Origin: Owenia fusiformis
Taxonomy: Eukaryota; Annelida; Polychaeta; Sabellida; Oweniidae
Assembly (NCBI GenBank): GCA_903813345.2
Contig: CAIIXF020000008.1
Coordinates: 26,582,822-26,646,821, forward strand
DNA: 64,000 bases
Direction: 5' to 3'
Positions 1-64,000 of this stretch are shown piece by piece. The position numbers were made by a program, and so were the translations under genes. Position 1 is the first letter of the stretch; each line of letters starts with the position of its first letter. Under the pieces are notes generated by a model. It was not told where the DNA came from, did no database searches, and saw only the letters and a list, made by a program, of their open reading frames with translations.

Positions 1-3000
1 AGATGCCAAACCATTATTTTGGAAAAAACTCCTTGACAAAATAGCCGTGAGAAAATAACATGAAAATCTATAACTAAGCTAGAGATATAGCAACTTCCAA
101 GCTAGGAAATCCCAACGAACAAGACATACGTTTCAAATCTTTCATCATTTTGAAAATGTCAAGATAGAAAGAATTACTAGGAAGTAAATTCACCTTTCCA
201 CAAAGTAAAGAAAATCCATAATTTCCGGCGCGATGATTGGTTGTATGCAAATGAGTCAAATCAATAACGTCAATGATGGAAAGTTTTGAAGAATTAGTAC
301 AGCCAGCATAGGAATATTTTGAATTGACTGCAACAAAAAGGATTCTCTTTGCTCAATGCACTAATTATTTTTAATCAAATATAAAATATGGACGGGGCAC
401 TTTCATTCCGAATCTCATGTAATTTAATTTAATCATTTTTTGACAGAACTATTGTTTACGTATTAAGACTTCTTAGGTCAGCCTCACATACCCGTGCTCA
501 CATGTCTCATGCGATTGTAAACAAAAAATGTAAATTGTGAAGTTACAAACAACTCGGTTTAATTATCTAATAGTGGTCATACAATATCCTGTTTAATGGT
601 TATTATGTCGTAGTAAAAAGTTTCATCAAAAATTCACCACGAGTGACATTCGCGCAAAGCGTTACCTTTTGGTATTTCGCCATCAGCAAGTCAATAACGA
701 TCAGCAATGTCAACACATCATCAATAAACATTATATGATATACGCTCTTTCCCTGAAATCTTCCCAGTGATCATTATTCAAAACCGATCATCACAACTTA
801 TTTATCCTATGAAAAATGAGGTTGCACAAGTGAAGTTTCAGGACACCCTTCATATCCAGGTTTGTTTTCTATGAAGCGTTCTCATTCTCCTTATTTTCGA
901 GAAATTCAGCATCATTTTGGTTAAGAAAAATTTTACGGTCTGCTGGATCTATTTTGACAGTTTTGCTTTGGCAAGATATAATTTTAACAAATTGACTGTT
1001 TCTACACTGAATAAAAAAAACATTTTCCCGGGAAAATTTGGATCGGGAGATACGCAGTGGGAAATATGTGACATATACATTGAAACATATATACATGTAT
1101 ATGGTACGCTCCTTAAAGATATCAATTCTATATTCCGATATTTTCAAGTATAATATTTTCAAGATAAGATCTGATATGACTTGCAGAAATAAATAGGAAG
1201 TAATCGTTTAGTTCATTGAATTATGGGAGTAGTGAAGTCAATGATTTAATGAATAAGAGCAAATGTTTTTAATTTGAACATGTCATTCATCAAATTAAAC
1301 TTAACTTAAATAGTTTGTCTATCTCTATATTTTTATGCATGAGAGACATGTTATAATGTTGGTGAACTAATGATTATGATAATTTCACCTGTTCACATCC
1401 AGTTCCTATCATGATTGAAAACTGACCGGGAGTAATTCTCTTCAAATTATTTACTCATTATGAACAGAAATTTAATATTTAAATCGCTTAGAAGGCGTAA
1501 ATAAATGTCAATTTGACGTTCAATAAAAATCCGTCAATAATTTACTGTTTACTTGCACATTTGAAGAGGTAAAACTTACAGCAATCAACCGAGGATTTAC
1601 ATGTAAACTCAATTGCATTTGTTTTTCTCTCATTGACGTCACAGATTTTTAAGAGGCTCATTATAATAGTCATGAGCTGACTTTGTGGCCCGCCGCTTTG
1701 TGGAAAGGTGAATAGTGAGTCTTTTTGCAAAGATGGACAGGTTTTCAATATCCCTACTAAACTTTCTTGGGATAATAAGTGTATGTGATATATATTGAGA
1801 GTATCCTACCTAGAGGATCAGGATACATTGGAACAGATATCAAATCCTATATCAGAGTGACTCAAGATTTCTGACCCCTTTTTAACCTAAAAGACCTTCT
1901 AGACATTCTTCTAAACATTATTCTTATATGCACTTATTTGCCGGTATATTAACAAGCGAATTGATGCAATTCTTTTACACAAAAAGTGATATTGCGACAT
2001 GGTGTCCATTTCAAATCTTTGTGACTTATTTTGAATTATAGACATTATATAATAAGGTACCTGTACTATTTCATGCAAATTGATGAATATTATTAGATTT
2101 ATATCCAAAAAGGATCAAAAACAATTTTCTGACAATAAAAGCAGTAGCAATTTTAATATATTACAAGATATTTTACCAAAACTTCTAGACATTATTGTTC
2201 ACCTGTACACCAACATCTGGGATTCACAAAAAAGACAAACCCCATGACTTGTCTTGTTCATATGCCTGTATAGTTTCAAGCAATATATACGATATACAGT
2301 AATACTGTAATAGCCTATTTAATGTTTAATCAATGACTCAAGTTGCACAGTTCCATGGCCATCTGTAGTACCAAGTTCCATGACTGTCACAAGCCTATAT
2401 CATCTCACATAGTTTTTATTTCATTAAAAAAACATTTTACATAAACATTTATATATATGTAGTAAAGTATTCATTACAAGTTACAATTGTCTTAATGATT
2501 TATTCTTTACATAAGTGTAATCATACTGCTCTGTTTTATTTATTGATTATATCCAAATAAACTTATATGTTTGTATACGCATATGTATATATTATATCAT
2601 TTGTTGTATTGCATGTGTTGGATGTTGTATAAGATCCTCTTATATTCTGTAAAAAGTCACATTCTCTTCCCAACATTAGCCTGGTACATTTTGGTGTCTT
2701 ACCAAGGCAAGCAAGACAGATGATGAGCTGCAAAAATGTGGGCAACATGTCCAGTATGCCAGTACCCCAAAAGACATGAACAAGTTCACGGATAATCCTT
2801 CCTTTGACTCAATTTGTCATAACATGATGATATGAATTGTTTGCAACATGTGTTATCAGTCCACATCATGCTTTTCGACACAATGAAATGGTACCAGGTA
2901 AATATATTAACATTCTTTTATGATGGGGATTCATGCCTTCAGATGCAATGAAACAGTTAAGTTTAAGGACATTTTTGGCAGCAAGGTTGAGTATTCACAG

Positions 3001-3590
3001 GACTCATTGGGAGTTAAAGGATGACAATATAACATGTCTTTGAACACATATTCTTCTATTCATGCCCCACTACTGAACTTAACTTTGAACATTCTTGACT
3101 TCTACTCATGCTCCATATGCCATGGACTTCAAATATAATATAGTAATAATATACGTCCATGGGATATGTTAGCTTGACTGGCTGACAATCAAACTACTGC
3201 TTGTGAATTATTCTTTGGATTTGAAAAAGAAGAAAACCTAGACCTAAAGTTGATATACGTACATGCATATCCTTAATGCAGTCCCAACAAACAATTTATA
3301 AATTTAGGCTAGACCTGTAATCAATTTTAGATTCAAAGAATGTCGTTAGATTTGAAATGCCATGTAGGTTTTTGAGTTTTTTTTAACACACGTGAACATT
3401 ACTGTGTTGCAAGTCACTGTACCTGGAGCATTGGAGGAAATGCAATCATATAGAGCATCAAGAGAAACAGATGAAACAATCCACCTTCTTTATGGCCCAA
3501 AATAACATTAAATTTATAACCCTTATTTATGTAAAATACTTTGTAATTGTATTTACAACGGATGTTGGATAAATTTGCATCAGAGTAACC
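1..3590. other. AT-rich non-coding stretch
   Basis: I see no gene here. Short open frames on both strands (for example 869-1162 minus and 917-1153 plus) overlap one another, lack domain-like composition and have no convincing splice context. At about 81-125 there is a run resembling the left end of the repeat element at 29.7 kb (both carry a stretch like AAATCCCA-C-GAACAA), so the first 150 bases may be the edge of a related repeat. TACATGTA-like words and TA-rich runs occur at 1080-1110 and 2440-2600. Confidence 0.6.
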
Positions 3591-3702
3591 CAGTTTAATT
3601 TATTTTGCAAAGCACAGCAAAAATAAACGAAGAAAGACCAGTCACCAGTCCAATCAAACAAAAAACAATTCTAGTAGTTCCGTCCCCCAACAATATAAGC
3701 CA

Positions 3703-4205
3703 ACGACTCCCCCACCTGGAACGAGCCCTATTCCCGAAAGTGACCCGATGGGCAGTCCACAAGAGGATGCTAATCCCCAAAATCACCCTAACCCCCAACC
3801 AGATGAGCCAATGACTCCCCCTCCTGGAACGAGCCCTATTCCCAAAAGTGACCCGATGGCCAGTCCACAAGAGGATGCTAATCCCCCAAAATCACCCTAA
3901 CCCCCAACCAGATGAGCCAATGACTCCCCCTCCTGGATCGAGCCCTATCCACGAAAGTGACCCGATGTGCAGTCCACAAGAGGATGCTAATCCCAAAAAT
4001 AACTCTAACCCCCAACCAGATGAGTTAATGACTCCCCCTCCTGGAACGAGCCCTATCCCCACAAGTGACCCGATGGGCAGTCCACAAGAGGATGCTAATC
4101 CCCAAAATAACTCTAACCCCCAACCAGATGAGTTAATGACTCCCCCTCCTGGAACGAGCCCTATCCCCACAAGTGACCCGATGGGCAGTCCACAAGAGGA
4201 TGCTA
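3703..4205 (+). repeat. 108-bp coding tandem repeat (36-residue Pro-rich unit)
   Basis: Five units start near 3703, 3811, 3920, 4028 and 4136. Four spacings are 108, 109, 108 and 108 bases. The unit encodes a Pro/Asp/Ser-rich peptide with the landmarks TPPPGTSPIP, SDPMGSPQEDANP and NPQPDE. The 109-base spacing means one extra base, so units 1-2 and units 3-5 read in different frames. The last units, in the frame open from 3848, are nearly identical, showing recent expansion or homogenisation. A splice acceptor may lie near 3612, but no clean donor is visible after 4205. Confidence 0.8.
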
Positions 4206-4269
4206 ATCATAGCCTAAAAATTAAGGCCTATAATCTTGATTTGACATCGTTAACATTTTTTATATCCAG

Positions 4270-4559
4270 ATATTAAATTGCCTATCATGGGTGATGGGAA
4301 TTGCCTTTTTCGGGCAATTGCCCATGGGCTGTTCCGTCTAAGGAGTAGCCCCTCCAGACGATTCAATCAAACAGAGGAAAAACAACAGGCTGTTTTTCTC
4401 TGCCATGCGATATGCGAACATTTTAAAGAACACAGGGCAATATATCTGAACCTCCAAGAAGAATTCAGCAACATGCTACACAATGAACGGTATAAGGGTT
4501 TATTGGCCGAAATGAAGGAGATGGAGAGGAATGGAGTGGAGGGCAGAGTTCCAGATAGG
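4270..4559 (+). pseudogene. OTU-like cysteine protease exon, truncated
   Basis: The reading frame carries MGDGNCLFRAI followed by AHGLF, the hallmark of the OTU deubiquitinase fold (Asp and the catalytic Cys in DGNC). A pyrimidine-rich acceptor ending TATATCCAG lies just before 4270 and a GTAAGC donor follows at 4560, so this looks like an internal exon. About 95 residues are present; the C-terminal catalytic His region of OTU domains is not seen downstream. The Pro-rich repeat lies directly upstream and could be its N-terminal extension. OTU domains occur in host deubiquitinases and in several large transposons. The fragments that follow favour a transposon origin, but this is an inference. 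Confidence 0.6.
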
Positions 4560-4699
4560 AGTAAGCTTTATAAATTATAATAATACAATAATAAAAGCTG
4601 TGATTTGAAAATACCTCCCAATGAAAGAGACTGGTTGATCACTCAAATCAATTCATCAAAATTACAAAATGTTCATAGAAGAGGGGGGGGGGAATAAGA

Positions 4700-5546
4700 A
4701 GGTGGCTGCCAAGTTCAATTATAATGTAATAAATGAGCCACTGTGTCAAAAAGCACCATGACCTCCTCGAGGCTGATTTAAATAAAATTGATGTGGACAT
4801 TGCAAAAGAAAAGTTGAAATCTAATAAAACAATCGGAAATATAAAATTTGATGAATATGTGTAAAAACTGAAGAACCTGAATGCCAACACTACATATCTC
4901 GCTAAACTAGGATTTTTGAACTCTGAGATTTCTGAGTCTACTGATGCAAAAACTAAGCAACAAGTCATTAAATCAAAGAATGTATTGGTACGCAAGCAAG
5001 CCAAGAAAAGGAATAAAAAACAGCCAGACTTAAAAAACAAATAGGGTCCATTGGTTGAAAATTTAAATGAGGTAATTCTTAAAAAGGAAGTCATCATACA
5101 ACAAGACTATCACAGTAAGTCCTACACAGGCAATCACTGTAAAAGGTAAATTAATTTTAAAAAGTACACGGGAGAAAGTGTAAATAGGTATGGCAAAAAA
5201 AGATCAAGAAATTATCTAAATCGAAACGCCTTTCAAAAATAGACAATATTGTAGCAAAATACACAAAATTAAATATACTGTTTTGTACAGGCACAAAGTT
5301 GTTAACCATTCGAATTCAATCCAGAAATCTGAAATTCCAACAATTGAGAGAAAAATGGACAGCTACTGTGCATATTTTAGGATGACGTTTCCAAATGAAA
5401 GTTTTGTACCGAAATTGCAGTTTTTAGAAAGCCACATTTCTCCTTTCATTGCTAAATGGGAACATGGCATGGCATTGTTAGGAGGATCTGGTATTGAATC
5501 GTCCCATCACTACCTAAACCAATTAGGACAATTCAAATCAGTTTGA
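4700..5546 (+). pseudogene. Decayed transposon-protein fragments downstream of the OTU exon
   Basis: From about 4740 to 5100 the plus strand reads as Lys/Glu/Asn-rich, coiled-coil-like pieces (for example IKSKNVLVRKQAKKRNKKQP) broken by stops. At 5283-5546 an 87-residue frame contains FPNESFVPKLQFLESH and a following WEHGMALLGG with ESSHHYLNQL. To my recollection this resembles a segment common in multi-copy, transposon-associated proteins of marine invertebrates, of the form KLHxLExH with a later ExxHxxxN. I cannot name the family. Together with the OTU exon it may be the remains of one large element. Confidence 0.4.
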
Positions 5547-5843
5547 TAAGAAGAGGATAAATTAAAATACACAAGACAAAATCGTATGGAATAAGTTGCG
5601 ATAAGCTAGTTATTAAGCTTGTTATTATGGTCTTACTAGTGGTTATTATTGAGTAATGGTACAGGTATTCGATATGGTATTGCAGCTTACACTTAAGTAA
5701 TGGTACACGTATCCTTGGATTTTAGGCCCGAATACCGAGGTTTATTTTTTTAATTATCGTGTATTATTATTTTGTGTTAATATTAGTTAACCATCTAACT
5801 ATTGGCATGATATGATAACCTTGTTATATTAAAATAACGCATA

Positions 5844-6088
5844 GGCGTAGCCAGGGGGATGTGATGTGTGCGATCGCACCCCCCCCCCCCCCCTCCATAA
5901 CCAATGAAAATAGAACCATTAGATAGAAGTAAAAAGTCTTAAAATGCTTTTTATTTGAAGCTTCTAGCTCGATTTTGAACGAAGTTGCACCAATTTTTGT
6001 AAAATTCAAAACATATCTTCAAAAACATTTTTTATGCCACGATCGCACCCCCCCCCCCCCCTCCCCCGACTGAAAGCTGGCTACGCCA
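5844..6088. mobile_element. Short inverted-repeat element with poly-C tracts
   Basis: The ends GGCGTAGCCAG (5844-5854) and CTGGCTACGCC (6078-6088) are perfect inverted repeats of 11 bases. Internally each side has a GCGATCGCACC or CGATCGCACC word followed by a long C run (5879-5893 and 6047-6064). It contains no coding sequence, so it looks like a non-autonomous MITE. A half copy of the same terminus occurs at 9153-9180 (GGCGTAGCCAGGAGG then a G run), and a partial right end may lie near 34385-34415. Confidence 0.65.
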
Positions 6089-6314
6089 CTGTAACGTGTA
6101 ATCAATACGCTACATTTTGTATGTTCAATTTGTATACTAAAAACTGTTATTAATCCACAAATTTAGATGAAGACAAGATAAAAATTCGAATCAAGAATGA
6201 AAAGGTGTCTTAAGGGTAATGCATATTTGAATTAAACAGAGGCGGGTTAATTTATATTGTGCTATGAATTACGCTATTATTCAAAATTGCAGCTAAGATG
6301 CCTGTTTTATGATA

Positions 6315-7515
6315 CCCTGCGTGAAGAGTCTAGTTAAACTACACTAAGACGAAGCTCTCTTTTAAGAAGTGAAGTCAAACGAATGCAAAGGGTAGTTTTA
6401 TGAAAAATATCACGGAAGATGTATTCTAGATATCAGTAGTATTCTCAGAAATTTATTATCCGAAACGGATAACATCTGGCCACTCAGACAAACAATCGCA
6501 GACATAGGCTAAGCTTGTTTATTTAACAGATAGATTTGTTGACTTACCGATCCGTATTTCAATCTCCGGGAAGACGTTCTTTTCATTTTGTATTTGCGTG
6601 CAGTGTAATATAAGTTGATACTTTTGTTCAAAAATGTACTTTTAATGGCCATTTTATGCCTTTTATTTTCAAATTATGTTTTGTTTTGATGTCAGTGTGA
6701 AAAGTCAAGAAACGTCAACCCCGACTTTTAATCAAAAAATGTTGGTTAATCACTTATGGCAAATCACAAGGTTGGTGATGTCAACGGACCATGATCGTGG
6801 AAGGCTATCAATATCAGGTGTATATCGCATAGAAAATAGATATAGCTAATTTTTCGCACTGATATGATGATGACTATTCTGTCGAATCGGGTAGATATTT
6901 CTCAGTTTTTTCCGATAATAAAACTATTCATTTCTATCAATTTTACAAACGGGGTCCTTTGAATGCACATTAAAACTATAAAAGTATTTATTGGGCGTAC
7001 ATACTCGTTCTGTCATGTTACTTACATTTCATTTGCAAGTTGTCCACATATTAATCCGGCGTTTTGTTTAATCAAATTTCCCGCCCCTTGAGGTTTCCGA
7101 CTGTAAAACTTAATATTTAATACTAAACAATGCATCAGTTAATATTTTCATAATACAAATTTTCCATTTTTATTTCTCTGATAGATAAAGTCTCATTTTG
7201 AATCTGTTCGTGTATTAAAGAGTATGCTTTTATAATGCCGTGGTCACATTTGCTCAGATTTTCAGCACGGGCGCCCGGCCGATGAGTATTTTGTTCAAAA
7301 TTGTATTCAATTCTGAACAAAATACTCAATCGGCCGGGCGCCGTAATGAAAATCGGAGCAAATGTTACCAAGTCATAACTGATGAAAAATCGAATGAGAA
7401 CATGAACATGGATAATAGGGGCACTATTACGCTGCGTGCAGAGTCTAATTATAAACTACGAGAAGACGAAACTCTCATTTAAGAAGTGAAGTCGAACAAA
7501 TGCAAAGGGTAGGTC
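6315..7515. repeat. Pair of diverged direct repeats of about 88 bp flanking a hairpin
   Basis: The segment at about 6315-6402 (TGCGTGAAGAGTCTAGTTA ... AATGCAAAGGGTAG) recurs at 7428-7515 (TGCGTGCAGAGTCTAATTA ... AATGCAAAGGGTAG) in the same orientation, with scattered substitutions and small indels. No gene is visible between them. They could be the ends of one non-coding element of about 1.2 kb or two independent copies of a repeat. Confidence 0.55.
7242..7369. repeat. Long hairpin with a GC-rich stem
   Basis: The left arm, 7242 to about 7298, and the right arm, about 7312-7369, are imperfect reverse complements separated by a short loop. The stem contains GGGCGCCCGGCCGA paired with TCGGCCGGGCGCC, unusually GC-rich for this AT-rich region. 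A fold-back element or terminal palindrome is the simplest reading. No coding frame fits it. Confidence 0.7.
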
Positions 7516-7794
7516 ACTATAGAAGGGGATCATTTAAAAGCACGATCTATTTCACAACGCCTTTAACTTTTGTTCTTCAACTGTTGCCCTTTGTGCATTT
7601 CAAAAATAAAATATCTTAATCTGATTTGTTCCACCTTTCTTTTCGCTCAGTTCTGCAATATTATGTCCATATGTTGTTTAGGATTATGTCATTTGCGAAA
7701 TAGCTGTAAGACATTATGAGAATGAATATGGGAGTTTCCACGATAATGTTGTTCACATGATTTTATACACATACCTGCATAACAATCGGAGACA

Positions 7795-8470
7795 GAAGTC
7801 TTAATATTGTCCAATAAAAAAATAAGAATCTAACATTTAATGATAACAAAAGGATTAATTGCTTAGTTCTCTTTGTTTTAGTCTTTGTTTTCTTAAATGC
7901 GGAAGTGTACCAACATCACCTAGATTACATAAGAGATCATCTAACAGTCTAAAATTGCTTTTAATTGCAAGTTAATGCATTCCGACCAAAATTTGTATAC
8001 CTGTAATTTGGCGGGGGGCGATGTTACATCACATAACCACAACGTTCATATAGAAATATACAATAAGCATGTCCGTATAAAAGCTAAAATTATAAAAACT
8101 CATTTCAAAGTCATTCTGTTCATGGAAGCCTCAAGTTATGAAAAACAATGCTAAACACTTAAACAAATCGACTTGATTACCTTTGAAAACTTCTTGAGAG
8201 GAAATGGACAAGTGTATTTTTCTAACTCATTAGAACGTCTGTCTGATTGAAATACTATTTTTTAAATACAAACATAAATGATTTAATCTTGGTCAGAAGT
8301 CTGAACATTGTCCAACAAAATAATAAGAATCTAACATTTAATGATTACAAAAGGATTAATTGCTATATAGTCTTTGTCTTTGTCTTTGTTTTTTCTAACG
8401 GCGGAAGTGTACCAAAATCACCTTGATTACAGAAGAGATCATCTAACAGTCTAAAATTGCTTTTAATTCC
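7795..8470. repeat. Direct repeats of about 180 bp
   Basis: The sequence at about 7797-7970 (AATAAGAATCTAACATTTAA ... ATCATCTAACAGTCTAAAAT) is repeated at about 8294-8470 with roughly nine-tenths identity by eye. The copies are offset by about 498 bases in the same orientation. This is a local duplication of non-coding DNA. Confidence 0.7.
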
Positions 8471-8479
8471 CGGGTTTTA

Positions 8480-11400
8480 ATTACATTTTATGTATAGACT
8501 TTTTTACCTCTATTCTCATTTTTAAACCTGTTTCTGTTTGCTTATTTAACAATTGTGATAAATTATTCAGTTAGTGTCGAAATCAAAACAATTTTCTACA
8601 TTATAGTCCCCTCCTCTTTCACTGACTAAATATTAAAATAAGCCAGTCTGATTGCGAATTTACAAATCCTGTAAAAGTAGCTCCAAACCGCTTTTTAATC
8701 AGAGAAAACAATAAGTTAATTCATCTGATTGCGAAAATACGAATCAACCTGATTATCTGATCTCCATGCTATTTGATTCGTGCATTATCTACAAGTCAGT
8801 CGGGCAAGGGTGAAATTATTTCATTTGAAAACAGAAATAAATATCAGAACCCCTCTAGCATAACTATTCGGAAGAAATTCATACAAAAAATAAGGTACAC
8901 AACTGATGAAGGGTCGCACACAATGCACGCACCCCTCTCCTCCTCCTCCGTGTTTGCCCACACACGACCATATTTGACAATTTTCCTAAAAGCGTTTTCC
9001 CCGGGAATATAGGTGTAGCGGTTGCCAGAAGTCGCACAGCTTGGGAGTCAGGGTATCCTCATCCATGCCTCAACGCCTGACGGGTCTGATATTTAGAGGG
9101 GGCGCAAGAATTATTAGGGGGCGGGGTAAACGTGAAAGTTGCCAAAATATCCATAGGCGTAGCCAGGAGGGGGGGGGTGCGATATCAATAGGCTTTATAT
9201 ATGCTTTAATGTTTTATTTATCATGATGCTTTTATGTAGGCTATTAATTACAGTTGTTTTTGCAATATAAAACTGGTATGCTTATGCAAATTCCGATTGG
9301 ACTAATAGAAAGGGATATTGTTTCATTATGTGGACTTGAGAAAGTCCGACATACTCATTGCTTTCAACCCAAAACTTAAAATAGGAAGTTATCAAGATCC
9401 CAAGAACACGATCGCTACTTAAACAATATGTTTGTAAAATCCCGGCGATCGAAATGCAATCAAACTTTCGCAATCAGGTGCCTAATTAGTCTTTTGATCT
9501 CTAAAGTTTTACGACTGAACGTTTCAATGAACTCGTGAGAAGCAAACGCAATCATCACATAAACATTTTTCTAGTAAATCTAAAATAGAGTAAAACCCAG
9601 GGAAAAAGATCGCGTGTTCATAGGAATTAGGCATATTTCAATTTTAAAATAACAAAAGTCAGTCTCGGAAGAATTTTCCAAGCATTCCCTGCTTCGATGC
9701 GTTTTTATTGCAAGGGCCGTTTAGCGCCGATATGAATTCATTATAGGGCATTAGGGTTGTGCTTTATTTGTTTTATTTATATAAATGTTATAAAATGTGT
9801 ACGACACTTTAATGAATTATTTTTAGGGTTACAATGCATATTTGACTTTTCCCTCTAAACGTTTAAAGTTCATCTTTATACTTTTCTTAGTTTGCTTCAA
9901 TAAAATTAACATTGGATCCCAGACAGTTATCAAATTCTCAGACATTTGATTAATATAGATATTTGTACTTCCTTTGACCAGTGGTGCTGGTGTGACTGAG
10001 ATTCGAATCTAATTTGTTTCATTTTTATGTAAATTGAGAGGAATAAAGTTTTATTTTAAGCGTTTTAACAATCTTAACGTTTGGCGTGCAGCTCAACTAA
10101 ATACACAATCAAAGGTCAAATACAGAAATAAGAACATGCCTTTTATTTGTTATTCAAGCTCGAGCAATATCCCCGTTATAAAACCAAAATAACTGCGGTT
10201 AGGTACCATATCTTGATTACAGTAAAGACAGGCCATCTCATTCTGGTATGCCAGAGCCACTCTTATCTGCCGATTGTGGAAGGATAAAGACAAAGGGGTC
10301 GCGGCTATCACGATGAGGCCGTCTTATTTTTAGGAATTATTTCTGCCTCTCATTCCTTAAACCGGCTTCGTTAAACAGTGCCAAAATATATAAGTCAAAG
10401 CCAAAAACAATACTATTTTTATATTTAAATCCCCTCACCTTGTCAATGTCTATGCCTGCATCTGGTTTTCCCACCTTTGGAAGTGAGCCAATATACACAT
10501 AGATTACTTACTGGCCATGGACAGGGGGGGGGGCACAGAAACGAACATTCTGGGGTCATAAGGGATACTTGGGGAAGGGGAGGGGTGGTGGTGAATAGTG
10601 AAGTCCGAGAGTGAAGTTAAGGGGTACTGAAATCTTTCTTTTGATATTTAGTGATTGAATGGAGACTTGTTTCCACTCCCCGCATTCTAGTAGAATTTAA
10701 ATATTTGATCCAAAGGAGTTACAGGTATTTTAAATCAAACTTGCATTCCGAGTAATTAACACTCCAAGGATTGTACCGCTTCACTATTGTCTAAGATAAT
10801 TATAATGAATTCACGGGACAGTATAGTCTTCCTTTTAAACTTTAGTGGTTGGATGGAGACTTGTTTCCCCACCCCGTACACTAGTAAATTTGTAAATTTT
10901 AAATATTTGATTTAGGGAGGTATTTGCGATCCAACTCTGATGATGCAAGACTAGTCAGCCAAGACTAAATTATGAACTTATTATCATTTAGACTATTGAG
11001 TTCGTTAAATTATAATTCCATAGATATCATAATTAATCCTGTCAACACAATAATGGTATTAATTGGCATGATATGTAGTCAGAGACGGTTTAAAAAGTTG
11101 TTTAGATTAATGATAGTATTAGGAAAAATCCTAACTCAAAGTTTTTGTTCTATCGCAATACAGAGCAAAACACTCGCCGGGCAAGCATTCTTTAAAAACG
11201 TGAAGTTTTCACCATGTTGAGCAGTTTTGAAAATTGTCCAATTTGAACCATCGCCTTGTATATTTCTGTAACTGCCCCCCCCCCCTTGACACTCGAGTGT
11301 AAGAATCCTTTCCACACTGTCAATGGTTTTACAAAATAGTTCATGTCAGGAAGGGGAAGGGGTGAGTGTGGAGAACAATCACTGACTGCGATTTGTATGA

Positions 11401-12590
11401 TTGAACATTATACACTTATCATCAATTCGTAAAGAATAGTTTTAAAATAAACAGCTTGTTTTATGTTATGATTGGAGTGATGTATGCATAGAAGAATGAC
11501 GCTGGTTTTGAAATATCTTAATTATCCCATTGAATGAAGCCATCCGTCCCTCTGTCCATTCTTAACTCATACTAGTGGACTGATTTGATTTAAAGGAGAA
11601 GTCTCGGTGTAGAACGTGTACACACTAATGGGAACGAATTTCACTCATTTCTATTTAGGATTCGTTCATATACTAGCGTGGCTTTAGAGCATTTACAAAC
11701 GCACGAATTGTATTGTTTTAAGGCAACTTTTATGACATATAATCATTGTATTTAAAGCTGATTAATTTTAGATTATATTCGGTTCAATTTTACAAATAAT
11801 GAATAGTATTACAGTATATCGAAACATGTACAATGATTTACATTAAATTGTGCAGACTGCAAACAATGTACATGGTTGGCGAATTTGCATGCGCAGTCTT
11901 GATAATAAGAATTAAAGGTTGAACTTAAAAATCAAACATTTTCTTTTTTAAACATAATAAATCTTTAAATCAAGAAAATAAAAATAAGATTGATGATTGA
12001 ACTTTTCATAGTCAACTGCGACTGTGTCGACGCATGTTTATTTACTTAGCTAATTAGATATGTAAAATTGTTAATGGCCGCAACGGATAATACGTACATG
12101 TAAGCTGTTCGGATAAGACATTTCTATATGATTAATAACAAATCCCGGGCAGAATATTATTCAACAGTACCTGATCTTATCAGTTATTATTCAATTTGGA
12201 TAATAAATCTATTATCTCGTCGTATTGATGTTTATTATATAGTGTTTCTCGTTGTGATATTTGATGAATGAGCACAATGTTGCAGTAAATCCCCGTCTTC
12301 AGGTGTATGGGCCTTCTCCCCCAAAGAAACGTAAAAAGGATATGTATTTTTAGACAAACTATAGACAAACAACTTGAATTTCATTTTATTTGTAAACTAT
12401 CAGACATGGTATATATACTGTACACATAATACATGGATTATATACACTCTCAAATTGATTCCTGGTAAGAGAATGATATTTCAAGTATGGTTGTACCATT
12501 TAATTAGCATCTACTTGCAGTCATTTAAATTGTTATGAGCAGAAAATAACCGCAGATTGTTGTAGACATTTGAATAATCTATATGCAGGT
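8480..12590. other. Non-coding stretch with minor repeats
   Basis: No gene is supported. I note a partial copy of the 5.8-kb element at 9153-9180, a diverged direct repeat (about 10635-10720 and 10840-10915, sharing GGATGGAGACTTGTTTCC or a close variant and TTTAAATATTTGAT), and homopolymer runs at 10525-10534 and 11275-11285. Short open frames (10972-11220 plus, 12180-12368 minus) have AT-rich, low-information composition and look like chance. Confidence 0.55.
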
Positions 12591-12644
12591 AAATTTTGGT
12601 AAATATAAGTAGTAGCAAAAGTATTTATTATTTCACAAACCATA

Positions 12645-12937
12645 ACTTCCGGTTTCAGATGAGATGTGGTATGGTTTATTTTGAAATATATTCATTTGAT
12701 ATTTTCACGAAAATATTCATTGACTCTTGCTTACAAAGTTTATGCACGTCTTTTCATGTGAAAATAGAAATATCGATATCACTCAAACAAGAAGTTATTC
12801 TTCACAGATTTGGCTGCTCATGGACCTGAATCAAGTACTTTCAGTGAATCCATCAGTGTTTCGGTCACATGGTTTTGTGACCTTTCAACTGTCCAATGCG
12901 CATGCGCTGGTTAATCGGAAAAGAAGCAAATTTCAAT
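12645..12937 (+). promoter_or_regulatory. Probable promoter of the C2H2 gene (ETS and NRF1 sites)
   Basis: A consensus ETS-type site, ACTTCCGGT, lies at about 12645-12653, and a perfect palindromic NRF1-type site, TGCGCATGCGC, at 12897-12907, 31 bases before the chosen ATG. The start itself sits in AATATGGCG, which resembles a YY1 element overlapping the initiator codon. Such sites are typical of TATA-less promoters of broadly expressed animal genes. Their match to a plausible exon start supports a real transcription unit. Motif matches are seen directly; use as a promoter is inferred. Confidence 0.55.
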
Positions 12938-14551
12938 ATGGCGTTCAGTGAAGATTTCTTAAGCGGTGAAGATTTAGAAGCGATTTACGATATATATGAC
13001 GGGGATTTCGATTTGGATGAGCTTTATGAAACAAGTGATAGTATTGATAATGAAAATGTGAAGGAAACTCATGAATGTGTAATATGTGGGAAAGTATATA
13101 CCAGGAAACAATCATTGACTGCTCACGTGCGAAAGATCCACAAACGCCCTCCGACCGAAACATGCGGTTCAAAAACTGGCTCATCCAGTTCTTCCAAAAA
13201 AGGTATTTTGATATTGACACTCACACTTAATCCATTAATACCCGCACGGGTATAGCTTCTCAGCTTCGTGATGGTACATCCAAAATAAAAAATATTAAAA
13301 AATAATCATAATTTTGTAAGGTTGCCTTTTTTAATGATTTTTACTGTTCAAAACCATGAAATTATTTATGTATATTAGTTTTAATATTAATTAACATTAC
13401 AATGTTGAAGTGTATAAATGTTAAAGTGCATTTAATACCGTTTTTGTATGTGGATTGCTATGGATTGTTGATGTGACCTGATATGTCTGCAAAGCCCAAT
13501 AGATCTACTATGTTATGTTTCTGTTGGTATTTATTTTTTGCATTGCTAATCAGTTTGTTTATTTATTTCCAGCACCAAGCCCGTGACGAGGCAAAGAACT
13601 TGCTGATATTGGCCCTGACCTCAATCACAGAGGATAAACTTGCTAAAATTTTGCCTCAGGACAGTAGAGGTCGTCGTGCAATAGCATCCGCTGAAGAAGT
13701 TGCTGATAAACGTGATGAACCTATATTCGTAGAAATGGCATTATTCCTCCATGAGAATATCTGGCCTGCTGTTGTCGAAGAGCATAAGATGAAACTACCC
13801 TCAAATTGCCAATACAGAATGATGCAGGACTTTCATCAAGTCTGTATTTCAACAGAGATTGATGAACAATTTCAGTCCATACTTCATCGCATGGAGATCA
13901 GTCACAGAGACAAGTTGTTAAAATCAAAAATATTAATCTTTATTTGCGCCACTTGTGTTGTCATGTGACCCCACCTGCTCGTTCAACAAAAAAAGAGATG
14001 AAGAAATGGCTCTTCGTTATGTTGCAGGATTCATACCCTTCAGCATCACTAAGCAATACAACAGATACAAACATTCTAAATTTGAAGTCATGGGAAGGTG
14101 CCTCAGATCGTGGAAGGGGACTAATGAACTTGACAATGTTGAGTCAGAGGAGCAGTATACCAATGCCTGGACAGAGAAAGTCAACCGTGGAGGACTTTTT
14201 GTCATCAACGAATCAGTTTATATATTTTTCCACAAAATGGAAACCATAGTGCATAGTGCGCTGAACATCAGCACTGTCAGTGAAGATTTGGGGATCAACT
14301 TCAAAAAGGAAATCCACCAATCTCTTATTGATAATCAGGATCTTCTGACTGCATGGGCCCCTCTGTCACAATATATAGAAAGTGACAATCTCAGTTTTGA
14401 ACTGCTAAATGTTGTGATCGCAAAGTATGTATCCTTGCGAGGAAAATCCGTTGTCAAATTCTGGAAGCAGAGAATGGCAGCAAGTGCAGAGGTTTCTAGG
14501 AAAGGCACACAAAGTTTGAGGAAGTCTTTGCAACAAAAATCTAAGAAATAA
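12938..14551 (+). CDS. Spliced C2H2 zinc-finger protein of unknown function
   Basis: Exon 1 runs from ATG 12938 to 13202. It encodes an acidic N-terminus (DGDFDLDELYE) and one C2H2 finger, CVICGKVYTRKQSLTAHVRK followed by IH (C-x2-C-x12-H-x4-H). A GT donor starts at 13203. The acceptor that keeps frame is AG at 13578-13579, with exon 2 from 13580 (RDEAKNLLILALTSITEDKL). A second frame, open from about 13937 to 14551, continues a coherent protein (RDEEMALRYVAGFIPFS, then WTEKVNRGGLF) with a basic tail. The switch between these frames falls near 13937-13968, in a gap too small for an intron, so either one frameshift, an assembly error or a young pseudogene is present. The family seems multi-copy in marine invertebrates; its function is unknown to me. 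A transposon accessory protein is an alternative to a host gene. Confidence 0.6.
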
Positions 14552-14596
14552 TTTTACCTTTAATTAAATGCATATTATGATAGGCAGTCAATGAAC

Positions 14597-14602
14597 AATA
14601 AA
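14597..14602 (+). terminator. Poly(A) signal AATAAA
   Basis: A canonical AATAAA lies 46 bases after the stop of the zinc-finger gene, with another AATAAA at about 14640. This supports the gene ending here as a polyadenylated unit. Confidence 0.55.
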
Positions 14603-14659
14603 ACTTTATCATGCTATTGATGTTCATGCAATTATTTAGGAATAAAGACCAGAATTCTA

Positions 14660-15619
14660 TGATTTATGGTGCAATATATGACGCATAGCGATTGAGGTCT
14701 TTGGCCATGGGCTGCTGTACAAATCAAAGACGCCAAAGGTAAAAACCCTAGTAAAGTAGCATCCAAAAGATACAAAACTAGTGTTGCTCAAGTTGCTAAC
14801 ACCAGCAATGGGACTGATAGCCCTACTACTACTAGCAAGTTTGCTTCTTTTGGGTTACAGGAGAATGAAAAGTAGTGCAACAAAAACAGCAGTCATTGGC
14901 TGAAGGCCATGTTGAACATGCAAACTGGTCTACTGAACAATAATGTATTAAAAGAAATATTAAACAAACTGAATGCGGTTGAAGACGGTGTAAAAAATGT
15001 TGAAAATTTGGAGTGGTATGAACATGATGAAGGTGATGATTTATCTTGGGACCAAAACACAGTTTCTGGAGATACATGTAATGAAGAAGTTTTTTGGGAA
15101 AGAAAACCCAATACCAGGCCAAGGAGAAAACCACTAAGAATATTGATTAGCAGTTGGCTGAATTAGTCAACGGAGTATTTAGGGATGGTATAGACCCAGA
15201 CAAACACACAAAGCTCAATGAATCAATTGAAAGACCAGAAAATTGCAAGGCCTTATAGCAAGGGTCAATGATCTGATCTGGGGGTTTCTATCCCCCCCAG
15301 AATCAACCTGTGGATACACATCAGCAAGAAATACAGAATTGTTTGATAAAAGGAACAATTAATCTTGTGAAATTAACTTACATGATCAACCAAATTATGT
15401 CCATCATACCCCAAGATAAGAGAGAACAAATAACTGATTATGCCCTAGATTCTATTGATCTATTTGGTCATTCAAACTACCTTATAAATCAGAGAAACAA
15501 AGAGGCTCACAAGAAAGACATTTCACATGAATATAGGCACTTGACAAGTGTCAACATTAAATACACGGATCAACTATATATGGGGATAACATTGCCGAGA
15601 TTACCAAGGACTGCTTAGT
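14660..15619 (+). mobile_element. Fossil ORF1-like part of a DIRS-type (tyrosine recombinase) retroelement
   Basis: Recognisable pieces are a low-complexity Thr/Ser segment (about 14780-14840), a helical acidic piece (14909-15166), and a frame at 15310-15618 with QNCLIKGTINLVKL, ALDSIDLFGHSNYLINQRNK and YRHLTSVN. The last piece matches the pattern I associate with the gag-like ORF of DIRS-type elements in marine animals (an SLVKG..LV helix, a DS..LLG.AN..LN.RR.. segment, then Y..LC). It is broken in several places and lacks the RT and recombinase parts, so it is a 5' fragment of an old copy. The family call is from memory of conserved segments and is moderate. Confidence 0.5.
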
Positions 15620-15979
15620 AACTGTTTTCTTGAGTTGGAATGAAAATACTTTTCCTTTCGTGGACAACAAATCCAAGATCAGTCATTAACTTGTTCGTTT
15701 TTTCTATATTTTCGCAAAATTCCTCAACATAATCTGCTATCAGCAGAAACGGAAAATATGTTCTACAATATAGAAGTTTTCATCTCACGTAAAAATACAG
15801 GACTCATGAACTTCTCGGATTCTTTTTACCACATGATGTCATTGGTTTGAAATTCTAGTCTGTCAGTTGGCAAATGAGCGATATGTATATAACGTTAATA
15901 GTGCGAGACCAGATGTAACGACACTGTCACTCTCTCTCACACATTGTTCTTAACGTATATGTATTTTGTTTTTCATCTA

Positions 15980-18170
15980 AAACATAAGACTTGGTGGAGA
16001 AGATGCAAGGGGAGACATCCTGAACTAACACTGAGGAAGGCGGAAGCATTAAGTTCAACACGTGCTAGAGCCATGAACCGTGAGATCGTGTTTAAGTACT
16101 TTGATGATTTACAGGGAATTTTTGATAGTAACCCAATATTTTTCACTCACCCAGAATTGATCTGGAATATGGACAAGTCGTCAACACAGCTGGAGCACAA
16201 TCCTGGTGTTGTGGTCAGTATAAAAGGTAAGTCTGATCTCGTGACAGTAGTATGCCTCGTGATTGTAGATAAGTTTCATACTGTCATAAATGGCCTAATT
16301 TCTGTATGTCGTCATCAAGTTTGTGTGAAAAACCGAGTGAACGAGTAACCGGGTACCTAACATCCTAGCAGGGTTACAAACTTTCAAAGTTGCACATTTA
16401 CCCTTAAGGTGCTATGGAACTTAACAGGAAATGACAAAACAGGAAGTGACAATTTTTTTTGCATTTTTAAACATTTTTTGAACAAAGATAACAGAGTTCT
16501 GTTTTGACCTCCAGTCAATTCAACTAATTCCAAATACCATTTACAGGTCCAGAATCACAATGTTCATGGTCAGAATGACCATAAACACGATGAAATAACG
16601 TTTTCAGCCCTATGAAAATGTGACTGAAAAATAGCTAAAAGTAGGAGGGTAGGAAAGGTCACTGAACAGAATCTTTTGAAATTTTCAGAAAATGAGCCCA
16701 ATATATTGCTCTAAATAATACAATCTTTGAAAATTTGATATCATTCATGGAAAAAGAAAAAAAATGAAAAAACTGATTTTAAAAGCGATTTATTTTCCTT
16801 TTTATGACTTTCATTTTTGTTTTAGACAATTTTCTAAAATTTCAAAGATTGTATCAGTTGGAGCATTATATTGGGCACATTTTCTGAAAAATTCAAAAGA
16901 TTCTGTTCAGTGACCTTCCCTAGCTCCTACTTTTAGCTTTTTTTTCAGTCACACTTTCAAAGGGCTAAAAAGGTTATTTCATCATGTTTAGGGTCATTCT
17001 GACCCTGCACATTGTGATCCTGGACCTGTAAATGGTATTTGGAACTAGTTGAATTGACTGGAGGTCAAAACAGAACTCTGTTATCTTTGTTCAAAAAATG
17101 TCTAAAAATGCAAAAAAAATTGTCACTTCCTGTTTTGTCATTTCCTGTTAACTTCCATAGCACCTTAAATGTATGCATGAATCTTCAGAAATAAATATGA
17201 GGCGTCTGAATATTGAAACGTTAATTGCCATTTTTTATCTGTCATTTAACATTAGATGACGTAAGTTCCTGGATTTTTTGCCTTTTAGTAAGTGATTGAC
17301 AGAATGTAATGCTGATGATTGTTTTCTCCAATGGAGATCTAGTTTCACACGTGTTCAAACTTCAAATTGGCGACATTGATATTTTGACCCGACCCTCTAG
17401 GCCCTTTATTTCATTTCATTTATTTATTGATTTTTCTTAACAAATTAAATTACATACTAGTACTATAATATAATTTTCGTCAGATGATGCTCTCGCCAGC
17501 ACGCTGTTCGTTAATCAACCTAAAGGCTGGATGGAGGAGGCCATTTGCATGGAATGGTTTGAAAGCGTGTTCTTAAACTATTGTGGAGACCGGAGGCCGC
17601 AGTTACTAATTATAGATGGTCATCTGTCTCATGAGTACCACAAGCTTATAGAATTAGCTCACAGAGAACATCATCCTTCTGTTTACCACCACATAGGACC
17701 CATTGGCTGCAGCCACTAGACTTGGACCATATTCATCTGATAACAACACTATTTGTTCAGAGTACATGGCAGCGCCATCCAATATCGTGAATAAAGAAAG
17801 CTCTTGCAAGCTTTTTCGGGAAGCTTGGTGCAAGTCTGTCACTCCCAGTAATGTAAAGAATAGTTTCAGAGCATGTGGGATAATTCCTCTGAATCGAGAC
17901 GCCATACCAGTGGAAGCCTACGCTCCTTCGGAATCTACAAATCGACCTCTACCACAACCTGAGCAACAAAGTACAAGTGCCCTCCTCCCACAAGGTCAGC
18001 CTGACTGTACTTCAACTCCCAAAGGAACAGTAACACCCATCCATAAGATAATCCATAGGATAATGAAGGACCCACGGTCCTGTGCTCACACAGTTTGGAA
18101 CCTTCAGAGGAATGTATATCCTGACTTTCAAACAAAAATATTGATTTGGATTTGTAGTCTAGAACTTTGA
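15980..18170 (+). mobile_element. pogo/Tigger-like DNA transposon relic (DDE_1 transposase), left part
   Basis: A first exon ending at a clean AAAG/GTAAGT donor (16226/16227) encodes WWRRCKGRHPELTLRKAEAL and IWNMDKSSTQLEHNPGVVV. The Asp of NMD is the first catalytic residue of the pogo DDE_1 family. A later exon begins at 17484 after TTTTCGTCAG and joins in phase. It carries RPQLLIIDGHLSHEY (second catalytic Asp) and continues through SPSN-like and FRACGIIPLNRDAIP segments typical of the transposase C-terminus. About 40 residues usually found between the two exons are missing. Near 17700 the frame changes around the usual HTTHWLQPLD site. The C-terminal end reappears at 33297-33464, beyond a large composite insertion. 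It is an inactive copy. Confidence 0.75.
16408..17164. mobile_element. 757-bp fold-back element with TTAA target duplication
   Basis: TTAA occurs immediately outside both ends (16404-16407 and 17165-17168). The left end GGTGCTATGGAACTTAACAG is mirrored by CTGTTAACTTCCATAGCACC on the right, and the two halves stay inverted-complementary for roughly 350 bases each, meeting near 16780. No coding sequence is seen. TTAA duplication is shared by piggyBac and Kolobok-type elements. It sits inside the intron of the pogo-like copy. A piece of the same family appears at about 63520-63575. Confidence 0.85.
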
Positions 18171-18179
18171 GAAACTTAG

Positions 18180-18925
18180 ATAGCACAGTTGTGTGACCTA
18201 GTCTGATGACCTTTGAACTTGAAAATTAAAAATGTCAGATTTGAACTCCTGGCAACTTGTAGATGATTTTCAAAAAAAAAATTGGTCAAATTGAAGCAAG
18301 TTGAAAAATAACTTATTTTTACTGTTTTTTGACGTAAAATAGCTCAAAAACGGTAAAAATTTGATGATGACATATATTTAGCAATATGTAGGGAATGCTT
18401 AAATCTAGTAATGATGAAATTCATTGCAAGAAATGATCAAGTATAAGGCAAACTTTGAGAAACTTGTCAATCACAAAACCTGCCATTGACTTTATACATG
18501 AGAAAGTTTCAAAGTCCTACTTTTTGTCAAATTTTATAGAGTAAACACCAAAAATCGTAATTCCAAGGGCTTTGAAATCTTCAGAGGACATAAGTTGCAT
18601 ATAGAGTAACTTTTAAAAGTTATTTGAAAGTTCTACTTCAACAAAGTGTCTAGTATGTACAGAAAATTTGATTTTTTGACGTCAAAATCAGCAATTTCTC
18701 GGAAACCGGGTGAACTTGGGAAATGGCGATGATAGGTCAAATAGGCATTATGGATATGCATAAAATGAATGCAAATATGACTCAATCCGAATAGCAGTTT
18801 TAAGTTGTGCGGCCAATGTTGACGGACGGACGGACGGACCAACGGACGGACGGACGGACCAACGGACGGACAGACGCCTGGTCGATCCCATAGGCTCACT
18901 GTGTGAGCCAAAAAACAACAAAGGA
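18180..18925. repeat. Non-coding repeat ending in a GGAC-type microsatellite
   Basis: This AT-rich stretch carries no gene. It ends with two runs of GGAC tetranucleotides joined by CCAAC spacers (about 18828-18872) and then GATCCCATAGGCTCACTGTG. This tail architecture resembles repeats common in mollusc and other invertebrate genomes, and a similar GGAC run occurs in an unrelated insertion at 30438-30483. It lies between the pogo-like C-terminal exon and the Penelope-like element, so it is part of, or next to, the insertion that split the pogo copy. Confidence 0.5.
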
Positions 18926-18933
18926 ACAACAGT

Positions 18934-20727
18934 ATGATCTTTGCGAATCACTTCAATGAAGGCCCATGTACAGATTTAGAACATAATGTACAAATAATTG
19001 AAAAAGTTCCAACAGAGGATAAGAAAATTACCAAACTAAGTAAAAAATATGAAATCAAAAAGGCAGCAGACCAAAAACAAAGAGAGGACAAGGAGTCATA
19101 CTGGATAAAGAAATTCCAATGTGTACACCCATACGGATTAAACAACAGACTGGAGAAAAATCTTCAGCAAAGAACAGAAGATGATGTAAAATACAATGAC
19201 TTTGATAACAAACGGAAGAAGAAAAACAAAAGGCCAAAGGGAAACCACCGTAAAGAAAAGGCATTAAAAGCCAATGACGTATTTGAAACTATAGTGGAAC
19301 AAAGCAATAGAAATGTACTGGCAGGTATGAAAACAATCTTGAGATTAGTCCCACAAATGAAGAAGACAGAATTGAAAAAACTTGGAATGATAAATATAGA
19401 AGATAATGATAGACTACACACACGACTTAAAATTACTCTGGAGGACAGAATCCAATCAAAACTTAAGAAAAACAATAAACTAAAGACCAAGAATAGGAAA
19501 AAGAAACCAACAAAATTCTGTAAAATACTATTTGAAAACAAAGCAGTAGAAGTAATCAACATTGCAAATATCTTAAGAGATGAAGAAGTGATCAAGACAA
19601 TACCTTCAAGTATCAAAAATAAGGAACCACCAGGAATTGTCAATATATACACAAAGCCAATAAGGAATAAATTGTTCAACTATAGTTAGATTACAGAAAG
19701 TATCGACGAAGGCAACAATACAGGAGAATAGGATTGTAATACATCTGAATTTAAGGATGAAGACCATGGTCACGTCATAGCAGGAAATCTGAAGATTATA
19801 CAAAATCCAAAATTGAGAAAGCTATTCAGTAAAGGTCCTGGCTATAGAGAAAAACGAAACATTAACTTCAGGAAAGCAAAAGAAGAAATAAAGAAAGGAA
19901 TAGATGAGTATGCAATAAGTTGGACAAAAAATGAAAAAGTTTCAAAAGTATACTTAAATGAATGGAAAAATACTGTAATGGAAAAGGTTAAACAAAAGAT
20001 TGTGTTACTTCAAAATACAAAATTTAGACACATAAAAAATCCAAAGGAGACACTAAAGGACCATAATGCTATGGAAGAACTCAATCAACTCAAGGAAAAA
20101 TATGCCTTTGTACCTATTGATAAGGCAGCAAATAATATTGGGTTTATGTGCAAACAATACTACATAAAGAAGATTAAAGAGGAAATTGGAAGTGACACCT
20201 ATCAAAGGATAGAAGATAAAGAAGATATAGTGGAGGAAATCAAAGAGACAATGAAAACAAAATTCAAGATTGAACCGGGAGAAGAACAAAGTATTATACC
20301 AAGGATTCATCTTACAATTAAAATGCATAAACAGCCAATTAAATTTAGATATATCATTGGCTCAAAGAAAAGTTCTGTAAAACCAGCTGCCAAAAAACTG
20401 ACCAAGATTCTTAAACTAGTGCAATATACTAACAAAAGATACTGTGAGAAGATTAAGGATTATACAGGTGCCAATAGGATGTGGATCAGCGACAATAACC
20501 AAAAATATATGTTAGATAACATTAAAAGTGTAAATTGAAGGAACGGGGCAAGAAACATAGCCTCGTATGATTTCTCTACACTATACACAAAGATAAATCT
20601 AACTGACATAAAGGAAAAACTGAAATGGGTGATAGATAAAGCCTTCAGAGGAGGAACTAACCAAAAGATAACAGTAGGTGGAGATGAAGCCAAATGGGGT
20701 GGAAAGGCGGATAATAAAAAGGCATAT
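18934..20727 (+). mobile_element. Penelope-like retroelement (Naiad-like), 5' part
   Basis: The first frame (18934-19689) has ESYWIKKFQCVHPYGLN near its N-terminus, the terminal segment of a GIY-YIG endonuclease, followed by a long Lys-rich region. The next frame (about 19813-20538) carries FVPIDKAANNIGF and IHLTIKMHKQPIKFRYI, Penelope-type reverse transcriptase landmarks, and the following region holds SYDFSTLYTKI, the first catalytic RT motif. An endonuclease tail upstream of the RT, with none visible downstream, fits the permuted order described for Naiad/Chlamys Penelope-like elements. The copy has several breaks and is cut at 20727 by the 11.6-kb transposon. The GIY-YIG catalytic beginning is not visible. 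Confidence 0.7.
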
Positions 20728-21105
20728 GGGTCTTTTTCAAAAGTTCGTCACTCAAAAGTTCAAATGTTACATGCTCGATATCTCAACATTTTGAGAAGTA
20801 TAGCCAAAAGCGATTATTTTATTCAACTCAGTAGAGGTTAAAAAGATACTGAGGATAATATCAGGTGAAAATGTTAAAATTTGTTGAAGTTATTCACTTT
20901 TTTGGGCTTCGTGTCCAGCTGTTTTTGCAGTTTTTTAAGCAATTTTGGGGGGTACATCAGAGATACATCCCCTGGATCTTTCTTTCTGGAAATGAGGCGG
21001 AAAAATGTGTTGCCACAAGTCTACAGAGGTTATCTATGTGAATCATTTCGTTTTCAGATAATAAATCTACCATACTCGAAAAATAAGACAATGTCAATTT
21101 AGAAC

Positions 21106-22469
21106 TAACGTGCGTGATGCATGGTGTCAAACACCATCACGCACGTTATTCATGAGCTCAAGGCTGATTATTTTTACAAAAAGTCAGATGAAGTGTTTTT
21201 TCGAAAGAGGATACACCGAGCTCTCATTGTGTTCAATGCTATATGAAGTATATATGGAAAATAATTTTTATGCTCAGTTGCGTGCATTATCGTTTTTCGT
21301 GTCAAACTCGTCACGCACGTTAGAAAGCCTATTTTCATACAAAATACGCGATCACATGTGTAAATGAAATTGTATTTTATTTACACATTTACGAGATGTT
21401 ATAGATCCAGTGGTAAGTTTCAACTCTGAAGCGGCAATATGGTCTTTATAAGTTGCTCGAAGATTGGTGTCAAACTTCGTTACACACGTTAATCCGCCAC
21501 GCACGTAGTCCTTTATCGTGTCATACTCTCGCATTAACGAATTACTTAAATTTCTCGATATAAAACGATTTTCACACACACCTAAATGTAAGAAAGGGAA
21601 CATTCATCTGGAATCAGCAAATATTGTGTTTGTTTTCGTCATTAATCTGTTTTTTGACACCATAGCTTAATTTATATGTGATAAAAGTGTTCGTGTCAAG
21701 CAATCACGCACGTTATAAAAGATGTACATCTTGTCCTTATGCTAATGGTTATGTCAATAGTCTTGTCAGGAGTGCCAAGCACTGATTTTTATTGCTTTTA
21801 CTAATCTCAGTTTCACAGTTCAGAAAATTTCGTCAATTATTGTATGCAGAAAATAGAATAGAACCAATAAAATTCTAACGTGCGTGACGTTTGACACCAA
21901 TGGACTCAATTCTTCTCGACTTCACTGAAAACAAATTCTTTATGCATGGTTATTTGAATTATATAAATGATCTTTGATCGACTATTTAGACTATTTATTC
22001 CATAAATGATATTGCATTGATAGAAATTGCTACAGTTTCGTTCCACATAGACCATTCGCAATTTAGATTCGTCCCGGCTGGGGCCATTTTGGCTAGCAGA
22101 AGACGTAAGTATTTCGTATAATTCGACGTATTTTCCCCATAACTTGTATTGCTTTCAACATATATTCAGTTCCCAACAAAAACACGTTGCTTGTAGAACC
22201 CGAATATAGTAAAATTAATGCGTTTATGGACTTGATGCTTCGTCACGTTCGACGTTCAATACAGCCTTAGGTATCAATGGAATAAGCTTACTTTGACGTT
22301 AGGAGATGTTTGTCATTTGACACCTCATATGTGTCAAATAAATGGAACTTGGAATATAGACTTATAAGATTTGTCATATCGCTTTAATAACCTGGCTATA
22401 CATGTACAGGCCTATTCAGTTACAAAAATGTATCTAATTCTACATGTATTCTAATTCTAACGTGCATGA
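21106..22469. repeat. Left subterminal array of TCACGCACGTTA motifs
   Basis: Copies of TCACGCACGTTA lie at 21137-21148, 21311-21322 and 21704-21715 on plus, and at 21106-21117, 21876-21887 and 22458-22469 (one mismatch) on minus. Degenerate copies are at 21480-21491 and 21497-21508. Most have GTGTCAA 2 to 13 bases away on the same side (for example GTGTCAAACTCG before 21311). The pair 21106/21137 forms a near-perfect hairpin. The core GTCAC is shared with the TIR (GTTCGTCAC). In CACTA-type elements such arrays bind transposase or accessory protein; the same role here is inference. Confidence 0.85.
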
Positions 22470-22518
22470 TGCTTGACACTAGGCCTAGGCTATTTCTTGT
22501 ACATGTGTTTTGTAGAGC

Positions 22519-25500
22519 ATGTCGCTCCTCAGAATATCACTTGGATCCAGAGCTTCTAGCACAAGTACAAATAGACCCATCGATTCCAGATCTAGCTCAG
22601 CAAAGTACATGAAAAAGTACAGAGGTTCATTGAAACAATACCCTGATTTGTGGAGAGCTCACAGGTAAATCCATTTTTTCCCTTTTCTCTGTTGATATCT
22701 TACTCAATATGATTTCGTTTATAAATGTACAACATTCACAAAATGTGTCAAATGATACAATACATAGTTACATACAATGTATTATCGATACATGAAAGTT
22801 ATTGAGATGTTATAATATATGAACCCCGCATTGATGACCCGGAGCAACCAAGACATTTATATTAAAGACTAACCCTCTTTGGTCATGTTTTATACACTAA
22901 AGGTGCGCTATTCCAGGCTATCGAAGATTTGAAATATCAGGTGCAGTGTAGTAGTACCACCGTCTAATAGACCTTTCCAATAAATCCTGACCCCTATTTG
23001 TGAACCAAGGAAACTAGGGTATATTGGCTAGACTGATTTATGATGTCATACTTTACAGGCAGCAATGTTTGTAAACAAAATTGAAAGAAGTTTTTGAAAA
23101 TTAGCAATATTTTAATCCTATTTCTGCACTGAAATTGTAAGAATGACATCATAACCAATAGATGACATGCTTTCTGGATTGATCTATTATTGCCATGGTC
23201 AAATCAATACACATGATTATTTTATCACAAGGGGTATGACATACAGACGAACAAAGATGACCATTAAGTGTCCCCTACCTCGTCGGATCGCAAGAGTGAA
23301 AGAACATAGTATCACTGAAAAGAAAATAGGATTTTCCATTTGGTTAATCAAACATGGTACATGTTTCTTGTTTTCAACAATAAGTGATGTTTTGATATTT
23401 CAATTATCCTTTTCAGAAAGCTCGAAATTCTTCGAATTGCGACGTATCATAAGACAAAATCTCGCCAACGAAAGCAGCTATCACAAGAGCAGAACAACAG
23501 GAGAGCAAATTTGTACAGGTATCTCCTTCGATAATTGCTATTTAAAACATTTTCAGGTTAATGTTAAAGTATCCATGCAGAAAACAAACATTGATGCACA
23601 TGAATTTAATTTTCCAAGACGTATAAAAGTAGCATAAAAATTTATATTTATTACTGTCAAGGAAAGAACATGAACCATTGTTCCTTCAAAGCATCCTACC
23701 TGTGTAGATCTCTTGAAAGGGAAAATTTTGAAGTATTATTGGGGTCTCCAACAGTGGAGAAACGTTTTGAGTATTTCGTGGAGTTCTAATATAGTACTCC
23801 CGCTAACTGTTTTTTGTCAAATATCTGAACTTTAATTTGAAGCACTAAACATACACTACATCCGTCCGATTTATTAAATGGTGGGGTATAGTTATATTAT
23901 CGCCGTCCATTTATATCCCACTTTAAAAAACAGACGAGAAAGGAGACATATTGATCAAATAGGTGGTATATGTATTCACTCAAAGTGTATCTTTCGCTAT
24001 TACACGACAGCGTTTTTGACGGTTGTACTACGAACTACTCCACTTTGTAGCATCACTTCTAAATGATGCTGATAAAATACAACTTAACATGATGGTGTAA
24101 TGGAGTTTAATGTGCAAATGTGTAAATCTATTTTAAGTCTGATGAAAAAAAAACGTTATTTAGCAACTCCTCTAGGAACTCTTTAAAGCTTTATTAACTG
24201 TTTTTGCACGTTGTCTTATTTTCTTCTTTTTACATTACTATATAGGCAACGACAGAGGGAAAAGAGAGAAAAAGAAAAGACAGAGAAAAGAGAAATGATA
24301 AGCAAAGATAAAGAACTAAGAAATACACGAAGCAAGCTAAAAGATGAACTGATGACACAAATGAAGAAACGTGAATATTGGGTGATGAAGAAAAGGCAGG
24401 AAAGGTTAAACATGAGCTCACAAAAGAAACGAAGAATATTAGAAAGACGAAGACAACGTTATGAAGAACAAAAGTTGAAAAACTCACCCGTGGAAAAGAA
24501 TGAAACCAAAGATGACGAGAAAAATGAAAGCCCGTTAAAGTCAGGGACATCCAGAAAGTGTTTGTTTCGAGAATCAGCTATCCTAAAGAAAGTAATCAAA
24601 GGCCTTAAAGCTAAAAGAAATAAGAATGACAAAGAAATAAGAAGAAAGCTACTCATGTCAATTGCAGCAGCAAAAATGAGAAGAAAGTATTTGTCATTTA
24701 GTAAAGCCAATCAAAATTATCAACTCTCAATCGAGTTATTAAAATGAACCTGAACTCGAGCAAAGCTGAAGATGAATCAAACAAGATGAATGAAGAAGAT
24801 AGCTACAGTGAAACGCAAAAATTCTTCCTGAAACCAGACATATCAACAATTCAACCAGCCAAATCAAGCGTCATATTAGAATCAAAGGCGAACGGCAGTG
24901 CCTCGTACAAGCCTAGACAAGTACTCAATAGGTCTATAAAACAAACTTATGAGGAATTTTAAGAAAATTCTAAGGACACAAAAATGTCATTCAGCAAGTT
25001 TTATCGTCTCATGCCGTCGAACGTGAAACCACAAGCCAAGCACACCCTGAATCAATGTGTATGTGAATACTGTGCTAACGTTGAACTAAAAATCAAAGCC
25101 ATACAGTCATTCGTCCGCAATCATTCTATTAAGGATGAACACCTTGGTAAAGTAATACAAAATAAATATAAGCTAAGCAAAGCAACAGTTTGTTCAGCAG
25201 AAAGCTTAACATGTGTTCAGCGCTCCTGTGAAGAATGTGGGGTCAAAACTATGATGACCAGTCAACTGTAGCCAATTGAGCCATACCTCAATGAATCTAT
25301 AAATTATAACGTCTGGCAAAACTGTTTATCCAAGAACAAAAAAGGCAAAAATGTAACAAAGAAAGGACTTGTAAAGAAGACCTTGAATCCGACTTGATGC
25401 CATATTCAGAACATCTCTATGCGGCAAAATGGCAAAGTACACAATTTTCGAAGCTTATTGAGGAGCTGCCACCTCTTTGGCTTGTAATGTGCATGGACTT

Positions 25501-26097
25501 TGCTCAAAATTATCTTTGCGTGTTTCAGGACGAGGTCCAGGCTGCTCACTGGCAGCATGAGCAAGCCACCATTCACCCTATTGTCACATACTATAATTGT
25601 CCCCAATGTAAAAATCAAATTACGACGGAGGCCTTGATATTCATCACTAACGATCTTAAGCACGATTCTCACGCTGTTAGAGTTTTTGTTGAGAAGGCCA
25701 TTGACCATCTCAAGAAAAACAGAGATGTTGAAGTCAAACGAATGATACACTTCACCGATGGTTGCAGTTCACAGTACAAATGCAAGACATCCTTTGCCGA
25801 TGCAAGCTATAGCCTTGAAGATTATGGTATTATCACAGAAAAACACTGTTTTGGCTCCAGACACGGCAGTTCCAACGTGAAAATTCCATTATATGATATA
25901 AATAACACAGGGAATTTTACTGCATTGGTTACTTTGACACATAAATTAAAATTCTGATATTTCCTAATTGTTCCGTACATTACTTATAGATTATGTGTAC
26001 CAGCTGCAAGAGATGGGCCCACGAGCCATGTGCGAGATACGGAAACATCGACCAAATGCACTTTACGTGCCACAAATGTGTAAATAAGGAGAAGTGA
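22519..26097 (+). pseudogene. Spliced transposase-like gene of the 11.6-kb element
   Basis: Exon 1 (ATG 22519 to 22664, donor GTAAAT) encodes KYMKKYRGSLKQYPDLWRAH. It joins in phase to exon 2 at 24246 (after ACTATATAG), a highly basic coiled coil (RQREKREKEKTEKREM and on). The frame changes near 24745, and the next frame gives SFSKFYRLMPSNVKP and a Cys-rich CVCEYCANVELKIKAI, with in-frame stops at 24960 and 25269. From 25394 another frame carries VMCMDFAQNYLCV, an HEQATIHPIV segment and MIHFTDGCSSQYK, with two Asp that could be catalytic in a DDE/D fold, then FGSRHG, where the usual continuation is lost. A final exon (25990-26097, after ACTTATAG) encodes CTSCKRWAHEPC and FTCHKC, a PHD-like zinc module. 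The family is widespread in invertebrates to my recollection; I cannot name it. Confidence 0.65.
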
Positions 26098-26870
26098 ATT
26101 TTGGAACCAGGTTTGTACACAGTAATTTGAATAATTGGATAACAATTACTCCTGATCCGTACAATGCCTTATATTTCTCCTGTTATGAAATAGCCATAAA
26201 ACATAAATGAAAATGAAGTCAATATTTTATGACATTACTTTCCAGGCCAAGGAAGCTGGGCAGAGATGGGTTCTGACTTACTGAGAGAATGTGGAACCAT
26301 GGCACCGACAAATGAACATTTATGATGAACATTATTGAACCTTTATGTCTTTCATAGTCTAATTTTAGCATTCAAGTGTACAAACGTTGTCACATTTCAC
26401 TGTTCTTGTTATCAGTTACACGCTCCTTATTTAAGTTTGGAAGGCTTTTTTCCAATTTGTCAGAATTTGATAAACTTTTGTGAGGGAAGAAAATTCAAAA
26501 CCTGAGGAGCCTGAATTAAAATCCCGATCATCATGATGATCAAATGTCAATAGTAACTTAAATTTCCACTGGTTTTGATATAAAATGTATAAAATTCAAA
26601 CAGTGCTATTTAAAATGTAACTGTATTGTATTGTAGTCAGTTGTAAGTAGATAGATTACCGTCTTAATGTTAACCTTGTGGTTGTTACATTTTCAAAGTA
26701 ATTGTTTTGTGCCAGTTACAAGATATTAGTGCAGTCAGTTAGGTTTTTAATTACACATGCTATATATAAATCACCATTTTTTGACAGAAGTATCATTAAT
26801 ACGTATATTTTTGATATCTAACGAAGTGGTGGTAAAAAGTGGCCCCTGTTGATAATAGCAGGCCTCGAAA
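26098..26870. other. Non-coding spacer in the 11.6-kb element
   Basis: No open frame of note. A pyrimidine-rich acceptor-like TTACTTTCCAG lies at 26237-26247 and is followed by a short Glu/Gly-containing frame, which might be a further degraded exon. The rest is AT-rich. Confidence 0.4.
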
Positions 26871-26874
26871 ATTT

Positions 26875-28370
26875 TGCACATTTACATTGAGCTCCATGTT
26901 AATTTATCAATCTTCATAAGACCCCCTGCAGAGCAGTTAAAGAGAAATAAAGCCAATGTTTCTAGTATGTTACAATAACATGATTATCTTCAAAATAAGA
27001 AGGGTTGTTTTTTTTTCTTTTACCTAGTTCCAAAGATATAGGAGTTTTAATTTTGGAAAATCCCCATTGGCTGCCATTATAAACCACTATCAATATAGCT
27101 TTATTTAAGTCTCCTTTTCTAGAAAAATCCACTATGAAATTTTTTAATATTGTAGATTTCTATAGTCAATATATTGACTTAAAAGAAATCAAACAGGCAC
27201 ATTTCTAAAAATTTCTTGTTTTTAATATATTTAGCTGTGAAGTTGTATAAAAACCTATATTGAGCCCCATGTTAATTTTTCAATCTTCAAAAGACCCCCT
27301 GCAGAACAGTTCTAAAGTAATAAAGCCCATATTCCTAGCATCTTACAATAACATGATTATCTTCAAAATAAGGAGGGTTGTTTTTTTTCTTTCGCCTAGT
27401 TCCAAAGAAATTGGCATTTGAATTTTGGAAAATCCCCATTGGCTGCCATTATAAACTGCTATCAATATAGCTTTATTAAAGTGTCATTTTCTCAAAAAGT
27501 CCACTATGAAAGTTTCTAATATTGTAGATTTCTATAGTTAATATATAAACATAAAAAATTTCAAACAGGCACATTTCTAAAAATTTCTTATTTTTAATAT
27601 ATTTAGCCGTTAAGTTGAATAAAAAACCTATATTGAGCCCTATGTTAATTTTTTATCAATCTTCATAAAACCTCTGCAGAACAGTTCTAAAGTAATAAAG
27701 TCCATATTCCTAGTATGTTACAATAACATCATTATCTTCAAAATAAGAAAGGTTGTTTTTTATCTTTTACCTAGTTCCAAAGATATAGGAGTTTGAATTT
27801 TGGAGAATCCCCATTGGCTGCCATTATAAACTGCTACCAATATAGCTTTATTAAAGTGTCCTTTTCTCAAAAAGTCTACTATGAAATTTTCTCATATTGT
27901 AGATTTCTATAGTTGATATATTGACTTAGAAGAAATCGAACAGGCACATTTCTAAAAATTCTTATTTTTAATATATTTAGTCATTAAGTTGTATAAAAAA
28001 CTCTATTGAGCCCCATGTTAATTTTTTGATCTATAAAACAGAATAGTTCTAGAGTAATAAAGCCCATATTCCTAGTATCTTACAATCACATGCATACGAT
28101 TACCTTTGAAATAAGAAGGGTTGTTATTTTTCTTTTGCCTAGATCCAAAGATATTGGCGTTTCAATTTTTGAAAATCCCATTGGCTGCCATTATAAACTG
28201 CTATCAATATGGTTTTATTAAATTGTCATTTTCTCAAAAAATCTACTATGATCTTTTCTAATATTGTAGATTTCAATAGTTAATATATTACCTTAAAAAA
28301 TTAAACAGGCACATTTTTAAAAAAATGTATTTATAATATATTTAGCCATTAAGCCATTAAAATTGTATGT
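26875..28370. repeat. Four direct copies of a 373-bp unit
   Basis: The landmark TTGAGCCCCATGTTAATT (first copy TTGAGCTCCATG) recurs near 26887, 27260, 27632 and 28006, spacing 372-374. Each unit also holds CCCATTGGCTGCCATTATAA and ACAGGCACATTT. Copies differ by scattered substitutions, so the array is not recent. It has no coding capacity. Confidence 0.8.
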
Positions 28371-28452
28371 GTAGGTTTTTTAATTTTATTTATTATGCAG
28401 ATTTTAACACTTCCTCGGTAGATATCAATAAAAAATTGCTTCATATATATAA

Positions 28453-28897
28453 GGCCATAAGAAGTTAATTCTTTGTTTTGCGTCCCCTTGCTTGCACGAT
28501 TTTGAGTAAATCAGAAAAAACAAACACATCCAAATAGCAATCACAAGGGCCTGAAAGTACTATCGCATTTCGTTCAGCCTGAATCAGAAATGACGAGACA
28601 ATTTGATGTAGGTAAAAATTTATAGTGTTATTGATTACTTTGGCATACATTGTGCATTTTCTTATTTTGGTTACCTTTGAATAATAGCTATGTTTAAATA
28701 TATTGTATATGATGTATAGATATATGTTTGTTATCACTGCAAATTGGTATGTCATCCCTTTTTATGCCCATAAAATGAATTCATTTCTTAAGCAAACAAG
28801 TTTGTGTTTTTTCTTGAGTTTGTGTTTGTTTTCCTTGTACCCTTGCATGATTTGGATTTTGCCAGGACGCAAAACAAAGAATCAACTTATTATGGCC
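28453..28897. mobile_element. 445-bp Harbinger-like MITE with TAA duplication
   Basis: The left end GGCCATAAGAAGTTAATTC and right end are inverted repeats of about 33 bases with two differences, both continuing into CTTTGTTTTGCGTCC. TAA flanks both ends (28450-28452 and 28898-28900). A 3-bp TWA duplication and GG-rich termini are typical of PIF/Harbinger. There is no transposase; a 96-residue minus-strand frame inside is probably chance. It sits in the spacer between the direct and inverted halves of the fold-back array. Confidence 0.8.
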
Positions 28898-29284
28898 TAA
28901 TGTGCTATTGAACTCCAATTAAATATAAAAAGCAGCTTTAGTTTATAAACTTGAAAGAAATCAAGAAATTTGTATTTCTTGAAATGAGTGCTGAGGGTGT
29001 TTCTTTCGCCTATAATACTCTAAAAAACTACTGTATCTTTATTTTCAAAAGATGCCTTTTTAAATTTTGTACCACAATGTCTGGTTACCTTAAAATCGAG
29101 ACGTATTTCTTACTAAATCCTGAAAATTATAAAATAGGCGTCTATACAATCAAATTTCTAGGTCCCATTTTAAATATTGCTTTAAACTTTTTGGCCACGG
29201 GAGTGGTAGAATAAGGTACCCTTTTTTAATCCACATGCCTCTTTACTCCTAAATAAACCATGTTTCACCTGAGAAGCATACGTT

Positions 29285-31335
29285 TTTTGAATCCATATAT
29301 TAACTATAGAAATCTGCAATATTAGATAATTCCATAGTGGATATTTTGAGAAAATGACACTTTAGTACACATATTGATAGCGGTTTGTAATGGCAGCCAA
29401 TGGGGATTTTCCAAAATTCAAACGCCAATATCTTTGGAACTAAGTAAAAGAAAAAGAGCAACCCTTCTTATTTTAAAGATAATCATGTTATTGTAACATA
29501 CAAAGAATAAAGGTTTTATCATTTTTGAACTGTTTTGCAGGGGGGTCTTTTGAGGATTGATTTAACTTGGGGCTCAGTATAGGACTTTTTATAGTTTCAT
29601 GTGCAACTAAATGGCTAAATATATTAAAAATAAGAACTTTTTAGAAATGTGCCTGTTCGGTTTTTTAATATCAATATATAAACTAGAAAAACAGCAACTC
29701 CACGGAGTAGCAAATCCCACCGAACAAAACATATTATGCTTATTATAGCTAGTGTAAATGTTGAAATGTTTGTGCACTTTGTGATAGTCTATACCATTGT
29801 GAAATAGGCATCATCATATAAAATTTGAACCAAATCCGTTCACTATATGAGTTATCAAAGATTACGCTTTTTTACGAAAATTGGCCGCCATCCTGAAATT
29901 CAGACGCCATCTTGAAAATTATTTCTTGAACAGAGCTACTGTGTCCCCAGGCATAATCATATAAAATCTCAACCAAATCTGTTCACTGGTATTTGAGTTA
30001 TCAAAGATTACATTTTTTACGAAAAATTGCCGCCATTTTGAAATTAAGCGGCCATCTTAAAAAATTTGTGTCGAACATAGCTACTGTGTCCCTAAGCATC
30101 ATCATATAAAATTTGAACCAAATCCGTTCACTGGTATTTGAGTTATCAAAGATTACATATTTTTACGAAAAATGGCCGCCGTTTTGAAATTAGGCGGCCA
30201 TCTTGAAAATCTCTTTTTGTGCGAAACTCCTTTGTCCCTAGGCATCAGCATATAAAATTTGAACCAAATCCGTCAACTTTTATTTGAGTTATCAACGATT
30301 ACATTTTTTACGAAAAATGACGGCCATTTTGAATTGAGCGGCCATATTAAAAATTCCTTCTCGAGCAGAAGTCCTACACTCATAAGGCATAAGTCTATAA
30401 AATTTGAACCAAATCCGTCAACCGGTATTGGAGTTATCGCCCGGACACACGGACGGACGGACGGACGGACGAACGGACGGACGGCTTCTCTATATATCCC
30501 CCTCGAACTTCGTTCGGTGGGATACTATAGAAATGTGCAATATAAGAAAATTCCATAGTGGAGTTTATGAGAAAATGACACTTTAGTAAAGACATATTGA
30601 TAGTGGGTCTAATTGTGGCCAATGGGTATTCTCCAAAATTCAAATGCCAGTATCTTTGGAAGTAGGCAAAAGATAAAAAACAACCCTTCTTATTTTGAAG
30701 ATCATAATGTTATTGTAACATACTAGGAATGTGGGCTTCATCACTTTAAAACTGTTCTGCAGGGGGTCTTTTGAAGATTGATAAATTAACATGGGGCTCA
30801 ATATAGGTTTTTATACAACTTCAGAGCTAAATAAATTAAAAATAAGAAATTTTTAGAAATGTGCCTGTTTGATTTCTTTTGAATCAATATATTAACTATA
30901 GAAATCTGCAATACTAGAAAATTTCATTGTAGACTTTTTGAGAAAAGGACACTTTAACAAAGCCATGTTGATAGCGGTTTATAATGGCAGCCAATGGGGA
31001 TTTTCCAAAATCCAAACGCCAATATCTTTGGAACTAGGCAAAAGAAAAAAAACAACCCTTCTTATTTTTAAGATAATCATGTTATTGTAAGATGCTAGGA
31101 ATATGGACTTTATTATTCTAGAACTGTTCTGCAGGGTGTCTTTTGAAGATTGATGAATTAACATGGGACTCAATATAGGTTTTTTATACAACTTCACGGC
31201 TAAATATATTAAAAATTAGAAATTTTTAGAAATGTGCCTGTTTGATTTCTTTTAAGTCAATATATTAACTATACAAATCTACAATATTAGAAAATTTCAT
31301 AGTAGACTTTTTGAGAAAAGGTACTTTGGTCAAAA
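29285..31335. repeat. Inverted copies of the 373-bp unit, interrupted
   Basis: The reverse complement of the 26.9-28.4 kb unit appears about three times: about 29285-29690, 30525-30890 and 30890-31335, each with TTATAATGGCAGCCAATGGG or a close variant and AAATGTGCCTGTT. Together with the direct array this makes a fold-back structure of about 4.5 kb. A separate GGAC-containing repeat is inserted between about 29690 and 30525. Confidence 0.75.
29690..30525. mobile_element. Insertion made of about 140-bp tandem units with a GGAC tract
   Basis: The ends carry AAATCCCACCGAACAAAAC (about 29712) and CTTCGTTCGGTGGGATA (right), short inverted repeats. Between them are four or more diverged units containing AAATTTGAACCAAATCCGTT, GAGTTATCAAAGATTAC and GGCCGCCAT. 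A (GGAC)n run follows at about 30438-30483. ACTA or CTATA appears on both sides of the insertion, suggesting a short target duplication in the 373-bp repeat. A related left end may lie at the very start of the window (about 81-125). Confidence 0.65.
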
Positions 31336-31464
31336 AATGGTGCTTTATATATAGCATGTGCAATTCTATGGTTTTATTGACCTAACTGACTGCACTATAT
31401 GTTGGTCTCATGAAGTCCATTAACATTTTACTGTTATTGTTAAAATCGTGTCAACTTAAAATCG

Positions 31465-32197
31465 TCACACACGTAGAATTCAAGCAAACATTTTCTTGAA
31501 TAAAATAATGAATACACATAACAATATATCGCTATGTCATTCTTCAAACTAAATAATTTGAGGAAAGCTATTAATGTTAATTGTAACGTATCCTGCTGGG
31601 GAAATGGAATGACCATGAAGCAAGATACTGTACGTTATAGAATAATTTACTTCTGTGGTTGAAATAAGTCCTAAACCATTGTATTAATCGGATATCCATA
31701 TTTGCCAGTTTAAAAATATAATATGTTTGATGTTTGACAAGGTATAACATGTATTATACACTAAGAAATCGACTGCTGTTACTTTATCACTAAGATGTAC
31801 ACTTATTATTGAGTTTAACATATTTCGTGTCAACACAATCAATTCATCACGCACGTTAGTTTTTAGTAAAAAACTTGCTTAATGCCTTATGACACAAAAC
31901 TTACAAGGGTAAAACGTTTATTTAAAGCTTTAGATTGGTTAAAACATATTTATTCCTAATATATCATGTTATATGAGAAACTCAGGATAGCAGATGAAAA
32001 ACGCAGATATTTAAAAACGTCACGCACGTTAGCATATTGAAAATTAGCTGAGAAACCTTAAATGCATAAATTCATGAAATATCGACAAACGATTTTTTCT
32101 TCATATGCATTTACACAGTTTGAGAGACTTAAATGTATTTTATCGTCTGTATTACAAAAGTAACTGTTGATTTCATCAAAAAACGTCACGCACGTTA
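31465..32197 (+). repeat. Right subterminal array of TCACGCACGTTA motifs
   Basis: Plus-strand copies stand at 31465-31476 (TCACACACGTAG, degenerate), 31847-31858, 32020-32031 and 32186-32197. The first two are preceded by GTGTCAA at distances of about 11 and 15 bases. Unlike the left array, all copies here have the same orientation. Outside 20.7-32.4 kb I did not find this 12-mer in the window, so it is specific to this transposon. Confidence 0.85.
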
Positions 32198-32363
32198 GAT
32201 TTTTTACATTTTGCTGTGTTATTTCGTAATTTCCACTTAAACTATCTTTTAAAGGCAATTTTCTGGAACAATGTTCGTTGTTCGTCCCAAAAAATCAAAA
32301 ATTGATGGAAATATCAACCGTTTTAATTTTTCGGAGAAAGTGACGAACTTTTGAAAAAGACCC

Positions 32364-33250
32364 ATATATCAAAGGAGAGTGCAATGATCTAGTGGATTTC
32401 ATCGTGGATACAGCCTACTTTAAAGCAGGGAAATCAATTCTAAGACAGAAAATTGGAATACCGATGGGAATCGATCCGGCGCCATATATGGCAAACCTAT
32501 ACTTATACAGTTATGAATTTCAAGCCATTGAGGAAATGTATAGGGAAGACTACTCCAAAGTACTAAAATATGCTAAAACTACAAGATTCATCGATGATTT
32601 ATGTACTATAAACAACGACGGAGAAATGGAGACTGATATGAAGAACATCTATCCTGAAGAACTAGTGTTAAACAAGGAAAATGAGAAGGATACAGAAACA
32701 ACTTTTCTGGACATACAAATGAAAATAGTAAATAAACAAATCACAACAATTTCCAAATAGTCTCATAACCAGATTTATCTGGAAATATCCCTAGAAACCA
32801 GTCTTATGGAATAGTTATATCACAAATAATAAGGATTTCAAGAATCTTCAGTCAACTGGAAGATGCAACAAACAGAGTTACCAGCCTGGGAAATAAACTA
32901 CAATGTCAAGGCTACAGGAGCAACATACTAAATTTGTATACTAAGAAAGCTATAACAAGAAATAAATGGATATGTATTAAATACAATATGCAGGAGAATA
33001 TCATCATGAAGCACTGGAAAATTAATGAGAGAAGAGAACATTAACAAACGAATATGAAACAGTATATTCTCCTAAAAGAGGGTAAACTAAGAAGACAAAT
33101 CAACATAAGAACATCAGTAAGGGGAAGGAAAGTTATTCGGCCGGATCAAAACGTTTAACCCACCTATGCGCAGTCTCAAGTCTGTGGTGAAGAAAGATAA
33201 CTAACATCACAATCAAATCAAGGCAAAGAAAGAAGAAAATGGATGAAGAA
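32364..33250 (+). mobile_element. Penelope-like retroelement, 3' part
   Basis: This continues the element interrupted at 20727, on the same strand. The frame at 32392-32760 contains GIPMGIDPAPYMANLYLYS and TTRFIDDLC, the RT motif B region and the catalytic DD motif. Further pieces to about 33000 (SGNIPRN-like, SQIIR, QGY) match the RT thumb of Penelope-like elements. No GIY-YIG domain follows. The reading phase on either side of the ATAT target site is the same when one ATAT is counted, which supports a precise insertion of the DNA transposon. The remainder carries a few breaks. Confidence 0.7.
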
Positions 33251-33296
33251 ACTAATGCAGCAACAACAAATGACATCCGTCATAATCTCAGACAGG

Positions 33297-33464
33297 TCCT
33301 TCGGAATCTACAAATGGACCTCTAGCACAACCTGAGCAACAAAGTACAACTGCCCTCCTCCCACAAGGTCAGCCATACTGTACTTCAACTCCCAAAGGAA
33401 CAGTAACACCCGTCCATCCATCACAATCTCAGACAGCACCTTCATCTTCAGGCATGTCAATTTA
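33297..33464 (+). pseudogene. C-terminal end of the pogo-like transposase, with a segment duplicated from 17.93 kb
   Basis: Bases 33297-33410 repeat 17927-18043 at about 95% identity by eye (frame STNxPLxQPEQQST, then LLPQGQP and STPKGTVTP). After that the right copy goes on to HPSQSQTAPSSSGMSI and a stop at about 33464, whereas the left copy diverges at CCATAAGATAATCC. The same pogo segment therefore flanks the whole composite insertion on both sides. Either the insertion created a long duplication, or two pogo copies were brought together. Confidence 0.65.
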
Positions 33465-33845
33465 AAATCTCTTTCCACTCTGCTGTTTTTTAGTGTATTG
33501 TTTTTCCCACTTTGTATATCAGTCAGGTCGGTTCTTGTTCCATGTTTCCCACTCTCAGAACAGCAAATTTATTTGGGTTAAGTATTTTTGTGTTGATTTA
33601 TTTTGGGAGGTTGTGGGTTTTCTTGTATGTAGTCTAGTACACTGTCTCTCGGGTATTGTATAACTGTGTTTTGTTATTCATTTGTGCCTATTTGGGGGTA
33701 CAATTTTTACTTCCAGGTACTTGCGAAGGGGGAGCAGTGACAACGTGTTGTAAGCACCCGGTTTTACCTACAATAAGATGACATATTTATAATACTGGCA
33801 CAATGTCAACCATTCTTCCCGTCGTCGCTTTGTGGAAGGACCAAC
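33465..33845. other. Probable 3' flank of the pogo-like copy
   Basis: No gene is seen. The composition is T-rich with GT runs and it follows the transposase stop, so it is likely the 3' untranslated part of the relic and its flank. I could not find the pogo terminal inverted repeats with confidence. Confidence 0.35.
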
Positions 33846-33849
33846 AAAT

Positions 33850-34400
33850 GATCCCAACAGATCGTATAGATCCAAGCAAACTGAACTTGTATTTATTGGG
33901 GGGGGGGGCATCATATTACTACTGCCATGAGGAAAGTCAGACAATTATTTCCAACTGAGATTTTAGGGTAATTTACTTCATATTATAAATTCAAACAAAT
34001 AACAATTACTTATATGTCTCAATTTATATGATTATATGCTGACTTTATTTCTGCAATGAATAGGCATAACAAGGGTTGCGAACGCATAACAAACCCCAAA
34101 AATATAAAAAATAAAGCGATTAAACAGAAGAAAAATAGCTTTAAAACGTAGGCTTATCTCATTTGAAACTTTTGATCCCAACAGATCGTATAGATCCAAA
34201 CGACCTGAACTTATATTTATTTGGGGGGGGGGGGGCATCACACTACTACTGTCATGAGGAAAATGAGGCAATTATTTCCAACTGAGAACGCATAACAAAC
34301 GCAAAAAATATATAAATAAAAGTATTAGATAGAAGAAAAATAGCTTTAAAACGTACGCCACATCTCATTTGAAACTTTTGAATGCCAAGATCGCACAGAA
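33850..34400. repeat. About 320-bp tandem repeat with G tracts
   Basis: GATCCCAACAGATCGTATAG begins at about 33852 and again at 34171. Both copies continue through a G run (33898-33907 and 34223-34234), an ACTACTACTG or ACTACTGCC word with CATGAGGAAA, and then a GAACGCATAACAAAC segment with AAATAGCTTTAAAACGTA. The second copy ends near 34400 in ACTACGCCCCTG, like the right end of the 5.8-kb element. Confidence 0.7.
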
Positions 34401-34899
34401 AACTACGCCCCTGTCTCCTATTTGACTTTTTGAGAAGGAAGATTACATAAAGCCAAATATGTGACAAAATTGTCATTTCAGGTTGATCATACATTTCGAA
34501 ACAAAAAATTAGTTTTTGCAATGACTTTGTTATGTTTTTCCAGCACAGTTACCGTCCATATTTATATGGGCCTTGACGTTGAAGAGGTGAGAGCTATCGC
34601 AAAGTGTTTGTTGTTAAAAATAAAAATGTAACAGAAATCAATTCTGAACTCAAATACCAAAATCAAAAAGATTTAAAGCCAAAATATCAACCAAACAGAG
34701 GGAAACAAAGTAATTATAGGATTTATGTGCACTGCTCAAGAAGACAAGAATAATATAGAAACTAACAACGCATTGGTACCGAAATTCCAAGGATACCAAG
34801 TAAAAACATTTCATGACAAATAAGGAAACTTGTACATAAATAAAATGCTGCAAGATGTAGCTGAAGAAGAAAAGGTTGACAATAAGGTGCAAGAGTTAA

Positions 34900-37045
34900 T
34901 TAAGGTACAATACGTAAGTTCAAAGTAGAAATAGATGAGAATAATTTAGATATGAGAAAACTTTGGTATTGTGTCAAGTGTAATAGACGTGTAAAGAGAA
35001 ACAAGGTGTCAACATTGAGAAATGACCCAATTGCTGTCTGTAATGAATGGCAAGCCCATTTTTCTAAACTGGCTACCCCCCCCCCCCCCCCCCAACAATC
35101 AGGCCAGTTCTATTCCAATTTTAAGGAAGTCTTTGAGGCTGAACTTGATAACCTGAAAAGAAATTCCTTTGAAAATGGTGATAATAATCTGCACCCCTTT
35201 GAGATATCTGAGGTTACAAATGCATGAAAGAAAATGAAGCTAGGTCGTGCCTCAGGTTTTGATGATGTCACAGCCGAACATATACGTTATGGAGGTGACA
35301 AAATCTATAATCTGAGAATTTAACGAATTGTATTGTAAAATATGAATATCTTCCAAGTTATTTTAAACTTGGTATTCTGATCCCTTTGTTGAAGGGAGGG
35401 AATAAGGATCCTCTGTGTAAGGACGACCACAGGGGTAGAACACTCATGTGTCAATTTAATAAGCTATTTGAGATATTAATGCTTATCCAAAGCAATGCAG
35501 ACTGTACTATTCAGCCTATACATGGATTACTAGGTGCTAACAAAGATAAATGTTCCAGCCTACATACTTCTTGATTTATTAGGGAGGCCATAGCATATAA
35601 TGTTGAACGGAATGCAATATGTTATATAATATTATGTAATGTAAAAGGCCTTTGATTCTGTATGGTTAGATGGTATGTTATATGCACTTTATATGCAGGG
35701 TATAAATGGGAAAATGTGGAGGCTTCTTTCCCAGTTGTGCAATTATTAATGTGTAATAAGAGTAGGTTCAAATATGTCATCAAAGATTAATATGCAGCAG
35801 GGAGTTCATCAGAGGGGTGTTTGGAGCATGGAAATCTACATGCCTTTTTGTAATTCACTAATTGAAAAAATAGCTAATACAAACACTGGGTCTAAGGTCG
35901 GAGATATAGTTACAACTTGTCCAGCATATGCAGACACCTTGCACTAGTCTATGTTAGCAAAAAGAAGGCACCAACCCTTCTGAATCTAATTTTCAATATT
36001 TTTAATACAAACACTGGGTCTAAGGTCGGAGATATAGTTACAACTTGTCCAGCATATGCAGACACCTTGCACTAGTCTATGTTAGCAAAAAGAAGGCACC
36101 AACCCTTCTGAATCTAATTTTCGAACATTGTTGCCAATGGCAATATTCTTTCCATCCCAAAAGACCAAGGTACTATGTCTTAATAAAAATGGGAAACAGC
36201 AGGATTTTACCCTGACACTAGGAGGTCAGAAAATCGAATGTATTAAATCATCCAGTCATGTGGGTATACCCTTGACTGTGGGGGCTAATTATAGAGACCA
36301 TATAATGTCAGTCTGTGATAAAGGTAAATGAATGTTCAATGCTGCAGTGGGATCTATTTCAACATTTAGCATGCACTAGGCACAACCCTTTCACTTATAT
36401 CTTATACTGGAGTGTTGTGATACCAAGTGTACTGTATGGTTCAGAGTGCCTTGTATTGAAAGATTCTGATATTGAGACCTTAAATACCTCACAACGGGGA
36501 AAAGCAAGAAAATTGCAGGGTCTGCCATCTAAAACTGCTAATGTTGCCTGCCTTCCACAGTTAGGATGGTAGAGTCTGACCTCTAAAGTGTAAATAAGAA
36601 AACTGTTATTACTGTGGCAAGTGATACCCTACAGGCTTTGGCTTAACCAAAATGTATTAAACCCTGTACTTTTATGATCAGGATGCTGACTGGGACATGT
36701 CCCCTTAATGCGTATGACCATGTAACAAAATCTAGATTATGTGCTTTATGTAATGCCAAAGAGGAAAATATAGTATACTTTCTATTCTCTTGTGAAATCT
36801 TAGAACAAAATAGGTTCCCTTTTTAGATAATGTTAGAATAATAATTTACCATGGTCAAAAACGCAACTATTGTAAATATCCTAAAACAAGGGGATATCAC
36901 TGCTGCTCAGTATATATACAACTTGTATAACAAACGATGTAGCTTGCTGTAGATAGCAATGCTTCACTTTCCATATTTCTAATATATATCTTATATCTTA
37001 AATAACTTTATGTAATATTGTACTCATCATTTATGGTGGAATAAA
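34900..37045 (+). mobile_element. LINE (CR1-type) reverse transcriptase relic with 3' end
   Basis: Plus-strand pieces in order: MRKLWYCVKCNRRVKRNKVS, KKMKLGRASGFDDVTAEHIR (RT entry motif), IPLLKGGNKDP-like and DDHRG, KAFDSVWLDGMLYAL (motif A), MQQGVHQ, CPAYAD (motif C, its second Asp lost), VLYGSECLVLKDSDIETLN and a final Cys-rich CALCNAKEENIVYFLFSCE. This is the usual order of a CR1/Jockey-group ORF2 from before the RT to its C-terminus. Many stops and shifts are present. The 3' end runs to about 37045 with GGAATAAAACATACATAAAC. The endonuclease part is absent, so the copy is 5'-truncated. Confidence 0.8.
35871..36128 (+). repeat. 128-bp tandem duplication inside the LINE
   Basis: TAATACAAACACTGGGTCTA at 35875 recurs at 36003, and the two copies are identical or nearly so over about 120 bases, through AAGGCACCAACCCTTCTGAA. 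The segment contains RT motif C. The duplication arose after the LINE inserted and much more recently than its other damage. Confidence 0.85.
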
Positions 37046-37318
37046 ACATACATAAACATTAACATAAAGCTGCCCTCAGTAAGGTCAATTTTGCCAATTT
37101 CTCTCTTAATTCAAGTGCCTGGTTAATCATTATATATAAAAAATATAACTATGTAACACATCTCATATATCTCACCTTGATTTCCAGTTGCAATGTACAC
37201 GTAGTGTAAAATAAAGTGAGCAGTGTAATTTGTCTTTTCAATGGGAACAGTAGCACCTTAATGTTCTAATCAGTGATAAATATTGAAGTAAACATCTATG
37301 GACTAACGCCAAAGCAAA

Positions 37319-37626
37319 ATGACTGACTTTATTATCAGTACTCCATCGAGCATGGAGGCAAAAGTCCAAAACGGTGACAATGAAGAAATCAAAAACCACA
37401 TAGGAAAAGAACAAAAGTCAACAGAAGCGGGCGTACAGATGAGTTTAGCGAAAGTGATAATAGCGATTTTGAGCTGTTTGATCACACCAATGATAATTCT
37501 GAGCATGAATCTGAAGAGGAAATGTCTAACAAGGACCTCAAAAAAGTCATCACAAACATGTTTATGAAAGTTGATGCCAGATGGATGAAGGTACAAAAAA
37601 GAGTGAGTAAGATTGAAAAGGACTAG
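37319..37626 (+). pseudogene. Short acidic coiled-coil protein fragment
   Basis: It begins MTDFIISTPSSMEAKVQNGD. After about 40 residues the sensible reading moves to another frame, with SESDNSDFELFDHTND, SEHESEEEMSNKDLKKVI and VDARWMKVQKRVSKIEKD, stop at about 37624. The acidic then helical composition resembles ORF1 proteins of LINE or DIRS elements, but I recognise no domain. One frameshift separates the halves. Confidence 0.4.
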
Positions 37627-37629
37627 ATG

Positions 37630-39340
37630 TCCCTACAAGAAAAGCATGTTGTCCTTAAAGATTATCCCCATAAATGTTGGGTCGAATTGGAGTTTTTTCT
37701 TATTTTTTAATATTCTAGTGCCAATTCTCCCCCACACTTGAAACCTATTCCTTATCGCGTACCTGGGTACCTTGGTAATTCAAGTAGAAAATCAAATTAT
37801 GAATAGGCAGTTTTTTCCTTACCTCTTCTCTTGACTTTTTTGACAAAACACTTTCCCCGAAGTTATTAACGATTAATATACCATCCAACATCTAATTATT
37901 CATTCTTTCAGTTTGTCTACACCCCTGATGGCTAGGGATCTCCATAGACCAACTGTTCTAAATGCCCCAAGTCCTATACATGTAATCAAAAGGCTATACT
38001 CTATATAAGTAAGCAAGAATAGTGACATTTGCGATAAAAGGCTACTCAAATTGAGATGACATTTTTCTGAAAGGTAGGAGGTGTCAACTCGGTGTTTCCC
38101 AAAAAGGATAGACCATACAGGCCCTGTTTTTGAACCGGGAGCAAAAATATACTCTGAATGTGAATGACATGAGGTGGTAAAAAAAGACTCCTCAAGAATA
38201 TAAAAAACATGTGAAAGAAATTTCATTTTCTGATAGAACAGTGCTCCATCACACAGGTCCAATGCCACCCTGGAGTTTTTGGGGATTCGAAATGTCACCA
38301 TCTCTAGCCCATAAAAATGGCTTACTGGCAGTCCAGTTACCAATAATGTTGATTACCATACCTGGGGGCATCTAGAACAGTTGGTATTTAAATATACCCA
38401 GTCTACCAGGGATGTAGAGGAACTAAAATAAAGAATAATTAGGGTATTTCCGCATACATCCATCAATTATGCCATCAACCAATGGCTTCCGCGTCTTAAG
38501 CGAATAATCCAATCAGAGGATGGGTCCGGGGGGTGGGTATATTGAGCTATTTTTGGACTGACTGAAGAAGAAATGAATTAGTTTTATAAGCATACACATG
38601 TATATTGAGCATGCAAGGTTCAAAAACTGAATGAAACCAATATATAATATCCAATTATGAAAGACTCATGACAATGTTGTAATTTACTAAAATTTGGTAG
38701 AAATAGGCAATTGTTCGCAAAATCGACGAAAATTGAAAAGGTGTTTTTTGACCCCCATGTCACATAAATGGTTATATCTCAAGCCAGAGTTGTTGAAAAT
38801 TGTTATATTATATATCATTTTGTTGCAAATTAAATTATCTTTAAAATGATATATCATTATAGGTGTGCATGTTAAAAAATAAATATTTATCAGGAATATT
38901 GGTTAGGGGGGTGGTTTTTTTTGGCCCACCCTGTATGTAAAAAATGATGCTATGTATCGGCAACTATTCAGCTTAATGTATGAGCCTCCAATTTTTGTGA
39001 GATTTCGGTCTGAAGCTGGGTAAATTAAAACTTTTGATGGCAAAAAGAAATTACCTTGTGATATGTCAAAAATATGCAAGGCAAAAGCCGTGAACGGTAG
39101 CAGTTTCAAACTGGAGGTGTCAAGTCCTTCTAATACTCCAAGGAAGACAAAGAAATCTAGAAAGGCGTTGAGATTGGTGAGATATTTGAGATAATACATG
39201 TTGAAAATCTAAGAAATAAAACTAAGTTGAAAGCCAATTTGTTGTATTTAAATGTTGTTTAACAATTATATAAGTGAAAATGTATATTTGACCTGAAGAT
39301 TATTATTCAATTATTGGCATAAATGAACATTTTGGTTGGT
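37630..39340. other. No confident gene
   Basis: A 147-residue open frame lies on the minus strand (38343-37900). It has no recognisable motif, and I treat it as unproven. AACTGTTCTA and its mirror TAGAACAGTT frame it (about 37947 and 38370), so a small inverted-repeat element is possible. G-rich runs at 38527-38540 and 38906-38913 and TTTTTTTGGCCCACCCTGTA at about 38916 look like a DNA-transposon edge. Confidence 0.4.
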
Positions 39341-39342
39341 TT

Positions 39343-40646
39343 ATGTTTCATTTTTGTTCAGTGCAATTCCCGGGTGGAATATTCCCTAAAATACTGACCA
39401 ACATCCTTAGATCTATTTATTTTTGTTACATTACATTGATCAATGTTTTATTTGACAAAATGTTTTATTTCCAGACTTCAACACCAATTGCTGGTAAAGG
39501 CCTAAGCTTACCCGACTTTCCTATTGATTATGATGATATCGGTGAAGACATAGATGGAGAAGAGGAAGAAGAAGGAGAAGAAGGAGAAGACCCTTAGGCA
39601 ACCATGCTAGATCAATGGACTATCTCAAGCACTATAGATACAAGGCGTTGTTTTCTATACTTGCCAAAAATCCGCGAGCTTCTGATGAGATGAGCAAATG
39701 TGTGGCAACAGCTGTCATTGGGGACATTCAATCGTAAGTGAATTTTCTTTTTATTTAAGGTAAAGTGAAGCAGTGACTCTTTGTAAATCCACCTAAACAG
39801 AAAACATTTTATTTGTGTTGTACATGCACATGGATATAGACTATAGAGCAGAACAATGCTGTTTATATGTTGGAGCGTAATCATAAAAAACTAATTTAAT
39901 AAAAAAAAAATTTTGATGTCTTTAGTGTCTTTAGTGCCTGTATACTGTATTTGTTTCTTTAAAGATACTTAAAAGCTGCTTCTAAGAGGAGCAGAACCCC
40001 GAATACAGTGTTAGCCTTCTCCTGGGAAGAAGAGGTGGCTCTGTTTAAGCTGAAGTCACCAAGAGCTTATGAGATGCTCCTTTCACTTGTCACAACTGCC
40101 CGAAGAAGATCTAGTGGGTTGATGAAGAGGAGTGGCAAGAATGTTGACAGCACCTCGCTCATAGGCCTGCTGATATCAGTGATAGGCTTCCACAGGAACA
40201 GGTCCATCAACACTGTGCAGAAGGCCATGAGCGTTGTGCTATGGCTGAGTGGTGCTCAGAGACACGTAATGTTGCACACATACATTGACATTGTATGCTT
40301 AGTGACACAATTTAGATCAGTCGTACAGTCTTCAGGATGAGAATATGTTAAGTTCTATTTACAATAATTAGTAAGCCAGTTGATACAATATTGATTGGAT
40401 CATACATGTGATATGTGAGAAACAAAATTGTCCAAACCTTGTAGAATTGTGTCATTGTTGAAGAACCTTTAATAGTGATTGCCCCAACAAAACTGAATAT
40501 ATTGCAGGTTCTAGAGTTGCTGAATCATATGGGTCTGTGCGTTTCTATATCTACAACCACAGAACTGATTGACAGGATCATCAAGGCTATGGTGCCAAAC
40601 TAATAAAGTGGAGAGAACTTGCACAAGCAGCATTCATCAACATTGG
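39343..40646 (+). pseudogene. Broken multi-exon gene of an unknown marine-invertebrate family
   Basis: An exon after TTTATTTCCAG (39474) encodes STPIAGKGLSLPDFPIDYDD and an acidic Glu run. The following bases read in another frame as YLKHYRYKA-like and VATAVIGDIQS, ending at a CGTAAGTG donor (about 39733). The next exon (about 39965-40330) has LAFSWEEEVALFKLKSPRAY, TTARRRSSG and VVLWLSGAQRH. A third (40508-40646, acceptor ATTGCAG, donor GTAAAT) has VLELLNHMGLCVSISTTTEL. Exon junctions look genuine, yet at least one frameshift and a premature stop are present. I know similar multi-copy proteins only as uncharacterised. Transposon cargo is plausible. Confidence 0.5.
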
Positions 40647-40750
40647 TAAATATGAAACAAAATTCTGAAACAAAGTGATAGTGCTTCTCATCAACTTTTG
40701 GCATTCTGAAAAATATTACAGAATCAATAGCTTTTGAGTTACACTGTTAA

Positions 40751-41101
40751 GGTGGAAGTAGCTAACTCTCATAAAATTCATAATTTGTAGCCTCAGGTCT
40801 AAAGGATAGCCATTATAAGCTTCAAAATGCTAGGAAGTGAAAAGGTTGGTGGTTCAAATCCCATGACTGACCACTTTTATTTGCACGCTCTTAATAAATG
40901 CAAAACAGTACATGTTACTATTCAAGTACTATTCAATAAGCTTAGTGTTTATGTTGCCTGTACAAAACCAAACAATAGGCACTTACACTCTCCTCCATAC
41001 CACCAACCTTTTCACTTCCTAGCATTTTGAAACTTATAATGGCAATCCTTTAGACCTGAGGCTACAAATTATGAATTTTATGAGAGTTAGCTACTTCCAC
41101 C
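40751..41101. mobile_element. 351-bp TTAA fold-back MITE with a tRNA-like B box
   Basis: TTAA flanks both ends (40747-40750 and 41102-41105). The arms, about 101 bases each, are near-perfect inverted repeats starting GGTGGAAGTAGCTAACTCTC. Next to the end of the left arm is GGTTCAAATCC (about 40850-40860), matching the RNA polymerase III B-box consensus. No convincing A box or cloverleaf is visible. The GGTG start and TTAA duplication match the 16.4-kb fold-back, so both may use the same type of transposase. Confidence 0.8.
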
Positions 41102-41210
41102 TTAAAGCTTTTGTATTTAATGCTAGAGCATATTTATGTCTGAATTTTTATTTGCATAGTAGTGTAAAGAAAATGCTTTTATGGCTTGAAACATTTCGAA
41201 TATTAAAAAA

Positions 41211-41870
41211 TTGAAGTGTCAAGTTCAAATGAGAATTCTCTGTTGTTCTGTTGTGTTCAGGGTCATAGGCTGCCATTCTAGAAAGGTATGGTATTTATCT
41301 TTGGCCACTGGTTCAGGAATTGTCCTAAAAATGCGAGCGAACTCGCGGAGCAGCTTTAGCTTCTGTTATGGAAAGCTGAAGCAGTGGCTGGACGAAAGGC
41401 AAGTAACCTATATCGGGTATAACAAGCCAGATTTAGTGAGAGTAGCCGAAGCTGTTTGCTATCTTAATCTTCAAAAAAGTCCTGACATGAGGACTGAACA
41501 GACGAGAAATGCATCATCTCTTGATCACCTTAGGGCACTAGGATTCAATGGAGACCCTTCAAAGTTGAAGTTTAGCAATGACTTCAACGATTGCCCTGCA
41601 TTTAGACTCATTGATATATTCAACTATCTATCCCAAAGTACAGCTGCTTATGACAAAAAGGCATTCGAGGACTACAAAAGTTTGGAGGATTAAAGACTCT
41701 GTGCGGATCAGCATGTTCTGCAGCTGGGGAATGTATTCTCAGATGGACTTTGGTTCGTCAGCGGTAGTGCGAGACCAACTCAGCGAGATAAGACATATCT
41801 CAACAAGGACTGCCACAACTTGTGGCATTGTCAGCAACAGGCCATGTGGAAACATTTAAGTTTTGTTTTT
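41211..41870 (+). pseudogene. Fragment of a SWIM/YqaJ-type accessory protein of ISL2EU-like elements
   Basis: The frame contains LKQWLDERQVTYIGYNKPDL, VRVAEAVCYLN, a DHLRALGFNGDPSKL segment and RLIDIFNYLS with YDKKAFEDYKSLED. The next frame carries VSGSARPTQRDKTYLNKDCH, with LWHCQQQ. This order (SAP-like N-terminus, then an EDY...DG segment, then KPTQRDKT) is what I recall for the N-terminal half of the second gene of ISL2EU transposons, whose C-terminus has a SWIM finger and YqaJ nuclease. Those parts are missing. A transposase of the matching type follows directly. Confidence 0.5.
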
Positions 41871-42143
41871 TGATTTATTTTCAACCGGTCCTGTTGTATT
41901 ATCTGATTGATCATATTTGATTGTGTTATTTCGTGATACTACTTGTGTTTATTTCGTGACATATGCAAGAGCGCCATCTTTACTAATATAGTCAGCCATT
42001 TTGATGTACATGTGTAAAATATTTCAAAGTATAATATAGACATAAAAATCAACATAAAACATTGTTTATTGTCGTCATATTATAACAGAACAGGTCCGTT
42101 TTTCAGTTTCTCGAGTTTAAGCTACATCCACATGTAAGTAGTC

Positions 42144-42922
42144 ATGTTCCCTTCAAGTTTGTCCAAGGCATCTCTATTGAAACGCAACTGCACCTGTTTG
42201 CAGTTTTATGAAATGATGGAATCCCATGAGCGCTTTGGAAATAAAGAAAAACTTCGGAGGGATTTGTTCATGGATAAAGTTCTGGAAAATGACAAATCGA
42301 TTAAACAATATACTGGTATTTGTTCCCGGACTATGCTTGATGGACTATTTCAACTAATTGACAAAAACAACCAAAAGAAACTTACCTACAGGTTTCAGGA
42401 GAAGCTCTCCAAACACCAGAGCAATAATAGCCTGTAGTGATTCTTTGTTCAGAAGCCAAAAGTTGCACATATAGCACTTATGCCAAGGTTTTGCTGTCTA
42501 TAAGCCCCTGGGGGTCATTTAACTTTGTATCTAAACTATATGGAGACAATGCTTCTGACAGATAGATTACGAAGGATTCAGGATTCATAGATAACGTTGA
42601 AGAAGGAGACAGCATAAAGGCTGATCGAGGGTTTACTATCCAGGACCTTCTACCGCCAAAGAAAGCCACTCTTAACATGCCACCATTCACCCATAAGGCC
42701 AAACATGGGAAAGGTAAACGACTTAACACACGTGAAATTAAGAAAACCCGGGCAATAGCAAAACTCAGGATCCATGTAGAGCGAGCAATAGGACGATTGA
42801 AGTGGTTCTGTTTGATTGGAAACATAATTCCACTAACACTTAAGCCATTAATGAACCAAATGCTTAGCATAGGCGCATTTTTATGCAACCATTTTATCTC
42901 CATCATTGATAAAAAAAAGTGA
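42144..42922 (+). pseudogene. ISL2EU-like (DDE_Tnp_4) transposase, broken
   Basis: The first frame (42144-42437) has LRRDLFMDKVLENDKSIKQY followed by TGICSRTMLDGLF, the segment before the catalytic core of DDE_4 enzymes. From about 42510 the plus strand reads SKLYGDNASD, then DSGFIDNVEEGDSIKADRGF (catalytic Asp in ADRGF), IQDLLPPKKATLN, MPPFTHKAKHGKG and IAKLRIHVERAIGRLKWF (catalytic Glu in HVERAIGR). The end is a Lys-rich stop at 42922. At least two frame changes and a stop are present. With the 41.2-kb fragment it looks like one decayed element, since ISL2EU-type elements carry both genes. Confidence 0.7.
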
Positions 42923-43645
42923 ACATTTCAATTTTTGTACAATGAATCTCAAACTTATTGACAGTAACTGCTGCAGTTTACTTATTTTGCAGCAAAGAAA
43001 TGTCAAGCTACATGTACATATCATTTATATATTATCATAAGTTATCATAGACTTCATCACAAATAGTTTTTGCTGTCTATAAGCCCCTGGGGGTCATTTA
43101 ACTTTGTATCTAAACTATATGGAGACAATGCTTCTGACAGATAGATTACGAAGGATTCAGGATTCATAGATAACGTTGAAGAAGGAGACAGCATAAAGGC
43201 TGACGAGGGTTTACTATCCAGGACCTTCTACCGCCAAAGAAAGCCACTCTTAACATGCCACCATTCACCCATAAGGCCAAACATGGGAAAGGTAAACGAC
43301 TTAACACACGTGAAATTAAGAAAACCCGGGCAATAGCAAAACTCAGGATCCATGTAGAGCGAGCAATAGGACGATTGAAGTGGTTCTGTTTGATTGGAAA
43401 CATAATTCCACTAACACTTAAGCCATTAATGAACCAAATGCTTAGCATAGGCGCATTTTTATGCAACCATTTTATCTCCATCATTGATAAAAAAAAGTGA
43501 ACGTTTCAATTTTTGTACAATGAATCTCAAACTTATTGACAGTAACTGCTGCAGTTTACTTATTTTGCAGCAAAGAAATGTCAAGCTACATGTACATATC
43601 ATTTATATATTATCATAAGTTATCATAGACTTCATCACAAATAGT
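42489..43645 (+). repeat. About 577-bp tandem duplication of the transposase core
   Basis: The unit beginning TTTTGCTGTCTATAAGCCCC at about 42489 is repeated from about 43066. Both end at ACTTCATCACAAATAG. The copies are almost identical (one missing base near 43203 and one A/G change near 43503). The second copy re-creates the 81-residue frame with MPPFTHKAKHGKG at 43255-43500. The event is recent compared with the decay of the transposon. Confidence 0.9.
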
Positions 43646-43659
43646 TGATGATATTTAAG

Positions 43660-44420
43660 TGGCAACCTTGTTCTTTATATTAAAATAATGTTCTCAGGTG
43701 AATGATATTATCTTATATATTCTCAAATAGGTTCAACTGTTTGGATGTTATTGCCAAAGTTATCTTTATCAATATTACTAGTCTCTTGAAATATAGCCTA
43801 TCAGTCAAGAACATTTCTAGCTAAGACAAAATGTTTCATGTTGTTTTACTAGTATTCAACTTTTGGAATCCCATAGTCATGAGGTTAAATTAAAGTTCCA
43901 ATATACCATATTTATAAGTATAACATTTCCCAATTATGCATATTATCAGGTTGTGACTGAATGATGGCATTGAAAGTATTTTTGTATAATTCAATTGCTG
44001 GAATCAAGACATTAACTTAAAGTGGCAATACAACACCTTTGTAAATACTACATTTGACAATATAGCATATTTTCTGATTGTGACTGAGTGTTTGAGATTG
44101 AAAGTCAAGTATTATTGTATTATTCAACTGTTGGAATCTCATAGTCATACCATTAACTTAAAGTTCGCAATATGAATATAACATATTTGTAAATACTACA
44201 TTTGAAGATACATCATATTTTCTGATTGTGACTGTGTGTTTGAGATTGAAAGTCAAGTATTTTTGTATTATTCAACTGTTGGAATCTCATAGTCATGATA
44301 GTCATACTATTAACTTAAAGTCACAATATGAATATAACATCTTTGTAAATACTTCATTTGAAAATACATCATATTTTCTGATTGTGACTGAGTGTTTGAG
44401 ATTGAAAGTTAAGTAACCCC
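43660..44420. repeat. Diverged tandem repeats of about 125-155 bp
   Basis: Units marked by TTCTGATTGTGACTGAGTG or variants occur near 43944, 44071, 44219 and 44375. Each has GAAAGTCAAGTAT-like, TTCAACTGTTGGAATCTCAT and AACTTAAAGT words. Spacing varies from 127 to 156. It is non-coding. Confidence 0.65.
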
Positions 44421-44550
44421 TGTGTACATGTATATCCCAAAATTAGACCCTCATTTTTGTGTACTCTGAAACTTACCCTTTTTGGGGCAATTTGACCCCA
44501 AGGTTTTAATCTCCATTTGACAACATATACCATGTAAGAAAGGCAATAAC

Positions 44551-46920
44551 ATGAAAAATTTCACTACCTGCCATTTGTTACATAAAAAGGTTGGAGATAA
44601 TAACTATTTCACCAGTTGTGGTGTTGAAAATACTGTATTGATTCACGACTCTACAGCAAAACGCATCAAAAAAAGATTCATACTGAAGGGAAAAACCATC
44701 ATCAAAACGATTGCGTACACATTGGATGAAGCAATTGACAAGCTAAAGAACTCTGAAGTACACAAAGATAACTATATAATAGCCATTGGCACTAACCATC
44801 TGGCTGACAACCAAAGTGTTCAATCGACAGTGGGGAAGTATAATGACTTGATACACACAATACAATTGAAAGACCCACATGCCAATATATATGCCTGCAG
44901 TGTTCTACCCCGCTATGATCATGTCAGCAATGATGACATCAAAGCCCTAAATGATGCTATACAAAATATGTGCAATCTAGCAGACAAGTTGTCATATATT
45001 GACACATACACAAGTTTTATAAAGTCCTTCCCTGGAATATATGTACAAGAACATGGCTCCCACCCCACCAAATCGGGATGGGTAAAACTAGCCATGATTA
45101 TACGCCACTATGTCCAGCCCAGCAACAGGGAATTTGATGACCGCAGAGTGAACTCGACAAGACCTAGGCTACGCCCACAGCGGCCTCAACGCCCACAGTC
45201 CAAGCATGAATTTCCAAACAATGCCAATCCCCAAGTCATGCAAGACTCCATGACAGCAACCTAAAGTGCCATTATAAATGGGGAGCAATCTCAGCCCAAA
45301 CACCAACAGGATAAATCTGATTAATCACAGGATACATCACAGCCTTCTAATTATTTGAATGGGGATTATATTAATCAACGGCCATTAGTGCAACAAAATG
45401 GTGCCAGCGAAATGCAGAATGTACCCAATATGAATATCCCCTATATCAATAACTGGCAACAACCCACTCAGCATTACTTTGTACAAAGCCCATTCTTAAT
45501 AAATATGCAACATGTATCTATGGCAGCCAATACCCAACTACCCCAACTATATCCTACTCAAGGAGCACAAGTAACCCCAGTTCAGGGAGTACATAATTAC
45601 CCAATTCAGAGAGTACAAGGGTACTTGGCTCAGGAGCCACACATCTGGAAACCCAACATTCAAGTCACAACTAATTAGAATACATATATAAAATACAAAA
45701 GTTACAGGTATAGGTACTATACATTGCTACTGATTTATCTATGCATTAAGTACATGTACTTTGATTGAACAATTTTTGGAAACAAGTGCATTTACTATAT
45801 ATTACCTCTGATTTCTCCATGCGCTTAATAGTACATATACTTTGTAGTGCACAAAACAGTTAATTCAGCTCACCCTAATAGGAAAATTCGAACCATCAAT
45901 GGCTGTATTTTCTTATTAGAAGCTGGTAATCAACCTATTTGTAATGATAACATATAATTCTTAATAGTCCCATGTCTATATGTAAATATGTATGTTTGTA
46001 TAATCTTCTGCTGAAAATATCTTTCCTGTTAACATTTTGTACATTGTACTTCTAGTATTACTCCATCTTGCCATCAATTTGAAATCTATTAGAAACGCAA
46101 TTGACAATGACAAATAAGAGTCTTAAATTCCCAAAAGTTCATTGCAAAGCATCTTTAAAGATAGCAGGATGGAATATACTAGGTCTTAGTAGGACAAAAA
46201 TGGAAGATCCTAGTTTTTTTCATAGCATGATTAAACATCATGATATTGTATTTCTTTGTGAAACATGGTTTTCAAAAGCCATCAATAATTTCAAAGACTT
46301 CTCTTGCTATAATATAATACGGGAAAAAGCTAAATCAGCTAAACGAAACTCTGGTGGGATTTCAGTACTGATTAAAGAAAACATTAAATCAGGCATATCT
46401 ATTGTAGAAAAAACTGAAGAATGTGTATGGTTAAAAATTAAGAAATCTAACTTTAATCTCATGAATGACATATTTACATGTGGTGTATATTTTCCTCCAC
46501 AAAACTCTACATATATGTTGGATAACAATGCATTTAATCTCTTAGAGAACAGTATAAGAAAATACTCAGACTCTGGACTTCAATGCACGGACTTCAAATC
46601 TAAATGATTTTATCGTAGATGACTGTAATAACCACTTACCTATAAATAATGTTCAATATAATGTTGACCTGCCAATTAATCAAAGATTAAATAGAGATAG
46701 AAAATTGAACTCGTATGGTAAATCCTTAATTCAGCTATGTCATACATGCCAAATAAGAATCTTAAATGGTAGAACACTGGGTGATTACTTGGGTTAATAC
46801 ACATGCTTTAAAGAAAATGGGTGTAGTACAGTAGATTACTGTTTAGCCAGTGAACTCCTATTACAAAATATATCAATCTTCAAAGTATACCCACCTAACC
46901 ACTTATCTGATCATGCATAT
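44551..46920 (+). mobile_element. LINE with esterase-type ORF1 and endonuclease start, 3'-truncated
   Basis: ORF1 (44551-45264, 237 residues, open) has SGNH-hydrolase blocks: IHDSTAKRI, YIIAIGTNHLAD and GSHPTKSGWVKLA, followed by an Arg/Pro/Gln tail. Esterase-type ORF1 proteins are known from CR1/L2-group LINEs. A Gln/Asn/Pro-rich frame follows (45355-45678). ORF2 starts at about 46101 with an apurinic endonuclease domain: WNILGLSRTK, DIVFLCETWF, GGISVLI, then in the next frame LNGRTLGDYLG and TVDYCLAS with LSDHAY (the SDH motif). It stops at about 46920 before any RT, so the copy is cut off. Few breaks are seen in ORF1, suggesting moderate age. Confidence 0.8.
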
Positions 46921-47323
46921 TAGGTTTGGAATGTTTTGTCATAGATCATAATATATCCTCTATTTATAAAATTAAAGGCAGAGCTATGCATGAATGATAT
47001 AGATATGACAATGTAAGCTTAATTTAGCTTTCATAAAAAGCATCACTTGATCAAAATAAGGTACTATTTTGTGTAAAGAACCCCACACAAAAGGCTGTCT
47101 CTACATTTCTTGGTATTCTACCTCTTTAACATACAGTGTAGCTCAATCCTAATGAATTTATTCTCTAGTATAATAGTATTTGTGACACTAACTTTTTTAT
47201 TTCATTTAAGAAAACATATTAGGTTTGGAATGTTTTGAACATTAAAAATCACTTCATATTTGTTAGAGTCACAACTTAAACGGTTAATATTCATTAAGGT
47301 GACATCTATATTTAGATGTCACA
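46915..47323. other. Non-coding segment bounded by a 20-bp duplication, plus a hairpin
   Basis: CATATTAGGTTTGGAATGTT occurs at about 46916 and again at about 47215. The 280 bases between have no coding content, so they may be a retroposed insertion with a long target duplication, or a deletion scar. At 47300-47323 GTGACATCTA and TAGATGTCAC form a perfect 10-bp stem with a TATT loop. Confidence 0.5.
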
Positions 47324-47369
47324 ATTCAGTCTCTATAAGTGCAGCTTCAGGACAGGAGGTGTTATAGAA

Positions 47370-47676
47370 ATGGCTACTGAAGAAGTGTTGAATAAGTTTT
47401 TTAAGAAGATAGAACAGAAATTAGAACATTTCTCTGAAAGTATAAATATAACCACAACACAACAGGAGGAATTAGCAACAAAAGTTGCGGAATTACAAGT
47501 TAAAGATGGATCTTATTCTGTAGCAGCTAAAGCAACAATAGGCCAGAGCAGCTCAGGATCTCCTGGGAGAGATCGCCAGGCAGGTATCTGTTCAATGTTT
47601 GATTATAAGGACATTCCTACAGATTGTATACAAGAACATTTTCGAAGTGTTCAGGACAGTTTGTCAAAAGTATGCC
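47370..47676 (+). pseudogene. N-terminal part of an ORF, cut by an LTR insertion
   Basis: ATG at 47370 opens MATEEVLNKFFKKIEQKLEH with a coiled-coil start, then a Ser/Gly-rich linker and DYKDIPTDCIQEHF with VQDSLSKV. It looks like the start of a gag-like ORF1, possibly of a DIRS-type element, and is interrupted near 47676 where an LTR begins. The family is not certain. Confidence 0.4.
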
Positions 47677-49398
47677 TGTCATGATATGTCCAATACATAA
47701 GTGCTCACTCTGTAGTTCCAGAGTTTATTTACTGTACTTTTCTTTCAGTATAGAACGCCATCTATTAGACGGAAATTTAAAACCAGTACTACTTTTGTCG
47801 ATCTTATTTATTGAATAAGAGTCATATAACATGGTGTCAGTTTAAAAACTGGATTATACCGTTAAATCGGAAGGTCTATAGATCATTTTCAGCTAAGTGT
47901 GAATTTTCCTGAATGTAGGAGTCATGAGTATTCTGTGTTAAAAGGCTTGCTTCGTGTTAACCGGAAGTGCTGAAACCAGAAATTTCGCCCTAATTCTTCA
48001 TGAGATAATATACTACTTCGTGTGACTGTATAGCTACGAGCTACTTACATATTGTATCTGTGTGATATTATTGACGCTGATATCTCTGTGATATTGAAGC
48101 TGTTATCTGTGTGATATTATTGATGATGATATCTGTGTGATATTGATGCTGTTATTTGTGTGATAAAATTGCAAAATTCAACCCACCAGAGAATTTCCGA
48201 TTCGAGGAGCCTAATGACTGGCCAGATTGGAAAGATAGATATCAGAGATTTCGTCTCGCCACAAAGCTTCACCTCACAGGACAATGAAGTCCAAGTTTCT
48301 GCCCTAATTTATGCAATGGGTCATGAAGCAGAAAAGATTTACCGTATGTTACATTTTCCACCTGTAGTGGGACCTCCGTTGGAGGGTGAGGTAATAGATC
48401 TACGTAGTTTTGACCGTGTGTTACAACAGTTTCATAACTATTTTGTTCCGAAACTGGTTGTCATGTATTTTGATTGTGCTTTGCACAACCCACTGATTGT
48501 GTCATCATAGATGGCGTTACTGTACAGCCTTGTTCTGAGCTATAAATAAAAGATGAAACAACATTTAAATTATTCTCTATTGTTTATTACTCATTTCCAC
48601 ATAATTAGTTATCTAAGGATAAAACACTGGTGTTTGACAAACGCTGTCAACGTGAAGGCGAAAGCTGTGAGTCATTTATTCGTGATCTATTATCATCTTA
48701 GCGACAAATGTAACTTTACAGATAGAGATCATCGTTTGCATACCAGACTGATAAATGGACTTCGTGACACAAGACTAGCTTTGGAGTTGCAGGCAAAAGA
48801 TTTACCTCTACAGAAATGCATCCAATGTATACATAATCATGAAATGGTGTATAGCAAGGGGAAATTGAATGCTGATTATATTCAAGAAGATCAGTGTGTT
48901 GATCATGTGAAATTTGATAAAAATAAATCTAAATCTAACAAACCCTGTGGGAAGTGTGGTAGGAATCATGAAGTACAAAAATGGCCAGCATATGGCAAAA
49001 AGTGCTATAATTGTAAAAACATGAATCATTTCAGTACAATGTGCCTCCAAGAAAAGAAAAGTGACAAAAATCCCCAAAAATCTGAGCAAGCTGAGAAAAT
49101 TATTCGTGAAGTTGTTTATGTTCAATCACCACCTGTGGTAGACAAGATAAAAGAACAGACACCCTGGTGTGCGCCCATTGTTGTTGTACCGCGCAAAGCG
49201 GAAAAAGGGGTTAGAATGTGTGGGGATTTCCAGAAGTTCAACAAGAACATAAAATGTGAGAGATTTATGATGCCCACAACGGATTCTGTATTGACTAAAC
49301 TCGCCGACTGTACTGTTTTCTCAAATTTGGATGTCAGTGGGTGTTTTCATCAATTTAGACTCACCGAACAAAGTCAGTTACTTACAACTTTTATCTGA
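47677..49398 (+). mobile_element. Ty3/gypsy LTR element fossil (copy A)
   Basis: A candidate LTR spans about 47677-47831 (TGTCATGATATG ... ATATAACA), and TGGTGTCAG just after it fits a primer-binding site. Gag pieces lie at about 48160-49000, and a CCHC knuckle (CYNCKNMNHFSTMC) at about 49000-49040. An RT start, with PWCAPIVVVPRKAEKGVRMC and FSNLDVSGCFHQFRL, lies at about 49150-49380. The rest of pol and the 3' LTR are absent. The copy is broken in several places and old. It was inserted into the ORF at 47370. Confidence 0.75.
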
Positions 49399-49419
49399 TG
49401 CAATCCTTCAACCTTGTAG

Positions 49420-50890
49420 GACTTGTAGTTCAAAATGACTTATCAGAATATTGGACCACAGATGAGGTTAATCAAACCCCTTTCTTCTCAAAAGAAACAG
49501 ATACTGACTTTTGATGTTGTCAATGATGTTGACAATGAAAAACTTAATCTTAGGGGTCAGGAAGCCCACAATCCTCTATATAAATGTGGATCACTCTACA
49601 AAAACATTGTTTATAGCTTCCCAGTGCCTATGTGCCATCTGAACATTTATCACTTGATGAGGGAATGCTTCCCTGGAGAGGTAATCTCTTGTTTAAAGTA
49701 TACAATCCTGACAAGCCCAAGAAATATGGCATCAAGGCTTACGAAATATGCGGCCATGACCATCAAAGGGATATGCAACAAACTTTAAATTGAACACTGG
49801 GAAATCAAACAGAATTCCATCAGAATTTGGACTTACTTATGACCTTGTAATGGATATGATGTCTGGGTATTTCAATAAGGGATACAAACTTTTCATAGAC
49901 AACTATTATTCCTCTCCAAGACTTTTATGGGACTTGGAAAAATTAAATGTTGGCGTCAAGGGTACACTTAGAGCCAACTGAAAGGGAGTACCACAATCAA
50001 TAAAGGATAAACCATGTAAAGTCAAGGGTGATAAATGTACAATGCATAATAACAATCTGATGATTATTATGAAATTCTATAATCTCAAGATTCATGTTAT
50101 ACATGCGGTACATGTTATCAGCACACTGCATCGTAGTAATGATGTAGCAACTGGAAAAAGAAATCAAAAATGCAAGACCCCATTAAGCATATACGTCCAG
50201 TGGACTATAGGTCAAGAGTTTGTAAACTACCTGCATGCCCCTAAGTAATTTGGATGTATTCTCAGTGGAGTGAAATGGAATCATTTAATCAGCTGTGAAC
50301 TGTAAATCCCTTAGGAGAGCATCTGGCCAATGGGGACAAGAAAGTGTTAGATTACATCACAAGATATCTACTGAGAACAATTAAAAAACAATGAAAATAA
50401 AGGACAGATTTGACCATGATCATAAAATTATATTTGCATTGGCATATACACCAAAGATTGCAATCATGACCACAGGCACAGCATCATCATGGATCTCTGC
50501 TCTCAATCAGGAGAGACAAGTGATATATTTTTTGCATTATTGTGATGTGCGAGAATGTGTTTTTTTGTGTTCGCACTGACAATTCTAATATCATAGCAAC
50601 CTCACTCCAGATTGCAATATTGGGAAATTCCATGATACTGAAACACAAAGTAATCACCTGACTCAAGTGCTTCTAAGATTTTGGCGCATTGTGTAACAAC
50701 ATTTCTATGAGTTCAAGGCTACATCATTGCTCCGCCAAGTCCTCCCATGAGAAAATAGGGGAAGAAATGTTGAAAAATTAGCTTATAGAGGGAGTTCAAA
50801 CAGAAACAAATCCTTCAACAACATTGTTAGGTCTAATGCCTCGAAATATCATCATTTTAGTGGATCTTAAGAGTCTAGCTTACTGCTTTG
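49420..50890 (+). mobile_element. piggyBac-type transposase relic
   Basis: Plus-strand pieces read in order: LSLDEGMLPWRGNLLFKVYN followed by PDKPKKYGIKAYEICG (first catalytic Asp region of DDE_Tnp_1_7), then VMDMMSGYFNKGYKLFIDNY with YSSPRLLWDLEKLNVGVKGT (second Asp in FIDNYY) and a GTLRAN start of the GT-R-NRKG motif. Later pieces up to about 50890 are weaker. Numerous stops and frame changes show the gene is dead. TTAA termini were not identified. Confidence 0.7.
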
Positions 50891-51710
50891 CTGGGTCTAC
50901 TTTGCAAGCATAGAGAAAGTTGGCAACAAAATGAATTGAGTGCTGTAGAAGGTGTTCTATTGTCAGTATGTTTACAGGAACTACTTACATTTCTGCCCCA
51001 AAATATAGTTAAGAACTGTAAGTTCTATTTTATCCAAAAATTAATAATTGAGTTCAATTGGATTAATAGATTGGATTGAGACTCCTCTACCAGCTGTGTG
51101 TTCAATTAATTTTGTAATGTTTTCTAAGTCTTCTGCAGCCAATGTGAATTAAATGACTATTTGTAGGAGGTATAACTCAATGAATAATAAGATGGAGGCA
51201 ATGGAGTCTTCAACTACTTTTGTCAAATTTCATTGGTGGTCAACAACTGGGAACAGAATAGAAATCTTAAAGAAAGGAATGTTGATGAACAATGTTCATT
51301 TTTTGTTAATATGGTATTCATGTGAGATGGTCCTATTTATTGCAGGCTGATAGCTTTATACTGTATGAAATACCAAAGACAGAAGGTCCTTATATGGAGA
51401 GATTGCAAGTCAATAGATATACAAGTATATGAAAATGAACTGATGAATCTTCAACCTGAGTTTGAATACCCTTGTAAACAATATCAGGAAACATCTCAAG
51501 GTATGGTTGAATATAAGGAAGAAGAACCAGAGGAAATATATTATTCAAAATGTATAAACATTGCCAATAATGATGACGGGGATTTTTCACAAATGTAAGG
51601 GGGCTCTCAAAATTAAGGATTCTGTTTATAAGCCATCAGATAAATACAACACACAAGTGTATTTACTTGGGATCGGACACAATGGCTTATATGTGGATTG
51701 ATGAGAGACA
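50890..51710. other. Uncertain stretch with a short acidic open frame
   Basis: An open frame at 51365-51598 plus (MKYQRQKVLIWRDCKSIDIQ, then acidic EYKEEEPEEIYYSK) has some protein-like composition but no domain I know. A short frame at 51180-51260 (EAMESSTTFVKFHW) may be a related piece. Otherwise nothing is recognised. Confidence 0.3.
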
Positions 51711-51711
51711 T

Positions 51712-53420
51712 TCTAACTTTTTCAATTTTGCCAGACCAAAGCCAAATTTCACTTTGTAGTTTTTACCAAAACAGCTGTTTTTCCATCTGCCAAGATATGT
51801 GCCACTTTAAGCCGATCAGAAATTCCATCTGTTATTGTTTGTGGTATTGACATACATGTACCTTCCACACATAAGTTCTGGGAAGAACTACCAAGTAATT
51901 TTGTAACTTTGAACAATATTTTGTTGGTTTTAAGCAGCCTCTCCCTTTTCACATTGCGCGGGGAACTGGGAAGAACAATTCCAAAGTGTTTTACCCATTG
52001 GTGCTTGTTTGCCCAAATCCCATAAGTATGGGATTTCAGAATATAGAGGGTGATTTTATCTGGATTTTAATGCATATTCACATGGCATAGCATATAATTC
52101 CATGTAGTTTTTAATTCAGAAATCTTGCATAAGCCTTTCTAAGTCACATCTCAGGCGCTCAGATTGTTATTTTTATAGAGGTACCCTCAGAAAAATTGTA
52201 TGCAGAAATAAGAAAAAAATGAAGCCAGTCCAGCTAAATTCTAAAGAGAGAGCAGGTCCACACCTAAGTAGAATCAGATAAAAGTCTGTACAGTTAAATG
52301 ATAAAGAGAGTGGTGACATATTTACATTAGTACATAAATTCGACTACGAGTTTTGCAGGGAAAACCTCCATCCTCTTAGTTTGCCCAGACAACCAAAAAC
52401 GCAGAAAATACATAAGACAACAGGGAGATAAAAAGTGCTGCATATGCAGGCCCTCAACAATGGAGGTTGTGAGGGTCATTATACCCTTTTAGGGTTGATA
52501 ATGAACAATCCAACTTTTTCAATTTTGCCAGACCAAAGCAAATTTCACTTTGTAGTTTTTTACCAAAACAGCTGTTTTTCCATCTGCCAAGATATGTGCC
52601 ACTTTAAGCCGATCAGAAATTCCATCTGTTATTGTTTGTGGTATTGACATACATGTACCTTCCACACATAAGTTCTGGGAAGAACTACCAAGTAATTTTG
52701 TAACTTTGAACAATATTTTGTTGGTTTTAAGCAGCCTCTCCCTTTTCACATTGCGCGGGGAACTGGGAAGAACAATTCCAAAGTGTTTTGCCCATTGGTG
52801 CTTGTTTGCCCAAATCCCATAAGTATGGGATTTCAGAATAAAGAGGGTGATTTTATCTGGATTTTAATGCATATTCACATGGCATAGCATATAATTCCAT
52901 GTAGTTTTTAATTCAGAAATCTTGCATAAGCCTTTCTAAGTCACATCTCAGGCGCTCAGATTGTTATTTTTATAGAGGTACCCTCAGAAAAATTGTATGC
53001 AGAAATAAGAAAAAAATGAAGCCAGTCCAGCTAAATTCTAAAGAGAGAGCAGGTCCACACCTAAGTAGAATCAGATAAAAGTCTGTACAGTTAAATGATA
53101 AAGAGAGTGGTGACATATTTACATTAGTACATAAATTCGACTACGAGTTTTGCAGGGAAAACCTCCATCCTCTTAGTTTGCCCAGACAACCAAAAACGCA
53201 GAAAATACATAAGACAACAGGGAGATAAAAAGTGCTGCATATGCAGGCCCTCAACAATGGAGGTTGTGAGGGTCATTATACCCTTTTAGGGTTGATAATG
53301 AACAATCCAACTTTTTCAATTTTGCCAGACCAAAGCAAATTTCACTTTGTAGTTTTTTACCGAAACAACTGTTTTTCCATCTGTCAAGATATGTGTCACT
53401 GTAAGCAGATCAGAAATTCC
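51712..53420. repeat. 797-bp tandem duplication, two copies plus a partial third
   Basis: TTCAATTTTGCCAGACCAAA occurs at 51721, 52518 and 53315, an exact 797-base period. The first and second copies differ by only a handful of bases (for example an extra C near 51735 and a T missing from a T run). The third stops matching near 53420. Overlap of about 110 bases at the ends suggests unequal exchange between flanking repeats. No gene is evident, and short frames inside are repeated with the unit. Confidence 0.9.
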
Positions 53421-53599
53421 ATGTTTAATTGCTCATTGGGTTGCCATACTGTAATGATAGGTATCAATTGGTTGTGCCAAGTATTGTGTTATAAATTGTG
53501 TTACCTATAGTGCATTATCCTATAATATAACCGGAAGTTGCATAAGACACATAATGGCTGTTTAGTTCAGTACATGGTACTGCAGGTAAAACCCTTAAA

Positions 53600-54897
53600 T
53601 ATCACAGTAATCCTCGTCATGGACATTAAAACTATTATGCCCCCTCCTAGAATGGAGTTTGCCGGGATGTAGAAAGAAGTTGGAGGACATTTATACGCAG
53701 CTTTGATTGGTATTTAGCCGTGGTTGGTGATATTGGAGATAGCCAGAAAATAGGACTTTTGATAAATGCAGCTGGACCAAAAGCTGCTCAAATCTATGAA
53801 ACTTTCAAGTATGTTGAAGGTAAGGATAAGACTAAATATCAATGTATTCGTAACAAATTTGAGAAATATTGTATTCCGAAGATAAAAGTAACATACAAAC
53901 GTTTTGTGTTCAGGTCAAGATGCAAGTCTGATGGCGAATCTCTTGATGATTTCCTGGTTGACTTAAAATCCAAAATCCAAAAATGTAATTATAAGGATCA
54001 AGAACTCTCTAATCTTAGAGATTGGATTGTCATTGGAATAAATAAAGAGACTTCAGGAAAGCCTACTTCGAGAAACAGAATTAACCGAGCTGAAAGCCAT
54101 AGAAATCTGTCGAAGTTCCGAAATGGTTCAACAACAGATGAAATCTTTTGCGAGTGGATTGTCATCCAGTAGTCATACAAATCCGACCGCTGTGAGTCAA
54201 GTGAAAATGATAAAGAACTGTCACTTCTGTATGAAATCACACAAAATAAAAAAATGCCCTGCGTCATATTTGTGGCTGCAAGGGACACTTCGCCAAATAA
54301 AGACGCTGTGCCAATAGCTCGTCAAAAGACTTAAGGTCCAGAAGGAAAAGTCATGGTCGTCGTACAGGTCGTAAAAATGGTAAAGTTCATCAGATTGACT
54401 ATGATTCTTCTGAATACTCCAGTGACGATTCCGGTGAATTCTATATTGCAGGAACAGTTGGTGTATTGAATCCTCATGATATGTCCGACGATGAAAATAC
54501 GCTGAACAACGCCACATGTACAACTCCAGATACAACTTCAGAGGCCATAATAATGCCTAATATCAGTGGTGTGTCCTTGAATGCACAAAATATATCCAAT
54601 GTGAATTCTAGTGTAAATGTTGTAAGGTCAGCTGGTCCAGTGTCCAATGATCACAATGTGTGTTGCAAATTGGACACTGGAGCCAAGGCCAACCTACTAT
54701 CTCGTAAAGATCACGATAGTTTGAAGTACAAACCCAAGATACATAAGAAATGTGTAAAACGTTTTGATTATAATGGGTGTAAAATCTCTAATACTGGTGT
54801 ATGTATTGCACAGGTTGTTCTCAAGGGAAAGAGTTACAATGTAATGTTTGTTGTTGTTGTTGACAAAGGGGACTCATTATTACCCTTGAAAAGTTGA
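53600..54897 (+). mobile_element. Ty3/gypsy fossil (copy B): gag and protease region
   Basis: Gag pieces occur at about 53640-54160 (IGLLINAAGPKAAQIYETF, and KYCIPKIKVTYKRFVF with SLDDFLVDLKSKIQKC). A zinc-knuckle area lies near 54210-54310, and a retropepsin at about 54650-54890 has LDTGAKANLLSRKDH. The RT and integrase are absent, and the copy ends where a LINE tail begins. It is old and broken in several places, and is a different lineage member from copy A. Confidence 0.75.
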
Positions 54898-54898
54898 A

Positions 54899-56155
54899 CA
54901 TGGTATAATAAATATAAAATTGAAAAATTGAATTGAAAGTGGATTCAACATGTATTAATAAAAGCTAACTATGGACACATAATATACAGCCTTAAACAAT
55001 TTAGAATAAGTTGGATTACTGATTGAAATTGAAATTATCGCCCATAGACTTTTTTCAAAAACTTTATCTTCTGCAATGGAAGCCAAATTCCTCAACACAG
55101 CTATTATACTGATGCTGTGCCACAAACTAAATGAATCTGTTAGGGAAGTTAACGCCATGTTTGAATCATTGACAAAGTCGGTTTGACCTAGATGTGAATA
55201 AGAACCTGGGGGATATAACCAACAGGATTGAAACAGGTAAAAATCTTGTGAAGTCTGACTGGCTGAATTATGTCAAGAAGTCATTAGATAATCTTGGTAT
55301 GGCAAACATTTGGTTAAATCCTAGTAGTTCGTATTTTTCAAAATTTGTTAAAACTAAGGCTAGAAGACCAGTTGAGGCAATCATGTGAAAATGATGTAAG
55401 TAATAGTAACATAGGTTTTAATTATAGAATTTTAAAAACAGAATTCAAGTTTGAAGACTACTTATTTGCACTGCCTCAAAAATATAGAGTAATTTTTATC
55501 AAACAAAGAATGACCAACACAAAATTACCTATTGAGAGGGGTAGGTATAGAAATGTGAAGAAATAGAAGATTTTGTGAACTATGTAATAACAATTCATTA
55601 GGAGATGAATTTAATTTTATATTAGAATGTAAGTCTGTTAAAAGCATTAGAAAACAATATTTACCCCAATATTTTTGTAAAAACATTAGTACTTTTAAAT
55701 ATGCCAAGCTGTTACAATCTGATAGTAAAGTGTTGTTAGCATTGTGTGAGTTTCTAAATGAGGCTGGGAAGCAATTGTAAATATGTTTGTTATGAAATAC
55801 TTAATTGTTATATACTTATTTATTGTATGTACCTTTGCCCAATACCCTTTATTTGGGTGATGGTATAATACATAAAATTGAAAATTGAATTGAAAATAGA
55901 TTCAACATGTATTAATAAAAGCTAACTATTTCATAGAACTATGGACACATAATATACAGCCTTAAACAATCTAGAATAAGTTGAATTACTGATTGGAATT
56001 TAAATTATCGCCCATAGACTTTTTTCAAAAACTTTATCTTCTGCAATGGAAGCCAAATTCCTCAACACAGCTATTATACTGATGCTGTGCCACAAACTAA
56101 ATGAATCTGTTAGGGAAGTGAACGCCATGTTTGAATCATTGGCAAAGTCGACTCC
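54899..56155 (+). repeat. Pair of 260-bp repeats, each preceded by a LINE-type A/T tail
   Basis: The block from about 54899 to 55178 (ATGGTATAATA, AAATTGAA runs, then GGATTCAACATGTATTAATA ... TTGACAAAGTCG) recurs at about 55858-56149 with a few percent divergence and one small indel. Each copy starts with the same simple tail (AAATTGAA-type) that ends the LINE fragment between them. The unit ends with a frame such as MEAKFLNTAIILMLCHKLNE, which continues after the second copy into another LINE's ORF1. A tandem duplication or a LINE-mediated 3' transduction could explain it. Confidence 0.65.
55186..55890 (+). mobile_element. LINE 3' fragment
   Basis: Pieces NKNLGDITNRIETGKNLVKS, KFEDYLFALPQKYRVIFIKQ and LPIERGRYRNV, then CELCNNNSLGDEFNFILECK, match the C-terminal, Cys-containing end of CR1-type ORF2 proteins. 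It ends with FLNEAGKQL and a stop at about 55780, followed by about 100 bases and an AAATTGAAAATTGAATTGAA tail. The copy is strongly 5'-truncated and has a few breaks. Confidence 0.7.
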
Positions 56156-56950
56156 CACTGTTTCCTATCACTAATGTTATGAACAATTCGGAAGGTACAA
56201 CACAGTAGATCACAATGTATTCTATGATCAGTCTCATCTTAATGATGCTTGTGTATCAAAGCTTGGGTCATTTCTCTACCTGGAACCTGTGAATCCCCCA
56301 CAGAATCTACACCTCAAGTCTCTGACACAACTCAAACTGCAGTTTCAAACTCAACTGCCAGTATCCAACCCTCATATTCTATACGGTGATAATGTTGATG
56401 CGCTAAGAACCACTTCCAATATTCTTAGCCTCAAATGCAATTACCAGTCAATTATCCAATTCAATGATTCATTTAATGCATCTCCTGATAATGAAATTAG
56501 TATCCTAAGCACAAATATGCGTAGCTATCTAGCAAATCAATGGAAACTAGAGGACATGCTGAATAACATCAACAAACCCTTCTCAGTAATTGCTTGTACT
56601 GAGACATCGTTAAAATAAGCACAATGAACCATTAGTGTATCTAAGTAATTATAATGCTGAATTTGAAAGTAGAGTCGACAAGACTGGCAGAGGTGTATCA
56701 CTATTCATTCTCAAAAACAAAGTACAAGCGTAGAGATGATCTTGTATTTACAAGCCACCAAATACAAAACTAAATGACTTCAATTCTGATCTAAATCAAC
56801 TTTTAGGCAAAGTCTCTAAAGAGAATAAAACTGCCTACATATTAGGAGATTTCAACATAGATATCTTAAAATCAGGATTTTATTAATCTACTTTATTCAT
56901 TCAACTTTACTCCCCTTATATATAAACCTACACATTTAACTCATACCTAT
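56060..56950 (+). mobile_element. LINE ORF1 end and endonuclease fragment
   Basis: YDQSHLNDACVSKLGSFLYL (about 56222-56280) is the final SGNH block of an esterase-type ORF1. Then an endonuclease domain starts: ISILSTNMRSYLANQWKLED, FSVIACTETSL, later AYILGDFNIDILKSG and FTPLIYKPTHLTHTYA (up to about 56955). This is the same gene order as the LINE at 44.5 kb but from a different copy. It has multiple stops and no RT. Confidence 0.7.
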
Positions 56951-56959
56951 GCCTAAGGT

Positions 56960-57830
56960 CAATTTATTTGTTCGTCACAATAGGTGGGCGATTACAAGGA
57001 TTCTGTGCAAATTGATGGGTATGGGCAACAAGGCTCTGACTGAAAGTTGTTATTAATGGTGAAACGAAATCAAAACTAAAGAGAAGTGTTACTGAATATT
57101 CGATAATGTTGCAATTAAATGCATGTATGGTAAATGATTTATCAAATATAATTGAAGCTTTAAATTGGAGTAAATAATTAAAATGAGTGATAAATGGATT
57201 GGTTTTGTCCTGTAAAAAGACTTGGCTATCAATTTTTAATTTTTTCTTCAACATGTATTGTAATGACTTCAGTATGAATGAAATGTCCCTTGGTCTTCTG
57301 GTCTTGGATTGTGATATTCGTTCATGAATGGCGGGGGGAAAGGGGGTATTAGACATTGTTTCTTTTCATGTTTTTCTTGACTGGTATGCACTTAGAATTT
57401 GCTTTTTCTTGTTAAGTTACATTATTTAGATGTAGCAAATCACGTCACAACTGTTATAAAATGGCAAATACTTTAGGTGCAGGTGCACAACCTAACACCA
57501 GTCATGATATGAGAGAATTTCCAATTTTCAATCTGAGTGTCATCTGCCATCATCATCTTCACATATTAGGAGGAGAGTGGGGACAGTGGTTATAAAGGAT
57601 TTGATGTCAGTAGTCAAGCTCGGTTGCAAGACGAGTTGATTGTTAACTTACCTTTGAAATGAGTTAGTGAAGGATGGCGTTGTAAATATTAATGGATAGA
57701 AAATAAACATTATATTCATAATGTATTTTATCGTGATATTGTGGAGTCTAGCCTTCAAGGTTGTTTTTAAATGTTTTAATCTCCCGCTGGAAGTAGGACA
57801 CAGGCCAAGAACCAATCAGCTAAGGGCCCG
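56960..57830. other. No gene seen
   Basis: Short frames on the minus strand (57356-56964) have no recognisable domain. The region is AT-rich with one G run at about 57331-57345. Confidence 0.4.
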
Positions 57831-57928
57831 TGCGGATCAGCCAATTAGAGCTCGAGGAAGTTCTTTGAAGACAAGATAGCGTCCTTTTAACTCGAAGTAA
57901 AGTTTTATGATTATTCTCCGCACGTTTT

Positions 57929-58680
57929 TACACTTTTGGAACAAACAAACTGTAGGTAAGCATAAACGTTGATTACCCTTACGATCAAACATGTAACACG
58001 CATGTTGATGCAAATTTTCGATGGTAATGTAGGCAGATCGGGAAAGTTATGAGAAGAAATAAATTCACACTCTGAAAATTTCGCCATGATTGACCTAATT
58101 CTAGTGAGTTTTTTCGAAAGTTTGGCTGCAAGTTTGAGTCGTTTAGGGCCGTGGTGGAGAATAATATGAAGGTCATTCGGGAAAGACATAATTCCTATTA
58201 TAGAAATATGCCAATTGATCAAGGATATCTAATCTAACTAAGTAATTCAGCGTTGAATTTGAGGGTTGGTCGTTTCTATTTTTCTGGGAAGTTGAGATGA
58301 ACTTCTTCCCCCTGGTTTTTTCTTTTCCGGTTAGTCGCAATAATAAGCTTTTCAGTTAACATGATAGACTTTAAACATAACAGTTAGGTCTTGGGTGCAT
58401 GGTTATAATCATTCAGTTTAAAGTGGGAAATTCATCAACTGAAAAGCAAATTCTACATAAGCAAGGTTTGACACGAGACAAAAGCGTTATAGTGAAGCGG
58501 GCATTGGCCAATTGTAGGTTGTCAACCTTCTCATAAAATAGATGGCTTTTTACACTTTTGGAACAAACTGTAGGTAAGCATAAACTTTGATTACCCTTAC
58601 AATCAAACATGTAACACGCGTGTTGATGCAAACTTTCGATGGTAATGTAGGCGGATCGGGATAGTTATGAGAAGAAATTC
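57929..58680 (+). repeat. Duplicated leader exon with donor site
   Basis: About 125 bases from 57929 (TACACTTTTGGAACAAAC ... AAGTTATGAGAAGAAAT) recur from about 58551 in the same orientation with several substitutions. Each copy has AACTGTAGGTAAGCATAAAC, a consensus splice donor. They look like alternative or duplicated 5' untranslated exons of the spliced ORF that begins at 58869. The sequence before the first copy (57845-57925) has a promoter-like AAAGTTTTATGATTATTCTC. Confidence 0.6.
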
Positions 58681-58868
58681 ATGTTCATCATTCATGTTTC
58701 AAAATATTTGTTTTCGTGTCATTTCTAGACGGGAAGGCGGTGCTGTGATGTTTTTAAGGGAATGAAACAATAAATAAGATGCTCCGCTGTGTTTTTGTAA
58801 AGTTGAACATGTTAAACCATTTACGACATGGGCCTAAGTTTTAATAAAAAATAAAATGATTTTTGCAG

Positions 58869-59493
58869 TGAAGCTTGGCAATGAGTACTCCTAGCGTGCT
58901 GTTGTTGGGGCACAGCCTGGTAAAGAGGGTTGAGGTACCCAGTGATTCATTCTCTGAAGAAACGTTGAAGAAATGCCCACCATCATTGGATTTAAATGAG
59001 AACCAATGCTTCTTAACATATGAAGGAGTGCTAGGGGGAGATTTTAAAAAGTTGAATGAAAGTGCTATTTGGAAATCCATGAATAATTTTGATGTTGTAG
59101 TTGCTCAGATAGCTGGTAATGAGATTGACAATTTTGCAATGTCAGAAGAGAGAATAACTGAGGTGTTCCAAGAGACTATAGACATGATACATAGGATATG
59201 GCGGCGAGTAGCTAAAGTGGTCCTGTTCAAGTTGTTTTATAGACGAATGTCTCTGGCACATTCTTTAAGAATACGATCTCTGGAGCAGCAAGTGAGTTAT
59301 AACAACAATGTTGACAGAGTAAATAGGAGGTTAGCTCAGGTGCTAGATCATTTAACAGGTACCTATCTTTGGAGGACAAAGGGACAGGTGATGAATGGCC
59401 TCGACATGTTAGGAGAGGATGGTACCCATTTTAACAAAGATGGGCACTATAAATACTGGAGATCATTGAGGGGAGCAGTGCATGGCCTACCAA
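58869..59493 (+). CDS. SGNH-hydrolase-like exon within the DIRS-like unit
   Basis: An acceptor, GATTTTTGCAG, precedes 58869; ATG is at 58881 and a CAA/GTAAGT donor ends the exon at 59493/59494. The 204-codon frame is intact. Block I is LLLGHSLVKR (GHS in place of GDS), the Asn-bearing block is IAGNEIDN, and the last block is DGTHFNKDGHYKYW with the Asp and His of the triad. SGNH hydrolases are known as accessory domains in some Ngaro/DIRS-type elements and in CR1/L2 LINEs. A host gene that shares this family is the alternative. Its splice signals on both sides are unusually well preserved compared with its surroundings. Confidence 0.6.
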
Positions 59494-60375
59494 GTAAGTG
59501 GTCATGGGCATGTTTACGTTGTGTATGTGATTTTTTTGCACGATAGAGTTGAGGGTTTTTAATATGCACGTTTTGTTAGTGAGTTCCAACACGCTTGTTA
59601 ATTAGTGAATATGTCTCAGCTTGGAGAGAATGCTTATGCATATGCTTACTCATCTTCACCCTGTATTCCTTCTGTCGCTTGCAAATAAAAGGCATCTCAA
59701 CATGCTTGTTGGACGTTTATTCATACATAAATTTAATGTAATTAATACACGCTTGTAGAACAATGCTTTATTCGCTTAACTTACTCAATGTGCGCAAATT
59801 AGTAACGCATATCTTAAAAACAAATCTGTTGTTGTTTTCAACCCCTACTCAGAGGTAGATGAGATATTTGGAGCAAGTACTTTGGTATAATTAGGTTCCT
59901 TTGGTTCGCTCACTTTATCCGAATAGAGACACATTGGTTTAATTCACGCTGTTGAATCGGTATATGTTATAAAAATTATAGCTGCAGGTAAGAAAAGTTT
60001 TTGGTATGAAGTTTTTGTTCGTTTGATTTTCTTTATTAATTCACTCAATACAGGTTTTTAATCTCATGCTTTTTCGTCAGTGCACACAAGCTAAAAGTTG
60101 ATACCCACAGGTAGAATGGATAAGGATGTTGTTGTTTGGTTTAGAATTGTTGCACACGCTAATGTTTTAAGTGGAGTTACAGGGAAATCTGGACCAGATG
60201 GTATTACATATTTTTAACTCTACAGTTGTATGGTAAGATTTTATTAGAATCTAGTGTTGAGAAGAATTTTTATCATGCTTGATTAGAGTGTTTAAACCTG
60301 CTATTGTGGGGAAAAGGCTTTTCAATATGCTTATTTTGGTTTTGTTTTAAGCTTCCTTTTGTGGGGAAACCCCAA

Positions 60376-60600
60376 AACCCAGGGATGGCACAAGGTCAGC
60401 AAAAAAAACCTTGGGATGGTGCAAGGTCAGCCGCAAAACCCTGGGATAGCGCAAGGTCAGCCACGAAATCCATTAAACCCCGTAGTGGTACAGAATCAAC
60501 CTCAAAACCCAGTGATGGCACAGGGTCACCCACAAAACCCTGTGATGATACAGGGTCAGCCCCAAAACCCTGGAGGGGCACAGGGTATCATGCTAAATCC
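60376..60600 (+). repeat. 30-bp coding repeat (10-residue unit)
   Basis: GGATGG or GGATAG recurs at 60383, 60413 and 60443, and the pattern continues with variation to about 60600. In frame it reads NPGMAQGQPQ-like decapeptides. This is a low-complexity Gln/Pro/Gly tract in the gag-like region. Two overlapping long frames exist here simply because the repeat is free of stops. Confidence 0.65.
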
Positions 60601-61677
60601 TGGTATGGCCCAGGTAAATCCAGGTCAGGGACAACTACAAAAGCCCGGCACGGGCCAGGGGTATCAACAAAAGCTAGGTATGGGCAGGGTTTCAATCCAA
60701 ACCCTGGTATGGGCCAGTATTCCATCAAGGGATACAAAACCAGGAAATGGTTGGACAAGAAAATAAATCCCATGGGACAGTGGCCGGGACAAGATCAGGG
60801 ACAAGGCTTCATGCAGAACCTTGGTATGGGCCAAGGCAATGTCCCAGTTCAGAACTGGGTAAGAGGTCCACTTCAACCAGGCCCGTAGAGACCAGATCAG
60901 TTAGGGATGGTTACACAAGGTAACACAAGGTAACACAAATTTACTCATGTTTACGGGCAATCAGCTTGATACTCATATATCAGATTCCGTGAGCCATAAA
61001 TGTATTAAACATGAGTATGTTGACTTGAAAACACTGTTAGTGAAAACTGACGCAAATCAGGAATGTAAGTATGTTGGTGAAAATGAGGAGGGGGAGAGAG
61101 ATTGATTCTGAAACCTATTGAAGCGAAAGCAAAAATAGCATCAGTAAGTGATTGGCAAACAGCATTCTATATCTTCATGACTGTATATGTTAGGCATCAC
61201 CCATAATAATCAACTTGATCAAATATGCAAGCCACATTTTATCTTTGAGCAAAACGCCAAATGCAAATTGGCAGCAATATGACGAGGATTTTAGGAAAAA
61301 TAAGTTATTAGCTGGGCTTAGGTGGGAGGTTATTAACCACGAGCTGTGATTAGCAGCTACTATTATTAAGCCAAACCTAACATGCAACCAAGGGGGCTCA
61401 AAAAGGTGCTAGTAAAAAAACAGGGAAAACTACTTTTCGAGAGCAACCCATATGTTTTCGCTGGAACAATGGGGAATTCTGCCAATTCTCTTCCTGCAAA
61501 TATAGACACATTTGTAGGGTTTGCAATGAAAAACACAGAGCTAATGATTGTAAACAAGGAAAGTCTCAAAAGTCAGGACCTTTTAACCAATAGAAAAAAA
61601 ATTCCAACAGATTTGTCAAAAAATCAAAGTAATCCTTTGTGCAAATTGATTGAAGAAAATGGTTTTTAGTTGATATA

Positions 61678-62592
61678 CACTGTTGCTCATAAATATGGAA
61701 TATTTTACAATTATTAATTGTTTGGTATAATTCTTACAAATGGTAAAAATAAGTTAAAAGATGTTTATTGCCTCCTGATTTTCTCCTCATATTTGCACAT
61801 AAAACTGATTGTTATTAAAAGTAGCTTGTGGAGGTGGTTCTGTTCATATTTGAGGTGGTGTTCACCAAGGAGAGTCGCACCCCCTTGGTGAGTCTCAACT
61901 GTAATGTCAGCGGTGATCTACATCTAGTACCACATGCAAATGGAGTGTTATGGCGTAACTTTAAACTGCAGCATGATGAAGCTGATGCGTATGATAGCTT
62001 CATTATGCAGGATTTCCCCAGGGCAGGCAATGTGGAGCAGCTACCATAGGCACCAAAGTCACCTGATCAGGCTCTCGCAGAGCACTTGTGGGATGAAACT
62101 GGCAGCGAAATTTATCACACAGATCCCCTATCTCAAAATTTAGCAGAGTTATATACTCCTCTGATTGAGTAGTGGGACCTTATTTCGCGTAGACAGGTCA
62201 GACATATCATTGACAGCAGGCCCCGCGGGATGGATACTCTGATTGCAGCACTAGGAAGAAATACCGCATATTAGTGCTGTTATGGGCTGGAGGAGTAATT
62301 CATCTTCATGACCTGGTGTTTAGTTTGTTTGATCCACTTTACATTAAAATTTGGATCGGGGTGTTTTGAAAATGCAAATTTTTTTAGACTACCCCATTTT
62401 AAACGCCAGCAAATTTCTAAACTTAAATGTAAATATTTTTTCCGTAAAAAATGTTGATTTGTAGATTAAATATGTGTCTATGATTTGCCTAGAAAATTAT
62501 TTGCTTAAACAACTCCAAATAAAAGTTGTTTTCATCCAAAAACTGAATTCTTATCTGACAAATCTAATATTCCATATTTATGAGCAACAGTG
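61678..62592 (+). mobile_element. Tc1-like element, 915 bp, internally deleted
   Basis: Perfect 27-bp terminal inverted repeats start CACTGTTGCTCATAAATATG, and TA is duplicated outside (61676-61677 and 62593-62594). Inside, on plus, are VVFTKESRTPLV-like (around the DE motif), then AEHLWDETGS (an EHLWDE-type catalytic segment), LISRRQVRHIIDSRPRG and a stop at about 62273. The N-terminal helix-turn-helix half is missing and at least one stop interrupts the frame. Perfect TIRs suggest it is younger than the retroelement it entered. Confidence 0.85.
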
Positions 62593-62945
62593 TAGATTTA
62601 GAGGCTTCTATTCCTACTCCTGTACAACCAAACATGTAACATGAATTTTTGGGGGGTTATAATCCCGAAACAAGAGATTTTCTCAGAGAGGGCTTCACAA
62701 TTGGTTTTAAAATCCCGTATGTTGGAAATTTGCCAAAATCGACAATGCGTAATATAACCTCTGCTTATGAACTTCCAAAGGAACTGTTAGAAAGATACAG
62801 AAAGAAGTGGCTTTGGGTAGAATATCAGGTCCTTTGTCAGAAAAACCATTCAATCATTTCGTAGTTTCTCCAACGGGGGTGGTACCAAAAAGCACACCGA
62901 GTAAATTTAGAAGAATCAATCATGGATATATATTAGATAAATAAA

Positions 62946-63595
62946 GTTTATTACTAAAACAAGCAGAGCATTTTGCAAAGTGGGAAAAACTACAGTTGGC
63001 ATCATATGTTCTATTTTATGAACAGGTTTATTGGAAGTAAGCGGCACATTCAGATATGCCATACCCAATCATGAATAGATAAAAAAAATTGTTAATTGGA
63101 GACATAAAGTACTTTCTATCATAGATCTCCAGATCTGTAATAGCTTTATCAGGCACAATAATGCTGGAAAGTGAGAGATCCCAATCTGTTTGACCATTGA
63201 CTTTATCGTAAAAATATCAACATAACCATTGTTGGATAATTCATTTTTATTTCCTAGTATTGATCATGATGATCTTCTGACCAAACAAACCATCAAACAA
63301 AAAATAAAAGCATACCTTGATTAGCAGGTATTTACTTGGCTTGGCACTAGAACAACACCAAGGAAACAGCATAATCTGACATCCATATTTGTAAAAACTG
63401 GATAACAGCAACTCAAGTAGCAGATGTGATTCCCTAAATAAATAAACAATCATTATTTTCTAACAATTATTTTTTCTATATCAGAAATGAATTCAAATTC
63501 TTTTTTCAAAGTGCCCATCATTCAAAGCAATATATTGGGCCCAAAAAAATTCAAGATATTCTGTTCAGTGACCTTCTATTTTCTCTGACTAATAT
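62946..63595. other. No gene; contains a fold-back fragment
   Basis: Nothing coding is recognised. At about 63515-63577 the words CAATATATTGGGCCC and ATATTCTGTTCAGTGACCTT match the arms of the 16.4-kb TTAA fold-back, so a decayed copy or end of that family lies directly upstream of the next gene. Confidence 0.5.
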
Positions 63596-63597
63596 AA

Positions 63598-63616
63598 GCT
63601 TCCGGTTTCAATGGCG
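63598..63616 (+). promoter_or_regulatory. ETS site and YY1-like initiator before the last gene
   Basis: GCTTCCGGTTTC (about 63598-63609) is the reverse complement of a GGAAGC-type ETS/GABPA site, followed directly by AATGGCGTC at the start codon, a YY1-like word. The same pair of site types marks the 12.9-kb gene. The spacing is very tight, so transcription would start almost at the ATG. Confidence 0.45.
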
Positions 63617-64000
63617 TCGGACGTGAAATCAACAGCTCCGCTTAGCGGGGAGGATTTAGCCAATATTGAGCAAACGCTTCAGCTGCTGACTGAAGGCCCG
63701 AGAGCGGACGTGATAGAAGAGTTAGATCGAGAGCTTGAGGAAGATGAGTGCGATGTTCTCAGGGATTATCTGTTCCAAAAGGGGAAGGTAAAAGTATCTG
63801 AGTTATGTGATAATCTCTATGGCGTACTTGCTGATCGAGAGGAAGATCAGGTTCCTATAAACTTACAACCAAAGCTGCGAAAAGGAAAAAATAGAAAGTT
63901 CACGCTTTTGAATGATATTTCGGATCTATATCTGTTCATAACGGATAACAAAAGCTTCCCCAGATCTATACTCAGTACAAACAGATTCCTTCCCGATGTC
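63611..64000 (+). CDS. First exon of an unknown gene, cut by the window end
   Basis: ATG at 63611 opens a frame with no stop for 130 codons to the end of the window. It begins MASDVKSTAPLSGEDLANIE and is rich in Glu/Asp/Leu (VIEELDRELEEDECDVLRDY), then has a basic linker (LRKGKNRKF) and LYLFITDNKSFPRSILSTNR. The GC content is clearly higher than nearby DNA, and acidic helices followed by a basic segment look like a real protein start. I recognise no family. A host gene or the first ORF of another mobile element are both possible. Confidence 0.65.
   Translation, partial: MASDVKSTAPLSGEDLANIEQTLQLLTEGPRADVIEELDRELEEDECDVLRDYLFQKGKVKVSELCDNLYGVLADREEDQVPINLQPKLRKGKNRKFTLLNDISDLYLFITDNKSFPRSILSTNRFLPDV

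Follow-up and report, generated by a model that had tools for sequence, protein, structure and literature searches.

The window, a 64,000-nucleotide stretch of the Owenia fusiformis genome, carries at positions 20728-32363 a single exact insertion of 11,636 bp, with ATAT duplicated at its flanks. The features of this insertion, in window coordinates, are as follows.

20724..20727, no strand: left target-site duplication ATAT, from empty sites
20728..20752, plus strand: left terminal inverted repeat, 25 bp, GGGTCTTTTTCAAAAGTTCGTCACT; family copies agree
21106..22469, no strand: left subterminal repeats, seven matches to the 12-bp TCACGCACGTTA with 0-2 mismatches, at 21106, 21137, 21311, 21480, 21704, 21876 and 22458
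24187..24747, plus strand: N-terminal part of the transposase gene, very basic and coiled-coil-like, in an open frame; relatives L035 and L043 have N-termini that resemble it
24705..25271, plus strand: the gene continues here in a different frame, interrupted by an in-frame stop at 24960-24962, and includes a Cys-rich, putatively metal-binding segment (CVCEYCANV); CxC-type motif in relatives
25310..25957, plus strand: catalytic RNase H-like part, third motif lost; from open frame, family alignment and model
25496-25498, plus strand: first D (MDFAQNY)
25757-25759, plus strand: second D (FTDGCSSQYK)
25866..25868, plus strand: scar of a 667-bp deletion, by comparison with sister copy L057
25990..26097, plus strand: final coding piece, holding the second half of a predicted PHD-type finger (CTSCKRWAHEPC...CHKC), then stop; from Pfam PHD
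26724-26726 and 31398-31400: 3-bp duplication TAT of the nested insertion; the cut slides by one base to ATA
26727..31397, no strand: nested insertion, 4,671 bp, inverted ends TAGTGCAGTCAGTTAGGT, absent from L057
31847..32197, plus strand: right subterminal repeats, three exact TCACGCACGTTA at 31847, 32020 and 32186 (173 and 166 bp apart)
32339..32363, minus strand: right terminal inverted repeat, 25 bp; family copies agree
32364..32367, no strand: right target-site duplication ATAT, from empty sites

We confirmed that this element is one precise DNA-transposon insertion. The original prediction had proposed a precise insertion of 11,636 bases with ATAT on either side, and the ends, the duplication (20724-20727 and 32364-32367) and the empty sites agree with it, with 4,671 bp of the total nested. 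The predicted perfection of the inverted ends also held, but they measure 25 bp, one base longer than the 24 bp claimed. Used as a query, the rejoined 189-bp host site returned 40 rows in the genome, two of which are the halves beside the window insertion. The 38 others cross the rejoined junction without interruption at 86-99% identity, 28 of them 189 bp for 189, and therefore define the empty site to the base. The rejoined host frame is open, with ...KAY meeting IKGECND... at the junction, in keeping with the claim that it runs in phase across the site. We take this frame to be Penelope-like; the label rests on its motifs because the host protein matches RVT_1 of Pfam only at E 0.011, below cut-off, leaving its reverse-transcriptase character weak. 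The window copy landed in another mobile element, a Penelope-like retroelement. The element itself was later host to an insertion, and its size of 11,636 bp misleads because of the 4,671 bp nested in it. Direct comparison showed this segment, which holds a 145-bp tandem array and 375-bp repeats lying in either orientation, to be missing from sister copy L057, and it is foreign to the original transposon.

The protein pieces were correctly read as one broken gene, which we identify as a transposase gene. The 667-bp deletion takes out the third catalytic motif together with the first half of the PHD-type finger, and among the nine rows found the window copy alone spans the scar. The last coding piece (25990-26097) is probably a separate exon. 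A PHD-like end had been noted, and Pfam does match PHD at 25990-26094 (E 0.003, below the family cut-off); the suggested finger is based on this match and on visual recognition of a Cys/His pattern. Pfam gave no PHD finger in relative L043 at E <= 0.1. Judging from its sequence, the window copy should make no working transposase, because the third catalytic D is missing with the 667 bp, the frames are broken and another insertion is nested in the element. The 12-bp TCACGCACGTTA motif recurs near both ends, with a spacing that is often ~170 bp. The window has 11 matches to this motif, which was picked by eye beforehand, compared to 2.0 expected, and none of 100 shuffles reached 11; L057 has nine. 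These subterminal repeats are perhaps candidate transposase binding sites.

Ends of the same family are present elsewhere in the 498-Mb genome, with at least 24 left and at least 20 right. Twenty-two of 24 left-end rows begin at query base 1 and the other two at bases 2 and 3. Among right ends, 18 of 20 match across all 123 query bases; the end at C10:33353610 matches bases 3-123, still reaching the outer end, and that at C11:34.67 consists of two rows divided by an internal gap. These rows give no sign of copies that end at different positions. Pairing left and right ends by position gave 18 two-ended copies, which span 3.7-24.9 kb by their end coordinates. Whether other copies carry 4-bp duplications had been raised with the original prediction: identical duplications flank 17 of the 18 (14 ATAT, plus AAAT, AACT and ATAG), three of them non-palindromic, and the flanks of one copy are unequal (TTAT/ATAT). 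ATAT or AAAT is found on both sides of 15 copies, while AACT, ATAG and TTAT/ATAT depart from AWWT, and targeting of AWWT or ATAT is a preference, not a rule. It is hardly credible that these are Tc1/mariner- or pogo-like elements whose TA duplication poses as ATAT; TA is contained in ATAT, but no Pfam mariner or pogo model matched, and the AAAT/AAAT and AACT/AACT copies, without TA at the join, refute this reading. The family is well populated, its empty sites are proven, and related families occur in the same genome. As far as the copies were read, the catalytic region occurs in only three of them, and none of the three has a complete gene. The 24.9-kb copy starts with 363 bp of family sequence, and the rest of its first 9.9 kb consists of repeats and a gag-like retroelement frame; judging from these 9.9 kb, nested insertions are a simpler account than a cargo-carrying giant.

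All 12 family proteins compared have the pattern D-(79..91)-D-(37..41)-D. An E lies two residues past the third D in 5 of the 12, and it is conservation across these proteins that suggests the D as the catalytic one. Two predicted models have an RNase H-like order of strands and helices, each at a moderate mean pLDDT of 62; in the first, the stretch that begins shortly ahead of the second D and ends at residue 330 has low values of 51-66. Foldseek with the first model returned nothing at E <= 0.001; among the best 50 rows listed, largely RNase H-fold proteins by their fold names, ASV integrase came eighth (TM 0.56 by target length) and the Metnase transposase fourteenth. For the second model the top row was a terminase nuclease (E 0.016, prob 0.82) and the remainder was mostly chance-like, and we do not count this search as support. 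The longest open frame in a relative is 786 aa. In the nearest related family, with 41% identity over the domain, ATAT is followed by GGGTCATTCTCC and, reversed, by GGCTCATTCTCC at two of two sites. The start GGGTC adjoins ATAT in this relative, and its 4-bp duplication rests on palindromic ATAT only. A more distant family (29%) has duplications TTCA and TGAT, outside AWWT. Scans of viral contigs with patterns from alignment A1 and the domain parts of L043 and L046 (2, 14 and 11 pattern matches) gave no relative by tblastn, and prokaryote genome contigs scanned with A1 (30 pattern matches) gave none either; with only one to six short patterns per scan, these are weak negatives. L043 had no match among PDB sequences, and none of five family motif strings occurred in literature text by exact-string search.

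No Pfam family reached cut-off in six better-preserved family proteins. Pfam holds models for hAT, PIF/Harbinger, CACTA, Ginger and KDZ, and 0/6 proteins matched any of these at cut-off. This result, and duplications that misfit TA and TTAA, bear out the earlier judgement that the element is not pogo, hAT, piggyBac, CACTA or Harbinger. In Zisupton/KDZ elements, duplications are 8 bp long and the RNase H-like transposase is accompanied by Cys-rich, CxC-like segments; the window family shares such a segment but differs in its 4-bp duplication and matches no KDZ model. Membership in another superfamily with 4-bp duplications, be it Kolobok or piggyBac (both TTAA), Chapaev/CMC or Ginger, is very unlikely. 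Chapaev/CMC and Ginger also yield duplications of this length. Kolobok and piggyBac do so as well, and Kolobok, known from molluscs among other animals, further resembles the window family in its DDD/E transposase (PMC9587614). However, the same account gives Kolobok a fixed TTAA target and a C/DxxH signature before its last E (PMC9587614), whereas the window family prefers ATAT and has D as the third acid in 12/12 proteins, with no C/DxxH separating its second and third D in any of the 12. Integrase and piggyBac Pfam models found no match. The TTAA superfamilies are rejected, as 0/18 two-ended copies lie in TTAA.

Pfam is not known to hold a Sola model, and the empty Pfam result therefore says little about Sola. 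We consider the element, with a probability of about 0.8, to be a decayed DNA transposon of the cut-and-paste type that belongs to the Sola superfamily and most likely to Sola2, a likeness drawn to the published description rather than to a reference protein. Sola elements are described as having a DDD transposase, 4-bp duplications, lengths of 2-9 kb with some >15 kb, and ends of 11-1124 bp (PMC10741241). Sola2 is described with a putative 888-aa transposase, 4-bp AWWT duplications, which were ATAT/AAAT/ATTT in another species, and ends of 12-21 bp (PMC3627910), and has been reported in bivalves (PMC10294476) and an ostracod (PMC7998251). The claim that the element fits no superfamily finds no support in this comparison, because 4-bp AT-rich duplications (ATAT, AAAT) and a DDD transposase are what these accounts give for Sola and for the target of Sola2 (PMC10741241, PMC3627910). 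Sola was itself among the superfamilies that the original prediction had suggested testing. The window family has the 4-bp duplication (17/18 two-ended copies, 38 empty sites), a DDD transposase (12/12 proteins and two moderate-confidence models, with catalysis predicted and the third D gone in the window copy), and inverted ends and copy sizes within the Sola description. Like published Sola2 elements, it is several kb long with short inverted ends (25 bp versus 12-21 bp) and a transposase of similar size (the 786-aa frame of a relative versus 888 aa). It differs in that the available text mentions neither a PHD-type finger nor spaced subterminal repeats, and in that no Fanzor gene was noticed on reading the window copy without profiles, unlike the Sola2-Fanzor chimeras of amoebae (PMC3627910, PMC4455052, PMC10741241). 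AACT, ATAG and TTAT/ATAT in the window family, and TTCA and TGAT in the relative, speak against Sola2 in misfitting AWWT.

An unlikely alternative is a DDD lineage with 4-bp duplications separate from Sola1, Sola2 and Sola3 and possibly unnamed in Repbase. Some targets lie outside AWWT, and Pfam, NCBIfam and PHROGs gave no significant match (6, 4 and 4 proteins; weak matches only, E 0.009 or higher), with Sola2 known here by description only; yet duplication length, ATAT/AAAT targets, DDD pattern and size agree with what is published for Sola and Sola2. It is similarly improbable that the proteins with MDFaeNY / TDG..SQYK / HGK.P.DG define a distinct DDD lineage characterized by a C-terminal PHD-type finger and by 12-bp motif arrays, often ~170 bp apart, at both ends. 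If this were true, the ~170-bp spacing could let the transposase read the ends across neighbouring nucleosomes.

In a Sola2-like element, the ancestral transposase would have had an RNase H-like domain with D-D-D, preceded by a basic N-terminus and a Cys-rich segment and probably followed by a C-terminal PHD-type finger. If it worked as other DDD/E transposases do, it would bind the 25-bp ends, perhaps together with the subterminal TCACGCACGTTA repeats, before excising the element and reinserting it at AT-rich targets, preferably ATAT, through a 4-bp stagger. The 4-bp duplications observed are the expected product of such a stagger. Since the three catalytic-region copies hold no complete gene, shorter copies may owe their movement to a transposase that came from another copy or has since been lost. 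The window element appears to represent a new family within a known kind of transposon, rather than a new kind: its exact ends, duplications and conserved DDD answer the claim of no superfamily by fitting known movement, most likely that of Sola2. This family and its relatives, present in one genome, offer useful material for testing how targets are chosen and what subterminal repeats do in a superfamily that has received little study.

The DNA transposon at 20728-32363 is a real, precise and decayed insertion, most likely of Sola type and of the group Sola2, a placement that rests on published descriptions. It bears a perfect 25-bp inverted repeat at its two ends, with ATAT on each side; the exact ends and flanks of the original prediction were thus correct, and its repeat length of 24 bp was not. 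The terminal 25-mer occurs once per strand within the window.

Features of the element (window positions)
21106-22469, left region of TCACGCACGTTA repeats
24187-24747, transposase gene piece
24705-24962, transposase gene piece, ending in a stop
24963-25271, transposase gene piece
25310-25957, transposase gene piece
25990-26097, last transposase gene piece
26727-31397, nested insertion of 4,671 bp, with inverted ends TAGTGCAGTCAGTTAGGT and the 3-bp duplication TAT
31847-32197, right region of TCACGCACGTTA repeats

Searches of the genome (498 Mb, 525 contigs) with the first and last 123 bases of the element, which give lower bounds, located left ends in at least 24 places and at least 20 right ends (21 rows, two of them a single end in two parts). 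Pairing by position and orientation, itself inferred, yielded 18 two-ended copies of 3.7 to 24.9 kb and left 6 left and 2 right ends unpaired. The original prediction proposed testing whether other copies also carry 4-bp duplications, and the flanking 4 bases are identical in 17 of the 18 paired copies (14 ATAT, one AAAT, one AACT and one ATAG), the remaining copy having TTAT and ATAT. ATAT reads the same on both strands, so the real test of duplication lies in the three non-ATAT sites, which show that it is 4 bp. A TA or TTAA duplication is excluded by the same sites. Among the six unpaired left ends, four (L004, L008, L071 and L073) share a flank over 100 bases, with AGTT adjoining the end. 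The two of these whose flanks are long show 98.8% identity across 2.86 kb that takes in the flank, and thus sit within a larger repeat; the four represent a truncated family copy carried in it. The 24.9-kb copy on C3 (L080) contains a 986-aa gag-like open frame on the minus strand (6842-9799 of that locus), in which zinc knuckle and protease-like segments can be made out by eye.

With the two host flanks rejoined, the 189-bp site matched 40 genome rows, two of which are the halves beside the window insertion. The other 38 cross the junction uninterrupted, with identities of 86-99% (99% in 26 rows), and the insertion is therefore precise. The joined host frame is open and in phase (KAY/IKGEC, the slash marking the junction), bearing out the proposal of a single precise insertion. 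Given the close similarity of most of the host element's sister copies, the insertion is probably not ancient. From its motifs we take the host to be a Penelope element; its frame gave a weak reverse transcriptase match in Pfam (E 0.011, below cut-off) and no match among PDB sequences. Several further frames in the window resemble retroelement parts. For example, those at 48550-49398 and 54301-54897, zinc-knuckle/reverse-transcriptase-like and aspartyl-protease-like with weak Pfam matches below cut-off, look like LTR-retroelement remains. Open frames at 44521-45264, 0.8 kb ahead of an endonuclease-like frame (46083-46607), and 58872-59546 have GDSL/SGNH hydrolase similarity (Lipase_GDSL_2, E 6.4e-08, above the Pfam cut-off; Lipase_GDSL, E 0.0009, below it) and are perhaps retroelement parts.

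Comparison with a sister copy on C11 (L057), 5,174 bp end to end, revealed collinear pieces of 92-100% identity (95-99% for the longer pieces). L057 retains the empty site of the nested insertion, which accounts for the great length of the window element; the predicted ends stand, and the length as one transposon does not. Among 40 of 220 candidate rows scored, the left junction of the nested insertion is spanned by the window alone; at least 26 rows match the side of the nested repeat, and 13 match the side of the undisturbed family sequence. Inside the nested insertion, a 375-bp repeat is present four times in direct orientation and additional times inverted, and a 145-bp tandem array adjoins an ACGG tract. 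At 25867 the window copy lacks 667 bp found in L057, a scar spanned by the window alone among 9 rows, and L057 lacks 22392-24343 and 24475-25061 of the window copy. As a result of these reciprocal losses, neither has a complete gene.

When the 25310-25957 piece was searched against the genome, 27 matches came back, the window among them. Two are sister copies at 94% identity, whose open frames measure 545 and 462 aa; the others are fragments at 79-90% and members of related families at 25-44%. Three conserved motifs, approximately MDFaENY, [TS]D[GS]..SQY[KR] and HGK.P.DG, emerged from three alignments of family proteins. The spacing D-(79..91)-D-(37..41)-D is found in 12 of 12 proteins with all three motifs, three near-duplicates included (L042, L050, L053 and the window's own row, each without one motif, were left out), and an E lies two residues past the third D in 5 of the 12. 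The window copy should be inactive, because its third motif is absent and its frames are broken. The C-terminus of a better-preserved relative, L043, has a Cys/His pattern resembling a PHD finger by eye; Pfam reported no PHD finger there, and matched PHD in the window's last piece at E 0.003, below cut-off.

AlphaFold2 models of L057 (545 aa) and L043 (786 aa) each have a mean pLDDT of 62; in L057, ten-residue domain means range over 51-89 and are lowest around and past the second D. Both models run strand, strand, strand, helix, strand, helix, strand, helix, except for a short extra strand following the first. Of the three conserved D residues, the first directly follows strand one, the second falls at or just past strand four, and the third sits where the last helix begins. 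RNase H-like DDD/E transposases are expected to show such an order, and the models suggest that the family transposase has this fold. In Foldseek searches of the PDB, neither model had a match at E <= 0.001. The 50 matches listed for L057 are largely proteins of the RNase H fold, among them Argonautes, terminase nucleases, RNase H1, the integrases of ASV and HIV and the Metnase transposase, with a few unrelated ones.

For the 12-bp motif TCACGCACGTTA, chosen by eye, the window contains 11 occurrences when as many as 2 mismatches are allowed, compared to 2.0 expected, and none of 100 shuffles reached 11. Ten occurrences are inside the element, 7 near the left end and 3 near the right, with 5 of 8 neighbour distances within an end at 166-174 bp; L057 has 9. 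CGTCAC is common to the inverted end and some of these repeats, which are putative transposase binding sites.

Ends of related families were examined at L033/L034 and L074/L075. The first pair, which shares 41% identity with the window's 25310-25957 piece, has at both sites ATAT followed by GGGTCATTCTCC on the left and, reversed, by GGCTCATTCTCC on the right; terminal GGGTC and an ATAT target are therefore common to this pair and the window family. Since ATAT is palindromic, these sites do not test duplication length. The second family (29% identity, ends CACTCATTCTACAAAAAGCGTGA) has duplications TTCA and TGAT, which do test it and give 4 bp. Sola2 ends are said to begin G-R-G, and the GGG of the element would fit.

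Family proteins had no significant hit in NCBIfam, PHROGs or Pfam, the last of which is not known to include a Sola model. A separate lineage apart from Sola is considered improbable. Published accounts describe Sola as having a DDD transposase, 4-bp duplications, lengths of 2-9 kb (some >15 kb) and inverted ends of 11-1124 bp (PMC10741241), and Sola2 as having AT-rich 4-bp duplications AWWT (ATAT, AAAT and ATTT in another species), 12-21-bp ends and a putative 888-aa transposase (PMC3627910). Sola2 is described as present in bivalves, among the less represented superfamilies (PMC10294476), and is reported in an ostracod (PMC7998251). The original prediction held that the element fits no superfamily its author could name, and this is not supported: its mostly AT-rich 4-bp duplications, DDD pattern and ends fit the published Sola/Sola2 description. 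Judged by that description, the fit to Sola2 is good, and the element probably represents a family of known kind.
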